A stretch of 64,000 bases of DNA from a virus: positions 1-64,000 of the IMG/VR virus record IMGVR_UViG_3300037222_000100, one strand, 5' to 3'. Under the pieces are notes generated by a model. It did not search any database. It had not been told where the DNA came from and saw only the letters and a list, made by a program, of their open reading frames with translations. Shown one piece after another: positions 1 through 64,000 of this stretch; position 1 is the stretch's first letter; each line of letters begins with the position of its first letter. The position numbers were made by a program, and so were the translations under genes.

Positions 1-1227
1 ATCGCTTGCGGCCGTCTTAGCGATGTACTCGCCGCTTACGCCGCTGATCTGAGGAAAGAGCCCGCGATTGGCCAGCATCTTGTAGATGATGTTGGACTCG
101 GCATAGTCGCCCTTGCCCTTCTTCATGTCGATCTGGCGTTTCTTGTGGATCGAGTGCCAGAAGCGAATCGCCGCGTCGGGCTCGTAGCGCAGAAGGCGTT
201 CCATCTTGTCTGCCATCTGGAGCGCCCATGCGTAGAAGCCTCCTTGTTCTGATTTCACATCATGCACGCGGTTCTTCTCGGGAGGCACGATCCACTGGTT
301 CGTGTCGATGTCATAGCCGGAACGCAGTCCCGGCTTGTATAGGTCATTGGGCTTGATACCTCCGCCGACCACGAAGTCTTGAAGAGGAAACGGCGTTCCC
401 GGCATCTGTCTGCCATCGAGCTTATCTACCATGAGCGCGATCATCTCTGCGCGGGACCACTCAGGAAAAATACGACTGTCGATAAACAAGCTCACGTCGC
501 AGTCCGAGTCCTCTGAATACTGGTACGTAGTCAAACTTCCCGTCAGCACAAGAGTGAGCCAATCCTCCACGTTTGTGTAACCCGCATGTTCGAGTGTATC
601 GTAAATCGACTTCTTGATCCAGTGCGCGTGGAGAGGCTTGAGGACTGGCTTGGTCGCGGCGGGGTTGTCCCATACCAAGGGTGACAGTTCTGCATGGATT
701 TCATCAAGGATGTTGGCTGTGCGAGAGATGTGCCCGCGACCCCGGAACATGTTTGCCGTGTCTTCCATCGAGTGCGTGCCCTCTCCATACCCAATGAGAT
801 GGTCAGCTAGCTCCTCATCATCGCTTGGGGCGATCTGGCCGTACCCATTTTCATGCAGGAAGTGATGGGTCAACCAATAGGCTGTACGCTTGTTGCCATC
901 CTCAAACGCTTGCGCCTGTCCTACGCCATGAGCGAGTGCCGCTGCTGCGTTGGCCATGCTGCCCGTATAGTTGTACTGGTTCTGTGCGCGGCCTAGAGCG
1001 CCCTGTAGGACCTCGGGACGAAGAAGAGCATGGTTGGCCTGCCCATGGGCCGCGAAAGATGCCCGATTGGCTTCTACTGCATCCTCGGCAGTCGGGAAGT
1101 AGGGATCATCTATTTGAGCTTGGCCATTGCCCTCGGGGCTTTCGGCCAGTGTGCTTTGATGTGTGCCCCAACCGGGACCTTCGGGCGTTTCATAGAGACT
1201 CCTTGGTTGTTCGTTTATCCTCGGCAT
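1..1227 (-). CDS. Fic/Doc-like protein fused to a nucleotidyltransferase domain (C-terminus cut by window edge)
   Basis: An open frame starts at the ATG at 1227 (MPRINEQPRS) and runs off the left edge, so about 408 residues are visible. Residues around 95-125 carry QAFEDGNKRTAYW, which matches the Fic/Doc active-site loop (HxFxDGNKRTA) except that Gln replaces the catalytic His. Further on, GSLTTYQYSEDSDCDVS fits the GS...DxD signature of the polymerase-beta nucleotidyltransferase fold. Fic proteins transfer nucleotides or phosphate to target proteins or nucleotides; with Gln for His this domain may be inactive or structural. It lies downstream of the tRNA-nucleotidyltransferase fusion and could be a virion-delivered effector, but that is inference. 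CATAAA lies 7 nt upstream of the ATG, so the start may be leaderless. Confidence 0.72.
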   Translation of the reverse strand, partial: MPRINEQPRSLYETPEGPGWGTHQSTLAESPEGNGQAQIDDPYFPTAEDAVEANRASFAAHGQANHALLRPEVLQGALGRAQNQYNYTGSMANAAAALAHGVGQAQAFEDGNKRTAYWLTHHFLHENGYGQIAPSDDEELADHLIGYGEGTHSMEDTANMFRGRGHISRTANILDEIHAELSPLVWDNPAATKPVLKPLHAHWIKKSIYDTLEHAGYTNVEDWLTLVLTGSLTTYQYSEDSDCDVSLFIDSRIFPEWSRAEMIALMVDKLDGRQMPGTPFPLQDFVVGGGIKPNDLYKPGLRSGYDIDTNQWIVPPEKNRVHDVKSEQGGFYAWALQMADKMERLLRYEPDAAIRFWHSIHKKRQIDMKKGKGDYAESNIIYKMLANRGLFPQISGVSGEYIAKTAASD

Positions 1228-1235
1228 TACACTCT

Positions 1236-1433
1236 TTATGAACTAGCATGAACGTCTGATCTCGTGTCTTGATGCCAGCGCATAGAAAGCGCCTCGGCAA
1301 TTCGTCGGTCGGGATGAACAAGATGGATGCAGAAGATTTCTTCAAGCGCCCCATCGGCTCGCTTGACGAAATAACGTTTAGGCCGTCGGCTGACATTGAT
1401 GTACTTGATCCTACTCGGAAGACCCAGGGGCAT
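1236..1433 (-). CDS. small hypothetical protein, 65 aa
   Basis: ATG at 1433 opens a 65-codon frame (MPLGLPSRIK...) with a charged composition that reads like protein. It overlaps the last 23 nt of the LAGLIDADG gene and ends 9 nt before the start of the Fic gene. No family is recognised. It may instead be noncoding sequence brought in with the endonuclease. Confidence 0.35.
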   Translation of the reverse strand: MPLGLPSRIKYINVSRRPKRYFVKRADGALEEIFCIHLVHPDRRIAEALSMRWHQDTRSDVHASS

Positions 1434-1860
1434 GGTATTCTGCTCTGAGTGTAGCATAGCGGTCGTAAATACGCAAGCGCTCCTCGGCGTGCGGATTCCC
1501 ACCCCGCCCAAAACGATTGCCTTGGTGATGCGTAAGCTCTAGCTGAAGTTCTGCCAACGGTTTCTTGACAACAAGGAACGGCAACACCAACGTTAGAGTA
1601 TTCGCCACATCCTCATTGGCGGTCACCTGCCACTCATAGACACGCTTGCCCGTACTTGTTCGCGCCTTTCGTTCCCGATACGTGCCACCGAATAGACCAT
1701 GTAGCTTTTCAATGGGCGCAGCATACACGGCTTGATTTGCCATAACATGAGAACGAACCGTCAAGTACTTCCCACGGGTCAATCGCTTGTCCATGTAAAA
1801 ACTTCCCTCGCCGTCAAGAAAGCCCGCCGCCCAAATGTAGTCCGTAAACGCTGAAATCAC
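1411..1860 (-). CDS. LAGLIDADG-type homing endonuclease
   Basis: The motif AAGFLDGEGSF near the N-terminus is the LAGLIDADG signature, in the single-motif form typical of homodimeric endonucleases. I chose the GTG at 1860 because it directly follows the stop of the upstream gene at 1868; an ATG at 1929 would overlap that gene by 62 nt. The protein is about 149 aa, a usual size for a one-motif enzyme. Such enzymes cut an allele lacking their gene and so spread themselves. It stands between two long genes with no intron visible, so it is freestanding. Confidence 0.8.
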   Translation of the reverse strand: MISAFTDYIWAAGFLDGEGSFYMDKRLTRGKYLTVRSHVMANQAVYAAPIEKLHGLFGGTYRERKARTSTGKRVYEWQVTANEDVANTLTLVLPFLVVKKPLAELQLELTHHQGNRFGRGGNPHAEERLRIYDRYATLRAEYHAPGSSE

Positions 1861-1867
1861 AGTTGTT

Positions 1868-4800
1868 CTACGTATTAGGCTGCGCTTGAGCGTATTCTGT
1901 AGCCCTCTGTAGCAACGCAGGGCGCTCATTCAAGGCGGGATTCTCTACTACGTCATTTGTCAACTGTCGCAAAACGGTGCCTATCTGAGGTCCTTTGAGC
2001 CCCAGAACAAGCAAATCGCTTCCGTTCACAGAGATCATCGATTGGGTGGTCGGAGCACCGGCTTGGCGAGCTTGCTCAACCAGTTCGCGCTGCTGATCAA
2101 CCGTTGCTTGATTGCGCTTGTTCTCTGCACCCTTTCCGGCAATGTCCGCTTCACGCAAGGTCATCAAATCATCTGCCGAATCTCCCACTCGATTCAAAAA
2201 ACGTCTTGCGCCCTTAGGAGAACTGAAATCGGGATACATGTGATGGCTGATGAGATTGTGGACGTTACGAATCTTCGAGACGGGGTAGTTGTACGTTTCA
2301 CGGAGACGTTGCTCGGCGATGTCTGCGCCCACTTTCGCGTGATCGGCACCGACCGGCTGGCCGTCGATCATGCCGGGGTAGTAATGCGTAACCTCTGTCG
2401 CAGGATCGACCCATGATGAAGCTGGCTTGCCAACATCGTGGAGGAGAGCCGCGAGACGGACCTCGGGATCATCTGTCAGATGCGATACGTTGTCGAGCAC
2501 GTTCAGGCTGTGCTCACCAAGGGAGTAGTTGTGATGCGGGTTGCGCTGATCGTAGTCGAAGTTGTTCGCTAGCTCCGGGAACATGTGATGCAGCACGCCA
2601 GTTTCCTGCGCGAGGCGTAGTGCTCCGGCAGGATTGGGGCTTGCGAGGAGCTTGTCTAGTTGCTGCTTGAGCGCATCTGGCGACTCGTTGTCGAGTCGGT
2701 AGGCGTGTTCCTCCATCTCCTTGCGGGTGCGCTCATCCGGCACCAACCCGTGCCGTGAAGCAGCAACGAGAGCGCGTACCAAACGCGTCGGGTCCTCGTC
2801 AAAGGAATCGGGGTGAGTAGTACGGAGGGTATGGGACTCAATATCCTTCGCTCCCCCGTAAGGATCGACAAGTCGTCCCGTCTCAAGGTCAACCGCCATC
2901 GAGTTCGCTGTGAAGTCTCTACGCGCAAGGTCTTTCTCCACTGGTAGGTTATGGTCTACGGTGATTTTGCCCTGGCCTCGTCGTCCACCCTCTTCGTAGG
3001 TGTCCGTGCGCGGCAGAGCGATCTCCACTTCCTGTCCTTTGGTGCGGTACTTGTATGTGCCGAAGCGCTTGCCCTCCCAGTTGACGCTGCCCGGAAGCTT
3101 GTCGAGCACATTCTCAACCTGCTCAGCCGGGAGGCCCGACACCATGAAGTCAATGTCACGCGGCTCCTTCTGAAGTAGAGCATCGCGTATGGCACCGCCC
3201 ACGACGTAGACATGACCCCCGGCCTTACGTAGCGCCTGGAAGGCGTTCCAGGCTGCTCCATCGGCCGCAGTGAGTGTCTTGACGTAGGAGCCAACGTCCG
3301 CCGTGGCGAGCTTCTGTGCCTTACCCTGCTGATTTTCAAGTTCGAGGCTCGTGATCTCCATGTGAGGATGGCTCCAGTACCAAAGCTGCATCATGTGATA
3401 GGTCGAGTACGGCATCGTGGTCGTCGTGTTGATGACGATCTTGCCACCGGGCTCGTAGTAGCCCTCCACGATACCACCCGGCGTGAACTGTCCCATGATG
3501 TCCGAGGTCTTCATACCAGGATGACCTACCGTGATGTAGTCTTTGTCGATGTCGTAGACGAACGGAAGAGGCGCTTCGAGCAGGTCCTTTGGTTCCTTGC
3601 CGCCCGCTGCGGTCACGTAGCGATGCCCGCTCGTATTGACCATGCCCATGCGGCGCACGAGCCGTTCTCCCTCTGGCGAGTCTGCATGCGTGTACGCATT
3701 CGGGTAGTGAAGCAGCATCCGTTGCAAAAGGGCCGTGCCTACGCCTCGGTTATGCACTGCCGAATGCACCATGACAACCTCCGCCTCGTCCTCGCCGGGG
3801 CGCACAACGCCATAGCCGACGATCTGACCATCGAGATAGCCGCCGTAGAAGACATAGCCCTCGTCGCGATTGTAACCCCAGAGCTTGGAGTAGAGGTCGA
3901 AGTCTTCGACAGTCGAAGCTTCGCGGAAGGAAGCTAGCGGTTGCGCCGTAGGTTCGCTGTTGCGAAGACGAAGAGGAAGAACGTCGTCTTTGTCGTTGAG
4001 CGTTGGGAAGTGACCGTCATCCAGGTAAGCGGGAGCCGCATCTAGGGGATCATGTTGCTTGTTGTGCAACACGTACTGGCGAAAGTTCGGCAGCACGACA
4101 CCGCATGTCGAACACGTTAGCTCACCCTGCGGCTCGCCATCGAATGCCTTCTGGGGCTCGGCTTCCGGGTTGCCCTTGTCGTATTCCTCCGTCCACTCCT
4201 TGTTCTTCATGCGGTCGTTCATGTCCGTGCCGCCGGGATACTCGGCTAGACGAAGACCGAAGTCGTCAGCCCATTCCTCTAGCCCCGCTCGTGCGGCCGG
4301 GTTGAGCTTGCCCTGAATCTTCGCCATCTTGCCTTCGACCACGATACGTCCCTTGCTGCCACGGAACGGTGCCTCGCTTAGCTTGAGTCCGCCCTTGGTG
4401 GTGTACCAGTAGGACTTCTTGGCTCCAAAGTCATCGTGGATGGGTTGACCGCTACCGTCCACGAGCCCGCCCCAAGTCCAACCCACGCGCTTGCCGTAGT
4501 CCTGAAGCTCTTTGACGAGCCCGCGCAGTGCGATGTTGCCTTCTACGCTCCAGAGAGCATCACGCCCTCGCACAGTGACGTAGCCCACCGCCATAGGACC
4601 CTCATGGTTCGCCGGAGTCCCAGAGTGATCGCGTAGTTCATCGTGGCTATGCATCGGCGAGACATGAAGCTGACCATTGCCGTAGAAGAACTTGTACTCC
4701 TTCTCGTTTGGTTTCTCCATCGAAAGCTCCAGATCGCTGCGCGTATCGTGGAAGTAGCGATTTTCGAAGTCTTGATTGGCCTGCGGCTCTTCGCCGGGGT

Positions 4801-5305
4801 ATGCGTCTCCCCACTCGCCGCTATCCGCCTGCTTAGGGATGCCTCGCTCCAGTGCCGCATTGGCTCGACGTGCGAACGTTTCTGCACGCGGATGATCCGG
4901 ATATGTCTTGATGCGGAAGTCACGATAGAGAGGGCTGTCTGCGCGTGTGTAGATAATCGGCCCTGAGCGATGGCGCTTCTGTTCGGGCTCGAAGTCATAT
5001 GGCTCGTCGTCCTCATCCAACAGACTCGTCTTTGCGGTCGTCGGCTCGTAAGAGTTCTCGTCACCAGTGAGATCGATAACGTACTGCTTGTCCGGAGACA
5101 CCCAAAAGTAGTGACCGTGCTTAGTACCCACAAAGCCACCGAGCTTGTCGGCTAGCCACTGCGACGTGACGAAGCACTGACCGGCACTAGCCTGAGGGTG
5201 TCCCTGGAAGTCAGGATGACGCGTCTCGTCTCCCCAGGCGTGTTCGGCCGCACTACGCAGTTCGTGCAGTTTGTCCTGGGTGATGGTATCGGGATCAAAG
5301 CCCAT
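1868..5305 (-). CDS. giant fusion: YunG-like + zinc finger + GNAT + CCA-adding tRNA nucleotidyltransferase with HD domain
   Basis: 1145 aa from ATG 5305, preceded by AGGTGG at good spacing. Residues about 1-140 look like the YunG family (GQCFVTSQWLADKLGG, then HYFW and DLTGDE). A C2H2-like zinc finger (CSTCG...HNKQH) lies near residue 400. A GNAT acetyltransferase fold follows at about 450-555 (HNRGVGTALLQ). From about 690 the class II CCA-adding/poly(A) polymerase head begins (VYVVGGAIRDALL, then RDIDFMVSG with the metal-binding DxD), and an HD phosphohydrolase motif (LLHDVGKP) is near 955. CCA-adding enzymes complete tRNA 3' ends, and none of the tRNA genes here encodes CCA, so the domain fits the tRNA array. 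The fusion of these domains is unusual; a structural or injected role is possible because the gene lies among virion genes. Confidence 0.85.
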   Translation of the reverse strand: MGFDPDTITQDKLHELRSAAEHAWGDETRHPDFQGHPQASAGQCFVTSQWLADKLGGFVGTKHGHYFWVSPDKQYVIDLTGDENSYEPTTAKTSLLDEDDEPYDFEPEQKRHRSGPIIYTRADSPLYRDFRIKTYPDHPRAETFARRANAALERGIPKQADSGEWGDAYPGEEPQANQDFENRYFHDTRSDLELSMEKPNEKEYKFFYGNGQLHVSPMHSHDELRDHSGTPANHEGPMAVGYVTVRGRDALWSVEGNIALRGLVKELQDYGKRVGWTWGGLVDGSGQPIHDDFGAKKSYWYTTKGGLKLSEAPFRGSKGRIVVEGKMAKIQGKLNPAARAGLEEWADDFGLRLAEYPGGTDMNDRMKNKEWTEEYDKGNPEAEPQKAFDGEPQGELTCSTCGVVLPNFRQYVLHNKQHDPLDAAPAYLDDGHFPTLNDKDDVLPLRLRNSEPTAQPLASFREASTVEDFDLYSKLWGYNRDEGYVFYGGYLDGQIVGYGVVRPGEDEAEVVMVHSAVHNRGVGTALLQRMLLHYPNAYTHADSPEGERLVRRMGMVNTSGHRYVTAAGGKEPKDLLEAPLPFVYDIDKDYITVGHPGMKTSDIMGQFTPGGIVEGYYEPGGKIVINTTTTMPYSTYHMMQLWYWSHPHMEITSLELENQQGKAQKLATADVGSYVKTLTAADGAAWNAFQALRKAGGHVYVVGGAIRDALLQKEPRDIDFMVSGLPAEQVENVLDKLPGSVNWEGKRFGTYKYRTKGQEVEIALPRTDTYEEGGRRGQGKITVDHNLPVEKDLARRDFTANSMAVDLETGRLVDPYGGAKDIESHTLRTTHPDSFDEDPTRLVRALVAASRHGLVPDERTRKEMEEHAYRLDNESPDALKQQLDKLLASPNPAGALRLAQETGVLHHMFPELANNFDYDQRNPHHNYSLGEHSLNVLDNVSHLTDDPEVRLAALLHDVGKPASSWVDPATEVTHYYPGMIDGQPVGADHAKVGADIAEQRLRETYNYPVSKIRNVHNLISHHMYPDFSSPKGARRFLNRVGDSADDLMTLREADIAGKGAENKRNQATVDQQRELVEQARQAGAPTTQSMISVNGSDLLVLGLKGPQIGTVLRQLTNDVVENPALNERPALLQRATEYAQAQPNT

Positions 5306-5317
5306 ACTCATTACCAC

Positions 5318-6094
5318 CTAGAAGGGGAGATCATCCTCGGGTGGCTGCGGGGCTGGCGCATCCGGTGCGGGATGATGGGGGTCCATGAACGGGTTCTTGA
5401 ATGGGACCTGCTCCAGAAGGCGTTCACCCGCGTTGGTGCGGAAAGAAGAAATGCCCTGGTAAGTCTGTCCTTGCGAGTTCTTCCACGGTTCAAGCGGCAT
5501 CTCTTTGACATAGATGGTGGCCATGCTCGTGCGGAAGTTGAGCATGACGAGAATGCCAAGGATGCCCTGGAGTCCCATCTCGCCCGCTTCGCGGTTCTTG
5601 GCTTCACGCTCAACAGGTCGTCCCGGATCGAAACGATGGTGTGTGGCGTCAAAGCCTCGCGTCTTGACCTCAATCCCCCATTGGGCGGTCGCCCCATCAA
5701 GAGGGGACCCAGAGTTCGCTGAGCCAGGGTGCCACCAGAGGATCGGTCCATACCCAGGTAGGCTGCCAAGGCCCTGAATGAGCTTCTCGCCGATTTCTCC
5801 CTGCTCATCCATCGTGAGTCCGATACGTGTTTTGCCGCCTGCAAGCCACTCGCCAGGGGACTCGAAATCAGCGCCGTGCCATGGCATCTCGTCGGCGAGT
5901 AGATCGGCCGACCATTTGCATTTGGGGCAGGTGTAGTAGCCACGATCCTGGTGGCTTGCGATGGTCTGTTGCGTATCTGGCGCGATATGGAAATTACACT
6001 GAGAGTTAGCACACGGAGCATAGTCCGAGTTCTTCAGTGATTCCGCATGTTCAGGGCTAACGGCCGGAATGCCTTCTTCAGGACTCAGCAGCAT
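5318..6094 (-). CDS. PD-(D/E)XK-like nuclease domain protein
   Basis: About 258 aa from ATG 6094, preceded by GAGAGG. It overlaps the end of the upstream gene by 17 nt. An N-terminal zinc ribbon (CANSQC...CPKC) is followed by SPLDGATAQWGIEVKTRG, where Asp and Glu-x-Lys form a restriction-endonuclease-like metal site. The C-terminus is proline rich. I believe similar proteins occur near structural genes of other actinophages, but I cannot name a family with certainty. The nuclease role is inferred from the motif alone. Confidence 0.6.
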   Translation of the reverse strand: MLLSPEEGIPAVSPEHAESLKNSDYAPCANSQCNFHIAPDTQQTIASHQDRGYYTCPKCKWSADLLADEMPWHGADFESPGEWLAGGKTRIGLTMDEQGEIGEKLIQGLGSLPGYGPILWWHPGSANSGSPLDGATAQWGIEVKTRGFDATHHRFDPGRPVEREAKNREAGEMGLQGILGILVMLNFRTSMATIYVKEMPLEPWKNSQGQTYQGISSFRTNAGERLLEQVPFKNPFMDPHHPAPDAPAPQPPEDDLPF

Positions 6095-6293
6095 CGACCT
6101 CTCGCCTTCTAGCCGTCGCAGCAGCGATGTCATGCACCGGCCCATCACAGTACGGGCAGGTGGCTACCGCCGCGTGATATCGCATCGTGAAGCTAGGAAG
6201 CGAGACAAGGGCAATGGGAGGCTTACCAGCCTTCTCCCACCGCTCTTCACAGTTCGAGCAGATATCGCCTGCCTGTTGGAACTCGTCGGCCAT
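6078..6293 (-). CDS. small zinc-ribbon protein, 71 aa
   Basis: Starts MADEFQQAGDI and carries two CxxC pairs (CSNCEE and CPYCDG) about 33 residues apart, which should bind one zinc ion. Its stop overlaps the start of the nuclease-like gene downstream, suggesting translational coupling. No known family; nucleic-acid or protein binding is likely for such ribbons. Confidence 0.65.
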   Translation of the reverse strand: MADEFQQAGDICSNCEERWEKAGKPPIALVSLPSFTMRYHAAVATCPYCDGPVHDIAAATARRREVDAAES

Positions 6294-6295
6294 GC

Positions 6296-6931
6296 TTAGC
6301 CATTGGTATCCTGCTTGAGTGCGCTTTCCAAAGCGCGATCCTGAAGCGATGCCAGTAGATGACCAAGCTGCGACTGTGCGATCATGCGAAGCTTTTCGTC
6401 ACGGGCATTGACCATGATGTACGGTACAACGATAGTTGGACCATCCTCGCCCTCACCCTGCCGCTCGTCCAGGGCGATCACGATGTATGCTGGAGAGTTC
6501 AAGACTGCGTTAGCGGCCTCGCGCGCAGCTTCCGTCCAATGCTCCTCGACGGCCCCCTCTGCTACCACGGGCTCCGACTTAGCCGGACCCTCTCCACCAT
6601 CGATGATTGAGACGACGCCCTTGACGAACGTCTCAGCTAGCGTCTGAAGCGCCTCATCGCGTTGGTTTTTATCTGGTGTCTCGCTCATATTTGCATCCTC
6701 TGCGATTTCGAAGTGACCCTCCCAGGTCCAGCCATCCGGCTGGCCGTTGTAGGCCCAGTGATCCTTGTCCCACTCTACTAGGACTTGAGGGTACCCGTAC
6801 TTGTCTAGTTTTCTCTTCCTGACCCATCCCTCGTTGCCGACGCGACTGAATCCGTTGTAGAAACCAGGATCAACCCCCTCGCGTAGTCGGACGCGAGCGT
6901 TAGCCTTGAATCGTTGCTGTGGCTCCTGCAC
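6296..6931 (-). CDS. hypothetical protein with N-terminal SH3-like segment
   Basis: I chose the GTG at 6931 because AGGAG lies 6 nt upstream and it follows the stop of the previous gene (6954). The 211-aa product begins with a Trp/Gly-rich segment (residues 1-75) resembling a small beta-barrel. It continues with an acidic helical part and a hydrophobic strand pattern near the C-terminus (PAYIVIALDERQ). A second in-frame start (MSETPDKNQ) with AGAGGA upstream at about 6690 could give a shorter form. Function unknown. Confidence 0.6.
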   Translation of the reverse strand: MQEPQQRFKANARVRLREGVDPGFYNGFSRVGNEGWVRKRKLDKYGYPQVLVEWDKDHWAYNGQPDGWTWEGHFEIAEDANMSETPDKNQRDEALQTLAETFVKGVVSIIDGGEGPAKSEPVVAEGAVEEHWTEAAREAANAVLNSPAYIVIALDERQGEGEDGPTIVVPYIMVNARDEKLRMIAQSQLGHLLASLQDRALESALKQDTNG

Positions 6932-6953
6932 GTTGATCTCCTGCTTCCACACA

Positions 6954-7226
6954 TTATGCCCCCGGAGTGGCGTAACTGAAAGGCCCACCCTGACGCAGGC
7001 GCACTTTGATACCCAGAATGCGCCAACGGAACCACTGGTTGCTCGGTGGCCACCAGTAGAACGAGAACGGGTACCAGGTGCAGAATCCACGGTTCTTCGA
7101 GTACTGGGTGTAGTTGAGTTTGAGCCGGTTCCAGCCGATTTCAAGCTCCCAAGTATCCTCGTACCGATGCCCCGGTATATAGGGGTTGCCGTCATCGTGC
7201 TGGCGCTTGATCGTCAAGAGATTCAT
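6954..7226 (-). CDS. hypothetical protein, 90 aa
   Basis: Starts MNLLTIKRQHDDGN and is unusually rich in Trp, Tyr and Phe (WYPFSFYWWPPSNQWFRW in the middle). It begins at the last base of the upstream gene's stop region (7226), as expected for a coupled operon gene. No family recognised. The aromatic composition suggests a packed beta structure, not a membrane helix. Confidence 0.7.
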   Translation of the reverse strand: MNLLTIKRQHDDGNPYIPGHRYEDTWELEIGWNRLKLNYTQYSKNRGFCTWYPFSFYWWPPSNQWFRWRILGIKVRLRQGGPFSYATPGA

Positions 7227-7585
7227 CAGGATGTCTCCGCTGGCGGGCCAGGGTCCTTTGGGTCCAGCGCGAGCCTGTTGTGATCCTGTGGCTGAAGAGC
7301 AGTGGCAACTGCCAAAGCGCCTTGTCCGGCGAGACGCCCGTTCGTCACGATGGCGCTGTTGACCGCATTGACGATACGCACAACAATGTGAATCACGAAG
7401 AAGAACGCGACAGCCCAGTATACGTTGGTGGCGAGGGCCAACGCTACACTAGCGAAGAAGGTGCTCGTGATCGTCAGGTCTGTTAGTCCGCCAAGGAGAA
7501 GCCCAACAACGTAATTGATGAGGTAAGCAGGAGCGCCCCGAAGGATGTCCCAGAATGTTAGCTCTTGTCCCTTTTGTGATGTCAT
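7226..7585 (-). CDS. small membrane protein, 119 aa
   Basis: MTSQKGQELTFWD is followed by two long hydrophobic segments (about residues 18-38 and 42-70) and a polar C-terminal tail rich in Pro and Asp. It overlaps the kinase gene upstream by 4 nt. It is not beside the endolysin, so a holin role has no direct support. Function unknown. Confidence 0.7.
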   Translation of the reverse strand: MTSQKGQELTFWDILRGAPAYLINYVVGLLLGGLTDLTITSTFFASVALALATNVYWAVAFFFVIHIVVRIVNAVNSAIVTNGRLAGQGALAVATALQPQDHNRLALDPKDPGPPAETS

Positions 7586-8061
7586 TGCGTGCCAGCGATA
7601 ATCGTGACGGAAGCGTACTTCTCGTCTAGGATATCACATCGCGCTTGCTGGTACTTCTTGAGCATTCCCTGCTGAGCATCCTCGGGCACAAGAGCGTATC
7701 CCTCGCGCTGTGCATTACGATGCAACGCCTGCGAGGGATTGTCGAAGAAGACCAGGTGGGCCTCTACTCCGCGCAGATGGGCAGTGCGCAAAAGCTCGTA
7801 ACGGGCCGCAGATGCCAAAGAGGTCGCATCCGCCACGGCATCATTGTCATGGCGCAAGAGGAAATCGATCCGAGTGTGGAACTCTCGAAAGACCTCATCG
7901 TTGCGCTCTGCTTTGTATGGCTCGCCGGGCCACTTGACCTCGCGAATGGCATCGGTGCTGACGATCAGCCGAGGTTCGAAAAAGGTCCGCGCCCATGTGC
8001 TCTTTCCGCAGCCGGGTACCCCGGCCAAAATGAACAGGCGTGGCCTGACGCGTCCCATCAT
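7582..8061 (-). CDS. polynucleotide 5'-kinase-like P-loop protein
   Basis: 159 aa with a Walker A motif GVPGCGKST near the N-terminus. Residues STDAIR follow after the spacing typical of T4 polynucleotide kinase and related zeta-toxin-like kinases. The family phosphorylates 5'-OH ends of RNA or DNA with ATP. No phosphatase domain is present. Together with the RNA ligase at 36.9-37.6 kb it would make a kinase-ligase pair able to reseal tRNAs cut by host anticodon nucleases; this pairing is inferred because the genes are far apart. Its start overlaps the stop of the upstream gene (ATGATG). Confidence 0.75.
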   Translation of the reverse strand: MMGRVRPRLFILAGVPGCGKSTWARTFFEPRLIVSTDAIREVKWPGEPYKAERNDEVFREFHTRIDFLLRHDNDAVADATSLASAARYELLRTAHLRGVEAHLVFFDNPSQALHRNAQREGYALVPEDAQQGMLKKYQQARCDILDEKYASVTIIAGTQ

Positions 8062-8327
8062 CGCAAGTACCTATAGATCGAGTCACGGAGATCGGCGACC
8101 TCCTCGTCTTCGTTGCCCTGGTGTACCAGGTCATTGAGGACGTGATACCACTCCTCTAGTTCACGCTTGCTCGGGCCTGCGTCAATTGAAGCTGCTATCC
8201 GCGTCTCCGGAGGACCGGGTTTCGTGTGCTCAGTGATCGTACGAGGAACGGCGCGCTCGACGCGCACTGGACGCTCCTGGGAGAAACTACTCATCCTCGG
8301 AAATACTGTCTCGATCTTGTCGCTCAT
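8058..8327 (-). CDS. hypothetical protein, 89 aa
   Basis: MSDKIETVFPR start, supported by GAGGAG 7 nt upstream even though this overlaps the previous gene by 41 nt. The C-terminal half is charged and helical (ELEEWYHVLNDL). No family recognised. The long overlap with the gene upstream in another frame is notable. Confidence 0.6.
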   Translation of the reverse strand: MSDKIETVFPRMSSFSQERPVRVERAVPRTITEHTKPGPPETRIAASIDAGPSKRELEEWYHVLNDLVHQGNEDEEVADLRDSIYRYLR

Positions 8328-8625
8328 CTTCGTCCTCCTCGTCTAGGAACCCCAGGTACCCTTCGAGTCTATTTGCAACGCGCATCAGTTGCTCAGACAG
8401 CTTCGACGTTCGTGATACCTCGCGCCTGTCACGGTAGGCTTCAGCGATATCTTCTGCCGACTGTTTGCCAAGGGCGTTATGAATGCTCAGTAGCGTGTCA
8501 TGCAGATGATGCCGCATCACCGGAATGTATTCGGTTGGGTCCCAATCGGGAACCCCTGTCTCCTCTGTCTCCTCGATCTCAGGCTCGTCGGGCAGCCGTT
8601 GATCAGGAGCCGAAATGTTGCTCAT
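8287..8625 (-). CDS. hypothetical acidic protein, 112 aa
   Basis: Starts MSNISAPDQRLPDEPE; a very acidic N-terminus is followed by a helical core with His-rich segment (MRHHLHDTL) and an acidic tail. The tail is translated over the start of the next gene. Function unknown. Confidence 0.6.
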   Translation of the reverse strand: MSNISAPDQRLPDEPEIEETEETGVPDWDPTEYIPVMRHHLHDTLLSIHNALGKQSAEDIAEAYRDRREVSRTSKLSEQLMRVANRLEGYLGFLDEEDEDERQDRDSISEDE

Positions 8626-8927
8626 CAGGACTGCTCCAACGGTTGCACGATAGCTCCGAAGAGCTTGAAGCGGGCGTCTTCGTGCGCCCGAATGTCATTG
8701 TCCACGTTGTCCGCCTTGGTCACATCCAAGCCATAGCCCTCGGCAAAGATCATGCCCTCGGGGTCCTCACGATAGTCCCAGACGCCGCTCAGCGTCTCCT
8801 CGCCTGTCTCGTCATCGACCGTAACCTCTAGGGCCAGACCGAGGGGATGGAAGAAGCGCCGATTGGCCTCCTGGAGGTATCCGCGCTCGCGGAACTCCTT
8901 GATGCTGATGTGCTTGATGTCGGCCAT
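8625..8927 (-). CDS. hypothetical protein, 100 aa, leaderless start
   Basis: Starts MADIKHISIKEF. The ATG lies 7 nt after the extended -10 TGCTACACT (8935-8943), so its mRNA probably begins at or next to the start codon. The protein has mixed alpha/beta character and no known family. It overlaps the next gene by 1 nt, so this promoter may drive the short operon 8927 to 7226. Confidence 0.68.
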   Translation of the reverse strand: MADIKHISIKEFRERGYLQEANRRFFHPLGLALEVTVDDETGEETLSGVWDYREDPEGMIFAEGYGLDVTKADNVDNDIRAHEDARFKLFGAIVQPLEQS

Positions 8928-8932
8928 GGGCC

Positions 8933-9280
8933 TCAGTGTAGCAGACTCTCGGGCAAGAAATCGCCCCTTGAACGCCCAAAGCTATCCCCGTCCTCCTCGT
9001 GCAACTCGTAGTGGCAGTTGGCGCAGAGGACGATGCACTTCGCAATCTCCCGCTTCAATGTCTCCCACGAATAGCTCATGCTACGACTCACGTTGAATCG
9101 CTTGTTGGAAGGATCGGTGTGGTGGAACGTCAATGCTAGAGCACACTTGTTGTACCCACAGCGCGAACAACCCACCGCCAACTTGTATTCCTGAACCCTG
9201 TCTTTGTTGGCTTTGTGGCGCTTCAGGATTGCGCTCTTGCGCTTGAGGTAGTAACTACTCGGCAAGAGTCCCCCAAACAT
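8933..9280 (-). CDS. HNH homing endonuclease
   Basis: About 115 aa. Zinc-binding CSRCG and CANCH pairs flank the HNH core (LTFHHTDPSNK). It overlaps the gene upstream by 26 nt. The start is uncertain: ATG 9280 has GGAG directly abutting it, while a TTG a few codons later has better spacing. It shares its pattern with the HNH proteins at 31064 and 33623. Confidence 0.75.
   Translation of the reverse strand: MFGGLLPSSYYLKRKSAILKRHKANKDRVQEYKLAVGCSRCGYNKCALALTFHHTDPSNKRFNVSRSMSYSWETLKREIAKCIVLCANCHYELHEEDGDSFGRSRGDFLPESLLH
8935..8943 (-). promoter_or_regulatory. extended -10 promoter TGCTACACT
   Basis: TGC precedes the hexamer TACACT and the hexamer ends 7 nt before the ATG at 8927. No clear -35 was seen. 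Confidence 0.5.
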
Positions 9281-9515
9281 CTCCGTTTTCGCTGCGCTTC
9301 TTCGCCTCATAGGGTTTGACCACGCGCTCGATGAGGTCCAACTTGCAACCCTCAAGCGCGCCAAGGCACTCAGCAAGCTGCTGATAGCGAAGACCGTGTT
9401 CCTCTAGGTACTCGCGCAGCGCTTGCTGAAGCTTGTAGGTTAGCTCCCCCACATTAGCGGGGGGAGTACCCATGTCCACGTCCTTCTGATGCTCGGGCGT
9501 GATGTACGGCATCAA
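9255..9515 (-). CDS. conserved phage protein, DUF6899-like, 86 aa
   Basis: Starts MMPYITPEHQKDVD and contains PANVGELTYKLQ and KRSENGDVW, a pattern I recall from DUF6899-type small phage proteins. Function unknown. It overlaps the upstream DUF4406 gene by 4 nt, typical of an operon. Confidence 0.65.
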   Translation of the reverse strand: MMPYITPEHQKDVDMGTPPANVGELTYKLQQALREYLEEHGLRYQQLAECLGALEGCKLDLIERVVKPYEAKKRSENGDVWGTLAE

Positions 9516-9940
9516 ACACCCTCGAAGAGGAAACCGTAGGCTTTCTTGATTTCCTGTGCCGTAACCGGTTGGAGATCAGCGTCTTTGAGGATCGGGAGCC
9601 CAAGGAGACGCGCGATGAAGACCTCCAGGCGTCCGCCCTTCGACAGGTACCATTCCTCCAAGCAGATGATGGCCTCGATGCCTTCGTCTGCGATGAGCTT
9701 GACATCGCGGGCCAGGAAGTCGCCCCACGTCTCGCCGTTGTTCGATCCGGAGCCCGGTGAACCGTCCGGAGAAGCCAGTGCGGCTACTCGCGTTTTCGGA
9801 TCATCTAGCTCGGCAGGGGACACGATGTCCCAGTCGCCCGTGCTGTGCCAGTGCGCTGCGCGTTCATCGAACCGTGGGAAGTTGAACTGCGGAATGCCGC
9901 TCATCCGCCCACATAGGTATGCCTTCGTTTTTGTTTTCAT
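9512..9940 (-). CDS. DUF4406 / nucleoside 2-deoxyribosyltransferase-like protein
   Basis: 142 aa; AYLCGRMSGIPQFNFPRF at the N-terminus is the DUF4406 signature, related to nucleoside 2-deoxyribosyltransferases. The family swaps bases on deoxynucleosides or has unknown nucleotide roles. The start lies just after AGGAGGG, which itself overlaps a -10-like TGCTATAAG, so the gene could be translated either with a ribosome site or almost leaderless. Its neighbour 10090-10467 is also a nucleotide enzyme. Confidence 0.75.
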   Translation of the reverse strand: MKTKTKAYLCGRMSGIPQFNFPRFDERAAHWHSTGDWDIVSPAELDDPKTRVAALASPDGSPGSGSNNGETWGDFLARDVKLIADEGIEAIICLEEWYLSKGGRLEVFIARLLGLPILKDADLQPVTAQEIKKAYGFLFEGV

Positions 9941-9949
9941 GGTCCCTCC

Positions 9950-10084
9950 TTATAGCAGAAGGAGCGCGTTAGCCGTCGCAAGACAGACTGTCGCGACTCC
10001 CACCTTGGGATTGCCTTCTACGAAGCTTACGACGCCCAGGAGCGCGAAGCCAACGCAGGTCACGTAGATCAGTAGGAGCTTCAT
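9950..10084 (-). CDS. single-span membrane peptide, 44 aa
   Basis: ATG 10084 (MKLLLIYVTCVGF) follows the preceding stop with GATAGG upstream. The peptide is almost wholly hydrophobic with a short loop (VEGNPKVG), giving two short spans or one hairpin. Its TAA stop is part of the -10-like sequence of the next gene. Function unknown. Confidence 0.6.
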   Translation of the reverse strand: MKLLLIYVTCVGFALLGVVSFVEGNPKVGVATVCLATANALLLL

Positions 10085-10089
10085 GCGAC

Positions 10090-10467
10090 CTATCGGTCCT
10101 CCAAGCTCACTGGTTCGCTCTGGTCTTGAGATGCGAAGCGATCATCCAGGTCCGGGTGATTGTCTTCGAAGTACATCAGGGCCAAAGCGTGAAACACGAC
10201 GGAGGTCAAGTGGTGACATTGGGTTTCTGGATCGAGAGCCTCGCCTTCCCAGAATGCCTTGGCGTGCCGAATGAGCGATGCGAATGACAAGGACCAGAGA
10301 TACCCTTTGCGCCAGTTGTGGTCGGCGTACTTGGTTGCACCAAAGGCGTAGAGTGCAGCCACCTTGTCCATCTCGGTCCAAGGGATCAGGTCGTAGCGCT
10401 GCAACTTCTGTCCCTTTTGCCCCCCGGTCTTCTCGTTGGTGATGCGAACCTCCGCCGTGTCACTCAT
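10090..10467 (-). CDS. dATP/dGTP diphosphohydrolase domain protein (former DUF5664)
   Basis: 125 aa. RYDLIPW, GATKYADHNWRKGYLWS and the RHAKAFWEGE...HHL residues match the DUF5664 family, now described as a dATP/dGTP diphosphohydrolase N-terminal domain, an all-helical metal enzyme. It would alter deoxynucleotide pools during infection. The companion genes for 2-aminoadenine DNA (PurZ and others) were not seen, so a modified-base role is not supported here. Confidence 0.8.
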   Translation of the reverse strand: MSDTAEVRITNEKTGGQKGQKLQRYDLIPWTEMDKVAALYAFGATKYADHNWRKGYLWSLSFASLIRHAKAFWEGEALDPETQCHHLTSVVFHALALMYFEDNHPDLDDRFASQDQSEPVSLEDR

Positions 10468-10829
10468 GCCGTCTGCTCCTTCAATGTCGATAGTTGAATG
10501 TAGTGTCCGACGCGCTTGGTCGGACGTTGTTGCTCCGGGTCATCAGACTGCTTTGGCTCCGTCGTCAAGTCCTCAACCATGACGAGGGCACACGCAGCCC
10601 GCTTGCTGTGCTTGCGTCCGCAACGCTTACACCAGGTTGGTGTGCGCTCCGGCTTGTGCAGACGAACTGGACAAACGACGCTTGCTACCTTCGTCCACCA
10701 GGGGATGAGGGGATTCGCAAAGAACTCCTTGACGTTCTCCTCATACTCGTCGCGATCCTTCTGCTGCTCTTTCGGCAGATCACCGGCCGGGATGAACTTC
10801 AGCTTGTTGAGTTTGGCTAGCTTGCTCAT
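10464..10829 (-). CDS. hypothetical protein with zinc-binding cluster, 121 aa
   Basis: Starts MSKLAKLNKLKF. The middle holds CPVRLHKP...CKRCGRKHSK, a possible Cys/His zinc site. The C-terminus is charged. It overlaps the next gene by 4 nt. No family recognised. Confidence 0.6.
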   Translation of the reverse strand: MSKLAKLNKLKFIPAGDLPKEQQKDRDEYEENVKEFFANPLIPWWTKVASVVCPVRLHKPERTPTWCKRCGRKHSKRAACALVMVEDLTTEPKQSDDPEQQRPTKRVGHYIQLSTLKEQTA

Positions 10830-11041
10830 CAGTCAGGACCGCCTCCTGGTACCGAATATACCACAGGCTCACGACGGTACGCAGGTTGTGTCGCCACATG
10901 TAGGTTCAACCTGCCATCGTTCGCACTCATCGACCACTCGATCAATGCGAACTCGGGAGCATCCTCCCGCAGGTCGCGCTCCAGCATCCTCACAAGCACT
11001 TTCTCTAGGCGCTCGATGGGAGTACGGCGACGGAACCTCAT
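10829..11041 (-). CDS. hypothetical protein, 70 aa
   Basis: Starts MRFRRRTPIERLEK; basic N-terminal helix and short beta-rich end. It sits tightly between neighbours (4-nt overlap upstream, 1-nt downstream). Function unknown. Confidence 0.55.
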   Translation of the reverse strand: MRFRRRTPIERLEKVLVRMLERDLREDAPEFALIEWSMSANDGRLNLHVATQPAYRREPVVYSVPGGGPD

Positions 11042-11235
11042 GTCGTCGCAATGCTCAGGAGGACATTGGGGTGCTGCTGCGCGACTCGCAGAGCATCTTC
11101 TTCGAACTCCTCCCGCGCGAGGGGACTCAGCGTCTCGCCGGTCGTGTCATAGAGGGTGATACAGACCGCATTCTGCTTCTGCTGGTACGTCTGGCCCTTC
11201 GACCTCTTGCCCTTCTTGACTGTTGGGACAGGCAT
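11038..11235 (-). CDS. hypothetical protein, 65 aa
   Basis: Starts MPVPTVKKGKRSKG with a Lys-rich N-terminus followed by a short alpha/beta region. It has GGAG upstream of the ATG. Function unknown. Confidence 0.55.
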   Translation of the reverse strand: MPVPTVKKGKRSKGQTYQQKQNAVCITLYDTTGETLSPLAREEFEEDALRVAQQHPNVLLSIATT

Positions 11236-11283
11236 CGTGCCTCTCTCCTTGTGACTGGACTTGACGGCCCGCGTAGCGGACCC

Positions 11284-11541
11284 TTATACCTGCGGTTGCT
11301 CTGAACTCTCGACCAGACGCCACGGACAATCCGTCTCGCCTGCCTCCACTACATCAACCACGGGCCAATCGATGCGCGCGTGGGTGATGAAACCCTCCGC
11401 CATCTCTTCACTAAGGCCCTCGGTGGCTCTTGTGCCGAACGTATTGACCAGACGTGACGAACTGAAAGAACCCCGGTGCGTACTAACGGTCACCGTGCCT
11501 ACGTTCGTGTCGCCCTTGTATATGTCGTACGTGGTCATCAT
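11284..11541 (-). CDS. hypothetical protein, 85 aa
   Basis: Starts MMTTYDIYKGDTNVG, with two beta-strand-like segments and an acidic C-terminus. A TGCTACACT promoter-like sequence lies at 11585-11593, about 45 nt upstream. Function unknown. Confidence 0.6.
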   Translation of the reverse strand: MMTTYDIYKGDTNVGTVTVSTHRGSFSSSRLVNTFGTRATEGLSEEMAEGFITHARIDWPVVDVVEAGETDCPWRLVESSEQPQV

Positions 11542-11594
11542 CTATTATTGCCTCGGGATCGATAAAAGATTACGTGTTCGCGCAGTGTAGCAGC

Positions 11595-12926
11595 CTACTT
11601 GTAGCGTTGATCACGCCAGAGCAGAACGCCATTGACGTAGGTCGCATGCTCGATGCGGAAGAGCCCATCCGGGTGCAGCGTGACCGTAGCAAAGCCCTGC
11701 TGCCAGTCCGGAAGGACGGAGAAGTCCGGGAACTTCCGAACGCCTTTACCGCCCTGCTGATCGATCCGGCACATGCAGCCTGCTTCGGCTGCGGTCAGGG
11801 TCGTGGTGCCACCCTCGATGTCGTGCGTCGTCTTGTAGACGAGGGACTGCCGATGGGAGTGGCCGACAATGACGCTGTAGCCCAGGTGTTCGAGAGTGGC
11901 CAGTGCCGTAACGCCAGAGCCCTGTCGAGCGATCCAACCGTGACGCACGGCGAGCTTGCTGCTTAGGCTGATCTGCGCCATGTCGTATGGCCCTTCCGGA
12001 TCGACATACGTGATGCCTAGCTCATCTAGACGTAGCAGATGCGGGAGCGTGAGAACCTTCTCGTCCTCCTCGCCCTCGGGAGTCGCACGCTTGACGCCAT
12101 AGAGAGGCTGTACCGATGGCTTGTCGAGAAGGATGTTACGGATGCGCTCGTCGTGGTTACCCGGCATGAAGAGCCACTCGGTATCGAGGCTCGCCGTGCG
12201 ATAGCCGCGAAATAGATCGTAGCCCGACTGGACACACTCGTTGACCTTAGCGGTGTTCTCGGGATCGAGCCTGTGTCGGCTGATGTCCGGGAAGTCCACT
12301 TTGTCGCCGAGAGCTACGCCCTGGTCCGGCTCGTTCTCTTCTAGCCAACCACAGAACAGGTAATGCAGCTTCTCGTCATGGAAGGGTGCTTGCTGATCGC
12401 CCGTGACGACGATAAGCTTGGTCTTGTTGTTCGAGGCTTTCGCTCGCGGAGGGGCGGTCCATCCATCGGAGCGCGCAGGGAAGACTTGTAGCTCAGGACG
12501 CTTACGCTTGATATGGAGCTTCGCCTGGTGATAGGTGACCGGTCCCTCTTGGCTCGGTCCATCCCACTCGTTGACAGTCGCGCCGTCGATCACCCAGTCT
12601 TTGGGATTCAGACCGCGCTCACGCAACATCGTATCCGGGTCATCCAGCACAAGCCCAGTCCCGGCTGGCGTGGTCACGTCGGCCTGATCGCCATCGTGAT
12701 AACGCACGCTGCCCTTTCGTGAGTCCACCGGACATGGTGCTCCGATGTGATTGCGTTTCCGGAACCTACGAATTGACTTCTCGGTGGTCGGCAGATCGAG
12801 GTCTTCAGTGATGCGATGTGCCACTTCGCTGTTGGTGTCGCCTGCCTCTATCAACTGCTTGGCGAGAGAGAAGTATGGCTCCTGGTCAAGACGACTCTGG
12901 CTCTGTTGACTCACTCTTGTCATCAT
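11595..12926 (-). CDS. calcineurin-like metallophosphoesterase
   Basis: 443 aa. TGDQQAPFHD, LGDKVDF, MPGNHDERI and VGHSHRQS are the ordered metal-binding motifs of the calcineurin-like superfamily (two Asp, Asn-His, His). The first 60 residues look like a helix-turn-helix (VAHRITEDLDLPTTEKSIRRF), so it may bind DNA. Relatives include DNA-repair nucleases. It overlaps the end of the portal gene by 41 nt; a GTG a few codons later is an alternative start. Confidence 0.8.
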   Translation of the reverse strand: MMTRVSQQSQSRLDQEPYFSLAKQLIEAGDTNSEVAHRITEDLDLPTTEKSIRRFRKRNHIGAPCPVDSRKGSVRYHDGDQADVTTPAGTGLVLDDPDTMLRERGLNPKDWVIDGATVNEWDGPSQEGPVTYHQAKLHIKRKRPELQVFPARSDGWTAPPRAKASNNKTKLIVVTGDQQAPFHDEKLHYLFCGWLEENEPDQGVALGDKVDFPDISRHRLDPENTAKVNECVQSGYDLFRGYRTASLDTEWLFMPGNHDERIRNILLDKPSVQPLYGVKRATPEGEEDEKVLTLPHLLRLDELGITYVDPEGPYDMAQISLSSKLAVRHGWIARQGSGVTALATLEHLGYSVIVGHSHRQSLVYKTTHDIEGGTTTLTAAEAGCMCRIDQQGGKGVRKFPDFSVLPDWQQGFATVTLHPDGLFRIEHATYVNGVLLWRDQRYK

Positions 12927-15516
12927 CCTTTGGGTCGAGGTCTAAATCTGGGTCGATGTCGGCGTGAAGGCTGTCGATGATCGAGTACTTCTTCTGCTGC
13001 TCGATTCGAACGCGACGCTTGCTTGGGGTTTCCACAATGTACTCATCGCCGCTGGCAGTCTTCTGAAGCTCTTGGTTGTCCTTCAAGACGAACTCTGTCT
13101 CTGCTGGTGCGTCCACTATAGCAGCGGTCTTCTCCGTATCCTCGCGCTCCTCGGTAGCCCTAGCCTCCACAATGCGCCAAGCGATCTCATCAGAGACTTT
13201 CTGCTGATACGTCGCGGCATCCTTCGGCCAGTCTGCGTGAATGTCCTCTAGTTCCTCACGCGAGAGGTCCGCGTACTCGGTCGTCGTGCGATCAGCGATG
13301 AAGTCCGTGAACGCGAGGCCGAGGTCCGGGTTCTCCTCCATGAAGGCATCGAAGTCCGATTCCTTGCGTGCGCTGATCTTCCACATCGTCTCGCCCGTCT
13401 CCGGATGCATGGCCGTGTTGTAGGTCAAACCAGGACGGCGCTCGTTGGATACCTGGGGTACGGTACCAGCCGGTCCAGGGGCCATCGGGCTAGCTGCGGG
13501 TGGTCCGCCCCCTGGAGGCGCTGTGCCCGGACCGGCTCCCAATCCAGGCGGTGCTGGCGGCATGACTATCCCTGCGCCTCCTGGGCCTGCTCCTGCGCCT
13601 CCTGCGGCCCCACCTGGGGGTGCGCCTCCACCTGGTCCACCAGGACCCGGCATGCCCTGCTCTGCGCCCTGCGGGGCTCCGCCTCCAGCGCCCGGACCGT
13701 GGACCAGCACAGACTCGCACTCAGCCTTGAGGTCGAGCGGCACCGGCAAGCCCTGGACGGTAAGCGCGTAGTACGTCTCCATCTTCGCACGCTGCTGCGC
13801 GATGGTCTGTTCCTTCAACTCGCGATTGTAGGCTTCGAACTTGTCCTTGTACTTCCACTCGACGCCGATCAAGAGGTCCTCGTTCGGGAGCGGCACGCCC
13901 ATCTGACGTAGCTCCATGAGGAACTGACGCTCGGTCTGCTCGTCGCGTAGATCGAAGGTCGAGAATTTCAACTCGGGCACGAGAAGCTTCGGGACCTCCT
14001 TGATTTCCTTGTTGCCCTCCTCGTCGTAGATGACGACCCTTTCGAAGATCGGGACGCGTGTCGAGCCCTTCATTTCGTAGTCCTGATGACCCTGTGCCTC
14101 GGCGACAACCAGAGCGCGCTCTTTGTAGTGGTTCTTGAGCATGTTCTGGAAGGTCTTCAAGACCTGATTCATGAACTCGGCCTGGAGGGCGCTCGAAGCA
14201 TACGGCTGCGAGTTCGAGCCTGCGGAGAGGAGCGACGGGTTGACGCCGAAGACCTGCATGATGCGACGCTCGATGCGGTCGAAGTCGTCGCCCAGACGCG
14301 GCATCTGCTCGCGCCCGAAGACCGATGTGATGTCGAGCCCGAAGTGGTGGACCATGAGGCGGAAGTCCGACGACAACGCGATGTCGAGGTCGTCTCGAAC
14401 GGACTCAAGCTCAGAAGGCGTCGGCAACCACGGCGGTAGGCCATCGCCCATGTCCATGATGCCAAGCTTCGCTAGGATGAGCGGCGAGTACAAGCGCTCG
14501 GCGATAGCTTCCTGAGACGCGAGTAGCTTTTCCTCGTAGAGCAGCGTGCGGAGTCCACGCAGGAGGATCGGCGTGCCGTGGTCGTCCCAGTTGTTCATCT
14601 TGTTGGCAACCTGGCGGATCATCACCGGAGAGATCGGAATGTGCTCGCCCTTGAGCAAGTACGGGATGAGGTCCGTGTACTGCTCCTGGAGTAGGTACCA
14701 CTCTCGCGCGGGACTCTTGGTCTGAGCGATGCGGCGCAGGTAGTCCGGTGGAACGATCTTCAACTGCTGCGTATTGAGGAACGGGAAGTTGTCGATCACG
14801 ACATCCTCCGGGTTGATCAACTCCTCGTGCTCCCAGACGCCGAGGTCCTCATCGAAGGAGCCGAGCGGGAATGCCTCGCCAACGCACCAGTACTCGCGAC
14901 CGAGGGCCACGAGGAAGTCAGCGTATTTGAGGTTGTTGAGGAATATCTCCTCGTAGACATCGGTGAGCCCTTTGTCCTTGCACTCTAGCTCCATGCCGAT
15001 CAACGGGAAGCGAGTGAAGATGTCGATCAGCGTCGGCACCAGGTAATGGGTCGCGTAGTACAGACGTAGCCACTTGTGAAGCTTGTGGCGATGGCCCTCG
15101 TCCGCGACGTTCCACGGGAGGCCCGATAGGTCCCAGTACTCCAGTGGGTCATAGAAGCGCGGAATCGCGTTGTAGGCGTCGCCGCCCATTGGCGAGGAAG
15201 GATTGATACCCCCCGTGCGCTGCATCTTCTTCGAGAGGATGCGTTTACTGCCCATGGCCTGTACCTTGGCCTCGTTCTCCTTGAGCATCCTACGGACCTC
15301 AGGAGAGTTGAGATCGTCGCCGTCTCTGATCGGCTTGCCGACTGAGTAAGACAGCTTGTCAAGACCCACCCCTGCGGCGCGCTGAAGACGACGGGTCGTG
15401 TCAACGGCCTCACCGTATGACTGCGCGGCACGACCAGAGTGCCGGGGCATCACTAGACCATTTTGCCGAAGACGCTGCAACTCGGCGTCCAACCGCTTTG
15501 AATCATACTCGGGCAT
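12886..15516 (-). CDS. portal protein
   Basis: 876 aa, located just downstream of terminase and with the long alpha/beta core typical of actinophage portals (about residues 110-620). Portal forms the dodecameric DNA gate of the head. Residues about 640-715 are a collagen-like, Gly/Pro/Ala-rich low-complexity linker, and the C-terminus is acidic and helical. The size is larger than most portals because of this extension. An HNH gene separates it from the upstream structural genes, overlapping its start by 14 nt. Confidence 0.8.
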   Translation of the reverse strand: MPEYDSKRLDAELQRLRQNGLVMPRHSGRAAQSYGEAVDTTRRLQRAAGVGLDKLSYSVGKPIRDGDDLNSPEVRRMLKENEAKVQAMGSKRILSKKMQRTGGINPSSPMGGDAYNAIPRFYDPLEYWDLSGLPWNVADEGHRHKLHKWLRLYYATHYLVPTLIDIFTRFPLIGMELECKDKGLTDVYEEIFLNNLKYADFLVALGREYWCVGEAFPLGSFDEDLGVWEHEELINPEDVVIDNFPFLNTQQLKIVPPDYLRRIAQTKSPAREWYLLQEQYTDLIPYLLKGEHIPISPVMIRQVANKMNNWDDHGTPILLRGLRTLLYEEKLLASQEAIAERLYSPLILAKLGIMDMGDGLPPWLPTPSELESVRDDLDIALSSDFRLMVHHFGLDITSVFGREQMPRLGDDFDRIERRIMQVFGVNPSLLSAGSNSQPYASSALQAEFMNQVLKTFQNMLKNHYKERALVVAEAQGHQDYEMKGSTRVPIFERVVIYDEEGNKEIKEVPKLLVPELKFSTFDLRDEQTERQFLMELRQMGVPLPNEDLLIGVEWKYKDKFEAYNRELKEQTIAQQRAKMETYYALTVQGLPVPLDLKAECESVLVHGPGAGGGAPQGAEQGMPGPGGPGGGAPPGGAAGGAGAGPGGAGIVMPPAPPGLGAGPGTAPPGGGPPAASPMAPGPAGTVPQVSNERRPGLTYNTAMHPETGETMWKISARKESDFDAFMEENPDLGLAFTDFIADRTTTEYADLSREELEDIHADWPKDAATYQQKVSDEIAWRIVEARATEEREDTEKTAAIVDAPAETEFVLKDNQELQKTASGDEYIVETPSKRRVRIEQQKKYSIIDSLHADIDPDLDLDPKDDDKSESTEPESS

Positions 15517-15970
15517 CTACTATTACCCCTCTGTTTCGGGCATTCTTGCTGGAGTTGCACAGGTTACAAGCGGGACGCAAATTGGCAGGCCAGCTAGAAC
15601 CGCCTCGACTCACGGGCTTTACGTGATCGATGGTTTTGTAACGTTGGCCCAGAAGGACATTGGCCTTAGTCGGCAGAGCTTCCCAATCACACCCGCAGAG
15701 ATAACACAACCCACCCCAAAAAATTACCCGCGCCATCAATTGATCATCTGTGTACGACCCCTCCGACGCGCGTCGAATATGGTTTTGTCGGCGTTGTGAA
15801 GCACGTACCTTTTCACGATTGTCACTACGCCATCGACGATCTTTAGCCAAACGAACCGCTTTTTCGCGGATTTGGGTTTGAGGCTTAGCCCGATATCGTT
15901 CTTTGCTTTCTTTATCAACGCCAGGATGACGTTGACGATATTCTCGCATCTTTTGTGCAGGCTGAATCAT
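15503..15970 (-). CDS. HNH homing endonuclease
   Basis: 155 aa. CYLCGCDW, TIDHVKPVSRGG and ACNLCNSSKN form the zinc-stabilised HNH core. The basic N-terminal half probably binds DNA. ATG 15970 lies 8 nt after an extended -10 TGCTATGAT (15979-15987), giving it its own leaderless promoter. It is a paralog of the HNH at 19037 and is inserted at the 5' side of the portal gene. Confidence 0.85.
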   Translation of the reverse strand: MIQPAQKMREYRQRHPGVDKESKERYRAKPQTQIREKAVRLAKDRRWRSDNREKVRASQRRQNHIRRASEGSYTDDQLMARVIFWGGLCYLCGCDWEALPTKANVLLGQRYKTIDHVKPVSRGGSSWPANLRPACNLCNSSKNARNRGVIVDARV

Positions 15971-15978
15971 GCACCATG

Positions 15979-15987
15979 ATCATAGCA
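15979..15987 (-). promoter_or_regulatory. extended -10 promoter TGCTATGAT for HNH gene
   Basis: TGC-TATGAT ends 8 nt before the ATG at 15970. Confidence 0.5.
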
Positions 15988-16001
15988 GGTAACGAATCTA
16001 T

Positions 16002-16678
16002 TCAAGCCCAGGCGGACGGAAAGATCGTTGTACCCGGCTGATCAAGACGCTGCTTTTTCTCCTGAATCATCCTAAACAGCATCTCCGCTTCGTGTTGATC
16101 ACCGAAAGCCACAGCGTTTTTATACGCTTGTTCTAGCTGGTCGGGCTCCTGTGGGGGGGGGGCAGAGTGCCCAACACGCGTTGCACAGTCGCAACCGGCA
16201 CAAATCCGCCAAAATCACTGTGAATGATCTCTGCAACTGGATTCTTGTCAACGTCATCGGCGTGACCAATCACAGGAATCTGAACGCCCTCGGTGTTCTG
16301 TCCCTGCTGTGCGCGCTCCATCATTTCCGTCTGCTGTTCCTGTGCGGCTGCCATCGCAGCCTGGGGAGTAGCGCCCTGCTGCACGGCGCGTTCATACTTG
16401 AACTGTGCTGCCGGATGCATCTGATCCACCATGCCCTCGTATGCGCCCGGATTGTACGGCTGTGCCTGTGCAGCCTCGGGGGCGGGTCCGGCCTCGGGAG
16501 GCATAGATGGACCAGCAGTCTTGCTTTCAAGTGCGTCTAGGACACTCGCGCCATGACACTGCGAGCAGGCACATGAAGAGCCCTTGCACCCAGAGCAGTC
16601 GCCATCCTTACATGCGGCACATGTCTTCGCCATCTTGAGGAATTCATCTCGTTCGCTTTTGTTGAAGCGACTGGGCAT
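16002..16678 (-). CDS. Cys-rich structural-region protein split by a 10-base C run (frameshift)
   Basis: ATG 16678 (MPSRFNKSERDEF) opens a frame with a Cys/Gly cluster (CAACKDGDCSGCKG) and Ala/Gln-rich helices. As sequenced it ends at 16133, soon after a run of ten C (16153-16162 on the plus strand as G). In the -1 frame after the run, a convincing continuation reads to a TGA at 16002 (QEPDQLEQAYKN...FPSAWA). Eleven C would join the frames. This may be a sequencing slip, a phase-variable tract or programmed -1 slippage. The intact product would be about 225 aa. Confidence 0.65.
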
Positions 16679-16679
16679 G

Positions 16680-18035
16680 CTAGCGCCCCGGTGTAGCGAC
16701 CTGGCCGGGGTCCCATTCAGTGCGCATGTTATCCGGTGGCGCTTGTGAAGCCACCGATCCGGTGCCCTGACAATCGTTGCATCCCTGTCCCTTGCAACGC
16801 GGACAGATTTCCTTACCCTGCGGCATCTCGGCAACGACACGAGTAGCGCTCCATCGCGCTGCTTTCTCAAGCGTCGGCTGAGTCACAGGACTAGTCTGTG
16901 GTCCCTTGGGGAAGGTTTTCGTAGCTGGCCCGAAGTCCTCGCCGCCGCCCTGGAAACCGGAGTTCTCTGACTCAGACGGAAGTGTCTCCTGCGTAGTTGT
17001 CTGCTCACCGATCTCCTTGATGGCGCTTGCGTCGCCTGGAGGACCCTGGTTCTTTTTGACCTGTACCTCGGTCGGGTCCTTCTGCTTGGTCGGGTGTTTC
17101 GTGCTCGGCACATCGATAGGTTTGACGCTCTCAGGAGTCCAGCGCTTCTTGTCTATCTTCGGCGATGGACCACCTAGATCGGTATTACCTGCGTCAGACT
17201 GCTTGGTCGATGCCGCTACCGCTAAAGGGACGGCATCCGCGACCGGCTCTACTACCGACTCCCCGATCTCATCGCCAGATGGGAACTCGATGATCTCGGC
17301 CTCGGGCTCTGTCTCAAGGACCGGAGTCTCCTCGTAGTCGCCTGGTTCATCCTGCGGAAGATCAATGACGTTCTCCTGCCCCTGGTCAGCCCGCTCCTGA
17401 CGGCGCTCGTCAAGCTGCTTCTGGCGGTCGTCCCAGTAAGACTGTGTGACCATCTCGCGCTTGAACTTACACTTGCCGCCCTCCCAGGCCCCCTGACAGT
17501 GATTATCGCCCCACGCGTGACTGGCCATCGCACTGTAACCCGCCTGCGGGTCCCCCGTCGCCAGACCGATGTCTACGATCTCGTGGTGGTAAGGACACAT
17601 CTTAGGCATGCGCGCCTCGTGGACCGATGACTCCTTCTTGTCGTCATCATCGTCCTTCTTGCCGAACGGCGGAGCTTTGTGATCGTCCTCGTCGTCATCC
17701 TTGTGCTCGTGCTTCTCATCCGACTCGTCGTCATCGTCGTTCTCCAGCCACGGCGGCTTGCCCGCGTGGCGGTAATGAGCGTGAAGAGACTTGATGAGGC
17801 CGTTTGCGTCCTCGTGCCCTACCTCGTCAGCAGCGACACGAACGATGGAAGCGAAATCTGCGCCGACCAGCGCGTAGCGAGAGTCGAACTCGTCGCGAGA
17901 CTGTGCTGCGACGAGGAACGTGCCAAGACGCTGGTCAATGCGCGTTCGCGCTAGCACAAGTGCCTTGCGCGAAGCTAGACGACTATCGCTGTCGTCTGAA
18001 GCTAGTACTTCGAAGATGCCTGCGTGGGCGCTCAT
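16680..18035 (-). CDS. acidic structural-region protein with C-terminal zinc finger, 451 aa
   Basis: Starts MSAHAGIFEVLAS. A run of Asp/Glu/Lys/His (about residues 97-135) and an acidic low-complexity middle make it highly charged. CPRCKGQGCNDCQGTG at the C-terminus resembles half of a DnaJ zinc finger. It lies between portal and terminase and is probably a virion or assembly protein, but no family was recognised. It overlaps the next gene by 1 nt. Confidence 0.65.
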   Translation of the reverse strand: MSAHAGIFEVLASDDSDSRLASRKALVLARTRIDQRLGTFLVAAQSRDEFDSRYALVGADFASIVRVAADEVGHEDANGLIKSLHAHYRHAGKPPWLENDDDDESDEKHEHKDDDEDDHKAPPFGKKDDDDDKKESSVHEARMPKMCPYHHEIVDIGLATGDPQAGYSAMASHAWGDNHCQGAWEGGKCKFKREMVTQSYWDDRQKQLDERRQERADQGQENVIDLPQDEPGDYEETPVLETEPEAEIIEFPSGDEIGESVVEPVADAVPLAVAASTKQSDAGNTDLGGPSPKIDKKRWTPESVKPIDVPSTKHPTKQKDPTEVQVKKNQGPPGDASAIKEIGEQTTTQETLPSESENSGFQGGGEDFGPATKTFPKGPQTSPVTQPTLEKAARWSATRVVAEMPQGKEICPRCKGQGCNDCQGTGSVASQAPPDNMRTEWDPGQVATPGR

Positions 18036-19030
18036 TAGCTGAACAGAGCCTCATCCGGAAAGTCATCGCTGGCCTCCTTCGCCACAGCCGCCTCCTTGAC
18101 GTGCTGCTTACGATCCTTCAACTCGTCACGGCGGGCTAGCTCAACTTTGGCTAGGAACTGGCTACGGTACTTCTCAAGCTCCTCGCCGCGAAGTCCAGCA
18201 GTCTTCGAAACGATGTGCGAGAGAGCAAGCTCGCGCGTTACTGCTGCATCGCCGAGTGCGCCTGTATCAAGCTCAGTGACGAACTGTCCAGGCTCCTCGG
18301 TGAGTAGCTTGTCAAAGTCCTGTGCCTCGCTCTCAGCAACCATCTCGTCCACCGTGTCATCAAGCCACGTACCATTGCTGCGTCCAAGGTCGGCCTGCTC
18401 AGCTACGCCGAAGTCATACGGAGCAGGCGGCGAGAATGTCTCAGCGTCAGCCTGCTCTAGGTGCTCAAGAGCTTCCTTGACCTCGCGCTTCTCGTGCTCG
18501 GCTGCGATGACGATATCGTTGAGCTTGATCTCGTCTGCGTTAGCCACGCCACTCTGAATGACGGAGCCCGCCTTGACGACTAGTCCGTCGAGGACGGTAA
18601 TGCGATGAGCAAGCGACTCCTTGCTGCCCTCAGGGACCTCGTTGAGGGTTTTCTCCAAGTACTCCAGCGCGCTCTCGGACTGTGCAGCCTCGATGCGCTG
18701 GTAGTCGATCTTCTCGTCGTTGCCTGCATGCGCCTCATAACGCGCAATGCGGCCATTCTCTAGGCGGACGGTGATGAGCTTCTCTCCCCATTGGCCATCG
18801 TGCCTGCCAAGGATTTCACCCTTGAGCCCGCTGGGAGTGACGATGTGTGTCGCTGACGACTTTTTCTTCTCCGCCGCTACGCCATCGCGCTCCTTGCTCA
18901 GGTTATCAAGGTAGTCAACTGCGCTCTCCTCCACCTTCGCAAAGCTGGTGCCAGAGGCAATAACTCGATCCTCGAAGAAGGCGAGAATCTGTGATCCCTC
19001 GCGAACGAACGTGGGTGTGTAGGTTGCCAT
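18035..19030 (-). CDS. hypothetical structural-region protein, 331 aa
   Basis: Starts MATYTPTFVREG at ATG 19030 (a GTG one codon earlier is also possible). N-terminal beta-rich part, then long charged helices to the C-terminus. The location between terminase and portal suggests an assembly or scaffold role, which is inference. An HNH gene ends directly upstream, and its 3' flank is shared with another HNH site at 24735. Confidence 0.65.
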   Translation of the reverse strand: MATYTPTFVREGSQILAFFEDRVIASGTSFAKVEESAVDYLDNLSKERDGVAAEKKKSSATHIVTPSGLKGEILGRHDGQWGEKLITVRLENGRIARYEAHAGNDEKIDYQRIEAAQSESALEYLEKTLNEVPEGSKESLAHRITVLDGLVVKAGSVIQSGVANADEIKLNDIVIAAEHEKREVKEALEHLEQADAETFSPPAPYDFGVAEQADLGRSNGTWLDDTVDEMVAESEAQDFDKLLTEEPGQFVTELDTGALGDAAVTRELALSHIVSKTAGLRGEELEKYRSQFLAKVELARRDELKDRKQHVKEAAVAKEASDDFPDEALFS

Positions 19031-19036
19031 CACTCG

Positions 19037-19462
19037 TTATGAGCTAGTTCGCGCGCGATATAAAGGTGTGATGCCCTTACGTTGATTACACGCCCTACAG
19101 GCCGGACGCAGGTTAGCTGGCCAATTGGTACCGCCCTGACTAAGCGGGATCACATGCTCAATGGTTTTATCCCATGATGACAACGTATCCCAGTCGCAGC
19201 CACACAAATAGCAGCGCCGCCCATAGAAGTCGATCCGGGCCTGAAGCTGCCTCTCCGTGTAATGGCCTACGGCACCCGTCTCCAGAGCACGACGGCGATG
19301 ACGTTTGGCTCTGACCTTGAGTGGATTATTCGCTTCCCAATTGCGTAAAGACGCTTTGAACTTTTCGGGATTTTTAGCCTGCCACTTACGTACGGCTCGT
19401 AAATGAATCTCTTTGCGACGTTGATACCGTTCACGAGCCTTACGTCTTTCAGCCTCAGTCAT
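19037..19462 (-). CDS. HNH homing endonuclease
   Basis: 141 aa. CYLCGCDWDTL, TIEHVIPLSQGG and ACRACNQRKG are the HNH motifs, clearly homologous to the protein at 15503. A very basic N-terminal region precedes them. It is wedged between the terminase gene and the next structural gene. Confidence 0.85.
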   Translation of the reverse strand: MTEAERRKARERYQRRKEIHLRAVRKWQAKNPEKFKASLRNWEANNPLKVRAKRHRRRALETGAVGHYTERQLQARIDFYGRRCYLCGCDWDTLSSWDKTIEHVIPLSQGGTNWPANLRPACRACNQRKGITPLYRARTSS

Positions 19463-19464
19463 GG

Positions 19465-21609
19465 TTACCAGCGCGCTCGGTTACCCCGTCGTCCGCTACG
19501 GCCTCCACCGCCGAGCACTCCGCGTGCCGGGTTCTGATACGCGTCGGCCGCACGCTCCTTGTTTGTAGGATAGTGATATGAGCCTGCCGCACCCATTGGA
19601 TCACCACCGCGCTGGAAGGGATCGGGGTCTACACCGATTCCGAAACCCCCTTGTGCGCCTCCGTATATCGCCGACTGCGAGAGGCGCTCGCGCGTACGGT
19701 TCATGATCTTGTTGCCGATCAAGGTGTTGATGCACTCGGCCACACAGTCTGCCATATCCTTTGTCTGCACAGGACCGATTTCTTGACGATCCACTTTCGG
19801 GAACTTGCCTGTGCCGCCCTGTATCTGGAGGAACTTCAACTCCTGTGAGCACCAGCGTGCGTCCTCTGTGTCGTTAGGAGCATGCACGACCCCTGCATAG
19901 ATCGATGTCTTGCAGACCTCCCAACGCCGCCAGTTGAGTTCGGCAGTAGCGGGCTTCAAGAAGACGCGCGTGGTCTGGTTTTTTTCCTGGAGTTTCTCCT
20001 GGAGTTCTTGAATCGGCTGAACCGACTCGTGCTGGTCGAAGGTGATCTCAAACGGATGGAAGGCTTCGGCTAGCTGCATGACCTCCTGCAACACCGTAGG
20101 CCAGCGAATGACTTTGCCAGGGAATCTCTCCGGCTGCCACCGTTTGATCACGTCAAAGACGACATGTTCCTCATCTACGCCCTGATGGTCGGCGATGATC
20201 TCCGTGTGCGCAATGGCGAATCCGAAGCCCGCTGTCGTAGATGACGGGTCCAGGTGGAACTTGTACCTGAACATGTTCGTCGCGCCCTTGCCCCAGTTGG
20301 TGTTGAAGGGTTCAAGACGCATCTTAGGCGGCTCGTCTGGGCCGTTCTCGTATATCCACTCGGCTGGCAGCCCGCCGAACATCTGATCGACTCGCGCCGG
20401 ATTGATGTAGGCATCGGTGACCTCGGCGAATTTTCCTCGACGCTCGACCTTGTACGACTCCGGGTTAGCCTGCTCCTTGGCACGAGCGGCGCGGATGAGC
20501 AGTTTGTCTTTGTCATTCCATAGCTCCTCGCCCTTCTCATCTACTTCATCGACATCCCACTCCGGGCAACCCATGAGGACGTGTTTGAGCTTTTTGCGAT
20601 TCTTCGATTTCTGGTAGCCCTGGAAGAGTAGCCAAGAGGGGAACTGGAGCGTGAAGATGCGCGGGTTGCCGTTGAGGTCTTTGATGTCGATGTCGCCCTC
20701 CTCACCTGCTGCGACGATCTCATCGATGGGGCGTTCGGGGTCGAATTTGACCAGGGCAGCCTCGTGGCGTTCGAAGAACATCCCCACCTTGGTGTACGGA
20801 GACGAGTTGCAGAACATCATGCCGTCCGCACCGAACTGGTCGAGCGACGGGTCCGCCGCCTCGTACACCTTATCTGCGGCAGCCTTCGACTCGCCAGGGA
20901 TCATGTGCGCCATCTCGTCTATGCAGATGCACATGGTCGCTGATCCACGCAGCGTACCAGCGTTCGCAGCAAGAGCCTTGCCACGAAGTCGAGCGATGTC
21001 CTTCTGAATGCGGTTGCCTCGGCTTTTCTCCTGCGTGATGCGCCTCAGGTCCGCGTTGGTAGCAACGCGAATCTCCGTCTCCAACGACTTGACGAGATAG
21101 GGATCGAACGACTTGCACGTCTCGACCGTGGACGAGAAGTCGGCATACTGGAACTCCTTCGCCTGTTCCTCAGAACCGGCGACGCATGAGAAGTAGATTT
21201 CCTTCTCTGGGTCGATTCCGTAGTGAGAGCCGGGGTCCTGAAGCTGAAGGCAGTCCCACATGGTCTTGGCCATGGAGATACCGGTGCAGAATCCCTTGGA
21301 GCTACGACGACCACCTACCAAGATGATCTCGCGGAAGTGGGGGTAGCCCTCATCGCGTAGCCACTGAACGCGCTCCCGGATGTTGGGAGAAATGAGAACC
21401 TCCGTACCGTTGCGACCGCCCGCGATCCAGTTATCGAGAATGTCCTCCTCTGGCCCAGTTAGCTCCTCCAGGAAGATCGTCTTGAGCAGGACAGCCTGGC
21501 CAGGATACAGCGGTTTGTTGCAGTACTCATCACTCTCGGCGAACTCCTCGACGCTGACGTGCTTTGGCGCTAGCTGGTTGAGCGCTTGGTCGAGTAGATC
21601 AGCGGCCAT
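19465..21609 (-). CDS. terL: terminase large subunit
   Basis: 714 aa. The ATPase Walker A-like VGGRRSSKG is near residue 100 and Walker B ICIDEMAH near 230. The C-terminal half should hold the RNase H-like nuclease; GFAIAHTEI and TFDQHES are candidate positions of its acidic residues. This motor packages DNA into the capsid through the portal. It starts 1 nt after the upstream gene ends. Confidence 0.9.
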   Translation of the reverse strand: MAADLLDQALNQLAPKHVSVEEFAESDEYCNKPLYPGQAVLLKTIFLEELTGPEEDILDNWIAGGRNGTEVLISPNIRERVQWLRDEGYPHFREIILVGGRRSSKGFCTGISMAKTMWDCLQLQDPGSHYGIDPEKEIYFSCVAGSEEQAKEFQYADFSSTVETCKSFDPYLVKSLETEIRVATNADLRRITQEKSRGNRIQKDIARLRGKALAANAGTLRGSATMCICIDEMAHMIPGESKAAADKVYEAADPSLDQFGADGMMFCNSSPYTKVGMFFERHEAALVKFDPERPIDEIVAAGEEGDIDIKDLNGNPRIFTLQFPSWLLFQGYQKSKNRKKLKHVLMGCPEWDVDEVDEKGEELWNDKDKLLIRAARAKEQANPESYKVERRGKFAEVTDAYINPARVDQMFGGLPAEWIYENGPDEPPKMRLEPFNTNWGKGATNMFRYKFHLDPSSTTAGFGFAIAHTEIIADHQGVDEEHVVFDVIKRWQPERFPGKVIRWPTVLQEVMQLAEAFHPFEITFDQHESVQPIQELQEKLQEKNQTTRVFLKPATAELNWRRWEVCKTSIYAGVVHAPNDTEDARWCSQELKFLQIQGGTGKFPKVDRQEIGPVQTKDMADCVAECINTLIGNKIMNRTRERLSQSAIYGGAQGGFGIGVDPDPFQRGGDPMGAAGSYHYPTNKERAADAYQNPARGVLGGGGRSGRRGNRARW

Positions 21610-22068
21610 CTACTTCTTCCTCTTGTGTTTGCCCTTCTGGCCGTAGTAGTTCTCGCCCCGCTCTGTCGCATGCTGGACCTCCCATGTCTTCTTGTCATGA
21701 TCGAAGCCCTCTTTAGCAATCGAGTGAGATGGCAACGCGCCCATGAACTCAACGATGGGTCCCTCGCCTTCAAAGACCGGTGAAGGATCGACGGTGGCAT
21801 AGACGTGCAGCCTGGTTGCCAGTTCGTACTTCAACTCCTCTTCAAATTCGTCCAGGGCTTCAAGGGCTTCTTCGGGGGTGAAGATGCCACCGCTAAAGCG
21901 ACGAACGAATTTCTCGTGCCACTTTTCCGTGATGCGGATCGTCAACTCGAACGCCTGCTTGATCTCCTCATCGGTAAGCTCCTGTGTCAGGGCATCAGAG
22001 AATTGCTTGGCCGACGTAACGATTCCGTCGTCGGTCGGGAGAGTAGGGGAGGTAACGATGTCAGACAT
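21610..22068 (-). CDS. hypothetical protein next to terminase, 152 aa
   Basis: MSDIVTSPTLPTDD start, helical and acidic, with a Lys-rich tail (KGKHKRKK). Adjacency to the large terminase makes a small-terminase role possible, but no helix-turn-helix was seen. The ATG lies 8 nt after a perfect TATAAT (22077-22082), suggesting a leaderless start of the terminase operon. Confidence 0.6.
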   Translation of the reverse strand: MSDIVTSPTLPTDDGIVTSAKQFSDALTQELTDEEIKQAFELTIRITEKWHEKFVRRFSGGIFTPEEALEALDEFEEELKYELATRLHVYATVDPSPVFEGEGPIVEFMGALPSHSIAKEGFDHDKKTWEVQHATERGENYYGQKGKHKRKK

Positions 22069-22076
22069 GTTTACCC

Positions 22077-22082
22077 ATTATA
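22077..22082 (-). promoter_or_regulatory. -10 element TATAAT
   Basis: Perfect TATAAT ending 8 nt before the ATG at 22068; no clear -35. Confidence 0.5.
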
Positions 22083-22434
22083 GCGCAGCAGCCTTCTGCA
22101 AGTTACAGAGCGGGTGTGCGGGCTGCACATTGACGTATCCGTGCATCCCGCCCTTGCTGAGCGGAATGACGTGATCTACGTGGAAATCGCCGACTATCAA
22201 CTCGTCACAGATGCCACAGCGCCCGCCATGCATGACGTAGACCGCATCGGGATCAACATCCTCTATGAACTGACCAAGCTGTCTTGCGCGGCGGCGAGCG
22301 GCTGCGATACGAGATTCCAATCGGTACTGCGCAAGATTGCGTTGCCGGTACGCCTGATAATAGAGGCGATTGGCCTCTCGGCACGCGGCGCATCGACAGC
22401 CGTGGTTCATGTATGTGCTTAGCCCGTGTTTCAT
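22078..22434 (-). CDS. HNH homing endonuclease
   Basis: 118 aa. CGICDELIVGDFHVDHVIP and the following GGMHGYVNVQPAHPLCN form the HNH core. The C-terminal half is nearly the same as that of the protein at 48151, so the two genes are paralogs 26 kb apart on opposite strands. The ATG lies 6 nt after extended -10 TGCTATTCT. Confidence 0.85.
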   Translation of the reverse strand: MKHGLSTYMNHGCRCAACREANRLYYQAYRQRNLAQYRLESRIAAARRRARQLGQFIEDVDPDAVYVMHGGRCGICDELIVGDFHVDHVIPLSKGGMHGYVNVQPAHPLCNLQKAAAL

Positions 22435-22440
22435 GGTCGC

Positions 22441-22449
22441 AGAATAGCA
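22441..22449 (-). promoter_or_regulatory. extended -10 promoter TGCTATTCT for HNH gene
   Basis: TGC-TATTCT ends 6 nt before the ATG at 22434, implying a leaderless message. Confidence 0.5.
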
Positions 22450-22502
22450 ACGGGTCGCCCTATTACAGACGACCCGTTACCAACTGGGAGTGATGGAGCG
22501 AG

Positions 22503-23081
22503 TTACGCGCGAACGACGACGTTCGTCACGGTTGCAACTTCGGCTACGTCAGTTACTTTGACCGTAGCGAGCAATAGCTCTTTTTCGGGAGTCGCGGGTG
22601 CAACGGCTGCGCCTTTGAGGGCAGCGACGCCTGCCGTGATAGTAGGAGCCGATCCGCCAGCTTCTTTCACGGTCACGATGTCAATTCGTTCTTTGCCTGC
22701 CGCAGCAACTTTGATTTTTTTGGCTGCCAATTCAGGGAAGGCGAAGTACGCGTTCGTTGCGCGGTTGTTGACTTCACCGGCTGTGGTGGCAACTTTGGGT
22801 TCAGCTTCTTTGGTGGCTGTCGTTACGCCGCCTGTGCCGACCTCGACCCAATCGTTGTTGCTTGCCGTGATCGGACCAACGACGATGACTGCGCCGATGG
22901 CTACGTGGTTCTGAAGCTCCTTGAACGGAGAGTACGGCAGCGAGCTACCTGCCGGGATTCCGCCTGTTTCGACGGTGGATGCAAGATCGACGTACGTTGT
23001 CGTGCCGACCTTGACTGTCTGTTTGCCGATACGGACTCGCTGTGAGCGGTTGACCGCGCGGACGGGAAGGAATGGGGCCAT
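22503..23081 (-). CDS. putative minor virion protein, 192 aa
   Basis: MAPFLPVRAVNRSQ start with AAAGGA upstream. The sequence is rich in Val, Thr and Ala with alternating hydrophobic residues, i.e. a beta-rich fold common in head-decoration or tail proteins. Position between the tail-tip genes and terminase fits a virion role. No family recognised. Confidence 0.55.
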   Translation of the reverse strand: MAPFLPVRAVNRSQRVRIGKQTVKVGTTTYVDLASTVETGGIPAGSSLPYSPFKELQNHVAIGAVIVVGPITASNNDWVEVGTGGVTTATKEAEPKVATTAGEVNNRATNAYFAFPELAAKKIKVAAAGKERIDIVTVKEAGGSAPTITAGVAALKGAAVAPATPEKELLLATVKVTDVAEVATVTNVVVRA

Positions 23082-23205
23082 GGTATTTGTGTCCTTTGTT
23101 GTGTTGTTCTGAGTGACCCTAGTAGCGCCGCCTACTGCCTTACCAAGGGTTCGGAAGCTTCGGTGTCATCTATTCTTCGACGGGACTAGATGATTTCTAT
23201 GTGCA

Positions 23206-24189
23206 TTAGCGCACTCGCATTACGTATACGAGCCCAACGTAGGGGGGTGTCGTATCGATACCAGAGAGCCGCTCGTCGGTGTCCGCTCCGCCGCCACCAA
23301 GAGAACTGCCTCCCGTGGCTCCGCCGTGAGCGTGCTGGCCAGTAATCTCCATGACCACTTCCTGCTCGCCCGGAGATTCGGTGAAGGTATCCCAAACGCT
23401 CTGAAGTTCTTGCGCTCCTTCAACCTGTTTGTATTTCGTGACGCGCTGGAACAACTGATGGAACGGCCCGCCCGGTTTTCTAGCATCGGCAAATCCGTGG
23501 CGGTGATTGCCATCCCCGGAGATGAGATGATTGTGGGCAAGGGCAGAAGTCGATACGTTGTGATGATGTTTCAGATCGACGCTAGCATTGCCGCCAGTCG
23601 TACCGGTGCCGTTGACATCAGTGCCGCGAGCAAAGCGTCCACGCATGTCGGGAATCTGACCTTCGGTTAGTCCCCAGGCATTCGAGATTTCGTGCCAGTT
23701 GCGCCCGTCGCAGACCTCCCAAATGTCCCCCGGAGTTTCTTCTGGTTTCGCACGGAACCAGAGCATGACGCTACCGAGAGGCAGAATGCCAGGCTCGAAC
23801 TTGTCAATGGTGATCGTGTGTTCCTCGATGGCACGATCTTTGACCTGTTCATCACCAATGTGTTGATCGAGGACGTTTTTGTTCTTGATGTTTTCGGAGA
23901 AGACCTGTTGCAGACCTAGCTGCAAGTGACCGACAGCGCGCTGTTTGATCAGATATTTGGCAATGGCTTCAGGTTCGATGGCTCCCGTTTTGATTGCGAG
24001 TCCGCGCCCGGTTGCGACCCAATGACCCGTTTCGAGATTGCCTTCTTCATCAAACGTGGCTTCTTCGAGCGCACCAAGGTGGCTATGCTCATCAATGCGC
24101 ACCCAGTTATCAGCCAACTGCGAGTGTTCGAAGTCGTCGGACTCCAGGTCCCATGCCACGAGGCCGAGGTTGGAGGTTACGACGCTCAT
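23206..24189 (-). CDS. tail-collar domain protein (tail fibre or receptor-binding)
   Basis: 327 aa; start ATG 24189 overlaps the upstream stop. Central LPLGSVMLWFR...IWEVCDGRNW followed by IPDMRGRFARG and GGNASVDLKHHHN is the phage tail collar domain. His/Gly-rich loops follow, as in fibre tips. The N-terminal motif HSQLADNWVRIDEHSH is shared with the protein upstream, suggesting a common docking segment. Confidence 0.8.
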   Translation of the reverse strand: MSVVTSNLGLVAWDLESDDFEHSQLADNWVRIDEHSHLGALEEATFDEEGNLETGHWVATGRGLAIKTGAIEPEAIAKYLIKQRAVGHLQLGLQQVFSENIKNKNVLDQHIGDEQVKDRAIEEHTITIDKFEPGILPLGSVMLWFRAKPEETPGDIWEVCDGRNWHEISNAWGLTEGQIPDMRGRFARGTDVNGTGTTGGNASVDLKHHHNVSTSALAHNHLISGDGNHRHGFADARKPGGPFHQLFQRVTKYKQVEGAQELQSVWDTFTESPGEQEVVMEITGQHAHGGATGGSSLGGGGADTDERLSGIDTTPPYVGLVYVMRVR

Positions 24190-24737
24190 TGGACTTTCCA
24201 AACCGAAAGGCGAGCGTTACTGAACGTACAGCTTGTCGTGTTGTCTGATTTGCACCCAACGGTAAGGATGTCGGCATTGCTCAGTTCTGCACGTACGAAG
24301 TTGGTCGTCGTCTGTTTCGCTTCTTTCGTTGCAGAAGCGAGGTCGAAGAGATCGAAAGTCGGAACCCCATTGATGCGGATCGAGCCAGTCAGGATTGCCA
24401 AAGTGTTGGCGTTGACCTCGCCTGTGAGTAGCAACCCGACTTCGTATTCGCCGGTCGCTTCTATGACGAGTTCTGGGCCACCGGGAAGGACTTTTTCTTC
24501 GGCAGCAGATAGCGTCAGCGTTCCGCCTACGGCTGAGACGACAGGGAAGATGGTGGGAGACAGGAGACGCGGTACGATAGCCTCGTCGGCGATTCCCTCG
24601 CTCGGAATAAGGACGCCTCGACCCGGCGTGTGATCATGCGCATCGACCTTAGCCCAGTTGTCCGCTAGCTGTTCGTGATCGTAGTTGTCGAGCAGCAGAT
24701 TCCAAATCCGCAGACCCATCTTGCTGGAAGTACGCAT
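24186..24737 (-). CDS. minor tail protein sharing a docking motif with its neighbour
   Basis: About 183 aa from ATG 24737. The N-terminus (HEQLADNWAKVDAHDH) matches that of the collar protein downstream, while the rest is a beta-rich domain like those in fibre proteins. Together they probably form part of the host-recognition tip. Confidence 0.65.
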   Translation of the reverse strand: MRTSSKMGLRIWNLLLDNYDHEQLADNWAKVDAHDHTPGRGVLIPSEGIADEAIVPRLLSPTIFPVVSAVGGTLTLSAAEEKVLPGGPELVIEATGEYEVGLLLTGEVNANTLAILTGSIRINGVPTFDLFDLASATKEAKQTTTNFVRAELSNADILTVGCKSDNTTSCTFSNARLSVWKVQ

Positions 24738-24765
24738 CACTCGTTATGGGCTTGTTCTCGCCTAC

Positions 24766-24780
24766 GAAAAAGCCCCGGCT
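24766..24780 (-). terminator. short terminator-like hairpin
   Basis: On the minus strand AGCC-GG-GGCT is followed by TTTTTC, just after the HNH gene. The loop is very small, so activity is uncertain. Confidence 0.3.
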
Positions 24781-25109
24781 CAACAAGAGATGGATGAGAG
24801 CCGATGACAATTCGCGCAAAGAGTTTCGTGATTAGACGGATCGTTATTGCGTTTGTTTTCGTCCTTGTGATGCACATCCAGTTGACACAGATGCTCAGGG
24901 ATAAACCCGCAACGCTCGCAATGATCACCAACGAAGGATCGCCAGTGCCGACTCTTTCCGCGATTATTGGCATCACCATTCACACAACGCCATTTGTTTG
25001 GACCTCGATTCGAGTTCTTTGCCTTGATGCGGGTTGGCCCACAGAACTCACAAAGAGCCGTACGGCTCTCAGAATCGATCTCACTCAGACGATGTACCCA
25101 CTTACCCAT
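24780..25109 (-). CDS. HNH homing endonuclease
   Basis: 109 aa. CEFCGP near the start, then CERCGF, LDVHHKDENKRNNDP and LCANCHRL form the HNH core. It lies between the small membrane gene and the tail genes and is flanked by 11-nt near-identical sequences (AAAAGCCCCGG at 24769 and 25127). Confidence 0.82.
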   Translation of the reverse strand: MGKWVHRLSEIDSESRTALCEFCGPTRIKAKNSNRGPNKWRCVNGDANNRGKSRHWRSFVGDHCERCGFIPEHLCQLDVHHKDENKRNNDPSNHETLCANCHRLSSISC

Positions 25110-25125
25110 CTCCTATTAGGACACA

Positions 25126-25158
25126 GAAAAGCCCCGGTAGAAAGTCCTACCAGGGCTT
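25126..25158 (-). terminator. Rho-independent terminator after the lysis genes
   Basis: An 11-bp stem (AGCCCTGGTAG pairing with CTACCGGGGCT, one GU) with a 6-nt loop is followed by TTTC. It lies 20 nt beyond the small membrane gene and should end the endolysin transcript. Confidence 0.7.
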
Positions 25159-25178
25159 CTCCTGCTGCGTTTGACGAG

Positions 25179-25394
25179 CTACTTTGCCGGTGCGACTTTG
25201 GAGCGAGTAACCTCGCCGCCAAGGAGAATCACCAGCAGCGCCGCCACAGCGGTCGTAACGTTTGCTTCTTGGACCACAAGGCCGAAGTTTGCCGCTACGA
25301 ACACAACCGCTCCGGTCGCCGCAGAGATGACGCGAGCAGGCTCAGTGGCCCACAGCTTCTTCACCGCGATGACGAGATTCGTGACTACTAACAT
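25179..25394 (-). CDS. small membrane protein, putative holin, 71 aa
   Basis: MLVVTNLVIAVKKLW followed by two hydrophobic helices (about residues 22-40 and 46-60). Size, two spans and position directly after the endolysin fit a holin. No family assigned, so the role rests on context. Confidence 0.55.
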   Translation of the reverse strand: MLVVTNLVIAVKKLWATEPARVISAATGAVVFVAANFGLVVQEANVTTAVAALLVILLGGEVTRSKVAPAK

Positions 25395-25458
25395 GCTTTC
25401 CTTCTTTCTCTAGAGAAATGCTACCTGTACCCCGATTATGTAACGGCGCGTTGATCCT

Positions 25459-26175
25459 TTACAGAAACCAGGGCTGACACAGGCTGGCGTCATAGTTATG
25501 CCCAGCCGTTTCGACGCTCTCGTACTGCGTTGCGTCGGAGCCTGGCTCGATATGCGGGACGCCCGTGTAATGGGCGGTCCAGACCAGATATTCGTCGCGC
25601 TTGATCGAGTCATGCTCTAGTGCGGCAACGACCGCTGGCATCGTGCTCGTGTTGGCGTAGACGACCGGGCGCTTGACACCGCGAGCGTGCTGACGCCGGA
25701 CCCAGGCAGGAGCCTGGTCAGGAGTAGCGTCTCCTGTCTCGACATCGAGGCAGCGAGCGTCAGCGCTTGTGTTGACTGCGATAGAGAGATGTTTCGCGCC
25801 CGGATAGCGTTTGACCAGTCCGTTGTAGGAAGGCCATTTGCCGTTGACGTAGCCCGCGACGGCCTCCGGGTGAGAAACCGGCAGGCCGGTGTTCACGTCC
25901 GTCGAGTCGTACATCGTGAATCGCTGAGCCGGTGGTTTCGGCTGCGGTTTCGGCGGAACGGGCTTTGGCGCAGGCTTGTGTTCGAGACGCGCAAGTTCAG
26001 CCCGGCGCTTGAAGTTCAGTGCTTTGAGGCCCGCCAGCAGAGCGCGCTTAGCTGCGACCTGAGGAATCCAACCGCGAGGCTTTGCACTTCGGAGATGCTT
26101 GATTTCTGCTTCGAGCTTGACGCCGTGTTGGTGCGTCTGGCCGATCAGTTCCTTGAGTCTAGCGATGGTAGCCAT
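25459..26175 (-). CDS. endolysin, glycoside-hydrolase-like
   Basis: 238 aa. A coiled N-terminus and a Lys/Pro linker (about residues 68-85) lead to a TIM-barrel-like domain with MYDSTDVNT, HLSIAVN and CLDVETGDATPDQAP, where Asp and Glu lie at ends of strands as in GH25-like or DUF1906 lysins. It would cut host peptidoglycan at the end of infection. The modular order is inverted compared with many lysins: the putative binding part is N-terminal. Confidence 0.7.
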   Translation of the reverse strand: MATIARLKELIGQTHQHGVKLEAEIKHLRSAKPRGWIPQVAAKRALLAGLKALNFKRRAELARLEHKPAPKPVPPKPQPKPPAQRFTMYDSTDVNTGLPVSHPEAVAGYVNGKWPSYNGLVKRYPGAKHLSIAVNTSADARCLDVETGDATPDQAPAWVRRQHARGVKRPVVYANTSTMPAVVAALEHDSIKRDEYLVWTAHYTGVPHIEPGSDATQYESVETAGHNYDASLCQPWFL

Positions 26176-26299
26176 CTGTCATCCTCTCGTGTGGGCGGAC
26201 CTTGTGACAGCGCAGACAGACATCCCACCATTCGCCTCGATAGACTTCGTACGAAGCCCAAGCGTGCTTCCGGAGAAGCCAACAGATGAGGCGAAGCAT
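26159..26299 (-). CDS. small protein, 46 aa, overlapping the endolysin start
   Basis: ATG 26299 reads MLRLICWLLRKHAW with a CLRCHK pair near the C-terminus and ends inside the first codons of the endolysin in another frame (17-nt overlap). A hydrophobic start could make it membrane-associated, so a lysis regulator is possible. No SD is obvious. Confidence 0.4.
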   Translation of the reverse strand: MLRLICWLLRKHAWASYEVYRGEWWDVCLRCHKVRPHERMTDGYHR

Positions 26300-26360
26300 T
26301 TAGATGGGTCCCGTTCCATGATGTCACCCATTATGGGAGAGGTCGCGCCCGGATTGTTAG

Positions 26361-26429
26361 TCGCTCCCGCTGGAATCGAACCAGCGCCTAGAGGGTATGA
26401 TCCTCCTTGGCACCCATAGCCTGAGAGCG
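26361..26429 (-). tRNA. tRNA-Met or Ile2 (CAT)
   Basis: Acceptor CGCTCTC/GGGAGCG, anticodon loop ATCATAC, T-arm GCTGG-TTCGATT-CCAGC. D-arm is short. CCA not encoded. A CAT anticodon may read Met, or ATA if modified. Confidence 0.75.
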
Positions 26430-26565
26430 TGGCTTTCCCCTACCGCTTGCACGGGATAGCGGGTACTCGTGTAACACGTCATCTACGTGCTCCCTGATCC
26501 GGGGTGCGGCACATAGCAAGGATGACGTGAGTTAGAGCAGCGTCCTCTTGCGAAGGTCTGTTCTC

Positions 26566-26745
26566 CTAACCGTGTTTCTTCTGACCTGGCTCACCAGGTC
26601 CAAGAGGCTTACCAACGCGGGCGCGGTAGCGCTCGCACTTGGTTTTGTTGCGGCCCCACTTACGGTCGCCACCGCTTTTGCGGCGGTTGTTCCTTTTCAT
26701 CAACTTGGCGTGAGTTACGTCAAGCGGGTTTGCCCGATTGGGCAT
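26566..26745 (-). CDS. small basic protein, 59 aa
   Basis: ATG 26745 (MPNRANPLDVTHAK) is preceded by AAAGGAG at ideal spacing. More than one third of residues are Lys, Arg or His, so it likely binds nucleic acid. It is the last protein gene of the RNA array, with a three-codon leader frame just upstream. Family unknown. Confidence 0.7.
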   Translation of the reverse strand: MPNRANPLDVTHAKLMKRNNRRKSGGDRKWGRNKTKCERYRARVGKPLGPGEPGQKKHG

Positions 26746-26766
26746 GTGTATCTCCTTTGGCTAGGG

Positions 26767-26778
26767 TTACCTAGTCAT
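26767..26778 (-). promoter_or_regulatory. three-codon leader frame (ATG ACT AGG TAA)
   Basis: A strong AAGGAGG (26786-26792) lies 7 nt before this mini-frame Met-Thr-Arg-stop. The stop and a CTAGG/CCTAG hairpin come just before the SD of the basic protein. It could couple or attenuate translation, perhaps sensing the AGG codon for which a tRNA-Arg(CCT) is encoded at 32001. Confidence 0.4.
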
Positions 26779-26809
26779 GGGGATACCTCCTTGCGTTGGT
26801 TGATGTTGA

Positions 26810-26880
26810 AACGGATAGTCGGAATCGAACCGACATCAAGAGCGTGGAAGGCTCTTGTCATACCATTAGACCATACCCGC
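26810..26880 (-). tRNA. tRNA-Gly (TCC)
   Basis: Acceptor GCGGGTA/TATCCGT, anticodon arm AGAGC-CTTCCAC-GCTCT, T-arm GTCGG-TTCGATT-CCGAC, discriminator T as in bacterial Gly tRNAs. Confidence 0.9.
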
Positions 26881-26962
26881 AGGTGCGCCATATCGTCCTA
26901 TCATCCGTAGGTACGGCACACACCTACGTAGGCTCGTTTTCACCGCATGCTGTTACTCACGA

Positions 26963-27034
26963 AGCCCACTCTCGGAATCGAACCGAGTTCGCCGGTTTAC
27001 AAGACCGGAGCATCACCATTTATGCTTAGCAGGC
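26963..27034 (-). tRNA. tRNA-Thr (TGT)
   Basis: Acceptor GCCTGCT/AGTGGGC with GU pairs, anticodon arm CCGGT-CTTGTAA-ACCGG, T-arm CTCGG-TTCGATT-CCGAG. Its 5' end is only 4 nt from the RNase P RNA. Confidence 0.9.
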
Positions 27035-27038
27035 GAAT

Positions 27039-27423
27039 TGTATCGATAAGCCGGATTCTGTCATTGGACGATCATCCATCTCAGCCTTAGCTGCCGCCTC
27101 ACAACTGCGGTTCCCCAACCCGATATGACCGTAGGCTTTCCAACCCCTTCAATAGGTGGCCCGTTTTGCGGTATAGCCCTTGCGGACAACAAGCCTGCTC
27201 ATCGCAGACACGGCTTTCGCCATCAGGGGTACCACCGCCCTTAGGTTTCTCTGTATGGGTTTCATCCTCGACGCTTTGCGTGCGGTACAAACGCCTCTCG
27301 GCTCCCGCCTCTTTTCGCGATGTCTGTTGATCGCGGCTTCCTCAGCCGCAGACCGAGTTTCCTCGGCCAGGATGTCCGGACTTTCCTCTGGAGGGATCGG
27401 ACCTCCAGCGACCGTCTGATACA
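27039..27423 (-). ncRNA. rnpB: RNase P RNA
   Basis: About 385 nt. The 5' region has the conserved GAGGAAAGTCCGGAC (plus 27377-27393, read on minus) and the 3' region has GATGGATGATCGTCC, then GACAGAATCCGGCTTATCG; these are the universal bacterial RNase P core. The ends TGTATC and GATACA pair as helix P1. RNase P removes 5' leaders from tRNAs and normally works with a host protein subunit. It sits between tRNA-Gly (1-nt gap) and tRNA-Thr (4-nt gap) on one transcript, so cleavage at the tRNA-Thr 5' end would create its 3' end. Open frames across this segment are accidental. Confidence 0.92.
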
Positions 27424-27424
27424 G

Positions 27425-27494
27425 AGCGGTAGATGGGACTCGAACCCACAACCTCCACCATGGCTATAGTGGGTACCTCGCCTGAGGCTACCGC
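27425..27494 (-). tRNA. tRNA-Gly-like, probable GCC anticodon with enlarged loop
   Basis: Perfect acceptor GCGGTAG/CTACCGC with discriminator T, and T-arm GTGGG-TTCGAGT-CCCAT. The anticodon arm is CCAC(T)...(G)GTGG with an 8-10-nt loop containing ATAGCCAT instead of the usual seven. Acceptor and discriminator point to Gly; the anticodon reading is uncertain. Confidence 0.65.
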
Positions 27495-27599
27495 TGTTCC
27501 TACTGAATGTTCACGCACTGCCCAGGATGACCTCCGCCTGGAACCGCTCGTTGTTCTGCTTCGCACGCACGACGCTTAGCCCCTATGTCGGGTTGCCCT

Positions 27600-28259
27600 T
27601 CAGGCGTATTCGGCGGTTCGGCGGTTTCCGGCGTCACCTGTGATTCCCTCGGATTTACGGCTAAAGCGACCTTCCTTCCAATCGTTCAAAAGGGTGTACT
27701 CGTAACTCGTGATGTCTCCGTGGGCGATCAGGTCGAAGAGGACGGGCCTCTCCTCCTTCAAGCTTGCAACAAGGTGCTCTGCAATGTCCCTCTCGGCCTC
27801 CGTGAGGTAAGGCGCAATGGATTTGCCATTGCCGCCATCTCGTTTGTGCAGGTCCCGATGCCAACCGACGCAGGCGGGGATCGTGCAGAACGACCGAGGC
27901 GCGTAGCTGATGTAGTCTGGAAGCTCCAGCATCAGCCAGCGAGGAACGAAGTGGTGTCGTGTAATGCGGCCGTCGCACTCGCCCTCCTCGCCGTGGTAGC
28001 GACAGATAGGAGAATGCTGCGTGCCAAGTACGCGTTCCTTCTTGGCCTCGATCACATCATGCGGGATCAGCCCACTGCTGTGATTGAGGCGGTACAGGAC
28101 CGCTTTCGTGGAGAGGCGTTCATCGAGTAGATCATCGATGTCCGCGTCCTCGACCTCCGCGACGAGTTCTAGCTGCTCGACCGTAGCTTCGCCGTCATAC
28201 GAGTCGAACCAGTAGACCTGTCCCGTGACGGGATGGGTCCAATCTCGTGCTCGCGACAT
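27600..28259 (-). CDS. HNH-like nuclease-fold protein, 219 aa
   Basis: ATG 28259 follows TATACT by 6 nt (leaderless). The middle contains CRYHGEEGECDG, TRHHFVPRW and ACVGWHRDLHK, a Cys/His arrangement like a beta-beta-alpha-metal HNH fold. It is not one of the compact homing HNHs of this window and sits inside the RNA array, so it might act on RNA or DNA of the host. Function not established. Confidence 0.6.
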   Translation of the reverse strand: MSRARDWTHPVTGQVYWFDSYDGEATVEQLELVAEVEDADIDDLLDERLSTKAVLYRLNHSSGLIPHDVIEAKKERVLGTQHSPICRYHGEEGECDGRITRHHFVPRWLMLELPDYISYAPRSFCTIPACVGWHRDLHKRDGGNGKSIAPYLTEAERDIAEHLVASLKEERPVLFDLIAHGDITSYEYTLLNDWKEGRFSRKSEGITGDAGNRRTAEYA

Positions 28260-28265
28260 GCCTAC

Positions 28266-28271
28266 AGTATA
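28266..28271 (-). promoter_or_regulatory. -10 element TATACT
   Basis: Ends 6 nt before ATG 28259, predicting a leaderless message. Confidence 0.45.
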
Positions 28272-28285
28272 CAGCACACGTCAAG

Positions 28286-28357
28286 TAGCCCGACAGGGAG
28301 TCGAACCCTGGTTACGGCGCTGAGAACGCCGCGTTCTAACCGCTGAACTACCGGGCC
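28286..28357 (-). tRNA. tRNA-Glu (CTC)
   Basis: Acceptor GGCCCGG/TCGGGCT, D-stem GTTC/GAAC, anticodon arm CGGCG-TTCTCAG-CGCCG, T-arm CAGGG-TTCGACT-CCCTG. Confidence 0.9.
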
Positions 28358-28451
28358 ATACAGGGGAGCGCTCTACTGCTGACGCTACACGCCACAAGCA
28401 TCGCTGATCGGGCGATCCTTTCTTTCGTCGTAGTACTCCGACTTCAGACTT

Positions 28452-28502
28452 CGGTGACATGACAGGAATTGCACCTGCGACCTCTCCCCGTAAGGAGTGA
28501 AG
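28452..28502 (-). repeat. tRNA remnant (orphan T-arm)
   Basis: Directly 3' of tRNA-Ile(TAT) there is a hairpin CTCC...GGAG and a T-arm-like GCAGG-TGCAATT-CCTGT followed by CATGTCACC, but no partner acceptor strand or D-arm. It looks like a decayed tRNA. Confidence 0.35.
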
Positions 28503-28575
28503 TAGTCCCTCTCGGATTCGAACCGAGAACCAACCGCTCATAAGACGGGTGCTCTAACCATTGAGCTAAAGGACC
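28503..28575 (-). tRNA. tRNA-Ile (TAT)
   Basis: Acceptor GGTCCTT/AGGGACT, D-stem GCTC/GAGC, loop CTTATGA, T-arm CTCGG-TTCGAAT-CCGAG. Reads the rare ATA codon. One mismatch at the outer pair of the anticodon stem. Confidence 0.85.
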
Positions 28576-28603
28576 ATATGGGCCTCTCGCGAGGCCCAAG
28601 GGG

Positions 28604-28942
28604 TCAAAGATGCGATACCGCCTTTGGAGCAATTTCAGCCAAGGCCGGTGTTTGTGTTGTTTCGTTGTGCGTTGTCGTCCCACAGTCAATTTTGCTGACC
28701 CCGTAGTAGGGACGTTCGCCGTACCATGGTTCGCGATATGGTCGCGGATATGGTACTGGGTATGGGAGAGGATACGGTCGTGGAACCGAGATGGGCTGAT
28801 TCGCCAGTTCCTTCTTTAGGAGCCGAATGCAGTCCACCGTGGTCGGATTCCGACCGTGCCCTTTCCAGTCGAGCCCGCAGAGCGAGCAGACCGTCGATAC
28901 TGCGACGGGTTCAGGTTTGGTTGCTTTCTTTTGCGTTGCCAT
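28604..28942 (-). CDS. hypothetical protein with Pro-Tyr repeats, 112 aa
   Basis: ATG 28942 (MATQKKATKPE). A CSLCG zinc pair is followed by a tract of Pro-Tyr dipeptides (about residues 63-90) and a polar tail. It overlaps the previous gene by 32 nt. Low-complexity Pro-Tyr tracts are often extended linkers. Function unknown. Confidence 0.55.
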   Translation of the reverse strand: MATQKKATKPEPVAVSTVCSLCGLDWKGHGRNPTTVDCIRLLKKELANQPISVPRPYPLPYPVPYPRPYREPWYGERPYYGVSKIDCGTTTHNETTQTPALAEIAPKAVSHL

Positions 28943-29168
28943 GATTGGTGACGAGTCCCTTTGACACTTCACCGCGATTTTCTCGTTTCTCGGTCATGCC
29001 GCCCCAAACACGTCCACGGGCAGAGTCGAGCACATGGCCCGCCTGCGTCGTACTCATGTTGAGCGCGTGACTGATCTGCGGGACGGTACTGCCCTCAAAG
29101 TACATCTTGAAGGCATCGTATTCGCTCGCGTTGAGACAATACACCGATTCGATGTCTCGCCTCGCCAT
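28911..29168 (-). CDS. small helix-turn-helix protein, 85 aa
   Basis: MARRDIESVYCLN start with AAAGGAGG upstream. STVPQISHALNMSTTQAGHV resembles a sigma-region-4 or LuxR-type helix-turn-helix, so it may regulate transcription of the array. The C-terminus is charged. Confidence 0.6.
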   Translation of the reverse strand: MARRDIESVYCLNASEYDAFKMYFEGSTVPQISHALNMSTTQAGHVLDSARGRVWGGMTEKRENRGEVSKGLVTNHGNAKESNQT

Positions 29169-29205
29169 TTCACCCTCCTTTAGGATGTTGGTTTTGGTAA
29201 TGCAG

Positions 29206-29278
29206 GGTGGCCGGAGGGAATCGAACCCTCATCGCGTGGATCACAACCACGAGTTCTAACCGTTGAACTACGGTCACC
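29206..29278 (-). tRNA. tRNA-His (GTG)
   Basis: Anticodon arm CGTGG-TTGTGAT-CCACG, T-arm GAGGG-TTCGATT-CCCTC, acceptor GTGACCG/CGGCCAC with the His-specific extra G-1 opposite C73. One A-C mismatch in the acceptor. Confidence 0.9.
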
Positions 29279-29282
29279 ATGA

Positions 29283-29360
29283 TGCGCCGAGGGGTTTAGG
29301 TCCTTCCCCATCCGGGATTCGATGTACCCGTGCTCTTGAACCCGGTTGAGCTACCGACGC
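29283..29360 (-). tRNA. aberrant tRNA-like RNA, anticodon unclear
   Basis: Acceptor GCGTCGG/TCGGCGC (one GU) and D-stem GCTC/GAGC are good. The next arm is CGGG-TACATCGAAT-CCCG (10-nt loop) and the last is GGGG-AAGGACCTAAA-CCCC instead of a normal T-arm. It may be a rearranged or decaying tRNA, or a specialised tRNA-like RNA. Confidence 0.45.
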
Positions 29361-29362
29361 GA

Positions 29363-29437
29363 TGCCCCCTCTGGAAGTCGAATCCAGACTATGGACGGGT
29401 TTAGACCGTATCCCTCTGCCAATTGGGGTAAGGGGGC
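29363..29437 (-). tRNA. tRNA-Leu (probable TAA), short variable arm
   Basis: Perfect acceptor GCCCCCT/AGGGGGC, T-arm CTGGA-TTCGACT-TCCAG. Loop TCTAAAC gives TAA with C at position 33. The variable loop is only about 6 nt, unlike class II Leu tRNAs. Confidence 0.7.
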
Positions 29438-29546
29438 GTAAACCCTGCCGACTTGCCATTACTTGTCGCGCCCTGACGGGCGCAGTACAGTGGTTGGTTC
29501 ACTACTCGGCTGAACGAGCATCAGCGTCAAGTCGAATCAGGGCTAG

Positions 29547-29617
29547 CTGCGGGTCAGGGATTCGAACCCCGATTGACTGGTTCAAGGCCAGCGGTCCTGC
29601 CGTTGGACGAACCCGCA
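29547..29617 (-). tRNA. tRNA-Gln (TTG)
   Basis: Acceptor TGCGGGT/ACCCGCA with U1-A72 and G73 typical of Gln, anticodon arm GCTGG-CCTTGAA-CCAGT, T-arm with TTCGAAT. The end of the CDS 29554-29757 lies inside this gene. Confidence 0.85.
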
Positions 29618-29757
29618 AAGGATCGTTGCATCTGCGGATTCTTGACACGTAGAAGCTCCTCAGTCAGCATCCGCACAATACTGTATTTGTACCGATGGAC
29701 AGCGGTTTCACGTTCTTGCACGATCCGCTCGTGCCTCTTCTTGGTGATGAACCACAT
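29554..29757 (-). CDS. small basic protein, 67 aa, ending inside a tRNA gene
   Basis: ATG 29757 (MWFITKKRHERIV) is 6 nt after TATACT. The first 47 codons read as a basic helical protein; the rest is encoded by the tRNA-Gln(TTG) sequence and the TGA stop falls in its acceptor/T-arm boundary. The overlap would make translation and tRNA maturation compete on one transcript. Confidence 0.5.
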   Translation of the reverse strand: MWFITKKRHERIVQERETAVHRYKYSIVRMLTEELLRVKNPQMQRSFAGSSNGRTAGLEPVNRGSNP

Positions 29758-29763
29758 GGGTCC

Positions 29764-29769
29764 AGTATA
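29764..29769 (-). promoter_or_regulatory. -10 element TATACT
   Basis: Ends 6 nt before ATG 29757. Confidence 0.42.
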
Positions 29770-29776
29770 GCGAAAG

Positions 29777-29848
29777 CTGCGGGACAAGGATTCGAACCTC
29801 GATCCTCTGGCTCAGAACCAGATCACTTGCCGTTAGTACGATCCCGCA
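29777..29848 (-). tRNA. tRNA-Gln (CTG)
   Basis: Perfect acceptor TGCGGGA/TCCCGCA, G73, anticodon arm TCTGG-TTCTGAG-CCAGA, T-loop TTCGAAT. Confidence 0.9.
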
Positions 29849-29882
29849 ATGCGGCCCGGAAAGAATCTCCGGGCCAATTCTG

Positions 29883-29969
29883 TTACGACGTGAGACGCTC
29901 GACCGTCCAAGAGACTAGACCGGCGCTGAGCCAAGCGAGAACGCTACCGCCGCCTATGGTTACTGCCAT
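29883..29969 (-). CDS. membrane peptide, 28 aa
   Basis: ATG 29969 (MAVTIGGGSVLAW) preceded by GAGGGGG at good spacing, ending at TAA 29883. A single hydrophobic helix spans most of it. It lies between tRNA-Gln and tRNA-Met. Confidence 0.4.
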   Translation of the reverse strand: MAVTIGGGSVLAWLSAGLVSWTVERLTS

Positions 29970-29990
29970 GTTTCACCCCCTCAAAGGGAT

Positions 29991-30061
29991 AGCAGTCCCC
30001 GGATTCGAACACGGGCTCTCAAGGTTATGGGCCTTGAATGGTCACCAGACCACCTGACTGC
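29991..30061 (-). tRNA. tRNA-Met or Ile2 (CAT)
   Basis: Acceptor GCAGTC/GACTGC, D-stem TGGT/ACCA, anticodon arm CAAGG-CCCATAA-CCTTG. The T-stem has a one-base bulge. Second CAT tRNA of the array. Confidence 0.8.
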
Positions 30062-30064
30062 AAG

Positions 30065-30138
30065 TACTCTCCCTCGGATTCGAACCGAGACTGGACCGGG
30101 CTTGAACCGGCTTCCTCTACCAATTGGGATAGGAGAGC
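30065..30138 (-). tRNA. tRNA-Leu (CAA), short variable arm
   Basis: Acceptor GCTCTCC/GGAGAGT, anticodon arm GCCGG-TTCAAGC-CCGGT, T-arm CTCGG-TTCGAAT-CCGAG, 5-nt variable loop. Confidence 0.85.
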
Positions 30139-30260
30139 ATATACGAAGTGATTATGCTAACCTCACACATGCGCGAGGCGTAAATTTCCGGAGGAAGCAA
30201 CCGCTTTCGGTAGAGGCCCTAGGGGGTCCCCTCCAAATTTTTTGGCTACGATCAGCCGAG

Positions 30261-30335
30261 TCCTGTCGGGAGGATTTGAACCTCCGACTCCTCGCGTATC
30301 AGACGAGTGCTCTAACCAGACTGAGCTACGACAGG
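30261..30335 (-). tRNA. tRNA-Ile (GAT)
   Basis: Perfect acceptor CCTGTCG/CGACAGG, D-stem GCTC/GAGC, anticodon arm CTCGT-CTGATAC-GCGAG, T-arm GGAGG-TTCAAAT-CCTCC. Confidence 0.92.
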
Positions 30336-30482
30336 TAGTTTGGGACTCCGCCGCGTCACTTCGGCAGTTTCTAGCACCGGGGCTTAGTCCGGGTCCCGAG
30401 AGTGCAGAGCCGACGCAGGAATCGAACCTGCCGGACCCCGGTGCATGCACCTAGTCTGGACCCCAGTCGTCGCACTACACAG
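30336..30482 (-). other. structured segment with an orphan T-arm
   Basis: Contains GCAGG-TTCGATT-CCTGC but no clean acceptor, D or anticodon arm. GCACCGGGG and CCCCGGTGC (9 bp) with TCCGG/CCGGA can enclose it in a long stem. It is either a decayed tRNA or an unassigned structured RNA. Confidence 0.35.
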
Positions 30483-30556
30483 CGGACCCAGGCGGAATCG
30501 AACCGCCGACACCTGCCTTTTCAGGGCAGTGCTCTACCTGACTGAGCTACAGGTCC
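30483..30556 (-). tRNA. tRNA-Phe (GAA)
   Basis: Acceptor GGACCTG/TGGGTCC, anticodon arm CTGCC-CTGAAAA-GGCAG, T-arm GGCGG-TTCGATT-CCGCC. Confidence 0.92.
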
Positions 30557-30823
30557 CTACTTTTGCCCGGCCAAGATGTCTTCGACCTGATCGAGCACCT
30601 TGGGCATGGACTCCTCTACTTCGCAGTCGATGCACTTCTTGCTGCCTCTGATTGCACGCTTCACGCAATGAGGTTCCTCACAAAGGATTCTCGTGGGCCG
30701 CATGAACTCTGGAATGTCGAAGTCTTCTTGCATCTTCATCTTTCGTCGTCTCAGGCCCGCCAGCAGAACGATGATCGCGCCTCCAGCGAGGAGGTTCTTC
30801 TGCTCTTGGTACATGCCACCCAT
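30557..30823 (-). CDS. small membrane-anchored protein with Cys motif, 88 aa
   Basis: ATG 30823 (MGGMYQEQKNLLAGG) with an N-terminal hydrophobic helix (AIIVLLAGL), then a basic patch and CEEPHC...CIDC, a possible zinc site. Extended -10 TGCTATCAT is 10 nt upstream. Its TAG stop abuts the tRNA-Phe 5' end. Confidence 0.55.
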   Translation of the reverse strand: MGGMYQEQKNLLAGGAIIVLLAGLRRRKMKMQEDFDIPEFMRPTRILCEEPHCVKRAIRGSKKCIDCEVEESMPKVLDQVEDILAGQK

Positions 30824-30833
30824 TAGGCGACGG

Positions 30834-30842
30834 ATGATAGCA
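30834..30842 (-). promoter_or_regulatory. extended -10 promoter TGCTATCAT
   Basis: TGC-TATCAT ends 10 nt before ATG 30823. Confidence 0.45.
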
Positions 30843-30849
30843 CTTTCAG

Positions 30850-30934
30850 CGGAGGGACAAGGAATCGAACCCTCAGGACGCAAGCCCTGGCCTAGTTTTC
30901 AAGACTAGTTGCCGACCATTCAGCGCGGCCCTCC
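30850..30934 (-). tRNA. tRNA-Ser (TGA)
   Basis: 85 nt with a long variable arm; acceptor GGAGGG/CCCTCC, anticodon arm CTAGT-CTTGAAA-ACTAG, G73. Confidence 0.88.
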
Positions 30935-30986
30935 AGGAGCGGACCGCCCCGAGAGCCATTTCAGGCCGGGAGACGCTACCGCTCTA

Positions 30987-31057
30987 AGGCGTCGTCCGGA
31001 TTCGAACCGGAGTGAGTCGGGTTGCAGCCAACTGCGTAGCCTCTCCGCCACGACGCC
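30987..31057 (-). tRNA. tRNA-Cys (GCA)
   Basis: Perfect acceptor GGCGTCG/CGACGCC with U73 typical of Cys, anticodon arm GTTGG-CTGCAAC-CCGAC, T-arm TCCGG-TTCGAAT-CCGGA. Confidence 0.92.
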
Positions 31058-31063
31058 AATGTA

Positions 31064-31420
31064 CTACAGCACTACAAGACCTTCTTCGACCTCGGTGTGA
31101 CAGTTGCCGCAGAGAAGAGCACACTTCGCGGCCTCTGCCTGAACCGTCTTCCAGGCGCGAGTAAATCCCTTGGCCGCAATGCCAAAGGACTTCGTGGTCG
31201 GATCGAGATGATGAAATTGAAGAGCACCTTCGCACCGATCATACCCACACACTTCACATCGACCACCATGTTCTGCGACTAATTTCCGCTTGATCTCGCG
31301 TCGCTTCTCAGCGATGCGGTCGCTCTCGCACGGACGACAACGCCAACTGTTAGCGGCGTCAGGTCGCCTCCAATGAGACACGTCGCCGTGCCTCTTGCAG
31401 GTCTTGATCTGTTGCTCCAC
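31064..31420 (-). CDS. HNH homing endonuclease
   Basis: Best start is GTG 31420, 7 nt after TGGTATAAT; an ATG at 31429 overlaps that -10. The 118-aa protein has an N-terminal CKRHG...CRPC pair and the HNH core CEVCGYDRC, LQFHHLDP and LCGNCHTEVEE. It is a paralog of the proteins at 8933 and 33623. Confidence 0.82.
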   Translation of the reverse strand: MEQQIKTCKRHGDVSHWRRPDAANSWRCRPCESDRIAEKRREIKRKLVAEHGGRCEVCGYDRCEGALQFHHLDPTTKSFGIAAKGFTRAWKTVQAEAAKCALLCGNCHTEVEEGLVVL

Positions 31421-31427
31421 CTGTGGC

Positions 31428-31436
31428 ATTATACCA
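31428..31436 (-). promoter_or_regulatory. extended -10 promoter TGGTATAAT for HNH gene
   Basis: TGG-TATAAT ends 7 nt before GTG 31420. Confidence 0.5.
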
Positions 31437-31457
31437 TGGTGTACGCCAGACTTGTAG

Positions 31458-31532
31458 CTCACGGCGCTGGAATCGAACCAGCCTCATACTCGGGTAACAG
31501 CCGAGCGCATTCGCCTTGATTGCTAGCCGTGA
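31458..31532 (-). tRNA. tRNA-Asn (GTT)
   Basis: Perfect acceptor TCACGGC/GCCGTGA, G73, anticodon arm CTCGG-CTGTTAC-CCGAG, T-arm GCTGG-TTCGATT-CCAGC. Confidence 0.92.
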
Positions 31533-31545
31533 ATGCAGAGGAAGA

Positions 31546-31764
31546 TCACTCTTCCTCGTCCAGCTTGATGCAATTTGCGCAGTTACACAGCGCGGGCCGA
31601 CCTACTCCTCGCTCGCCTTCATGCGTCAGGCTATGGAGAGGGGCTGACCTACGAGTTCCTCGCTTGGGATGGATGCTCTTGATGCGCTCGTTGAGCACGG
31701 GGCATCGATAGAGATGCCCCTGTCCCGATGGGTACGACTTGTGACAGTACGAGCACCAATCCAT
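31546..31764 (-). CDS. small Cys/His protein, 72 aa
   Basis: ATG 31764 (MDWCSYCHKSYPSGQ) lies 6 nt after TGATATCCT. CSYCHK near the start, a third Cys in the middle and CNCANC near the end suggest zinc binding. Acidic tail. Family unknown. Confidence 0.55.
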   Translation of the reverse strand: MDWCSYCHKSYPSGQGHLYRCPVLNERIKSIHPKRGTRRSAPLHSLTHEGERGVGRPALCNCANCIKLDEEE

Positions 31765-31770
31765 GTGGAT

Positions 31771-31779
31771 AGGATATCA
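31771..31779 (-). promoter_or_regulatory. extended -10 promoter TGATATCCT
   Basis: TGA-TATCCT ends 6 nt before ATG 31764. Confidence 0.42.
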
Positions 31780-31788
31780 GAAATGAAG

Positions 31789-31873
31789 CGGAAGGTGTGG
31801 GATTCGAACCCACGGTGGCTTTCACCACGCCGAGTTAGCAACCCGGTACATTCGGCCTCTCTGCCAACCTTCC
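31789..31873 (-). tRNA. tRNA-Ser (GCT)
   Basis: Perfect acceptor GGAAGGT/ACCTTCC, G73, anticodon arm CCGGG-TTGCTAA-CTCGG, long variable arm, T-arm GTGGG-TTCGAAT-CCCAC. Confidence 0.92.
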
Positions 31874-32000
31874 AAATGGTGGACGTGCCCGGACCAGAGG
31901 CCCGAAAACTTTTGCCCTTTCGTGCTGGTATGTTCGTCACATTCAGCCGGGTTACCATACCAGTGGTACCCAACCTGATTCAGGGCATTCTGTACGTCCA
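31874..32000 (-). other. spacer with a hairpin and an uncertain short frame
   Basis: An 8-bp inverted repeat CTGGTATG/CATACCAG is present. A TTG-started frame of about 59 codons crosses the segment into tRNA-Ser, but it has no ribosome site and is not called. Confidence 0.3.
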
Positions 32001-32073
32001 AGCCCTTGGCGGGATTCGAACCCGCGCAAACCCGCTTAGGAACCGGGCACTCTGTCCGCTGAGTTACAAGGGC
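32001..32073 (-). tRNA. tRNA-Arg (CCT)
   Basis: Perfect acceptor GCCCTTG/CAAGGGC, loop TTCCTAA, T-arm GCGGG-TTCGAAT-CCCGC. Reads AGG. Confidence 0.9.
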
Positions 32074-32084
32074 GTACTACGAAG

Positions 32085-32490
32085 TGGACCCTGTGGGAAT
32101 CGAACCCACGTCTCCGGCATTCGTATTGCGTTACTATCTAGCAGCTTTGGGACAGGCTTGGCCCGTCTCCACCACTCGGTTTACGTCCGAGAACGGCACC
32201 GGGCCGAAGCCCGACTGATGCACCACCTGGTTTGAGTCCAGGAACTTGTCGCGGGGTGCTACCAACCGTTTTCTGTTCCGAGGCGTACGGTGACCCGGCT
32301 CTGACTAAACCAGAGCGAGAGTTGCCTCGCGAGCCGAGAGCGACGGGGAGTGCCCCGGTACGGGGTCTTCCATGAAGCTCGCGGGGATCGCGAGGGTGTC
32401 TGTGTTGCCTGTTATGGCTTGTGTCAGGTAGGTGTGACGACCGCTGCGTAACAACAACCGAGTCTTACCAGATCGATACCTGTAAGGCCC
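32085..32490 (-). ncRNA. ssrA: tmRNA (ribosome rescue)
   Basis: 406 nt. The 5' end GGGCCTT pairs with 3' AGGGTCC as a tRNA-like acceptor. The 5' part reads ACAGGTATCGATCTGG, matching the tmRNA D-loop consensus GGTTTCGAC; the 3' part has GAATGCCGGAGAC then T-arm GTGGG-TTCGATT-CCCAC, close to actinobacterial tmRNAs. A frame ending ...REATLALV-TAG has its stop (32305-32307) in the loop of hairpin CTCTG/CAGAG, as in known tag-stop hairpins. Several GC hairpins fit pseudoknots. tmRNA frees stalled ribosomes and tags the peptide; the resume codon could not be fixed by eye. Confidence 0.88.
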
Positions 32491-32629
32491 ATGCGGGGGC
32501 GAGGCTAGATAGCACCCCGCCCGCCGATGCTACTCGACTAACTGGGTACTGCCTGGATCACCCCCTGTAAGTTGAAGGACAAGGTAACCTCAGATGGCCC
32601 GTCTAGAAAGGGCGAAGTCAGCTACCTAG
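32491..32629 (-). other. leader between tRNA-Val and tmRNA
   Basis: No convincing gene. It holds GC-rich inverted repeats and a promoter candidate just before the tmRNA. Confidence 0.4.
32506..32514 (-). promoter_or_regulatory. possible tmRNA promoter TGCTATCTA
   Basis: TGC-TATCTA ends 15 nt before the tmRNA 5' end, allowing a short leader to be removed by RNase P. Confidence 0.35.
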
Positions 32630-32701
32630 TAGACGATACTGGATTCGAACCAGTGACTTCCACGTTGTCACCGTGGCGCTCTCCCACTGAGCTAATCGTC
32701 T
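32630..32701 (-). tRNA. tRNA-Val (GAC)
   Basis: Perfect acceptor AGACGAT/ATCGTCT, D-stem GCTC/GAGC, anticodon arm CCACG-GTGACAA-CGTGG, T-arm ACTGG-TTCGAAT-CCAGT. Confidence 0.92.
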
Positions 32702-32771
32702 AGGCTGCCCGTTGCCACTGGTAGTCTAGTCCAGATGCCGGGCTCTCCACAGGCATTCAACCTGGGAGCAG

Positions 32772-32842
32772 TACTCGGTGAAGGAATCGAACCTTCGTCG
32801 TCACGGTGTAAACGTGATGCTAAACCACTCAGCTAACCGAGC
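32772..32842 (-). tRNA. tRNA-Val (TAC)
   Basis: Acceptor GCTCGGT/ACCGAGT, anticodon arm TCACG-TTTACAC-CGTGA, T-arm GAAGG-TTCGATT-CCTTC. Confidence 0.92.
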
Positions 32843-32898
32843 ATGTGCCCGCCCACAGAGGGACAGGCATCGCACGCCGGGCGAACCCTAAACGTGAG

Positions 32899-32972
32899 CG
32901 GGACCTACCGGACTCGAACCGGCGACCTCTGCCGTGACAGGGCAGCGCTCTAACCAACTGAGCTAAGGACCC
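32899..32972 (-). tRNA. tRNA-Asp (GTC)
   Basis: Acceptor GGGTCCT/AGGTCCC (one mismatch), D-stem GCTC/GAGC, anticodon arm CTGCC-CTGTCAC-GGCAG, T-loop TTCGAGT, G73. Confidence 0.92.
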
Positions 32973-33051
32973 AAGGGTGCCCCTGCGGGAGTCATCGTAT
33001 TGGGGATGACGGGCAGGGGACTTGTATGCAATTGGCCGATCTAGTCGGCAG

Positions 33052-33116
33052 CGGGGCGAGAAGGAATCGAACCCTCGCCTGCGGGTTTGGAATCCGCAGG
33101 TCCATCCAGGCGTCCC
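33052..33116 (-). tRNA. short tRNA, anticodon CCA (Trp-like)
   Basis: About 65 nt with a reduced D-arm. Anticodon arm GCGGA-TTCCAAA-CCCGC, T-arm GAGGG-TTCGATT-CCTTC, acceptor with two mismatches. A fuller Trp tRNA is at 33563, so this copy may be degrading or specialised. Confidence 0.65.
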
Positions 33117-33124
33117 GATTACTT

Positions 33125-33526
33125 TTACTGCGCAATCCCGCAAGCGGTCTTGATTTCGTCAATGATGTTCAGTGGAACGTGAGAAATCTGTTCAAATTCT
33201 GTAGCCGTGTAGAGAGCGGTAAGATGTTCCGTGGAACAGATGGCCTGCTGTTCAGTAAGAATGGGGGTCTTTTCCTTTTCGATCTTCCTCCGAAGTTCAA
33301 GGCTTCGTGTCGAAGACCAGGAACCTTCCTTACCAAGAAATCCTTCGCCTTGCTTAGGATGGGGTACGGCTACAGCTTCCTTCTGAAGTTCCTTTGAGGC
33401 GTGCGTCAAGCCACTCGTAAGTGCATTGACTACACGTTCCCGCTCAACTTCGTATCCAGCGAAGAAGCCAATACCACCTGCGACTAGCACTGCTACGACG
33501 ATGAGGAGCTTCGCTTTGGTTGTCAT
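33125..33526 (-). CDS. membrane-anchored protein, 133 aa
   Basis: MTTKAKLLIVVAVLV starts an N-terminal transmembrane helix (about residues 7-25) followed by a soluble helical domain with ICSTEHL and TACGIAQ. TAGACT lies 6 nt before ATG 33526. It might act in the cell envelope; no family recognised. Confidence 0.6.
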   Translation of the reverse strand: MTTKAKLLIVVAVLVAGGIGFFAGYEVERERVVNALTSGLTHASKELQKEAVAVPHPKQGEGFLGKEGSWSSTRSLELRRKIEKEKTPILTEQQAICSTEHLTALYTATEFEQISHVPLNIIDEIKTACGIAQ

Positions 33527-33532
33527 GCCCGT

Positions 33533-33538
33533 AGTCTA
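33533..33538 (-). promoter_or_regulatory. -10 element TAGACT
   Basis: Ends 6 nt before ATG 33526. Confidence 0.42.
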
Positions 33539-33562
33539 CCGAACCACCGCTTGCTTGTCAAG

Positions 33563-33631
33563 CGGGAGATCGAGGAATCGAACCCCGTCCTAGAGTTTTG
33601 GAGGCTCCTTGGCTGCCATAGCCTATCTCCC
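33563..33631 (-). tRNA. tRNA-Trp (CCA)
   Basis: Perfect acceptor GGGAGAT/ATCTCCC, G73, loop CTCCAAA, T-arm with TTCGATT. Its first 9 nt encode the end of the upstream HNH gene. Confidence 0.88.
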
Positions 33632-33952
33632 TCGTTGATACGTGCGCTCCCTGTGACAATTGGCGCAGACGACTTCGCACTTGGCGATCTCTGCCTTGAT
33701 TGTATCCCATGCCGCTGCAATCTTGGCAAAGCGGCTAACCTCACATCTCTTCTCTCCGCGTACATGATCGAACTCCATCACGTAGTAGGGGTAGGCCACC
33801 TTGCAATCAGCACATGGGCGATCCTTGGCCTCACGGATGAGACGCTTCTGAGCCTCTATTCTGACCCTTTTACGGGCCAGAAGAACTTCACGATTGTCTT
33901 TCTGGTACTGACGTTGATACTCGATCTTGGCTGTGCCTTCAAGCGCCATCAT
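33623..33952 (-). CDS. HNH homing endonuclease
   Basis: 109 aa. CADCKVAYP, MEFDHVRGEKR and VCANCHRERTYQ give the HNH core, with a basic N-terminus. The TAG stop lies within the tRNA-Trp acceptor strand, so the gene is inserted directly against a tRNA. Paralog of 8933 and 31064. Confidence 0.82.
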   Translation of the reverse strand: MMALEGTAKIEYQRQYQKDNREVLLARKRVRIEAQKRLIREAKDRPCADCKVAYPYYVMEFDHVRGEKRCEVSRFAKIAAAWDTIKAEIAKCEVVCANCHRERTYQRGR

Positions 33953-34009
33953 CAGTTATGTAGGAGAAGGTCATGGTTTTATTTGGTCACCATGACCTTC
34001 ACCCCAAGA

Positions 34010-34070
34010 GGCCGGAGTCTGACGAAGTACTCGCGGGGTGATCAACTCCCCGACCGCTCCTCGTCCGGCC
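34010..34070 (-). ncRNA. tRNA-like mini-RNA, unassigned
   Basis: One base after tRNA-Thr(CGT), a 61-nt segment closes with GGCCGGA/TCCGGCC and contains hairpins CGGGG/CCCCG and GAGT/ACTC. The shape recalls a tRNA with reduced arms, but no anticodon is clear. Between this and the HNH gene lies another hairpin GGTCATGG/CCATGACC. Confidence 0.35.
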
Positions 34071-34071
34071 A

Positions 34072-34143
34072 AGCCAACACTCGGAGTCGAACCGAGTTCT
34101 CTCGCTTACGAAACGAGTGCATCACCAAGAATGCTTTGCTGGC
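34072..34143 (-). tRNA. tRNA-Thr (CGT)
   Basis: Acceptor GCCAGCA/TGTTGGC, anticodon arm CTCGT-TTCGTAA-GCGAG, T-arm CTCGG-TTCGACT-CCGAG. Confidence 0.92.
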
Positions 34144-34265
34144 ATAGAACACAAGAGAGTGGCCCGGCAAACCCTGGTGACGGCGAAGGGGAGAACACCA
34201 CATTCACCCTTGAACTTCGACCGCAATGGTGTCCACGACATCTACTGGCGGACCTCCTGTGTTCA

Positions 34266-34337
34266 AGCCCACGTCGGGAATCGAACCCGAACCTCATCCT
34301 TACCATGGACGCATGCTACCTTTAGCACCACGCGGGC
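34266..34337 (-). tRNA. tRNA-Thr (GGT)
   Basis: Acceptor GCCCGCG/CGTGGGC, anticodon arm CGTCC-ATGGTAA-GGATG, T-arm TCGGG-TTCGATT-CCCGA. Confidence 0.9.
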
Positions 34338-34343
34338 ATCAAA

Positions 34344-34391
34344 GACCCGGCCGCATACCCCAGGTACCTGGGACAGAGGCGGGACCGGGCC
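34344..34391 (-). repeat. structured repeat, copy A
   Basis: 48 nt closing with GGCCCGG/CCGGGTC, then CCGC/GCGG and a terminal palindrome CCCAGGTACCTGGG. A second copy at 36038 keeps both outer arms and differs in the tip. Confidence 0.6.
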
Positions 34392-34567
34392 GTACAACAG
34401 TCCTGTCCATGAGCCCTACGGCTGACGACAGGAGCGCTCCGTCCGCGATCCCTCTACCGGGGGCCGACCGAGCAATAGGCAAGGAGTAACCCGCCCTGAG
34501 GACGCTAGCGAGGTTAGATCGCGTCCACCACAGGGCTCACGCCTCGTGTTTCGTGTGTCACTCCTAG
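34392..34567 (-). other. unassigned structured segment
   Basis: No convincing coding frame. Two strong stems: CCCTG-GGACGC with GCGTCC-CAGGG, and CCTGTC/GACAGG enclosing AGCC/GGCT. Could be an unknown small RNA. Confidence 0.35.
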
Positions 34568-34641
34568 TCAGGATAGGAGGATTTGAACCTCCGCCCTCTT
34601 CGTTCCGAACGAAGCGCGCTACCAAGCTGCGCCATACCCTG
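34568..34641 (-). tRNA. tRNA-Pro (CGG)
   Basis: Acceptor CAGGGTA/TATCCTG, anticodon arm CTTCG-TTCGGAA-CGAAG, T-arm GGAGG-TTCAAAT-CCTCC. Confidence 0.92.
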
Positions 34642-34787
34642 TAGATGCCGCATCGGGTAGACAGGTCCTTGCAGAATCCGCCTACGGCCTGGTGGCCGTG
34701 CGCAACTCATTCGGGACCCGTTACTTTCGATGTCCTCCGGGTCATGAGTCCCGTTGGATACGTCCCTCGCGATGGGATTTCCGACAG

Positions 34788-34882
34788 TGCGCAAGACGGG
34801 ATTCGAACCCGCATTCGCTGGTGTGAAAAACCAGTGCTGTGGAGACTGTTTGACGGCCTCTCTACCGTTCAGCTACTCACGC
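34788..34882 (-). tRNA. tRNA-Glu (TTC) with about 20-nt D-loop insertion
   Basis: Acceptor GCGTGAG/CTTGCGC, anticodon arm CTGGT-TTTTCAC-ACCAG, T-arm GCGGG-TTCGAAT-CCCGT. D-stem GCTG/CAGC encloses about 30 nt, containing ACGG/CCGT and GAGA/TCTC stems, instead of 8-10 nt. Total 95 nt. Confidence 0.82.
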
Positions 34883-34945
34883 ATGTGCTGAGCCAGGCTT
34901 GGCCTCAGCGTGGATGGACATTTGAGTCTGCCATCGATCAGACTA

Positions 34946-35017
34946 TCGGGAATGCAGGAGTTGAACCTGCGCTAGAGCGTTCCAAACGCCCGGTGCGGCC
35001 ACCAACACTTATCCCCG
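34946..35017 (-). tRNA. tRNA-Pro (TGG)
   Basis: Acceptor CGGGGAT/ATTCCCG, anticodon arm GGGCG-TTTGGAA-CGCTC, T-arm GCAGG-TTCAACT-CCTGC. Confidence 0.9.
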
Positions 35018-35060
35018 TAGTCGGCACGGGTTACCATGCCGAGGTCATACCGGTTGCTAC

Positions 35061-35363
35061 TTATTCGACAGGCGGCTCGACCGGCGCTGGCGGAGTTACT
35101 GCATCGTCAAGTGCAGTCGTGTTCGCCTCAACCTGAGATGTGCTTGCCGTGACCGTCGTCGTAGCCGCATCGACTGCGGCCTGAGTTGGGTCGTTCGTGA
35201 TCTTGTCAACGGCTGCGGTGACGGCCGTCGTGTTAGCCGCTACAGCGGCTTCGTTGGCGGCAACTGCCGCCGTGAGTGCATCGGTGTTTGCCACTAGCTT
35301 CCTCTGTTCTCGTAGTAGTTGCTCCAAAATCTCATGCTGAGATTTATGGCGTCTGTATTCCAA
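35061..35363 (-). CDS. Ala/Thr-rich coiled-coil protein, 100 aa
   Basis: TTG 35363 is preceded by AAGGAGG 5 nt away and avoids running into tRNA-Ala. A charged helix (EILEQLLREQRK) leads into repeating AANxxAVAAN/TTAVTA units and a Pro-rich tail (PPAPVEPP). Such repeats form long coiled coils. Function unknown. Confidence 0.65.
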   Translation of the reverse strand: MEYRRHKSQHEILEQLLREQRKLVANTDALTAAVAANEAAVAANTTAVTAAVDKITNDPTQAAVDAATTTVTASTSQVEANTTALDDAVTPPAPVEPPVE

Positions 35364-35389
35364 TAGACCCTCCTTGATTGGATGGGCAG

Positions 35390-35462
35390 TGGACCTGGAG
35401 GGACTTGAACCCTCTACCTCCTGCTTGCAAGGCAGGCGCTCTCCCAGATGAGCTACAGGCCC
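35390..35462 (-). tRNA. tRNA-Ala (TGC)
   Basis: Acceptor GGGCCTG/CAGGTCC, D-stem GCTC/GAGC, anticodon arm CCTGC-CTTGCAA-GCAGG, T-arm GAGGG-TTCAAGT-CCCTC. Confidence 0.93.
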
Positions 35463-35486
35463 ATACGGCACCCCTGTTCTGAGCCT

Positions 35487-35666
35487 TTATCTCTCAGCCA
35501 GGTGATGCCAAATGCCCCCGTGGAGAATCGAACTCCAGCATCCGGGGTAAAAGCCCGGCGGTCTACCACTAACCATACGGAGGCGAAGGCCCAGACCAGA
35601 GCGTAGACGCTTCAATGCTTTCGGCTCCACGTCTACGGTTAGCCTGGGGTGCTGCATCATACTCGT
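35487..35666 (-). CDS. possible small protein overlapping tRNA-Lys
   Basis: An in-frame ATG near 35657 opens MMQHPRLTVDVEPKALK, which reads like protein for about 27 codons, then passes through tRNA-Lys to a stop at 35487. No ribosome site or -10 is evident; the end shown for the start is approximate. Confidence 0.25.
   Translation of the reverse strand, partial: TSMMQHPRLTVDVEPKALKRLRSGLGLRLRMVSGRPPGFYPGCWSSILHGGIWHHLAER
35513..35584 (-). tRNA. tRNA-Lys (TTT)
   Basis: Acceptor GCCTCCG/CGGGGGC, anticodon arm CCGGG-CTTTTAC-CCCGG, T-arm TGGAG-TTCGATT-CTCCA. Confidence 0.9.
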
Positions 35667-35693
35667 GTGTCGTTTGCCGGAGTCATGTCCGGA

Positions 35694-35768
35694 TGCGGCC
35701 CGTGGGACTCGAACCCACAAGCGACACGTTCTAAGCGTGCCAGGTATACCAATTCCCGTCAGAGCCGC
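35694..35768 (-). tRNA. tRNA-Leu (TAG), short variable arm
   Basis: Acceptor GCGGCTC/GGGCCGC, anticodon arm GCACG-CTTAGAA-CGTGT, T-arm GTGGG-TTCGAGT-CCCAC, variable loop of about 5 nt. Confidence 0.85.
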
Positions 35769-35906
35769 GTGTCCTCCTGCTCTCGATGCTAGGAGGGGTA
35801 CTCTTCTGTATTCATTCTTCGACATCGAGAGCGTGCCGTCCCATCAACTCCCTGATTGGGTGGGCTAGGGAGGCCATCGGTCTTACACCCTAAAGACGAT
35901 TCTTGA

Positions 35907-35989
35907 TGCGCAGGGAGGGAGTCGAACCCTCACGAGCTTTCGCCCACCACGTCCTCAACGTGGCGTGTCTACCATTCCACCACCAGCGC
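35907..35989 (-). tRNA. tRNA-Leu (GAG), long variable arm
   Basis: 83 nt; acceptor GCGCTGG/CCTGCGC, anticodon arm CCACG-TTGAGGA-CGTGG, typical class II variable stem GGGC-GAAA-GCTC. Confidence 0.92.
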
Positions 35990-36037
35990 GGGTGATTATC
36001 ATAATGCCTCGCATACGCGAGGGCAAAATTTTTCAAG

Positions 36038-36086
36038 GACCCGGCCGCATACTCTGTCCATGGACGAGCAGAGGCGGGACCGGGCC
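36038..36086 (-). repeat. structured repeat, copy B
   Basis: 49 nt with the same outer arms as copy A at 34344 (GGCCCGGTCCCGCCTCTG and GTATGCGGCCGGGTC) but a different tip palindrome GTCCATGGAC. It lies just after tRNA-Tyr in transcript order. Confidence 0.6.
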
Positions 36087-36093
36087 ACTACAG

Positions 36094-36171
36094 TGCCAGC
36101 GGAAGGAATCGAACCTTCTTGCCGAGGCCACGGGTTTACAATCCGCTATCACTCCATGTGATCTCGCTGGC
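36094..36171 (-). tRNA. tRNA-Tyr (GTA)
   Basis: Perfect acceptor GCCAGCG/CGCTGGC, loop TTGTAAA, longer variable arm, T-arm GAAGG-TTCGATT-CCTTC. Confidence 0.9.
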
Positions 36172-36337
36172 ATGCTAGTTGGGTCCTTGATCTCCGGGCG
36201 CGATCCGACGAGCAACTTGATCCCACGCCACTACGCGTTTCGGGATCATGCGGTATGGTTACCGCTGCACTCAAGGGGTTTGCCCCAACTTGGAAGGCGT
36301 TGAATATGTACGGTGCCTTCTGTGCCGTTCGACGGGG
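36172..36337 (-). other. structured leader or possible small RNA
   Basis: No gene recognised. Starting at an extended -10 (36338-36346), the RNA would contain hairpins GGGG/CCCC, GCGGTA/TACCGC and GATCCC/GGGATC in series before tRNA-Tyr. Confidence 0.35.
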
Positions 36338-36346
36338 ACTATAGCA
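36338..36346 (-). promoter_or_regulatory. extended -10 promoter TGCTATAGT inside the RNA array
   Basis: TGC-TATAGT, same as in front of several protein genes, but no start codon follows; likely drives tRNA-Tyr and those beyond. Confidence 0.5.
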
Positions 36347-36367
36347 GATGCTCTGCTTCCCGTCTAG

Positions 36368-36440
36368 AGCCCCGTTCGGGAGTCGAACCCGATGATCGCG
36401 CTTTAGAAGAGCGCTGCCTTTTCCGTTTGGCTTACGAGGC
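36368..36440 (-). tRNA. tRNA-Arg (TCT), first of the array
   Basis: Acceptor GCCTCGT/ACGGGGC, anticodon arm GCGCT-CTTCTAA-AGCGC, T-arm TCGGG-TTCGACT-CCCGA. A promoter with TTGTTT, 16-nt spacer and TGTTATCAT lies at about 36448-36475. Confidence 0.92.
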
Positions 36441-36447
36441 GTAGCCG

Positions 36448-36475
36448 ATGATAACACATCTCCCTGCTGAAACAA
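36448..36475 (-). promoter_or_regulatory. promoter of the tRNA array
   Basis: TTGTTT-N16-TATCAT with TG before the -10, just upstream of tRNA-Arg(TCT). Confidence 0.45.
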
Positions 36476-36478
36476 CAA

Positions 36479-36507
36479 GAGCCCCGAAGATTTTCTTCGG
36501 AGCCCCT
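36479..36507 (-). terminator. terminator before the tRNA array
   Basis: GCTCCGAAGA-AAA-TCTTCGGGGC stem followed by TCTTGTTGTTT on the minus strand. Confidence 0.6.
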
Positions 36508-36537
36508 AGATTGGCCTACTTCTGGCGCGTCTAGGGA

Positions 36538-36600
36538 CTAAGGGCCGACCGTTTCTCCGGCCTGCTTGGCGTGGTCATTCAGTTTGGGGGACAAATACAT
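36538..36600 (-). CDS. putative 20-aa peptide with leaderless start
   Basis: ATG 36600 (MYLSPKLNDHAKQAG) lies 8 nt after TGCTAGAAT; ATG 36603 is an alternative. The peptide ends at TAG 36538, just before a large inverted repeat and the terminator. Too short to be sure. Confidence 0.35.
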   Translation of the reverse strand: MYLSPKLNDHAKQAGETVGP

Positions 36601-36608
36601 CATCACGT

Positions 36609-36617
36609 ATTCTAGCA
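36609..36617 (-). promoter_or_regulatory. extended -10 promoter TGCTAGAAT
   Basis: TGC-TAGAAT 8 nt before ATG 36600. Confidence 0.4.
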
Positions 36618-36690
36618 CGGGGTCCCCCTTAGTTTCAAGGGTCCTCGGCGAAAACTTTTGCCGAAACAATTCTGAGGCGAAAGTTTGGGC

Positions 36691-36879
36691 TCAGCCCTCG
36701 GCCCAATATCTCACGTAGCGCTCGCGAAGCTCCCCCTCGGAACGCACGTCCTGATACCCGGTGGCCTCATCGATCAGAGCGTCCATCCCGACCTTGGCTT
36801 GGGCCATTAGCTCGCGACGATTTGATGGCTCGCACCACTCGCAGTCGCAGCATTCTTCATGGGGCAGTGGCTCAGGCAC
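36691..36879 (-). CDS. small Cys-rich protein, 62 aa
   Basis: GTG 36879 follows AAGGAG and overlaps the end of the RNA ligase gene by 8 nt. The N-terminal CCDCEWCEP cluster may bind metal; the rest is helical. Downstream is a hairpin CGGCAAAAG/CTTTTGCCG-like that may end the operon. Confidence 0.55.
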   Translation of the reverse strand: MPEPLPHEECCDCEWCEPSNRRELMAQAKVGMDALIDEATGYQDVRSEGELRERYVRYWAEG

Positions 36880-37594
36880 CGTGCTCCTTACCCTTGTCGT
36901 CGCCCTTGATCGTCGCCTTGAAGAGGGAGTTGCTGTGCTTGTGGTAGAGGACGACACCCTCCGGGTCCATGAAGCCCGGTGCTGCTCGCGACCCATCATC
37001 CTCCAAGGATGCGAGCGCTCCGATCACCGCATCCACCGCGAAGGTATCAGCTTCCGCCAGAACGGGCACAACATGACAACACTTTGGTCGAGGATTGACG
37101 ATCACCGTCTCGCCAAATCCGTTCGCCTCCTCGTACTCGCCCCACCGGGAGACGTTGAAGAGGCTAAAGCGCTTCTCGTCCAAGCCATATTTGCGCTGGA
37201 TGCCAGAGCCCCACCACTCACCGAAGTGAACGCCGACTCCGAGGCCAGCCGCTAGCTTGTGTGCGTTCTCGCGGACCCACTTGGCAAAGCCGAAGTTGTC
37301 CTGCTCCGGGCTGATGACTTGCTTGCGCGACTGCGCGTAGACATACACGGGGTCCCATCCATCGAAATGTCCTTCGAAGGGGGCCTTGTTCACGACGATG
37401 CCAGGACCGACGATCTCGTCCGCACCGTAGCCGTACAGAGATGTCTCGCTGACAACGACCGCCGAGTTGGTGCCGTCGATCTTCTCCGTGATCACGATGG
37501 GACGGAAGAGCCTGCTGATCTTCGGGAACTCAGTGAAGGATGCCTCCGGAACGAAAGACTCCTCCGGGACGCGCACATGTGCCAGTCCGGTCAT
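36872..37594 (-). CDS. RNA ligase (Rnl2-like nucleotidyltransferase)
   Basis: About 240 aa from ATG 37594, which overlaps the upstream stop (ATGA). TEKIDGTNSAVVV is ligase motif I with the catalytic Lys; HFGEWWGSG and PEGVVLYHK fit motifs III/IIIa and IV, and LFKATIKG fits motif V. The family seals 3'-OH/5'-P nicks in RNA, and in T4 repairs tRNAs cut by host defence nucleases. With the kinase at 7582 it could do the same here. Confidence 0.82.
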   Translation of the reverse strand: MTGLAHVRVPEESFVPEASFTEFPKISRLFRPIVITEKIDGTNSAVVVSETSLYGYGADEIVGPGIVVNKAPFEGHFDGWDPVYVYAQSRKQVISPEQDNFGFAKWVRENAHKLAAGLGVGVHFGEWWGSGIQRKYGLDEKRFSLFNVSRWGEYEEANGFGETVIVNPRPKCCHVVPVLAEADTFAVDAVIGALASLEDDGSRAAPGFMDPEGVVLYHKHSNSLFKATIKGDDKGKEHGA

Positions 37595-38112
37595 TCGCCT
37601 GCCTCCCAGGTCACGCCACACATACCCTCCTCGTCCTCAATCTGGAGGGTGTCGAGCAGAAGCCACTCAACTGCGATGCTTGCGGGCGTGACACAACTCT
37701 CTTCCTTCATGCGCTCCAGAACATCCTCTGGCGTTGGGTGCGCAGGTCCATCGCCTTCCGGCCAGATGTCATCCTCGCTCAGGACCACGGCCGGAAACTT
37801 GATCGCGAAGGTCCGTTCGTCAGGTACCCGACCCTCTACGCCCCGCGTCTCTAGCATGTCACGAAACGCTGCGACATGATCGGTGCTCTGATGGAGTCCG
37901 AAGGTATCCTCATCCTCCCCAAGCCCGATAGTCACCCGAGAGGGATCAGCGAGACGTTCAGTTGCCGTGATCAGCTTAGCCAGCACCGGACTGAGCTTCT
38001 TGATTCCCTCGTTCAGGAATCGACCGGCCTCCGGCTCGCATGACTCGCGCAACCTTGTGCGTGCCTCTCGCGCAAGCGCGAGGACATCGCCTCCTGCATC
38101 TTCGAGTGACAT
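37591..38112 (-). CDS. hypothetical protein, 173 aa
   Basis: MSLEDAGGDVLALAR start; helical N-terminus, acidic C-terminal part with CVTPASIAVEW. Coupled to the RNA ligase gene by ATGA overlap and starts 1 nt after the ClpP-like gene's stop. Family unknown. Confidence 0.6.
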   Translation of the reverse strand: MSLEDAGGDVLALAREARTRLRESCEPEAGRFLNEGIKKLSPVLAKLITATERLADPSRVTIGLGEDEDTFGLHQSTDHVAAFRDMLETRGVEGRVPDERTFAIKFPAVVLSEDDIWPEGDGPAHPTPEDVLERMKEESCVTPASIAVEWLLLDTLQIEDEEGMCGVTWEAGE

Positions 38113-38835
38113 CTACCGAACCTGGTCCACAAAACCAAGCTTGAGAGCGCTGTCGGCGCTCAGCCACCAGTCCTTACGGTTCCAGTTGCGCTTGATGAAT
38201 GCCTTCGTCGTTTTGTTGTTGATCGGCTGCGCACGCTCCGCAAAGATCGACAGGATGCGCTCGTGGAAGATGTCCACCAGCTTGATCCGGTCCTCGACCT
38301 CGCCGTAGGAACCAACGGCTCCGAATGACGCCTCGTGAATCAGGAGGATGGAGTTCTTTCCCATGATGCGGTTGTCCGCAGCCTGGAGGATGACTCCTGC
38401 CATCGATGCCGCCATGCCGAGAGTCACGATGTCGATCTCGTGTCCCTTCTGACGGAGGTCGCTGAGGAAATCGATGAGCGCGAAGCCCTCGACTACATCG
38501 CCTCCGGGAGAGTTGATCTGAATCTCGATGGCACAGCCAGGCGTCTGGCGTGTCCATGCGGTTAGCTGATCGATGCACGCCTTGACTGACGATTCACCGA
38601 CCGGCTGGTCGAACACGTAGACATGGTTGTGCGCGTTCTTTGCAAGCTCATCCTTCTCGACGCGCTGCTTTGCGCGGAGAACGATCTCCTGCTGCTCAGC
38701 CTCGGCTACCTGGACGCGTGTTTCAGCCTCGAAGAGCGTTGCCTGGGACTCTGCCGCCTGGGCCTCGGCCAAGAACTTCTTCTTCTCCTCCGCTGAGGGA
38801 GGACGACTTGTGGATGTTGCGGTGGAGCTTCCCAT
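38113..38835 (-). CDS. ClpP-like serine protease with coiled-coil N-terminus
   Basis: 240 aa. After a coiled-coil extension (about residues 15-68) comes the ClpP fold: IQINSPGGDVVEG, GMAASMAGVI with the catalytic Ser, and LIHEASFGAVGS with the catalytic His. In phages such proteases often mature capsid proteins; position away from the head genes leaves the substrate open. The extension might form the scaffold-like contact. Confidence 0.8.
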   Translation of the reverse strand: MGSSTATSTSRPPSAEEKKKFLAEAQAAESQATLFEAETRVQVAEAEQQEIVLRAKQRVEKDELAKNAHNHVYVFDQPVGESSVKACIDQLTAWTRQTPGCAIEIQINSPGGDVVEGFALIDFLSDLRQKGHEIDIVTLGMAASMAGVILQAADNRIMGKNSILLIHEASFGAVGSYGEVEDRIKLVDIFHERILSIFAERAQPINNKTTKAFIKRNWNRKDWWLSADSALKLGFVDQVR

Positions 38836-38938
38836 TCTCTTGCGCCTTCCTTTTCTCTTTCGGTGTTTGTCTACGGGTGCTGTGGCCGATTCTTTTGACT
38901 CCTCTGAAGGGGGCCAGCCAAGGAAACCAGTCTGACAT
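38723..38938 (-). CDS. possible small basic protein overlapping clpP, 71 aa
   Basis: ATG 38938 (MSDWFPWLAPFRG) is 7 nt after TGCTATAGT and runs in another frame over the first 113 nt of the protease gene. Basic middle, Gly-rich end. The promoter could instead serve the protease gene. Confidence 0.35.
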   Translation of the reverse strand: MSDWFPWLAPFRGVKRIGHSTRRQTPKEKRKAQENGKLHRNIHKSSSLSGGEEEVLGRGPGGRVPGNALRG

Positions 38939-38945
38939 GCTGCGC

Positions 38946-38954
38946 ACTATAGCA
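38946..38954 (-). promoter_or_regulatory. extended -10 promoter TGCTATAGT
   Basis: TGC-TATAGT upstream of 38938 and of the ClpP-like operon. Confidence 0.5.
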
Positions 38955-38972
38955 GCTACGCGTCGCGTCCCA

Positions 38973-39212
38973 TCATGCTAGCGATACCGTCTTCATATGC
39001 GAGCGCTCTTGCTCACGAGTGCTGCGATCAGCGGTCGCCTTCTCTTGTGCCGCATCGATAGCCTGCGTTTCGGTATCCTCTGAGCCATCGCCGACCTTGA
39101 TGCTCTGCGACCAGCGCTCGCCCGCGCGCGTAGAGACGAAGACGTAGTAGTTCCATCGTCTGTTCTCAAGCTCGTACAACTTGACCTCGTAACGCAGGTT
39201 GTCGAGGCTCAT
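38973..39212 (-). CDS. hypothetical protein, 79 aa
   Basis: MSLDNLRYEVKLYELE start; beta-rich first half with aromatic residues (RRWNYYVFVS) and charged helical end. Overlaps the upstream gene by 4 nt. Function unknown. Confidence 0.62.
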   Translation of the reverse strand: MSLDNLRYEVKLYELENRRWNYYVFVSTRAGERWSQSIKVGDGSEDTETQAIDAAQEKATADRSTREQERSHMKTVSLA

Positions 39213-39511
39213 GGCTTGAAGACCACCACACGATCATCAGGGTGCTTCGCGAGCTTCTTGTCGAGGCCGTCCCAACGGAAAGGCTGCTCGCGCGTCACGT
39301 AGAACGTCTCGCCGCGTGCAGTTGCGACTGCCTGCAAGGTATCCTCGCTCGCGGTGAAGTCGATGTCTCCGTACCAGACGGGACGACGATCCTTGTCGAA
39401 CAGACAAGCATTGAAGAAGCAACGATGGCCCTCCGGACATTGCTTCATGCCATTGATCATCCGACCGCTGTGTAGACCAGCTTCCTCTAGGTCCTGGTTG
39501 AGCGTGCTCAT
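39209..39511 (-). CDS. hypothetical protein, 100 aa
   Basis: MSTLNQDLEEAGLHS start, then CPEGHRCFFNAC and a beta-rich region (VWYGDIDFT, ETFYVT). May bind a metal through Cys/His. Overlaps the upstream gene by 4 nt. Confidence 0.62.
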   Translation of the reverse strand: MSTLNQDLEEAGLHSGRMINGMKQCPEGHRCFFNACLFDKDRRPVWYGDIDFTASEDTLQAVATARGETFYVTREQPFRWDGLDKKLAKHPDDRVVVFKP

Positions 39512-39681
39512 GATCCCGAGCCTCCATCCTTTCCACGCGGGTGGTTGATGGGCGGCTTGTCGAGCGCGATGGGGTTCGGAGGCAACGTACGATACGCGGG
39601 CGCGTAGTCGCGGTTGTCAAGGAAATGCTGCCACCCTGAGGAGTCTCGCCGGATGGGTTTTGCTGAAGTTTTCTTGGTCAC
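39508..39681 (-). CDS. hypothetical protein, 57 aa, GTG leaderless start
   Basis: GTG 39681 (MTKKTSAKPIRRDSS) lies 8 nt after TGCTACACT, which decides the start. Pro/Lys-rich, with a Gly-rich end. No family. Confidence 0.55.
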   Translation of the reverse strand: MTKKTSAKPIRRDSSGWQHFLDNRDYAPAYRTLPPNPIALDKPPINHPRGKDGGSGS

Positions 39682-39689
39682 CGCCGCGC

Positions 39690-39698
39690 AGTGTAGCA
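39690..39698 (-). promoter_or_regulatory. extended -10 promoter TGCTACACT
   Basis: TGC-TACACT ends 8 nt before GTG 39681; drives the leftward genes 39681-38973. Confidence 0.5.
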
Positions 39699-39706
39699 CG
39701 TCGAGA

Positions 39707-41416
39707 CTAGACTCCGCAAGCGCCGCCTTTGCATGCATCATCGCGATTGTCATCGAAGGTCACGCCGGTCATCCCAACAGCGTGCTCATATGGCACGGCC
39801 TCAAGTGGCTGGCCTGCACGCGTGCCGTCCGGGTAGCAGGTGATGCCACGCAGACGGGGCAGGTACTCCATCAGCGTCTCGCCGAACTGCTTGACCTCCT
39901 GCTCGTCCGTAATCGCGTACGGAAGATTGATCGTGCTAGCGATAGCGTGATCCACGTACCCCTGAAGGTCGGCCTGGAAGCGCAGGCGGCGCTCGACGTT
40001 GTAGCTCAACGAGTAAGCATCCTCGATCTGATCCGGATCGATGCCCTTCTCCTCGATCAGATGATGAGCGATAGGGTCGATGACGTACTGGAACTTCCAA
40101 CGCATGTCCGTATCGAGAAAGCGTCGTTTGTAAGCCACGCAGAAGAGGGGCTCACAACCCGTCGTGGTTTCACCGATGATCCCGATGGTGCCAGTCGGAG
40201 CGATGGCCCGTGTCTTGATCGGTCGGCTCAGGTTGTGCTTGTCAGCCCACTCTGCCGCCGTGTCAGTCGAGCCCGCATAAACCTCTAGCCATTCACGTAG
40301 CTCAGGTACCATCTCGTAGCGATACCCGCGCACGAGAAGCCACTCGTGTAGACCCATGAGCCCGAGGCCGAGGCGTCGGTTCTTCTCGCGCGTTACTCGG
40401 ACCTCATCGTGGGGGATGTCAGAGTAGACGGTCCCCGCGATGAGGAAAAGGGTTGCGAGTCGAACGATCTCTCGGAACTCATCGAGCGTCTCAACGCGAG
40501 CCATGTTGATCGAGCCGAGGTTACAGACATCGCTGTCATCCGCACTCGTGATCTCGGTGCAGGCGTTGCGCAGGTTCTCGCCCTCGTTCTCGCCGCAGTC
40601 GATGGAGAAGCCGGGCTCTCCGTGCGCGACCATGTGGGCCGTCGCCTTCCAGTAGACCTCGTGCGCTAGGTCGTGGCGAGGATGCCCATCGTCGCGGTAC
40701 GCCTCGAAGAATTCGTCATCCAAGATGACCGATATGTTGGTCATGTCGAGCGGAGCCATCACGTCCTGGTCTTTGCCTTCTTCGACGGCCTGGCGCTTCA
40801 TGTCCTTCACGTAGTCCGGCCAATCCTTCTCCACGATCCACGAGAAGATGTCCGGGTGGTTCCAGTGAAGCCCTGCCCAGATCGCGGCGCGTCGATTGCC
40901 TCCGCCGATGATCCTACGAGCAGCGTCGTTGACCATGTTGGCTGGCGTGAGCGGGCCGGTCGCTATGCCGCCCGTCTTGCGGATGCGCGTTCCGTATGGG
41001 CGCACGTCGGAGTACACCACGCCGATGCCTCCACCCGAGGAAAGAGCCATGCCGCACTTGGGCAGTAGCTCTTGGAACCATCCCTCGCGCGAGTCGCGGC
41101 AACGATAGAGGAAGCAGTTGTTGGTCTGGTGGTACTGGCGTCCAGCTTGTGCAAGCTTGCGGCCTCCAGGGATGACGATGCGTTCGGTGATCAGTTGGAC
41201 GAGACGCCGGAACTCCCAGTCGTGATCCGTGTAGCCAAGTGCGCCAAGTTCATGTCGCACAACGCGATAGGACGTGTCCGGCCAAATCTCTGTCGGCTCC
41301 CCATCCTCGTCCTTCCACGAGTACTTGTCGAGGTACTGCTTGTGAGCCCACTCGCTCATCATATCTGCATCTGCAAATTCAAAACCCGCCTCGGCGGGTA
41401 GTAATGCTGCCTCCAT
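39707..41416 (-). CDS. nrdJ: class II (adenosylcobalamin-dependent) ribonucleotide reductase
   Basis: 569 aa. NNCFLYRC and SDVCNLGSINMARV provide the conserved Cys residues of the barrel, APTGTIGIIGETTTGCEP is the typical phosphate loop, and CKGGACGV at the end holds the redox Cys pair. It turns ribonucleotides into deoxyribonucleotides without a small subunit. No NrdB-like gene is seen, which fits class II. It is the first leftward gene beside the divergent region. Confidence 0.87.
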   Translation of the reverse strand: MEAALLPAEAGFEFADADMMSEWAHKQYLDKYSWKDEDGEPTEIWPDTSYRVVRHELGALGYTDHDWEFRRLVQLITERIVIPGGRKLAQAGRQYHQTNNCFLYRCRDSREGWFQELLPKCGMALSSGGGIGVVYSDVRPYGTRIRKTGGIATGPLTPANMVNDAARRIIGGGNRRAAIWAGLHWNHPDIFSWIVEKDWPDYVKDMKRQAVEEGKDQDVMAPLDMTNISVILDDEFFEAYRDDGHPRHDLAHEVYWKATAHMVAHGEPGFSIDCGENEGENLRNACTEITSADDSDVCNLGSINMARVETLDEFREIVRLATLFLIAGTVYSDIPHDEVRVTREKNRRLGLGLMGLHEWLLVRGYRYEMVPELREWLEVYAGSTDTAAEWADKHNLSRPIKTRAIAPTGTIGIIGETTTGCEPLFCVAYKRRFLDTDMRWKFQYVIDPIAHHLIEEKGIDPDQIEDAYSLSYNVERRLRFQADLQGYVDHAIASTINLPYAITDEQEVKQFGETLMEYLPRLRGITCYPDGTRAGQPLEAVPYEHAVGMTGVTFDDNRDDACKGGACGV

Positions 41417-41713
41417 CTAGGTGCCTATCTGTCGTGATCCGGTGCCAGTTATCGTTCGCCCACCACGATAGCAACGTGGGTAGCTGGCCTGCTACCCCGG
41501 CACAAAAATCTGGAGGCAAGATCGGCCTGCTAATATCGCGCGCACGCCCGAAAACGCTTTGTATAGATAAGGACAGCAGCCTGAATTCCCATTGGTCCTC
41601 TCCCGAACTCGTGGCCCACCGCTCCACAAGACGGCCCTAGCTAGATTCTTCAGCCTGAACTAGGAAGACTCGCGATTCACGCGCGAAGCTAGGCTGCTAC
41701 ACTGTCGCTCGAA
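41417..41713. promoter_or_regulatory. divergent control region between leftward and rightward genes
   Basis: About 297 nt without a supported gene. Leftward TGCTATCGT (minus, near 41468) and rightward TGCTACACT (41695-41703) are -10 candidates; the latter has TTCACG 16 nt before the hexamer. No iterons or clear origin were seen. Confidence 0.5.
41695..41703 (+). promoter_or_regulatory. rightward promoter TGCTACACT
   Basis: Extended -10, with TTCACG at 16-nt spacing, 10 nt before ATG 41714. Confidence 0.5.
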
Positions 41714-42028
41714 ATGTCGCTAATCATGACGCAGAGATGTCTTTCGGCCGAGCCTTGGTTCGTGGTCGAGGTTCTATCTCAGTTGAAGGAGGGGGTCGTT
41801 TACAAGGTCTTGGTTCCCTACCCTGATGATCCGATAGATGAACTCACTTGCGAATGTCCAGGCTTCGTTTTTCGAGGGGCGTGCAGACATCAGGATGAGG
41901 TCTTTGAGACGTTGTGTCGATGGACCTCAGTCGAGGGACCGGAGGCACAGACCGTTGACCAGAGACGCAAACACATCTGTCCTCGATGCGGTGGCGAGAC
42001 AAAGAGTGAGGCCGAGTGGGTGCTATAG
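41714..42028 (+). CDS. SWIM-type zinc-finger protein, 104 aa
   Basis: CECPGFVFRGACRHQ matches the SWIM zinc finger CxC...CxH, and CPRCGG near the end is a zinc ribbon. SWIM domains bind DNA or proteins. It is the first gene of the replication block, with a near-leaderless start at 41714 (ATG 41726 is an alternative). Confidence 0.68.
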   Translation: MSLIMTQRCLSAEPWFVVEVLSQLKEGVVYKVLVPYPDDPIDELTCECPGFVFRGACRHQDEVFETLCRWTSVEGPEAQTVDQRRKHICPRCGGETKSEAEWVL

Positions 42029-42029
42029 T
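42021..42029 (+). promoter_or_regulatory. extended -10 promoter TGCTATAGT
   Basis: TGC-TATAGT ends 7 nt before ATG 42037. Confidence 0.52.
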
Positions 42030-42036
42030 CGCAGCC

Positions 42037-42669
42037 ATGGACCTCGACACGATCACCACCAAACTAGGCAAGGTTTACCGCACCAGCAAGGACTCCGAAA
42101 AGGAACTCAAGGTTGAGAGACAGGAGTTCTTCAAGGCTTGCACGGAGGCCGTCGAAACCGATTACACGCTAGCCCAGAAGACGATCAAAATCCCTCCTCA
42201 TGGACAGGGAGATGTCGAGGCGTACATAGCAAAGTGGTATCCGGGTTGGCAGATCATTACTGCCAAGGCCAAGACGGCAGTGATCGAGGAGGACCCGGCG
42301 TATCAGAAGTTCATCCATGTCAACCTCACGGACGGTCAGGTCTACAACCGCAACGTCACGCAAGCAACCGACTCCTTGGATGACGAGTTGCTTCAGGCGA
42401 AAGACCCAACCCTATGGAATCGCATCACTCGACCTTCGATGGCGCGGTTCAATTGTCTCCTGGAATTCGAGGAGTGGGCCGATGATGAGGTCATCAAAGG
42501 ACGAGTCAAGGATTTCCTCGCGACGCAAGAAGAGAAGCGCGAACTCATCTCCCTCGATGAGCTATCCGAGAAGGATATCGATGCGTTGGCTGAGTACGTC
42601 GTGCCTGGTCCTTTGTCGCTCAAGCTAGAACCCGTCCGCAAAGCAAAGCCGAGTGAGTTGGATGGCTAG
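42037..42669 (+). CDS. hypothetical protein, 210 aa
   Basis: MDLDTITTKLGKVYR start, set by the -10 element 7 nt upstream. Mixed alpha/beta with many charged residues; no motif recognised. Early position suggests a replication accessory. Confidence 0.65.
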   Translation: MDLDTITTKLGKVYRTSKDSEKELKVERQEFFKACTEAVETDYTLAQKTIKIPPHGQGDVEAYIAKWYPGWQIITAKAKTAVIEEDPAYQKFIHVNLTDGQVYNRNVTQATDSLDDELLQAKDPTLWNRITRPSMARFNCLLEFEEWADDEVIKGRVKDFLATQEEKRELISLDELSEKDIDALAEYVVPGPLSLKLEPVRKAKPSELDG

Positions 42670-42672
42670 CTT

Positions 42673-42966
42673 GTGCGCACCACTACCCGCACAAACTGGC
42701 GATTCAGCTTCACAATTTCGGACCTGGGCCGCTTCCTATGCAAGAGCCCGGTCACATTGCGAGGATGGGAGAGCCGGGGATTCATTGCGATCCCTCGCGA
42801 CTCTTCTGGAGATCGAAGACTCACCACCGACGACATCAGACACATCTCAGAGCACGCCTACGCCAATCGACGCATCAGCAAGCATCGAGCAGAGCTAGTC
42901 GCTGCTACGATGACGATGGTCGAGATGATCGAGCACGAAAACAACCGGAAAGCCAAACAACGATGA
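42673..42966 (+). CDS. MerR-like DNA-binding protein, 97 aa
   Basis: GTG 42673. DLGRFLCKSPVTLRGWESRG followed by LTTDDIRHI is a MerR/excisionase-type winged helix-turn-helix. It may control the replication operon. Ends in ATGA overlap with the next gene. Confidence 0.7.
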   Translation: MRTTTRTNWRFSFTISDLGRFLCKSPVTLRGWESRGFIAIPRDSSGDRRLTTDDIRHISEHAYANRRISKHRAELVAATMTMVEMIEHENNRKAKQR

Positions 42967-43196
42967 ACGACGAGCGAGCGATGAAGATTTTCAGTGACGG
43001 GACCCGCTTCGGCACGAAGGTCTACGTGGTGGACGGGAAGCATCTGGTCGAGGTCCCGTACGTACAGCGCGTCTCTTGGGAGTTGGATGTCGAGACGGGC
43101 CTCGCTACAGCTACGCTTACATGCGTCAAAGTCGAAACAGATGTCGAGGTCGAGGTCGAGGGTAAGCGCGTCATTCACAACGAGGTCAGCCGATGA
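42963..43196 (+). CDS. hypothetical protein, 77 aa
   Basis: MNDERAMKIFSDGTR start in ATGA overlap; beta-rich with alternating Val/Glu at the end (VETDVEVEVEGK). ATGA overlap also with the next gene. Function unknown. Confidence 0.62.
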   Translation: MNDERAMKIFSDGTRFGTKVYVVDGKHLVEVPYVQRVSWELDVETGLATATLTCVKVETDVEVEVEGKRVIHNEVSR

Positions 43197-43828
43197 AGAT
43201 CGCATTGCTAGGGGCACCGGGAGCAGGCAAGAGCACCTTTGCTACCAAGTTGGCCACCGCCCTTCGTGAGCAGAAAGGCGAGGTCAAACGACAGACGGTG
43301 AAGATCGTGGACAAGTACGTAGATCGTCTCATCAAGGACACGGGCTACGCCTACGGCATATTCGCTACCTATCCCCAGAACTTCCAAATCCTTTTTGAGC
43401 GCTGGAGTGCTGAACAACGAGCAGAAAACGCTGGGGCTGAGACGATCATCACCTGCGGCTCGTTGTACGAGACGGTCTTGTACACAGCGTTGCGGGTCAA
43501 CTCGAATGTCGCCCTCAAAGAGGACCAGGAGTTGATCGTACACGGGCGCGTAGCCATGGAAGCCCTTGGTATGATCGAGAAGGAGATCGCCGATCACGAC
43601 CTGCTCTTCTTCCTCCCGTACAGCGAGAAGACATTGGCTGTCAAGGGTCGCTCATATGACACGGTGATCAATGAGAAGATACCGGAGGTCGTCTCCGGAT
43701 ACTTCAAGAATCTCGTTGCGCTCGACGGAACTTCCAAGAAGAAAGTCAAGGATGCCCTCAGAACCATCGACGCTTATGCCGCGTGGGCGACCGAAGTCGC
43801 TTCCGCTGATGAGCAACCAGCAATTTGA
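43193..43828 (+). CDS. P-loop ATPase or nucleotide kinase-like, 211 aa
   Basis: LLGAPGAGKSTFATKLA is a Walker A motif at residue 5 and HDLLFFLPYSE a probable Walker B region. The arrangement recalls NadR/thymidylate-kinase-like small kinases. Possible role in nucleotide supply; family not certain. Confidence 0.68.
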   Translation: MKIALLGAPGAGKSTFATKLATALREQKGEVKRQTVKIVDKYVDRLIKDTGYAYGIFATYPQNFQILFERWSAEQRAENAGAETIITCGSLYETVLYTALRVNSNVALKEDQELIVHGRVAMEALGMIEKEIADHDLLFFLPYSEKTLAVKGRSYDTVINEKIPEVVSGYFKNLVALDGTSKKKVKDALRTIDAYAAWATEVASADEQPAI

Positions 43829-44600
43829 TGAAGTCGATACGCTGATTACAGCGTCTCCCACGAAGAAGAATGAATGCCCGACCTGCGGAGCCAAGGCCGT
43901 CGAAGTTGCTCCGGGCGTCACCCAATGGGCACCGAGTACCTACCGCCTCAACGGCGAGGAGCATCTCTGTAACTGTGAAGAACAGGAGACGCTGTTCCGA
44001 CACTACCTCCTAGCGCGCATCCCGCAGGAGTACATGACGCTCTCGTTGAAAGAGTACACGGGAGACAAGGCTGCTCTCAAGGTAGTGAAGAGCTACCTGG
44101 AGAACTGGTCCAACATGCGCAAGCATGGCCTGAGCCTGGGCTTCTATGGAGAGCAGGGCACAGGCAAGACCTTCCTCGCTACCTGGCTCGCGCGAGAGCT
44201 AATCAAGGCCGGTGAGTCTGTGTACTACGTCTACTTTCGCCAGGTCGTCAATACCTTTGAGCTACCGTACGAGGCGCGCAAGGATGTGGAGGATCGTCTA
44301 CGTGATTGCACCGTGCTAGTATTGGATGAGCTTACTCGACCGATCTCGGATGCGCAACGCGCGTTGTTCGGAGAGAAGTTCGAGGAGTTGATCCGGCACC
44401 GGAGCAACTACAACAAAGTCACGATGATCACAACGAACTTGACGCCGGATGAGCTTGGCAAGGTGTACCCGCGTACGTATTCCCTCTTGGCAGCCAAGGA
44501 GAAGCCCGTCAACGTCAATGGTGGCGACAAGCGTAGGGAAAGCATCGGAATGCTGAACATTGAACTAGCGGAGAACGGAGAGGTAAGGCCAATCACATGA
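43809..44600 (+). CDS. DnaC/IstB-like helicase loader ATPase
   Basis: 263 aa from ATG 43809. A zinc ribbon (CPTCG...CNCEE) precedes FYGEQGTGKTFLATWLA (Walker A) and VLVLDELTRP (Walker B), then a sensor I TTNLTPDEL. Such proteins load the replicative helicase, whose gene is 1 kb downstream. Confidence 0.78.
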   Translation: MSNQQFDEVDTLITASPTKKNECPTCGAKAVEVAPGVTQWAPSTYRLNGEEHLCNCEEQETLFRHYLLARIPQEYMTLSLKEYTGDKAALKVVKSYLENWSNMRKHGLSLGFYGEQGTGKTFLATWLARELIKAGESVYYVYFRQVVNTFELPYEARKDVEDRLRDCTVLVLDELTRPISDAQRALFGEKFEELIRHRSNYNKVTMITTNLTPDELGKVYPRTYSLLAAKEKPVNVNGGDKRRESIGMLNIELAENGEVRPIT

Positions 44601-44878
44601 GCACCAAGGACGAACGGATACAAGAACTGAGTGCCGACCTGGACCAGGCCGAAGGCGAAAAGGAGGAAGGCGACCTCGCGTTGGCTCAAGCTGAGGCGGA
44701 GATCGAGTGCTGGCAGGAGGAGGTTGATCGACGTGACGAGGACAACGAAGTCATGAAGGACCTCGCTCACGCGTCTATCAATTTCGCTTACGCGATACAC
44801 AAAGCCGCGAACCACGCTCTTCAGCGCGAGCTACTCGATGCCTTCGGAGTGGAGCTAGCCGATGTTGATGAGGGCTAA
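44597..44878 (+). CDS. coiled-coil protein, 93 aa
   Basis: MSTKDERIQELSADL; heptad-like acidic helix over most of its length. ATGA overlap with the loader gene. Function unknown. Confidence 0.6.
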   Translation: MSTKDERIQELSADLDQAEGEKEEGDLALAQAEAEIECWQEEVDRRDEDNEVMKDLAHASINFAYAIHKAANHALQRELLDAFGVELADVDEG

Positions 44879-45542
44879 GACTCATCGGCGCATCCTGGGC
44901 GAAGCCGCGCACGATCATCAGAAGCAACTGAACGGATGTCGCGCTGACCTCGCAACGCGGGATGCTCGCATTCGTGAGTACGTCAAGCTGGAGAGTAATC
45001 CTGAGGCCATCGCACGATGGACAAGTCCTGATGGCAAGCGTGTACTCAACGATCTTCAGTCGGCGCTGCGCCTGATCCAGGAATACCAGCGCTCGCTCTC
45101 TGTGGTCCTTGCTGCAGACCCTCACTATCGAGAAGCCGATGCTCTCTTGGAGCAATGGGGCATGAAGGGGGACCCGGCCAAAGTAGTGGCGGGCTTCCAG
45201 AACATCCAGACTCCGCCCTCCGTGATCGAGGTCAACGAGCGAGGCAAGGCGGTAAGTTCTCGTCGCGATGTGGTCACCGGAGCCTGCGAGCCTATCGTAC
45301 GCGCCCACGTTGGGAACGAGGAAGAGATCGAGAAGCGCACGCAGGGCGACGCCGCACTCTATGGTGACCAAGCCTACGGACAGGAGACTGCGACCCTCGT
45401 GGCCGAGCGCACGCCAGAGGGAGATCGTCTGTACTTCGTTCGCAAGGATGAGCAGGTCCCAGAGGACGTGCAGGCGGCGCGAGCTACGACCGCATGCGCT
45501 CCGGGTTCAGGGCAGGTCGAAGTTGACGATTCGCCCAAGTAG
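44862..45542 (+). CDS. hypothetical protein, 226 aa
   Basis: MLMRAKTHRRILGEA start overlapping the previous gene by 17 nt. Helical first half with coiled-coil character, more polar second half. No family recognised. Confidence 0.58.
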   Translation: MLMRAKTHRRILGEAAHDHQKQLNGCRADLATRDARIREYVKLESNPEAIARWTSPDGKRVLNDLQSALRLIQEYQRSLSVVLAADPHYREADALLEQWGMKGDPAKVVAGFQNIQTPPSVIEVNERGKAVSSRRDVVTGACEPIVRAHVGNEEEIEKRTQGDAALYGDQAYGQETATLVAERTPEGDRLYFVRKDEQVPEDVQAARATTACAPGSGQVEVDDSPK

Positions 45543-45544
45543 TC

Positions 45545-45553
45545 TGCTAGCGT
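45545..45553 (+). promoter_or_regulatory. extended -10 promoter TGCTAGCGT
   Basis: TGC-TAGCGT ends 6 nt before GTG 45560 of the helicase. Confidence 0.4.
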
Positions 45554-45559
45554 AGACTT

Positions 45560-46783
45560 GTGCCCAACCTCGACCCTGACAAAGAGCTACTCTCTCATCT
45601 GCCAGACTCCGATTCGTGGTTGGTGCTACGGGCAGAAGGCTTCCGCGATGTCCTGATTCAGGACGAGGAGATTCGGGAAGTCTACCAGTGGGCGGACAAC
45701 CATCTGCGCGAGTATGGCGAGGTAGCAACGGCCCTTGTCCTGGAGGATGAGTTCGACATCGAGTTCACGGAGCCGCAGACGGCTATCGGTGATCTCATCG
45801 ACCGCATGCGCCTGCGGTACATGCACAACGAGGGGCGCGAGGCGCTCAAGGCGATCACCCAACAGTACAAAGAGGATGCATCGCTTGTCCCGAAGCTCCT
45901 CCTCCGTCACGGCAAGGAGCTAACCGAACTCCTCACTCGACGCGGCGAAACGTACGGCAACGGAGACTTCGAACGTGCGATCCAGCGCTACCTCGACAGA
46001 GCGACTCAGGGCGTCGGCCCGAGCTTTGGATTCGAAGAGCTAGACGAGTACTTCCATGGAATGCGAGGCGTGTCCATCTACCTGGGTCCCCCCAAGACCT
46101 GGAAGAGTTGGTTCATGGTCAAAGCTCATCTCTCGAATGCCATCGCAGGCAAATACCCGTGGCTCTTTTCTCTGGAGCTTCCGGCCGAGGAAACCTACCT
46201 GCGCACATGCTGCATGATGGCTGACATACCATGGTGGAAACACACCCACAATGCCTTGTCTCCTGACGAGCGGAAGCTGATGGACGAGGCCATGATGGCA
46301 CTTGACAGCGAAGGGGCGCACAAGATCATGAAGCCCCCGCAAGGCGAGCGCTCGCTGGAGGAGATGGTCGGCCGTGCCAAAGACAATGGAGCCGGGGTCG
46401 TCCTCATCGATCAGCTTCAGTACGTCGAGGTTGATGGCAAGTCTCTCGGTGCTTGGAACAAGACCGAGAAGTACTTCGATGTGCTCGACCATGCACGCAA
46501 CTTGTCCGACGAGATACCGATCTGCTTCGCCCATCAGTTCAATCGCACGACACTCAACGCCGAGGAGATGCCGGTTGTGCAGCAGGCCAAGGGATCGTCT
46601 GCCATTGAGGAGACATCGACCGTGGTCCTGGGACTCTGGGCCAGCAAAGACATGCGCAAGTCGGGGCTCATGGAAATCGGAGTGCTCGCGGCGCGCAATC
46701 ACAACTTCCGCAATTGGAGGGTGGATGTCGATCTCTCGAAACGATGCAGCTTCGAGATTACAGGAGTCGTAGAGGATGACTAG
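45560..46783 (+). CDS. dnaB: replicative DNA helicase, DnaB-like
   Basis: 407 aa; GTG 45560. RecA-fold core with YLGPPKTWKSW as Walker A, where Trp stands at the usual last Gly, and VVLIDQLQYV as Walker B; ICFAHQFNR fits motif H3 and the end EITG fits H4. It should unwind DNA at the fork with the primase downstream. The N-terminal domain is short. Confidence 0.83.
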   Translation: MPNLDPDKELLSHLPDSDSWLVLRAEGFRDVLIQDEEIREVYQWADNHLREYGEVATALVLEDEFDIEFTEPQTAIGDLIDRMRLRYMHNEGREALKAITQQYKEDASLVPKLLLRHGKELTELLTRRGETYGNGDFERAIQRYLDRATQGVGPSFGFEELDEYFHGMRGVSIYLGPPKTWKSWFMVKAHLSNAIAGKYPWLFSLELPAEETYLRTCCMMADIPWWKHTHNALSPDERKLMDEAMMALDSEGAHKIMKPPQGERSLEEMVGRAKDNGAGVVLIDQLQYVEVDGKSLGAWNKTEKYFDVLDHARNLSDEIPICFAHQFNRTTLNAEEMPVVQQAKGSSAIEETSTVVLGLWASKDMRKSGLMEIGVLAARNHNFRNWRVDVDLSKRCSFEITGVVEDD

Positions 46784-47057
46784 AATCCCTGCGCGCATTA
46801 TCCGACGCAAGGCTTCGGATGATCCTACGCCGATTCCTAACTGGATGGACGACTCCGAACAAGTTGGTCCCTGTCCCTGCGGCGAGCCATTCGATCCCGA
46901 CGATTGCATTGTGGTCGAAGGCGACGCAGAACTAGCTCGCTGGTTCCATGAGGAGTGCATCAATTGGTTGGAGTATGAGATGACAGACGAGGAACTTGAG
47001 GCCAAACGAGAGTATGAAGAGTACCGACGCCTCATGGACGAGGACGACGATGAGTAA
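46776..47057 (+). CDS. zinc-binding acidic protein, 93 aa
   Basis: MTRIPARIIRRKASD start; CPCGEPFDPDDC and HEEC form a Cys/His cluster, followed by an acidic helix. Overlaps helicase and primase genes by 8 nt each, so it is probably cotranslated with them. Confidence 0.6.
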   Translation: MTRIPARIIRRKASDDPTPIPNWMDDSEQVGPCPCGEPFDPDDCIVVEGDAELARWFHEECINWLEYEMTDEELEAKREYEEYRRLMDEDDDE

Positions 47058-48144
47058 ACGCCCTGTAAAGTACAGCACCTTCGCTGATCAGATCGATGTG
47101 GACGCCTTCGAGGAAGCCATCGACTTCGAGCCCCTAGATCATCTCAAGGGTGAGGATGTGGGCTATTGTCCCGATCTCTGGGGCATGCATAAGCACGGTG
47201 ACTCTACCGGTAAGTTCGCGATCAACCGCGAGAAGCGCGTCTATCACTGTTGGGTCTGCGGTGGAGGTAACTTCCTGTCGCTCGCGATGGAGTTCTTGGG
47301 CGAAGATGAAGAGGCCGCGACCGAGTGGCTCAAGCAATTCGCGCACGGGGACATCCGCTCTGACTCTGATTTCGCCGACGACATCCTCGATGTACTGGCC
47401 AAGCACGAGGCTCGCAAAGCGGAACGCATGCCCTACTTCAATGAGCATGTCCTGGGTCAGTTCGATGCCAAGGGAGAGGACCATGTGTTCTTCAAGGAAT
47501 GGTGCGCTAGCCGAGGCATCGACTACTCCGTCATGGTCACCCACAAACTGGGCTACAGCAGCAGCCATAGGCGTTCGGCCCCCTTGGAAGGCGGCGAGAA
47601 AATCGATGACGACTTCTTTGGACGCGTAGCGGTCTTCCCCCACTACTGGGAAGGACGGCTCGTCGGATGGCAGCAGCGGTGGATAGACTTCAGCAAGGAT
47701 GATCCGGACTGGCCCAAGTGGCTGCCCAAGTACACGAACACGAGCGACTTTCCGAAAACGACGACGCTTTACAACTACGTTCACGCTCTCAAGAGCAGCG
47801 AGAAGGTGGTCGTGGTCGAGTCTGTACCAACCGTCCTCTTCCTAGAGAGCATGGGGGTCAATGCCGTAGCCACATTCGGTTCCGGCGCGGTTGAGAGCCA
47901 ACTGCGTCTCTTGCGCGACTTCACACAGGGCGTCATCATCGCCCCAGACAACGATGCTCCGGGTGAGAAGTTCGCGCAGGGCGCGACCCAATATCTAGAG
48001 CGCTACGTCGAGGTCACTGTACTGCCCCCAGTCAAGCTCAAACCAGGTGCAGACCTAGGCGACTACATGGACGTGGATGATCCCGTGGACGCCCTCTACG
48101 ATCACTTGCAAAAGGGCGAGGTTTCGGGCCTCTCCGTAGAGTAG
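47050..48144 (+). CDS. dnaG: DNA primase, DnaG-like
   Basis: 364 aa from ATG 47050. A CHC2-type zinc finger (CPDLWGMHKHG...CWVCGGGN) is followed by the TOPRIM core: VVVVESVPTVLFLES with Glu, then IIAPDNDAPGEK with DxD. Makes RNA primers for the polymerase encoded downstream. Confidence 0.85.
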   Translation: MSKRPVKYSTFADQIDVDAFEEAIDFEPLDHLKGEDVGYCPDLWGMHKHGDSTGKFAINREKRVYHCWVCGGGNFLSLAMEFLGEDEEAATEWLKQFAHGDIRSDSDFADDILDVLAKHEARKAERMPYFNEHVLGQFDAKGEDHVFFKEWCASRGIDYSVMVTHKLGYSSSHRRSAPLEGGEKIDDDFFGRVAVFPHYWEGRLVGWQQRWIDFSKDDPDWPKWLPKYTNTSDFPKTTTLYNYVHALKSSEKVVVVESVPTVLFLESMGVNAVATFGSGAVESQLRLLRDFTQGVIIAPDNDAPGEKFAQGATQYLERYVEVTVLPPVKLKPGADLGDYMDVDDPVDALYDHLQKGEVSGLSVE

Positions 48145-48150
48145 AGGTCA

Positions 48151-48552
48151 ATGGCACTCTCTCAAGCTGAACGCGATGCTCGATACTACAAGCGCCACAA
48201 AGCAGCCATCCTTGCACGGCGCGATCTGAGCAAGATCATTGCTTGGCAGAAGAGACACGCGGCGAGATTCAAAGCCGCCCAACGACGCTACGGTGCGAGT
48301 CCAAAGGGCAAACGGACTATGCGCGCTAGCGCTGCCAATCGCAGGGCTCGTAAGCTGGATCAATTCATTGAGAACGTCGATCCTGAGATCGTCTACGAGA
48401 TGCATGGCGGCATGTGCGGCATCTGCAAGAAGTTTATCGACGGCGACTTCCACGTCGATCATGTCATCCCGCTCGTCAAGGGCGGCATGCATGGCTATGT
48501 CAATGTTCAGCCTGCGCATCCTAGCTGTAATCTACGCAAGGGCGCGACATAA
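48151..48552 (+). CDS. HNH homing endonuclease
   Basis: 133 aa. Basic N-terminal helices, then CGICKKFIDGDFHVDHVIP and HGYVNVQPAHPSCN. The C-terminal half is almost identical to the protein at 22078, showing a recent copy or common source. Sits between primase and a small gene. Confidence 0.87.
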   Translation: MALSQAERDARYYKRHKAAILARRDLSKIIAWQKRHAARFKAAQRRYGASPKGKRTMRASAANRRARKLDQFIENVDPEIVYEMHGGMCGICKKFIDGDFHVDHVIPLVKGGMHGYVNVQPAHPSCNLRKGAT

Positions 48553-48564
48553 TAGGTGATGGTG

Positions 48565-48720
48565 ATGACGAAGTATCAGAGCGTTGAGAAGGCGGAGGTC
48601 TTGACCCCCGACGAGCATCGACGCATTGAGGCAGGCTTGCATCGCCTAGGCAAGACCTCTGCGCAAGACCTCACTGAGGAGCAGCGTCAGCAGGTTCTTA
48701 GCCGTCCCGAGCAGAAGTAG
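48565..48720 (+). CDS. small hypothetical protein, 51 aa
   Basis: ATG 48565 (MTKYQSVEKAEVLTP) with AGGTG upstream; ends TAG 48720. Charged helical peptide with good codon use. Followed by a CCCC-TTTT-GGGG hairpin. Confidence 0.6.
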   Translation: MTKYQSVEKAEVLTPDEHRRIEAGLHRLGKTSAQDLTEEQRQQVLSRPEQK

Positions 48721-48741
48721 CCGGAACCCCTTTTGGGGACC

Positions 48742-48750
48742 TGCTATGCT
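48742..48750 (+). promoter_or_regulatory. extended -10 promoter TGCTATGCT
   Basis: TGC-TATGCT 57 nt before ATG 48808. The leader contains hairpin GGGC...CGGTC-TTA-GACCG...GCCC (48765-48788), unlike the leaderless genes. Confidence 0.45.
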
Positions 48751-48807
48751 CAACGAGATCAATCGGGCTGACGGTCTTAGACCGGCCCAAGAACGGAGAC
48801 AAATAGC

Positions 48808-49950
48808 ATGTCTGAGATACGCAGAGGAGCAGCAGCAATCCAGGAGGCAGCAGAATCTTCTGGCCAGGGCGGTTCGTGGAGGCCCTACCTACCTTCCATC
48901 TTCTGGAAGGAGGACAAAGAGGAGCGGTATGTCCTCTTCCTGAACGAGGTCGATGACATCCCGACCTTCGACATGATTCAGTTCATCCCGACCGAGAACG
49001 AATTTTACCAGGAAGCGGTGGCAAAGACTTCTGAGCCATTCAGCGAGCGGTACGACTTGTTCGAGAAGCAGTGGGACGCCAAGGCCGTTCAGCGCAGCGT
49101 CGCCATCGCGGTCGAGCTAGAGCCGGTCATCGAGGTCGTCAACGTCAACGGCAAAAACCGACGCAAGCCGGTTGGGTTCGAGGTCAAGACGGTCGAGTAC
49201 GAGCGTCGCATCCTTGACGAGGATGGCGAGGTCACTGACGAAACAGAAGAGGTCACGGCTCCGGCCATCGGGTACATCTCTCAGTCCCCGAACAACTTCT
49301 TCAACCACGTCACCAACTACGATGCGAATGATGCACCGATCACGGTGACGGCGCTGAAGATCACTCGCCTTGGCAAGGACAAGTCCACGTCCTACTCCGT
49401 TCAGGGGTATGACGAACAGCCCATCGACCTGTCGAATCTCGTTGCGTTCGTGGATGGCATCAGCTATCTCACCGACGAGATGGACGAGGTTGTTGAGACG
49501 GTTACGGAGCAATCCCCAGAGGATGCTGCGGCCTACCTCGGCAAACTCCTCCTCGACAAGCGCGAGGGAGAACTGTTGGACGACGACCGCTACCAGGAGT
49601 TGCTAGAGGGTGTCACGGAGTCGATGGACATCTACGGCAACAAGAAAGGTCGCAAAGGCAAGGGCAAAGACACCAAAGAGGGACGGCAGCCCCGTAGCTC
49701 ACGACGTAGCGCTACTCGCGCAGCGGCGGAGGCCGAGGATGCTGACGAGCCCAACGAGGAGTCCAGTGACCCGGAGCCTACGGAGGAGGTCGCTCCAAAG
49801 GGACGTACCCGGAAAACGGCTACGAAACCAGCAGCCAAAACGGCCAAAGCTAAAACAGCAGCCAAAAAATCCGCAACCAAACAGACTCCGCAGGAGCGGA
49901 TGAAGGAGTTGCGCGCACGCGCGGCTGAGAAAGCGGCTGCAAAGGCATAA
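48808..49950 (+). CDS. probable DNA-binding replication protein, 380 aa
   Basis: MSEIRRGAAAIQEAA start with GGAG upstream. Beta-rich N-terminal domain (SWRPYLPSIFWKED) and an acidic then Lys/Ala-rich tail (from about residue 290, histone-like KTATKPAAKTAKAK). Placement between primase and polymerase suits a single-strand binding protein, but no OB-fold motif could be assigned. Confidence 0.6.
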   Translation: MSEIRRGAAAIQEAAESSGQGGSWRPYLPSIFWKEDKEERYVLFLNEVDDIPTFDMIQFIPTENEFYQEAVAKTSEPFSERYDLFEKQWDAKAVQRSVAIAVELEPVIEVVNVNGKNRRKPVGFEVKTVEYERRILDEDGEVTDETEEVTAPAIGYISQSPNNFFNHVTNYDANDAPITVTALKITRLGKDKSTSYSVQGYDEQPIDLSNLVAFVDGISYLTDEMDEVVETVTEQSPEDAAAYLGKLLLDKREGELLDDDRYQELLEGVTESMDIYGNKKGRKGKGKDTKEGRQPRSSRRSATRAAAEAEDADEPNEESSDPEPTEEVAPKGRTRKTATKPAAKTAKAKTAAKKSATKQTPQERMKELRARAAEKAAAKA

Positions 49951-49953
49951 CGG

Positions 49954-50361
49954 GTGCTCAACCCGAAGAACATCGTTAGCCTGTGCGAGTGCGGGTGTAA
50001 TCAACCCGCCTCGCCAGGTAAGCGATTCATTAGTGGACACAATCGTCGGGGTAATGGAACCCGTGATCTGTTCTGCAAGAAGGGCCGTTGGTATGTCACT
50101 ACACGCATCTCCAATCAGCACATGCCCTGGTCCCATGTCGTCATGTGGGACAAGACGGGAACGCCGGTTGGTCCCGGTGAAATCGTCCATCACGAAGACG
50201 AAGATTTCCGCAACGACGACCCCGATAATTTGGTCCTCTATGCCTCTCAGACCGAGCACATGCTTGCCTGTCATCCTCAGGAGTGGGCGTGGCAGATGCT
50301 CAAAGCAGCCGTACGGGAGTTGGGTACCGACGCCGTTCGAGGTTACCTTGATGCTCAATAA
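49954..50361 (+). CDS. HNH_3-type homing endonuclease
   Basis: 135 aa; GTG 49954. CECGCNQPAS...SGHNRRG and IVHHEDEDFRNDDPDNL match the HNH_3 family of phage endonucleases. Overlaps the RNase H gene by 11 nt. Confidence 0.82.
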   Translation: MLNPKNIVSLCECGCNQPASPGKRFISGHNRRGNGTRDLFCKKGRWYVTTRISNQHMPWSHVVMWDKTGTPVGPGEIVHHEDEDFRNDDPDNLVLYASQTEHMLACHPQEWAWQMLKAAVRELGTDAVRGYLDAQ

Positions 50362-50794
50362 CAAGAAAGGAATCGCGCTCTTCACCGATGGGTCGGCCTA
50401 TCACAAGGACGGCTCCGGTGGATGGGCGTGGGCAGCCATCGACTGTTTCGGCGGCGAAGAAATTGGTAGCGGCAGCGCTTCCGATGTCACGAACAATCAG
50501 ATGGAGATGACAGCATGGATCAAGGGGCTCGATCACCTGTTCGAGTCGCTTGGTTCATGCGATGTCCTCGTGTACAGCGATAGCCAGTACGTCGGATACG
50601 GCGCGATGGATAGGAAGCGAGCACGACGCAGGAACAAGGGCCTCTGGGTCAGCATCGACCTGGCGATAGATCAGCATCGCTACATCGAGTTCGTCTGGGT
50701 CAAGGGTCATCACGACAGCCACTACAATCAGTTGGTAGACGAGCTAGCCGGGAATGCCCGGAAGCAAGGACGCAATGAGCCTACACGTACATAG
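50351..50794 (+). CDS. rnhA: ribonuclease HI
   Basis: 147 aa. FTDGSAYHKDG, NQMEMTAW, VYSDSQYV and NQLVDELAGNA give the four acidic catalytic residues of RNase H in order. Removes RNA from RNA-DNA hybrids, e.g. primers. Overlaps the polymerase gene by 20 nt. Confidence 0.88.
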   Translation: MLNNKKGIALFTDGSAYHKDGSGGWAWAAIDCFGGEEIGSGSASDVTNNQMEMTAWIKGLDHLFESLGSCDVLVYSDSQYVGYGAMDRKRARRRNKGLWVSIDLAIDQHRYIEFVWVKGHHDSHYNQLVDELAGNARKQGRNEPTRT

Positions 50795-53700
50795 CGAGTT
50801 CTCTTCCCTCGACGGCTGGTCCACAGTCGATGAGATCGGCGACCGCATGGTGGACATCGGCTGCCCCTTCTGCGGGCTGACCGATCACGGCGTTGTCGCT
50901 GGCCACATCGACTTCGACAAAGCCATGCGCAAGCGGGACATCAATCCCGTGTTCGGGGCCGAGCTATACCACGGCATAGACTTCGAGGGACTCAAGAAAC
51001 AAGACCGCGACCAGGCCCATCTCATCGCCCTCGCGATGACGGATGAAGGATTGAAGAACCTCTGGCGACTCGTCAACGCGACAGCCGACCACGATCACTT
51101 CCATCACGTTGGACGTGTGACAAACGAGGACATCGTGAAGTACAAGGAGGGCATCATGTTCACGTCGGCTTGCCCATTGGGGCTCGTGCCCAAGGGCCTG
51201 CTCCGAGGGGACACGACATACCTCAACTGGTACCTGGACAACCTGGGTGACAACTTCCGCATGGAGATCACGACGTACCCTGGCGATGCGGAGTGGCGAG
51301 ACAGAGACTCGGAGGATGAGGAGGCCGTCATCACCCCTCGCCTCATCAACGAACTCGTCATCGAGGCGGCTGACGAGCGAGGCGTACCGATCACCTATGG
51401 AGACGACGGACACTATGCCCGCCCAGATCAGTACCCGGAACATGACATGTACCTTGCTGCGCAGACACGGCAGTCGATCTACACGCCTGTCGAGGAGCGC
51501 AAGATGTGGCATCCGCCTAACGCGGTGTGCATCAAGGACGAGGGAATGGTGCGCGAGGCACTGCATTATCTATCAGAGGAGAGGGTAGATGAAGTACTAG
51601 CCAACACACGCGAGGTCGGAGAACGAGCCGATGCACATCTGCCTGCCGTAGATCGGCCGCATCTGCCGGTGTTCATTCCGCAGGACTGTCCATGGGTGGA
51701 GGAAGACGAGGAGCGCAACGCCACCGATCTCTTCATCGATCTCGTCGGCGAGGGCATCGACCGCATCTACGGCGGTACCGAGCGTGAGGAGGAGGCTTGG
51801 GCGAAAGCCACGCACGAGATGGAAGTGCTCATCGAGGACGGCCTGGAGCACTACTTCCTCATGGCATGGGATGTGGTCCAGTTCTGCAAGCTGGAACGGA
51901 TCAACATCGGTCCCGGAAGAGGCTCTTCCGCAGGAGCCATCGTCGCATACGCACTCGGCATCACGGACGTAGACCCGCTGCACTACGACTTGTACTTCGA
52001 GCGCTTCTGGAACAAGGGCCGTACCGAGGGCTTTCCTGACATCGACACGGACTTCGCCAAGTCTCGACGCGAAGAGATTCGCGAGTACCTGATCGAGCGA
52101 TGGGGTGAGAAGCGCGTCTGCTCCATCGGGACGATCACTCGCATGAAGCCCATCGCCGTCATCGAGAAGCTCGCTGTGGCTTGTGAAATCGGTCACGGGG
52201 ACATGGAACACCTGAAGAAAATCGTCAAGCAGACGAAGGACATCGAGATTCACGGCCACGAACAGATCGGTTGGAGCCCCGAGCGCGAGCCAGACAAGGT
52301 GATCTACATCAACTCTTCCACGGAGCAGAACCCGGAGGGGGACAAGGTAGGACAGGAAATCGAGGAGTGGATCGGGACAGACAAGAAGCGACGCAAGTAC
52401 ATCGAGATGTGCGAAGCTGCTTGCTCCCGGAACTCGAACTACGGCATCCATGCTTCCGGAATAGTCGTGTCGGATATCGATCTGGAAGACTACGCTCCTG
52501 CGTATCTGCGCGGAGGTAAGGCGGAGGGTATTCCAGCCACGCTCTTCCCGATGAGCGAGATCGACAAGCTCAAGCTGATGAAGCTCGATGTCCTGGGACT
52601 CAAGACGCTCGACACCCTCGCCGAGTGGGACATTCTCATGGAGGAGAAAGGCGTTACGACCGAGTGGTCTGGGCTCGACCGCGAGAAGCATCCTGAGGAG
52701 ATGTGGGACCTCATGGAAGAAGGATTCGTGTCCGGCGTCTTCCAGTGCGAGACGCACGCGGGCAAGGACCTGGCAGAACGACTCAAAATGCGCTCTATCG
52801 AGGACCTTGGTGTGCTCGTGGCGCTCAACCGTCCGGGTCCGCAGCGTGCGGGTGTGCCGAACCGCTACATCGCACGCAAAGAGGGGCGGAGTGAGATCAC
52901 CTACCCGCACCCGATGCTCGAAGAACTGCTCAAGCCGACCTATGGACTGTTCGTCTATCAGGAGCAGATCATTAGGTTCATGGGGGCGCTTGGCTACTCC
53001 CTCGGCGACGCTGATGCCATGCGCAAGATACTTGGTAAGAAGCAGCCCGAGAAGCTGACCGCGTTGCTCCAGGGTAAGGGTGAATGGAAGGGCAAGGGCT
53101 TCCTGGAGACGGCTGTGGAGAAAGGCTTCACGAAGAGCCAGGCCAAAGCGGTGTGGGATGACATCGTAGGCTTCGCGAGCTACTCGTTCAACAAGAGTCA
53201 CTCCATCGCCTACGCGATCATCGCGTTCCGTTGCCTGTACGCCAAGTACTACGGCCCGCAAGAGTTCTACATCGCTTGCATCCGTACGGTGGCTAAGGAC
53301 AAACGAGCAGAACTGACGCCGGAGTACATCAAGGAGGCTCGTCGTATGGACATCAAGGTATTGCCTCCAGACATTCGTCACTCGAAGAGTCAGGTGGACG
53401 TACATGACGGCAACATCTACTTCGGGTTCTCGGACATCAAGGGCGTGGGCATAGGCGGTGCGTATCTCGTCAAACTACGCGACGAGAAGGGTCTGGACGT
53501 GTCGTCTCCTGAGGCTCTAGAGGAGGCACTGAACGAGTTCAACGAAGAAGAGCTTACAGCCAAGAAGGAAGCGCTCAAGGAGGGCCATCCCTTTCCCGCC
53601 GATTGGAAGTCACCAAAGCAGGTCCTCAATGAGAAGAAGCTCTCCCTCGTGTGTGCGGTTGGCGCATGGGATGCGCTAGAGGGCTCCATCGATCTGAGAT

Positions 53701-54164
53701 CGAAGCAGAAGTTCGAGCAGGAGTTCCTCAACGTGATCCTGACCGACGACACGGAGGAGATACTAGAAGCTCACGCAGAGGAGATCGAGGAGAAGTGTGA
53801 CGACTTCCGAGTCGCTGCTATGGCATGGGAGGATCGAGAAAGCGATCCGGAATTGGAGTACGAGTGGGTGGACGGCGATGGAGATGAGATTCCGATGAAG
53901 GATCGGCATCGAGAATTCCGCGTATGTGGTATCATCACTGGTGTAAAACCAACCAAGGTGAGGGCCACCGGTAAGGCGATGGGCATCGTCACAATTGAGA
54001 GCGGACGACATGAGTTGACCTTCGCGTGCTTCTCGAACAAGTGGCCTACGAACAAGGCTCTCTTCAGACCACACAGCGTCGGTATCTTCACTATTCGTCA
54101 CTCCCCTCCAAGCGGCAAACGCGGCGAGGGCTACAACTTCGAGAAGGGGCATCTACTGAAATGA
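50775..54164 (+). CDS. dnaE: DNA polymerase III alpha subunit
   Basis: 1129 aa from ATG 50775 with AAGGA upstream. The N-terminal PHP domain starts HVHSEFSSLDGWS; the polymerase core has PGRGSSAGAIVAYALG and PDIDTDF with catalytic Asp residues; NRPGPQ, YQEQIIR and SFNKSHSIAYA follow in family order. Full length, so this is the main replicative polymerase, probably using the host clamp. Confidence 0.92.
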   Translation: MSLHVHSEFSSLDGWSTVDEIGDRMVDIGCPFCGLTDHGVVAGHIDFDKAMRKRDINPVFGAELYHGIDFEGLKKQDRDQAHLIALAMTDEGLKNLWRLVNATADHDHFHHVGRVTNEDIVKYKEGIMFTSACPLGLVPKGLLRGDTTYLNWYLDNLGDNFRMEITTYPGDAEWRDRDSEDEEAVITPRLINELVIEAADERGVPITYGDDGHYARPDQYPEHDMYLAAQTRQSIYTPVEERKMWHPPNAVCIKDEGMVREALHYLSEERVDEVLANTREVGERADAHLPAVDRPHLPVFIPQDCPWVEEDEERNATDLFIDLVGEGIDRIYGGTEREEEAWAKATHEMEVLIEDGLEHYFLMAWDVVQFCKLERINIGPGRGSSAGAIVAYALGITDVDPLHYDLYFERFWNKGRTEGFPDIDTDFAKSRREEIREYLIERWGEKRVCSIGTITRMKPIAVIEKLAVACEIGHGDMEHLKKIVKQTKDIEIHGHEQIGWSPEREPDKVIYINSSTEQNPEGDKVGQEIEEWIGTDKKRRKYIEMCEAACSRNSNYGIHASGIVVSDIDLEDYAPAYLRGGKAEGIPATLFPMSEIDKLKLMKLDVLGLKTLDTLAEWDILMEEKGVTTEWSGLDREKHPEEMWDLMEEGFVSGVFQCETHAGKDLAERLKMRSIEDLGVLVALNRPGPQRAGVPNRYIARKEGRSEITYPHPMLEELLKPTYGLFVYQEQIIRFMGALGYSLGDADAMRKILGKKQPEKLTALLQGKGEWKGKGFLETAVEKGFTKSQAKAVWDDIVGFASYSFNKSHSIAYAIIAFRCLYAKYYGPQEFYIACIRTVAKDKRAELTPEYIKEARRMDIKVLPPDIRHSKSQVDVHDGNIYFGFSDIKGVGIGGAYLVKLRDEKGLDVSSPEALEEALNEFNEEELTAKKEALKEGHPFPADWKSPKQVLNEKKLSLVCAVGAWDALEGSIDLRSKQKFEQEFLNVILTDDTEEILEAHAEEIEEKCDDFRVAAMAWEDRESDPELEYEWVDGDGDEIPMKDRHREFRVCGIITGVKPTKVRATGKAMGIVTIESGRHELTFACFSNKWPTNKALFRPHSVGIFTIRHSPPSGKRGEGYNFEKGHLLK

Positions 54165-55246
54165 GTAGGGACACACAACGGAAGCAGCTTGAAAAGATTC
54201 GTCACAAGACGGTGGAGAACTTCGGCCTGCATTCGTCCGTCCTCGGCAGTGAGAAGTACACGCTCAACGTCGTCCCGTCCCCATCATTGATGTTGGACTT
54301 CAAGCTAGGCCGAGGCGGATTCCCTTACGGAGGCATGGTCGAGGTATTCGGGGGCAACGGCTTGGGCAAGACCACTTGCATCGGTTACGGCACGCTCGCT
54401 AACGTGCAGCGCCAGGGTAAGCTCCCGGCACTCATCGCCATGGAGCCTAACTGGGACGCCGACTGGGCGTTCAAACTTCACGGGCTCGATCCCGACCTCA
54501 TCCTGGTCCAGCGTCCTGACAACGTACAAGAGGCGTTTGCCATGCTCTACGATCTCGTGTACGAGACGGACATCGACTACATCTTGGTCGATTCCATTGG
54601 GGCGATGGGCGATCAGTCCGTACAGGGCGAGGATGTCAAGACGAAGGCGTATGGGGTGTCCGGAGCAGTCACGTCGGGACTCAATGCCATCATGCCTCGG
54701 CTCTTCAAGTCGAACAAGGGCCTCATGCTTCTCAATCAGCAACGCCAGGGCTCTGGTGGTACACAGACGTGGTACGAGTCTCCCGGCGGTGAGGCGCTCA
54801 AGCATCACGCGCTCGTACGCATCCAACTGAAGCCTGGTGACAAGAAATACAAAGCGAAAATCGATGGCAAGGATGTCCTCGTCGGACGCGAACTCAAGTG
54901 TGTGTTCAAGAAGAACAAGATGGCGCAGGCAGCCAGCAAGTCAGCCGAGTTCGATTTCTACAACATCGAATCGGAGGATTACGGCATCCTCGGCGTGGAC
55001 CGTGTGTCCGATGTCATCAAGACGGCGAAGGTGGCGGGCGTCATCAAAGGAAGCAGTTGGCTGGAGCACCAGGTCTTCCCCAAAGGCAAAGTTCAGGGCA
55101 TTGTCAAGGCCCGGAAATTCTTCCAGGCCAATCCCGAGGCATTTGATGTGATCCGCAGCGATGTGATGGCCGTGATGATTCAGAACGAGCTACTCGCAGC
55201 CGAGGCGAATGGCGAGCGGCCTGCGCTCAAGGTAGTCGAGGCGTGA
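54161..55246 (+). CDS. recA: RecA-like recombinase
   Basis: 361 aa from ATG 54161 in ATGA overlap with dnaE. EVFGGNGLGKTT is Walker A, YILVDSIGAM Walker B, and LMLLNQQRQG fits loop L1/L2 region; a C-terminal domain follows. Pairs homologous DNA in recombination and repair; divergent from bacterial RecA (GPESSGKTT replaced). Confidence 0.87.
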   Translation: MSRDTQRKQLEKIRHKTVENFGLHSSVLGSEKYTLNVVPSPSLMLDFKLGRGGFPYGGMVEVFGGNGLGKTTCIGYGTLANVQRQGKLPALIAMEPNWDADWAFKLHGLDPDLILVQRPDNVQEAFAMLYDLVYETDIDYILVDSIGAMGDQSVQGEDVKTKAYGVSGAVTSGLNAIMPRLFKSNKGLMLLNQQRQGSGGTQTWYESPGGEALKHHALVRIQLKPGDKKYKAKIDGKDVLVGRELKCVFKKNKMAQAASKSAEFDFYNIESEDYGILGVDRVSDVIKTAKVAGVIKGSSWLEHQVFPKGKVQGIVKARKFFQANPEAFDVIRSDVMAVMIQNELLAAEANGERPALKVVEA

Positions 55247-55585
55247 ATGGCCCATCGAGGCACTGTCAAGCGCCTCTCGGTTGATCACGAGGAACACGTC
55301 GCTCGTCTCTACGGAGGAAAGCGGTCACCATCGTCCGGGGGTGCCGGACATGACAATGGCGATGTCAGATGTCCGACACTGCTGGTAGAGTGTAAGGCCA
55401 CGATGAACGCTCGCCCCAAGGTCCTCAAAGAGTTCGAAAAGATCGCCAAGGAGGCATATGCTGAGGGCCGCACGCCCGCTCTGGCTCTCCGCTATTTCGC
55501 CCCCGAGAGCATTCTTGCTGACGTGGGCGGTTGGGTGGACTTGATCGTGTACAACGTGAAGGACGACCATGATCAAGCTCGATAA
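55247..55585 (+). CDS. PD-(D/E)XK endonuclease, Holliday-resolvase-like, 112 aa
   Basis: HEEHVARLYGGKRSP, then GDVRCPTLLVECKATM with Asp and Glu-x-Lys of the PD-(D/E)XK fold. Size and location after recA suggest a recombination nuclease such as an Hjc-like resolvase; exact substrate not known. Confidence 0.7.
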   Translation: MAHRGTVKRLSVDHEEHVARLYGGKRSPSSGGAGHDNGDVRCPTLLVECKATMNARPKVLKEFEKIAKEAYAEGRTPALALRYFAPESILADVGGWVDLIVYNVKDDHDQAR

Positions 55586-56324
55586 GGGAATCGACAAGGA
55601 CAAGATCGTCCGCAACCTCGGCAAGAAGTACAAGCTCGTGCCGCATCTGGAGCGTGCATTCAAAGACTTCGAGGACGCGTGGGAGTTTCGCTACGAGGAA
55701 AAGGAGCACGATCAGGCGTGGCATCCTTCGGGCCATTGCACAGAGCCCCCGACCCTGCTCTACAAGATCGCGACCGGCGAGACAGACGGCTTTGGTGAGA
55801 TATCTACGTCACTCCGCAAGACCTTCCAGGTCGGTCACTTCTGGCATCAGCTTCTCCAGTACGTCGTGGTCAACAAACTGGAGATGTGTAGGCCGGAGGC
55901 TGTCGAGCGCGTAGCCACGAAGGACTGGTCCGCTAAGAAGGACCAGCAACCCTATCACTGGGTACGAGGCTCCGGCGACCTCGCTCCGGTAGAAACCCCT
56001 AGCTGGAAGGGACTCGTAGACTTCAAGACCATGCACGCGCAGGCGTTCAAAGAGGCACGGATACCCGCGCGGTTCGAGGCCAAGTATGAGTGCCAGATCA
56101 ACATCTACATGGACCTGTTTGATGAGGATGAAGCGATCATCCTTCCTATCAACAAGGATAGTGGAGAATTCAAGGAGTTCCTCTACGAGCGCAATCAGGA
56201 CCTCATCGATGTGATCTACGAGAAGTGGGAATTCGTATCGGCCTGCGTCGATGCTGGTGAACCACCCACAGACATGGATGACGAGATGTTCCCACTCCCT
56301 CTAACGGGACCGATCTCCGTATGA
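55569..56324 (+). CDS. RecB/Cas4-type exonuclease domain protein
   Basis: 251 aa. VGHFWHQLLQYVV provides the His, GSGDLAP the Asp and GLVDFKTM the D-x-K of the Cas4/RecB nuclease fold. No four-Cys iron-sulphur cluster was seen. Likely degrades DNA ends for recombination. Confidence 0.75.
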   Translation: MIKLDKGIDKDKIVRNLGKKYKLVPHLERAFKDFEDAWEFRYEEKEHDQAWHPSGHCTEPPTLLYKIATGETDGFGEISTSLRKTFQVGHFWHQLLQYVVVNKLEMCRPEAVERVATKDWSAKKDQQPYHWVRGSGDLAPVETPSWKGLVDFKTMHAQAFKEARIPARFEAKYECQINIYMDLFDEDEAIILPINKDSGEFKEFLYERNQDLIDVIYEKWEFVSACVDAGEPPTDMDDEMFPLPLTGPISV

Positions 56325-56857
56325 GCAACATCATGGCCATGGACCCCGGTGCCACGCGCGCAGGGTGGGCTATCCTCGGTGACTATCCTCCTGCGCCACC
56401 GACTTACATAGCCTCCGGCGTCGAGCACTGTCCCCGACTGAGCAAGAAGCACCCATTTCAGAAGTACCGCATGGAACTGACCGATTACTGGGTAGGCAAG
56501 GCCCACGAGTTGATTGAAGAGTACAACCCTAGCCTTCTGATCTCCGAGACGGTCCCTTCGCGCGGCGCTGGCATCCCTGAGCAGTTGTACGTGGCCAACG
56601 TGATGATCACCACCGTTCACGCAATTGCCATTGCCTACGGCATTCCTGTGGAGCAGGTATCGGCGCGTACAGTGCAGGCGAAAATGGCTCTGCGCAAGCC
56701 AAATGTGAAAGTGACGAAACCTCAGGTCCGCAACGGTGTACTTACTCATCTACCGGAAATGAAGGAGAGGTTGATGAAGAATGTCAAAGTATTCGAGGAG
56801 TCTGATGCACTAGCCATAGGGTTGTGGTACCTAGGGGTACAAACCAATGTGCTATAG
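56321..56857 (+). CDS. ruvC: RuvC-like Holliday junction resolvase
   Basis: 178 aa. MAMDPGATRAGWAIL has the first Asp, LISETVPSRG the Glu and EESDALAIGLW the last acidic pair of RuvC. Resolves four-way junctions after RecA. Its TAG stop forms part of the next promoter (CTATAG). Confidence 0.82.
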   Translation: MSNIMAMDPGATRAGWAILGDYPPAPPTYIASGVEHCPRLSKKHPFQKYRMELTDYWVGKAHELIEEYNPSLLISETVPSRGAGIPEQLYVANVMITTVHAIAIAYGIPVEQVSARTVQAKMALRKPNVKVTKPQVRNGVLTHLPEMKERLMKNVKVFEESDALAIGLWYLGVQTNVL

Positions 56858-56858
56858 T
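56850..56858 (+). promoter_or_regulatory. extended -10 promoter TGCTATAGT
   Basis: TGC-TATAGT ends 8 nt before ATG 56867, overlapping the ruvC stop. Confidence 0.52.
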
Positions 56859-56866
56859 GGACACAA

Positions 56867-57262
56867 ATGGTCGCTGCAAAAAAGAGCAACAAACCTACCG
56901 CGCCCATCCCGCTGCATCGAATACTCCGCGAGGTTCTAAGGCACTACACCGAGTATCGTGAACTGGTCAACTCGGACGGTCGGCTTCACGTCCTCGACTA
57001 TGGGTACTGGGTCTACAACGAGGATGGCACGCGCTCTCACAAGGAGCACGTCTCAATCTCCTTCTGGGACCTGCACAACGGTCTTCAGGAACTAGCCCCT
57101 CGCAAGCGCGAGGCGATCTTTTACAACGTCATCCTTGACATGAAGCAGAAGGATGTTGCCAAGATCATGGGTATAACTACCGTGAGCATTGGTCAGTACG
57201 TCGAGGCAGGCACGATCCAACTCGCCAAGAAGTACTTCGCAGAGGTACCCGATGGCGACTGA
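56867..57262 (+). CDS. sigma region-4-like protein, 131 aa
   Basis: APRKREAIFYNVILD then KQKDVAKIMGITTVSIGQYV is a sigma-70 region 4 helix-turn-helix. No region 2 was seen, so it is more likely a regulator than a full sigma factor. Leaderless start. Confidence 0.68.
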   Translation: MVAAKKSNKPTAPIPLHRILREVLRHYTEYRELVNSDGRLHVLDYGYWVYNEDGTRSHKEHVSISFWDLHNGLQELAPRKREAIFYNVILDMKQKDVAKIMGITTVSIGQYVEAGTIQLAKKYFAEVPDGD

Positions 57263-57815
57263 GGTCGAGGACGAGGATTACGACATCCTTGAGGCTGAAG
57301 AGCAGGATGCCGTCTTTGACCCGGCCCGGAAGTACACGTCGGAAGAGCTAGTTGCCTTTGCCGACCAACTCCTTCGCGAGGATTCGAACCGAGAGTTATG
57401 CCGCAAGTGCAAGGCGAAGGATGACGACGGAGACTGGCTGCCCTACGGAGAAGAGACGGGTCAGGTCGAGTCCGTTCCGCAATACGACGATGGAGGGGAG
57501 CCGCTTCTCGATGACGAGGGCAACCAGCTATACTTGGAGTTCCCCGAACTGAAGTGCGAGAAAGGGCACAGGTGGTTCCACGGAGAGGGTCAGCGCCGGG
57601 ACATCCGAGGACCGAATCCGATCCTCTTTGAGAGTCACTTGTACAATCGCAAACGTCGAGAGATTTACACAGAGTCAGGCACACCCGATCCAGCGTTCAC
57701 AATGGATAGGCACGGTAGACCCACACAGGGCATGTACAATCGCAGTCACCCCGAGGGACGCAAGATCAATACTAAGACTCAGCGCGCCAAAAACGGAGCC
57801 AGTTACTATCGTTAG
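57252..57815 (+). CDS. zinc-binding hypothetical protein, 187 aa
   Basis: MATEVEDEDYDILEA from ATG 57252. Acidic start; CRKCKAKDDDG and LKCEKGHRWFHG give a split zinc ribbon. C-terminal half basic and Arg/Asn-rich. Function unknown. Confidence 0.62.
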   Translation: MATEVEDEDYDILEAEEQDAVFDPARKYTSEELVAFADQLLREDSNRELCRKCKAKDDDGDWLPYGEETGQVESVPQYDDGGEPLLDDEGNQLYLEFPELKCEKGHRWFHGEGQRRDIRGPNPILFESHLYNRKRREIYTESGTPDPAFTMDRHGRPTQGMYNRSHPEGRKINTKTQRAKNGASYYR

Positions 57816-57822
57816 ACTGATG

Positions 57823-57831
57823 TGCTATACC
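57823..57831 (+). promoter_or_regulatory. extended -10-like TGCTATACC
   Basis: 30 nt before ATG 57861, with SD GAAGGAG in the leader. Confidence 0.4.
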
Positions 57832-57860
57832 CCCAACAACAAACGATAGAAGGAGAAGTG

Positions 57861-58295
57861 ATGAAGACAACAGAGATGAACGGTCCAGCGCTACTTGAAT
57901 GGTGTGGCACTGACGCCGCTCGATGGGCACAAGCATTCGCCGAACATTCACCTGCCGGTCCCGATGAGAAATGGGACGAGGGCTTTTTGATCGGGTGGTT
58001 CGCCAACGCCATGTGCATGGCAGACGAGGAGCGACGTGCCAAGGAGGAGAAGACGACCATCGAAACCCTCGGCTTGCTCTCAGCCGTATTGGCCGACCAC
58101 AGTGGCGCATGGGACGGGCTCGCGCCCAACTGGTTCCCACAGCCACCCGAGTGGCTTCAGCTATGGCGAGAGTGCGAGGACGTAATCACCTGCGATCCTG
58201 ATGCACCCGACAAGCCGACGATCACCTACAAGGTCGCTCCAGGACCGGGCCACGCACAGGCGTTCCTAGATCGACTCGAAGCGATAGATGGATAA
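57861..58295 (+). CDS. hypothetical protein, 144 aa
   Basis: MKTTEMNGPALLEWC, with GAAGGAG upstream. Trp-rich helical first half (AARWAQAFAEH, GFLIGWFANAM) and Pro-rich end. Overlaps the next gene by 8 nt. Function unknown. Confidence 0.65.
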   Translation: MKTTEMNGPALLEWCGTDAARWAQAFAEHSPAGPDEKWDEGFLIGWFANAMCMADEERRAKEEKTTIETLGLLSAVLADHSGAWDGLAPNWFPQPPEWLQLWRECEDVITCDPDAPDKPTITYKVAPGPGHAQAFLDRLEAIDG

Positions 58296-59043
58296 CGTCG
58301 AGGCACAAGAACTCGGCGTCTCTGACGACGAGCGAGCGAAGCGCCGGAACGTACTTGAGAAACGTTCCGGCGCTGATCTCAAGAAGAAGTGGGAGCAGAG
58401 CGACCGCGCTGCACTAGAGCGGCGTGAAAACGAAATCGCTCCCGAAACCATCACATCGCCACGGTGTAGCGTCTGCCAGAGCGAACACCGCGAATGGATC
58501 GAGATCGCCCTCATCAAAGGGCACTCGTACAAATCGATAGCCGACCGCGTACCCCCTGACGAGGACGGTAAAGGCATCGACCGGCGCTCGATAGCCAATC
58601 ACTATCAGCACCACATGGATGTGGAGCGCATGGTGATCCGAGGAGAGCTTGAGGCCGAGGCCAGGGCGCTGCAACAGAATGTCGAGGAGGGAGTGCAAGG
58701 TGCGCTCACCGACCGAGGCATGCTCAAAGTCCTGGCACGCAAAGCATTCGATGATGTTATCAAGGGCGTCACGACGGTTGAACCCAAGGACCTCATTCAG
58801 ATCATCAAGCTCCTCCACGATCTCAATGAGAACACGGCCAACGTCAAGGCCGAGGAGAACGAGATCGCGCTGCGTACATTCGTGCGCTCTGTACAGGTCG
58901 TGTGCGACCAACACACCATCCAGAAGATCGTCCTCGAAGCCGAACGCATACGCAAACAAGACGACGTACAGTACGCCATGGAGGGTATCCTGGAGAAGCC
59001 TCTGCCCGAGCTAATCGAGGGGACGGTTGTCGATGGAGACTGA
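58288..59043 (+). CDS. HTH protein, possible small-terminase-like DNA binder, 251 aa
   Basis: CSVCQSEHREWIEIAL followed by YKSIADRVPPDEDGKG and NHYQHHM looks like a zinc knuckle plus helix-turn-helix; a long helical C-terminal region follows. It resembles the DNA-recognition part of small terminases, but it lies in the replication block, so the role is open. Confidence 0.6.
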   Translation: MDNVEAQELGVSDDERAKRRNVLEKRSGADLKKKWEQSDRAALERRENEIAPETITSPRCSVCQSEHREWIEIALIKGHSYKSIADRVPPDEDGKGIDRRSIANHYQHHMDVERMVIRGELEAEARALQQNVEEGVQGALTDRGMLKVLARKAFDDVIKGVTTVEPKDLIQIIKLLHDLNENTANVKAEENEIALRTFVRSVQVVCDQHTIQKIVLEAERIRKQDDVQYAMEGILEKPLPELIEGTVVDGD

Positions 59044-59245
59044 ATTCAACAAGTGCGAGCACTGCGGAACGTGGCACGAGATCAAAACGACCACGTTCGG
59101 CGGCGTACCGGTCAAGACATGCCCATATATCCCCAGTAGCATAACGGGGTACTGGTATACTGGGCTAAGGGACCCCGATGAAGAGAACCCGATATCAGCT
59201 TCTTACAACCCCACTCTTGGACAAGATCGAGAGCTTGTCTCGTGA
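59033..59245 (+). CDS. small zinc-finger protein, 70 aa
   Basis: ATG 59033 (METEFNKCEHCGTWH) with CEHC...TCPY cluster. Its last 68 nt overlap the helicase gene in another frame, so the C-terminal part is uncertain. Confidence 0.5.
   Translation: METEFNKCEHCGTWHEIKTTTFGGVPVKTCPYIPSSITGYWYTGLRDPDEENPISASYNPTLGQDRELVS
59153..59161 (+). promoter_or_regulatory. extended -10 promoter TGGTATACT
   Basis: 16 nt before ATG 59178 of the helicase. Confidence 0.45.
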
Positions 59246-61133
59246 CGAGCAAGCTCAGTATCTCTTCCTGAGCACGAGCGACGAGTTCAAAGGTCGCTGG
59301 CAGGTCACGGCGCTCTGGCCCGACTTCTTCTTCGATTTCGAGGACATCATCGGGCACTATCGCACGGTGTCTCCAGCCAAGCTGGACGAATTCCTGTCGT
59401 TCGCAGATGAGACGGGTTACGTCATCGTCTTCGAGGACCCACCCGAGGCTATCTTGGAAGCATACGAGAGTCTGAAAGACCCTCCACCATTCTCTCTCAA
59501 TTCCTCCCTTGAGAACACAGTCAACGGGATGTTTTCGTGGCAGACGGAAGGGTTCAACAAGCTCATACGTGACGAAGACCTTCAGGCGGGACTTGTGGTC
59601 TGGGATACGGGTACCGGGAAGACGGCATTCATCGCAGCGGCCTTGAAGTGGCATGAGGAATGGGGACACCCATATGACCTCGCTCTCATCGTCGTAAAGA
59701 AGAACAACAAGATCGACATGCAACGTAAGATCAAGGCGCTTGCCGGGTTCGAGTCGTTCGTGGTCGAGGGTCCGCCCAAAAAGCGTGACCCCGTGTATGC
59801 GGCTATCTCTGATGCTCTCGCGGAGAAACGATCACCGATCATGATCACCAACTACGAGAAATTCCGAGACGATGACGAGATGTTCAAGTGGCTCATGGGA
59901 GGGCGTGACTGTCTCGTCTTCTGGGATGAGATGCCGACACGCCTGAGTGAACGCACAACGAAAGTCTACGAGGCCGTGCAGAAGTGTCTCTGGAAGGTCT
60001 TCCAACCCAAGAGAGGGCGACCCACAGCACGACCCAAATGGATGCGTCAGTGGGAGCTAACCGCCACTCCCATCGAGAACTCTCCTGCGGGGGTCTTCAA
60101 CTGCATTCGGCTCATGGTGCCGTGGCTACTGGGTACGGTCACTAAGTTCGAGAAGGAGTATGTGGCAGGGCGCAATGAAATTTCGAGGAAGCCCGAGCAC
60201 TGGCGACACCTAGATCGTCTGGAGGGACAGATCGAGCACATGACCCATCGCGTGAGTCGGGATGACCCCGAGGTAGCAAAGCTATTTCCTGAGGTCATGG
60301 AAGACCCGCTGATCATCGACTGGGATATGCGCGACCGTGCGGTCTACGACATGCTTGCTAGCAACGCAGTGAAAATACTCGAAGAGGAATCTGAGTCGGA
60401 CGAATTCAATGTGCTCGCGATGATCCAGGTCATGCAGATGCTCTGCGATGCGCCCTCTATGATCGGTCAGTCGGCCGAGCATCGCAAAGAGTTCCTTCAG
60501 ACCATCGCAGACCTTGGTGACGAGGACGATCTCCCCCGGCTGGATGGACCCAAAGGCTCCGAGATCGCATTGCGTCTTGTCGAATCGCTCAAACGAGCGC
60601 CAACTGACGACCACCACACTAAGTTCGACACCCTGCACGAAATCCTCACAGAGAAACATCCCAATGAGAAAGTGCTCGTGTACATGACGTGGGCAAGCTA
60701 CGGCTATGGTCCGTTGACGGCCAAGCTAGATGAGTGGGGCATCTCCTACGTCGCGTACACCGGGACTGACAAACAGCGACAGGAGGCAAAGGATGCCTTT
60801 CGCAGCGATCCGGATATCCGAGTCTTCCTCTCATCGGACAAGGGGAGCGACTCCATCGACCTACCTGAGGCTGCCGTTGGCGTCAACTACAACCTCCCTT
60901 GGACGTGGACCCGTAAGCGCCAGCGTCAAGGGCGCAACGACCGAGTGGATTCTAAGCTAGAGACAACCTGGTGGTACGATCTCATCATGGCCAACAGCGT
61001 CGAGGAGCGCAAGCGAGAAATCATCGAGATCAAGAAGGGCTACCACAAGGTTCTCTTTGACGGGCATGCAGTCGAGGACGCTATCTCCGCCAAGCTCACC
61101 CGCGAGGACCTGATGTTCATCCTTACGGGCTAG
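59178..61133 (+). CDS. SNF2/DEAD-like superfamily 2 helicase
   Basis: 651 aa. VVWDTGTGKTAFIAAAL (Walker A, motif I), LVFWDEMP (DExx motif II), ELTATPIENS (motif III), VYMTWASYGYG and the SDKGSDSIDL...NLPWTW...RQGRNDRV end (motifs V and VI) give the full SF2 set in SNF2-like style. Possible role in replication initiation or remodelling. It ends in an 11-nt convergent overlap with the leftward tail gene. Confidence 0.83.
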   Translation: MKRTRYQLLTTPLLDKIESLSRDEQAQYLFLSTSDEFKGRWQVTALWPDFFFDFEDIIGHYRTVSPAKLDEFLSFADETGYVIVFEDPPEAILEAYESLKDPPPFSLNSSLENTVNGMFSWQTEGFNKLIRDEDLQAGLVVWDTGTGKTAFIAAALKWHEEWGHPYDLALIVVKKNNKIDMQRKIKALAGFESFVVEGPPKKRDPVYAAISDALAEKRSPIMITNYEKFRDDDEMFKWLMGGRDCLVFWDEMPTRLSERTTKVYEAVQKCLWKVFQPKRGRPTARPKWMRQWELTATPIENSPAGVFNCIRLMVPWLLGTVTKFEKEYVAGRNEISRKPEHWRHLDRLEGQIEHMTHRVSRDDPEVAKLFPEVMEDPLIIDWDMRDRAVYDMLASNAVKILEEESESDEFNVLAMIQVMQMLCDAPSMIGQSAEHRKEFLQTIADLGDEDDLPRLDGPKGSEIALRLVESLKRAPTDDHHTKFDTLHEILTEKHPNEKVLVYMTWASYGYGPLTAKLDEWGISYVAYTGTDKQRQEAKDAFRSDPDIRVFLSSDKGSDSIDLPEAAVGVNYNLPWTWTRKRQRQGRNDRVDSKLETTWWYDLIMANSVEERKREIIEIKKGYHKVLFDGHAVEDAISAKLTREDLMFILTG

Positions 61134-61917
61134 CTACATCTGTCGTGGTGGCGGTGTCTTCCACTGTGCGCCGTCGATGTACCTGTCGTGTCGGTGCTGC
61201 ATCGACGGTTACGGCCCCCTCTCCTGTGCTTTCCCGGTGCAAGTGCGTCGTGCGTGTCGCCACGTCACTTGCCAAAGCCACATCGCCGGTCCTACGCTGT
61301 GCATGGGTCGTACCGCTTGCCGCATCATGCGTGAGGGCAGCATCATTGACATCGCGCACTCGTTTGCCTCCACGATGTATCCATTCGGGCGTTGCTGGAC
61401 CATCATCTGCTAGTGCGACATCGGACGTTTCTGCCACGCTTTTGACCGGCGGTTCTTCGGTGTTTTCTCCCCGGATCACATAGGGCGAGACGAATCCAAA
61501 TGCCTCATAAACGAGATTGACTGGGCGAGCAACCGACCAGCGCTGATTACGCGAGTCGATGACGGTGAGAGTAACTTCGATGTTCGGGTCTACGACCTCG
61601 AACGTATGTGTGACGGTCGGTCCAAAGCCTTCAGTGCCATCACCAAAGGTCCAGTGGTACTCCAGAATCGTGACTCCCGGAGGCGTGCGGACGTAAGGAC
61701 GTTTCGGATGCGCTGGATTGAACTCGGCTTCGAACACGACAGGGAGATGCACGGGCGTAGTGTTGAGCAGGTAACGCGTGTCACCTTCATATAGGGGTTC
61801 GTACGGGTAGGTGTCGCCGTCGTATGTAACGGAACCTGTCGGCCCATCCTGTTTGAAGAAGAAGTCGGCCTCAACATCGAGTGGCGGGAACGGAGGGTCG
61901 TTGATGATGGAGGCCAT
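61123..61917 (-). CDS. PKD-domain structural protein with C-terminal repeats, 264 aa
   Basis: Residues about 60-130 hold a PKD-like beta domain (YHWTFGDGTEGFGP, THTFEV). The last 95 residues contain about four imperfect units ending in HxxR and starting with D-V-A/D-A-A. PKD domains act in protein or sugar binding on virion surfaces. Starts in TAATG overlap with the gene upstream. Confidence 0.68.
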   Translation of the reverse strand: MASIINDPPFPPLDVEADFFFKQDGPTGSVTYDGDTYPYEPLYEGDTRYLLNTTPVHLPVVFEAEFNPAHPKRPYVRTPPGVTILEYHWTFGDGTEGFGPTVTHTFEVVDPNIEVTLTVIDSRNQRWSVARPVNLVYEAFGFVSPYVIRGENTEEPPVKSVAETSDVALADDGPATPEWIHRGGKRVRDVNDAALTHDAASGTTHAQRRTGDVALASDVATRTTHLHRESTGEGAVTVDAAPTRQVHRRRTVEDTATTTDVASP

Positions 61918-64000
61918 TAGACTACCACTATCGTTTCAGTGGACTCGCTGCGTAGACCATTGCGGTCGGTCACGACGAGAGTTGCGTGATAGGTACCTTC
62001 CTGCGTGTACCTGTGTTCAACGACCGTACTATCTCCTGCCTCGATGGCTCCATCTCCAAACAGCCACTCGCGTGAGATGATCGACGCAGTACCGTCTGTG
62101 GATTCATCAATGAATTCGAAGGTGCTAGGGTTCGTGCCATTGATGGTGAGTTTTGCGGTCGGCCCAATCTTGCCCGTGAGCTTTTCCTCAGGAAACACGA
62201 GACGCCCTAGCTGTGCGTATCGAGGGATGATCTTTGGACTTCTGATCGTGGCGTTCTGCCGCAGCGCTCGACCGCGTAGCTGTAGCTCTTTGCCACGCGG
62301 CGAGAGAAGAATACCCTTGCGATTGACGTTTACGATCTCCCGGAAGTCGGTCCAGGGAGCATAGTTGCTCTTCCATGGATCGTCCACGACTGATCGTGCG
62401 CTCCATTGCACGGCTCGCTCGAAGATCGAGACGCTATCGACCCACCAAGTAGAAGCCACTTTGGTCGGCTGGAGAATCTGAAGGGCATAGCGACCCGTCT
62501 GGAGGATCAGGTTATCCGGAATGCGCAAGATGACCTCCTGCCATTGATTCGTTTCGAGTTCGGGGATACCGAGCCTGTAGACAACGCCCTGGTCACTCAC
62601 GAGGTTAGCGATGATGTTGCTCTCCATGACCTCATCGATGCTCGTGTACCCTTTGCTTGGGAAGAACGGCGGAAACAGGTGCGGACTAGGCAGCGTCGGC
62701 GCATGTACGGTTTCGACTCTTTCGACCTGCCTCGGTTCGCCCGCGAACCAGAGGTTGAAACGAATCTCGAATTGCGAGAAGTCAACGACTTCGAAGAGGT
62801 TGGTTTCGAGCCCAACGTTGTTGGTTGTACCGTCTGTGTCTACACGGAAGCTTTCGCCACTGGTTGTACGAGCTTTGTCTCGCGTGAGTCGCAGCGCTTT
62901 GGATTCTGCGGGGTACTGCTTGAACCCTTGGTCCCAGAGTTCTTCGTTGCCCGTGAAGCTGGCAAAGAGTTGCGCGCCATCGACGGGTGTGCGGCTCTCC
63001 AGCGGGGCACTCTCGTATTCGGCGAAGCATACGCTCCGGGGCCTGATATTTTGGACATAGGCATCCGCATCCCCTAGGGTGGCCTGCCAACCGACGCGCC
63101 CCTTGCGCCTGCGGAAGATGCCGTCATCATCGATGACCGTTGAATCGAAGATGGGCTCCTGGATAACCGTTTTGTCGTTGTTGAGACGATAGATGCGAAG
63201 GCGTGCGGTTGACCCCGCTAGCGATGCAACCAATAGGTAGTTAGCGTTGCTATCGAGCGGTTCTGGGAGTTTCGGGAACACGTAGCCAGGACTTGTGGAG
63301 TTGGCCATGGTGATACTCGTTTTGACGGCATCCCATTTGAGCGTGAAGAAAACCCAACTCTGCTCGACGGGGTTTTCAACCGCGATACGCTCAAGGTCCT
63401 CCATCGTCTCTAGGTGATCAAACTGTTCCATGGGGCGTTTGTCGAATTCGCCCACTGTACGAGGGAGGAACTCGACAGTACCTAGATCGGGCTGAGGCTT
63501 ACCGTCGAGGTCAGACATAGTGATCCCAATGAGGTCTAGCTGGTTCTGGAAGATCATCGACTCCTCGCGGAAGAAGAGTGTGATGCTGTTGTCGTGCAGC
63601 GCTGACCCCGTATTGAAGGCAACCCCGAACTCCGTGTCGATTGGCGTCGGATCGTTGATCCCTGGCAATGGTGACGCTCGCCAGAGTGTGCTCTGGATGA
63701 AGAGAGGTCCGCTAGAGACGTTGCCATCGAGCGGCGTTGGTTTGCGGAGTCTACCGTTCCAGTTATCGAAGTCCACTGTGCTCACGACCCAACCCGGCTT
63801 GGCGGTCGGGGCAAGAACGAGCTTGAGGCCCATGATGATGAGTGAAGTGGGTTCATTGGCCACGACCCTGAAACGAACGCCGGTGATCTTCGACAGATCG
63901 ATTGCGTTCTGCTGGAATGCAGAACGCAAAACCCGGAATTTGCAACTGCCTTCGATGAGCGCATCGAGGCTAGCTTTGAAGGTAACCGATGCCGTGACAG
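61917..64000 (-). CDS. large tail/virion protein with PKD domain (N-terminus beyond right edge)
   Basis: The frame stays open to the right edge, so the start is outside; at least 693 residues are present. Beta-rich domains of carbohydrate-binding character lie along it (for instance WWVDSVSIFE at the end of a jelly-roll-like stretch), and the last 85 residues form a PKD domain (SREWLFGDGAIEAGD, TLVVTDRNG). Probably a host-surface binding tail protein. Confidence 0.72.
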   Translation of the reverse strand, partial: VTASVTFKASLDALIEGSCKFRVLRSAFQQNAIDLSKITGVRFRVVANEPTSLIIMGLKLVLAPTAKPGWVVSTVDFDNWNGRLRKPTPLDGNVSSGPLFIQSTLWRASPLPGINDPTPIDTEFGVAFNTGSALHDNSITLFFREESMIFQNQLDLIGITMSDLDGKPQPDLGTVEFLPRTVGEFDKRPMEQFDHLETMEDLERIAVENPVEQSWVFFTLKWDAVKTSITMANSTSPGYVFPKLPEPLDSNANYLLVASLAGSTARLRIYRLNNDKTVIQEPIFDSTVIDDDGIFRRRKGRVGWQATLGDADAYVQNIRPRSVCFAEYESAPLESRTPVDGAQLFASFTGNEELWDQGFKQYPAESKALRLTRDKARTTSGESFRVDTDGTTNNVGLETNLFEVVDFSQFEIRFNLWFAGEPRQVERVETVHAPTLPSPHLFPPFFPSKGYTSIDEVMESNIIANLVSDQGVVYRLGIPELETNQWQEVILRIPDNLILQTGRYALQILQPTKVASTWWVDSVSIFERAVQWSARSVVDDPWKSNYAPWTDFREIVNVNRKGILLSPRGKELQLRGRALRQNATIRSPKIIPRYAQLGRLVFPEEKLTGKIGPTAKLTINGTNPSTFEFIDESTDGTASIISREWLFGDGAIEAGDSTVVEHRYTQEGTYHATLVVTDRNGLRSESTETIVVV

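Follow-up and report, generated by a model that had tools for sequence, protein, structure and literature searches.

A putative bacterial-type RNase P RNA embedded in a phage tRNA array and its counterparts in other phage sequences

The 64,000-nucleotide stretch analysed here (the window), part of the 167,869-base virus record IMGVR_UViG_3300037222_000100, carries on its minus strand an element of 385 nt (27039-27423, P1 to P1) whose sequence supports its identification as an RNase P RNA (RPR) in a phage record, with a catalytic core that is predicted to fold and covaries among relatives. We propose that this RPR is a functional bacterial-type ribozyme which would be excised from a tRNA array by tRNA processing and borrow the host RnpA protein to mature phage tRNAs, a reading that we regard as likely. 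On balance, we also favour the view that it represents an undescribed class of viral RPRs in large phages of many lineages, which would have been acquired from bacteria on multiple occasions, be self-released as array segments, use host RnpA and have been repeatedly eroded towards catalytic-domain-only forms of ~210-270 nt, the smallest natural bacterial-type RPRs.

Identification of the RPR

The initial annotation had assigned an RNase P RNA to 27039-27423, and this assignment was confirmed, coordinates included, by a covariance match to Rfam RF00010 at 27031-27427 that covers the whole model (model positions 1-367). The Infernal/Rfam check suggested in that annotation gave 46.2 bits and an E-value of 1.6e-12 when 2.5 kb was searched, yet the score falls short of the curated gathering threshold of RF00010 (100 bits); with the whole 168-kb record searched, the E-value was 2.5e-14. 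The low score can be attributed to the erosion of the specificity domain. Because the score lies below the threshold, a default Rfam gathering-threshold scan of the window returned tRNAs only and missed the RPR, while RF00010 appears with an E-value threshold, and this blindness of the default scan partly explains the missing annotation. Blastn matches of the region in Vibrio phages were rejected as RPR relatives, because tRNA-Thr alone was aligned.

The two universal core segments described in the initial annotation are present as exact CR-I and CR-V sequences, and the P1 closing helix that it reported (TGTATC/GATACA) closes exactly at 27423 and 27039. The parts of the RPR, in 5' to 3' order on the minus strand, are as follows.

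27418-27423, minus strand: P1 5' strand TGTATC, with its partner GATACA at 27039-27044; replaced in relatives
27388-27408, minus strand: P3 hairpin CTGGAGG-TCCGATC-CCTCCAG; three pairs with two-sided change among relatives
27374-27388, minus strand: CR-I, the P4 5' strand with bulged U, GAGGAAAGTCCGGAC, read from the sequence; identical in L034 and L036
27351-27368, minus strand: P8 hairpin with GAAA loop; covaries among relatives
27333-27349, minus strand: P9 hairpin; covaries among relatives
27269-27368, minus strand: reduced specificity domain, ~100 nt; consensus region deleted in the Rfam alignment
27263-27268, minus strand: P5 3' strand AGGATG, with its partner CATCCT at 27369-27374; four pairs with two-sided change among relatives
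27137-27236, minus strand: ~100-nt insertion at the P17 tip, seen in alignments; absent from L034, L036 and L286
27113-27121, minus strand: L15 GGGTT motif and P15 3' strand, read from the sequence; GGT at the matching place in the phage relatives inspected
27094-27110, minus strand: P18 hairpin; four pairs with two-sided change among relatives
27066-27081, minus strand: J18/2 and P2 3' strand, AGATGGATGATCGTCC, read from the sequence; closely conserved in relatives
27047-27062, minus strand: CR-V, the P4 3' strand, GACAGAATCCGGCTTA, read from the sequence; identical in L034 and L036

The window RPR contains helices P1, P2, P3, P4 (with the bulged U), P5, P15 (with a GGU loop), P17 and P18. 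Absence of the P4/P15 core had been named in the initial annotation as evidence against an RPR; both helices were found by helix comparison with relatives, P15 having just 3 bp in the window RPR. In bacterial RNase P, this core comprises the catalytic site and the contact with the substrate 3'-RCC, in which the GGU of L15 pairs with the tRNA 3' RCC. P7, P10-P12, J11/12 and J12/13 were not recognised in the Rfam alignment and the helix audit, in which just the P8 and P9 hairpins were found, and the short P5-P8 interval leaves little space for a P6 pseudoknot. We therefore class the predicted RNA with bacterial RNase P RNA (clan CL00002) in a variant form, since its catalytic domain fits the definition, and not as a canonical class A RPR, since its specificity domain is strongly reduced.

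Covariation among phage relatives

We compared the helices of the window RPR with those of the RPRs in three other records (L034, L036 and L286), the pairwise identities of the four being 55-73%. Two-sided changes with pairing kept were found at 28 of the 53 core helix positions. Pairing was seen in 203 of 203 cells versus 78-79% when strands were swapped between sequences; the helices were picked by hand, so this perfect pairing is partly by construction, which does not apply to the two-sided changes. P1, for instance, is replaced by TGTAGTC/GACTACA and by TCAATTGC/GCAATTGA in relatives. CR-I and CR-V are invariant in the three closest RPRs and P4 pairs in all four, while P8 with a GNRA loop is common to the compared RPRs and P9 is visible in three of them. 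These two-sided changes, together with the invariant CR-I and CR-V, indicate selection on a structured RNA rather than decay. When single RPRs were folded by minimum free energy, the long-range core was not recovered, an outcome to be expected with RNase P, and these folds carry no evidential weight.

The RPR is retained in both relatives whose records span this region. Its neighbours include tRNA-Thr(tgt) in L034 and L036, and tRNA-Gly(gcc) and tRNA-Thr(tgt) in L286.

Genomic context of the window RPR

Portal, terminase and DNA polymerase genes lie in the window, and the record as a whole also encodes a primase, a helicase, a UvsX-like recombinase and tail fibre proteins; the RPR lies in a long tRNA array.

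26360-36440, minus strand for all 32 genes: tRNA array of 32 ARAGORN genes covering all 20 amino acids
26963-27034, minus strand: tRNA-Thr(tgt), 4 nt downstream of the RPR (spacer 27035-27038), found by ARAGORN and Rfam
27425-27494, minus strand: tRNA-Gly(gcc)-like gene, 1 nt upstream of the RPR, 19.9 bits
36872-37621, minus strand: RNA ligase adjoining the tRNA array (PF09414, E = 3.4e-12)
1868-5317, minus strand: 1149-aa protein combining a GNAT domain with a CCA-adding enzyme at the C-terminus (PolyA_pol, RNA-binding and HD), from Pfam profile matches

The spacers of about 1 nt (tRNA-Gly) and 4 nt (tRNA-Thr) given in the initial annotation were both borne out; the tRNA-Gly, however, is weak, its covariance score being low and ARAGORN leaving it uncalled. 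With its very short D loop and odd anticodon arm, this gene is possibly degenerate. Its counterpart in L034 is clear and intact (59.7 bits), and the tRNA-like gene that occupies this position in L279 scores low as well (26.8 bits). Inside the array, a 225-aa reading frame (27600-28277) is without a known family, and no relatives of it were found.

CCA is encoded in none of the 32 window tRNAs, and in nearly all of them the discriminator base is followed instead by U or by C and then U. A CCA-adding enzyme was found in 9 of the 16 RPR records tested, among them that of the window, in which the first ~450 residues of the 1149-aa protein are without a Pfam family match. No RnpA (PF00825) was found in the whole 168-kb record or in 40 other RPR records (0/41), and host RnpA is for this reason the presumed partner.

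RPRs in other phage sequences

IMG/VR was scanned with CR-I and CR-V patterns followed by a joint filter, random CR-I matches without CR-V being dropped. This yielded 66 RPR loci, 32 of them with five or more tRNAs in the stretch retrieved; these 32 correspond to 30 non-redundant array RPRs including those of the window and phage A3Wally, that is, 29 in public phage sequences besides the window. RF00010 was matched by all 41 IMG/VR records tested, and 28 of them exceed 100 bits. With one profile, terminase was detected in 16 of 33 RPR records, including records of 463, 369 and 363 kb whose RPRs sit in or beside tRNA arrays.

Tight junctions recur among the array RPRs. In 18 of the 30, the 60 nt before CR-I include the end of a tRNA, and in 19 the 30 nt after CR-V include the start of one; at least one abutting tRNA is present in 25, tRNAs abut on both sides in 12, and none was detected in the remaining five. 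Measured from P1, most upstream spacers have 0-3 nt and most downstream ones 3-7 nt, the automatic P1 finder being wrong for L036, L117 and L130 and the P1 of L036 having been set by eye. The flanking pair differs by group: Gly(gcc)/Thr(tgt) in the window group and Cys/Gly(tcc), Thr(ggt)/Gly(gcc), Leu(cag)/Arg(tcg) or Arg(ccg)/Arg(cct) elsewhere. As a control, no abutting tRNA was found at 75 bacterial rnpB loci; this control was drawn with one CR-I variant and the array set was chosen for having tRNAs, so that the contrast concerns tightness within arrays and not frequency.

The distance from CR-I to CR-V is 144-208 nt in several phage RPRs versus 231-447 nt (median 318) in the 75 bacterial ones, and comparison with RF00010 indicated that canonical full-length RPRs also occur in phage arrays. 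The shortest distance, 144 nt, was observed in a 191-kb record (L070, 10628-10787), in whose RPR the specificity domain seems to lack its 3' half and P15-P17 seems incomplete; this RPR may be a truncated copy or an extreme form. Two terminase-encoding records, of 372 and 497 kb (L076 and L132), have identical RPRs away from tRNA arrays, the nearest tRNA being 9.8 kb away in the former and none being present in the fetched stretch of the latter.

Some matches were set aside. The record named Microcystis phage MaAM05 (L281, MW495066.1) has fabI, engB and mtgA as neighbours and a bacterial-looking rnpB, and is probably bacterial DNA; the match in Acinetobacter phage MD-2021a, with coaD/integrase neighbours, is likely bacterial DNA as well. 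Unannotated gut 'Bacteriophage sp.' matches were left out.

RPRs were also found in cultured phages. Blastn with a phage RPR identified an RPR of A3Wally (MZ150783.1, 194,724 bp; L280) at 93,852-94,072 (72 bits, E = 6.6e-21), located in the gap between two annotated tRNAs, where the record shows no feature. Big4 (ON637770), Zooman (OK040793) and one more record carry RPRs of this type with 91-92% identity. A3Wally, Big4 and Zooman are cultured Microbacterium foliorum phages in which the unannotated RPR, ~213 nt, lies between two tRNAs, and these three named phages provide a laboratory system in which a bench test is possible now. HNH endonuclease genes are interleaved in the tRNA array of A3Wally (L280, 1255-1728 and 2382-2744), one of them just before the RPR-bearing part.

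In a quick tree with 75 bacterial RPRs, the array RPRs were scattered among Actinomycetota, beside Burkholderiales and elsewhere; the tree has long branches, and only this scatter is used here. At least eight label changes were needed, at least two of which are forced by well-supported branches. A long-branched group comprises 13 array RPRs, including the window group and A3Wally, and this grouping is insecure. We read the scatter as suggesting that phage RPRs were acquired from bacteria more than once.

Proposed pathway and alternative explanations

Since the 1-nt upstream gap leaves no promoter space between the genes, the RPR is most probably transcribed together with the tRNAs, barring a promoter within an upstream gene. 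We propose that it is transcribed as one segment of a long tRNA-array transcript. The RPR would obtain its 3' end when any RNase P cuts at the 5' end of tRNA-Thr, and its 5' end through 3' maturation of the preceding tRNA; since the tRNA-Gly of the window is weak, release of the 5' end may differ here. The freed RPR would then bind host RnpA and, together with the phage CCA-adding enzyme, mature the many CCA-less phage tRNAs during infection. The recurrence of tight junctions in unrelated phages gives good anatomical support to the self-processing loop put forward in the initial annotation; the cleavage step of that loop is the conjectural part. Host RNase P could also perform all the cleavage, including release of the RPR. 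The reading of the RPR as a functional ribozyme is the best explanation of the observed homology, compensatory helices, junction geometry, recurrence, absence of RnpA and presence of a CCA-adding enzyme, from which we infer transcription, excision, partnership with RnpA, catalysis and a benefit to the phage.

We consider it unlikely that the RPR is instead a decoy or remodeller, which would bind host RnpA and starve or redirect host RNase P, thereby inhibiting host tRNA maturation. The catalytic core carries the RnpA-binding surface in established RNase P structures, and it is this core that is retained where the specificity domain is reduced, as in several phage lineages; the phages are without RnpA, hence the host protein would be engaged in either reading. 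However, the bulged U of P4 and the substrate contact of L15 GGU are kept though unneeded for protein binding, and placement in tRNA arrays and co-occurring CCA-adding enzymes suggest tRNA maturation.

It is quite improbable that the RPR acts mainly in cis, or just on its own array, as a self-excising segment that resolves tight tRNA junctions with little activity in trans. Such a role would agree with spacers too short for separate leaders and with the recurrence of tight junctions in unrelated phages, but canonical full-length RPRs too sit in phage arrays, the RPR is far from any tRNA in some phage records such as L076, and all RNase P RNAs known to us act in trans.

Less credible still is a captured host rnpB in decay, carried as a functionless passenger. 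The sub-threshold Rfam score, the 100-nt P17 insertion and the seeming truncation of certain other phage RPRs (L070) point in this direction; against this, the core helices do not break freely among close relatives, the four-RPR comparison having found the opposite, with helices preserved through two-sided changes and CR-I and CR-V invariant in the closest relatives, and many phages have an RPR at the same kind of junction. Finally, an assembly chimera of host rnpB and a phage contig is extremely improbable for this metagenome record, even if some other RPR matches in IMG/VR and phage collections do look bacterial, because the independent records L034 and L036 have the same neighbours, and it is refuted for the phenomenon as a whole by the unannotated RPRs in cultured Microbacterium phage genomes.

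Comparison with known systems

Among the founding ribozymes, RNase P RNA, which trims tRNA 5' ends, was regarded as a gene of cells and organelles. Our results suggest that some viruses bring an RNA catalyst for tRNA maturation beyond tRNAs alone, that phage RPRs include natural bacterial-type RPRs with much of the specificity domain gone, and that placement in an array gives a simple account of RPR expression without its own promoter or terminator. The initial annotation held that phage RPRs are rarely described; 'not described' would be nearer within the open-access literature searched. No description of a phage-encoded RNase P RNA was found there, subscription papers and most preprints being outside its scope and priority uncertain. 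RNase P is unmentioned in the main text of a huge-phage survey (PMC7162821), as is phage-encoded RPR in the other RNase P papers examined, including PMC4919922.

The phage RPR and the type A RPR (RF00010, rnpB) have in common CR-I and CR-V, the bulged U of P4, P1-P2-P3, P5, P15-P17 with L15 GGU, P18 and J18/2. Unlike type A rnpB, the phage RPR lies in a tRNA array without promoter room at the junction, has a reduced specificity domain, is accompanied by no RnpA, linked or unlinked, and scores under the curated cut-off of the family. In the archaeon Pyrobaculum, a natural RPR has nearly no specificity domain and has kept the catalytic domain (PMC4919922, PMC12974513), a loss and a retention that the phage RPR shares; that RPR, however, is archaeal and chromosomal, whereas the phage RPR is of bacterial type with P18 and is eroded in more than one phage group. 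The catalytic domain of Escherichia coli alone cleaves substrates with and without the C5 protein (PMC5839562). This engineered domain is a laboratory construct, whereas the phage RPR, known here from sequence, would be a natural counterpart with P8/P9-like remnants.

The tRNA clusters of T4-type phages are matured by host RNase P, and processing of the T4 Pro-Ser precursor by RNase P prefers a 3' CCA (PMC11143913), which fits the carriage of a CCA-adding enzyme by phages. T4-type clusters and those of RPR phages are alike in having pre-tRNA spacers of a few nucleotides and in not encoding CCA. T4 is known to rely on host RNase P, whereas the RPR phages encode an RNase P RNA themselves and, in many cases, a CCA-adding enzyme too.
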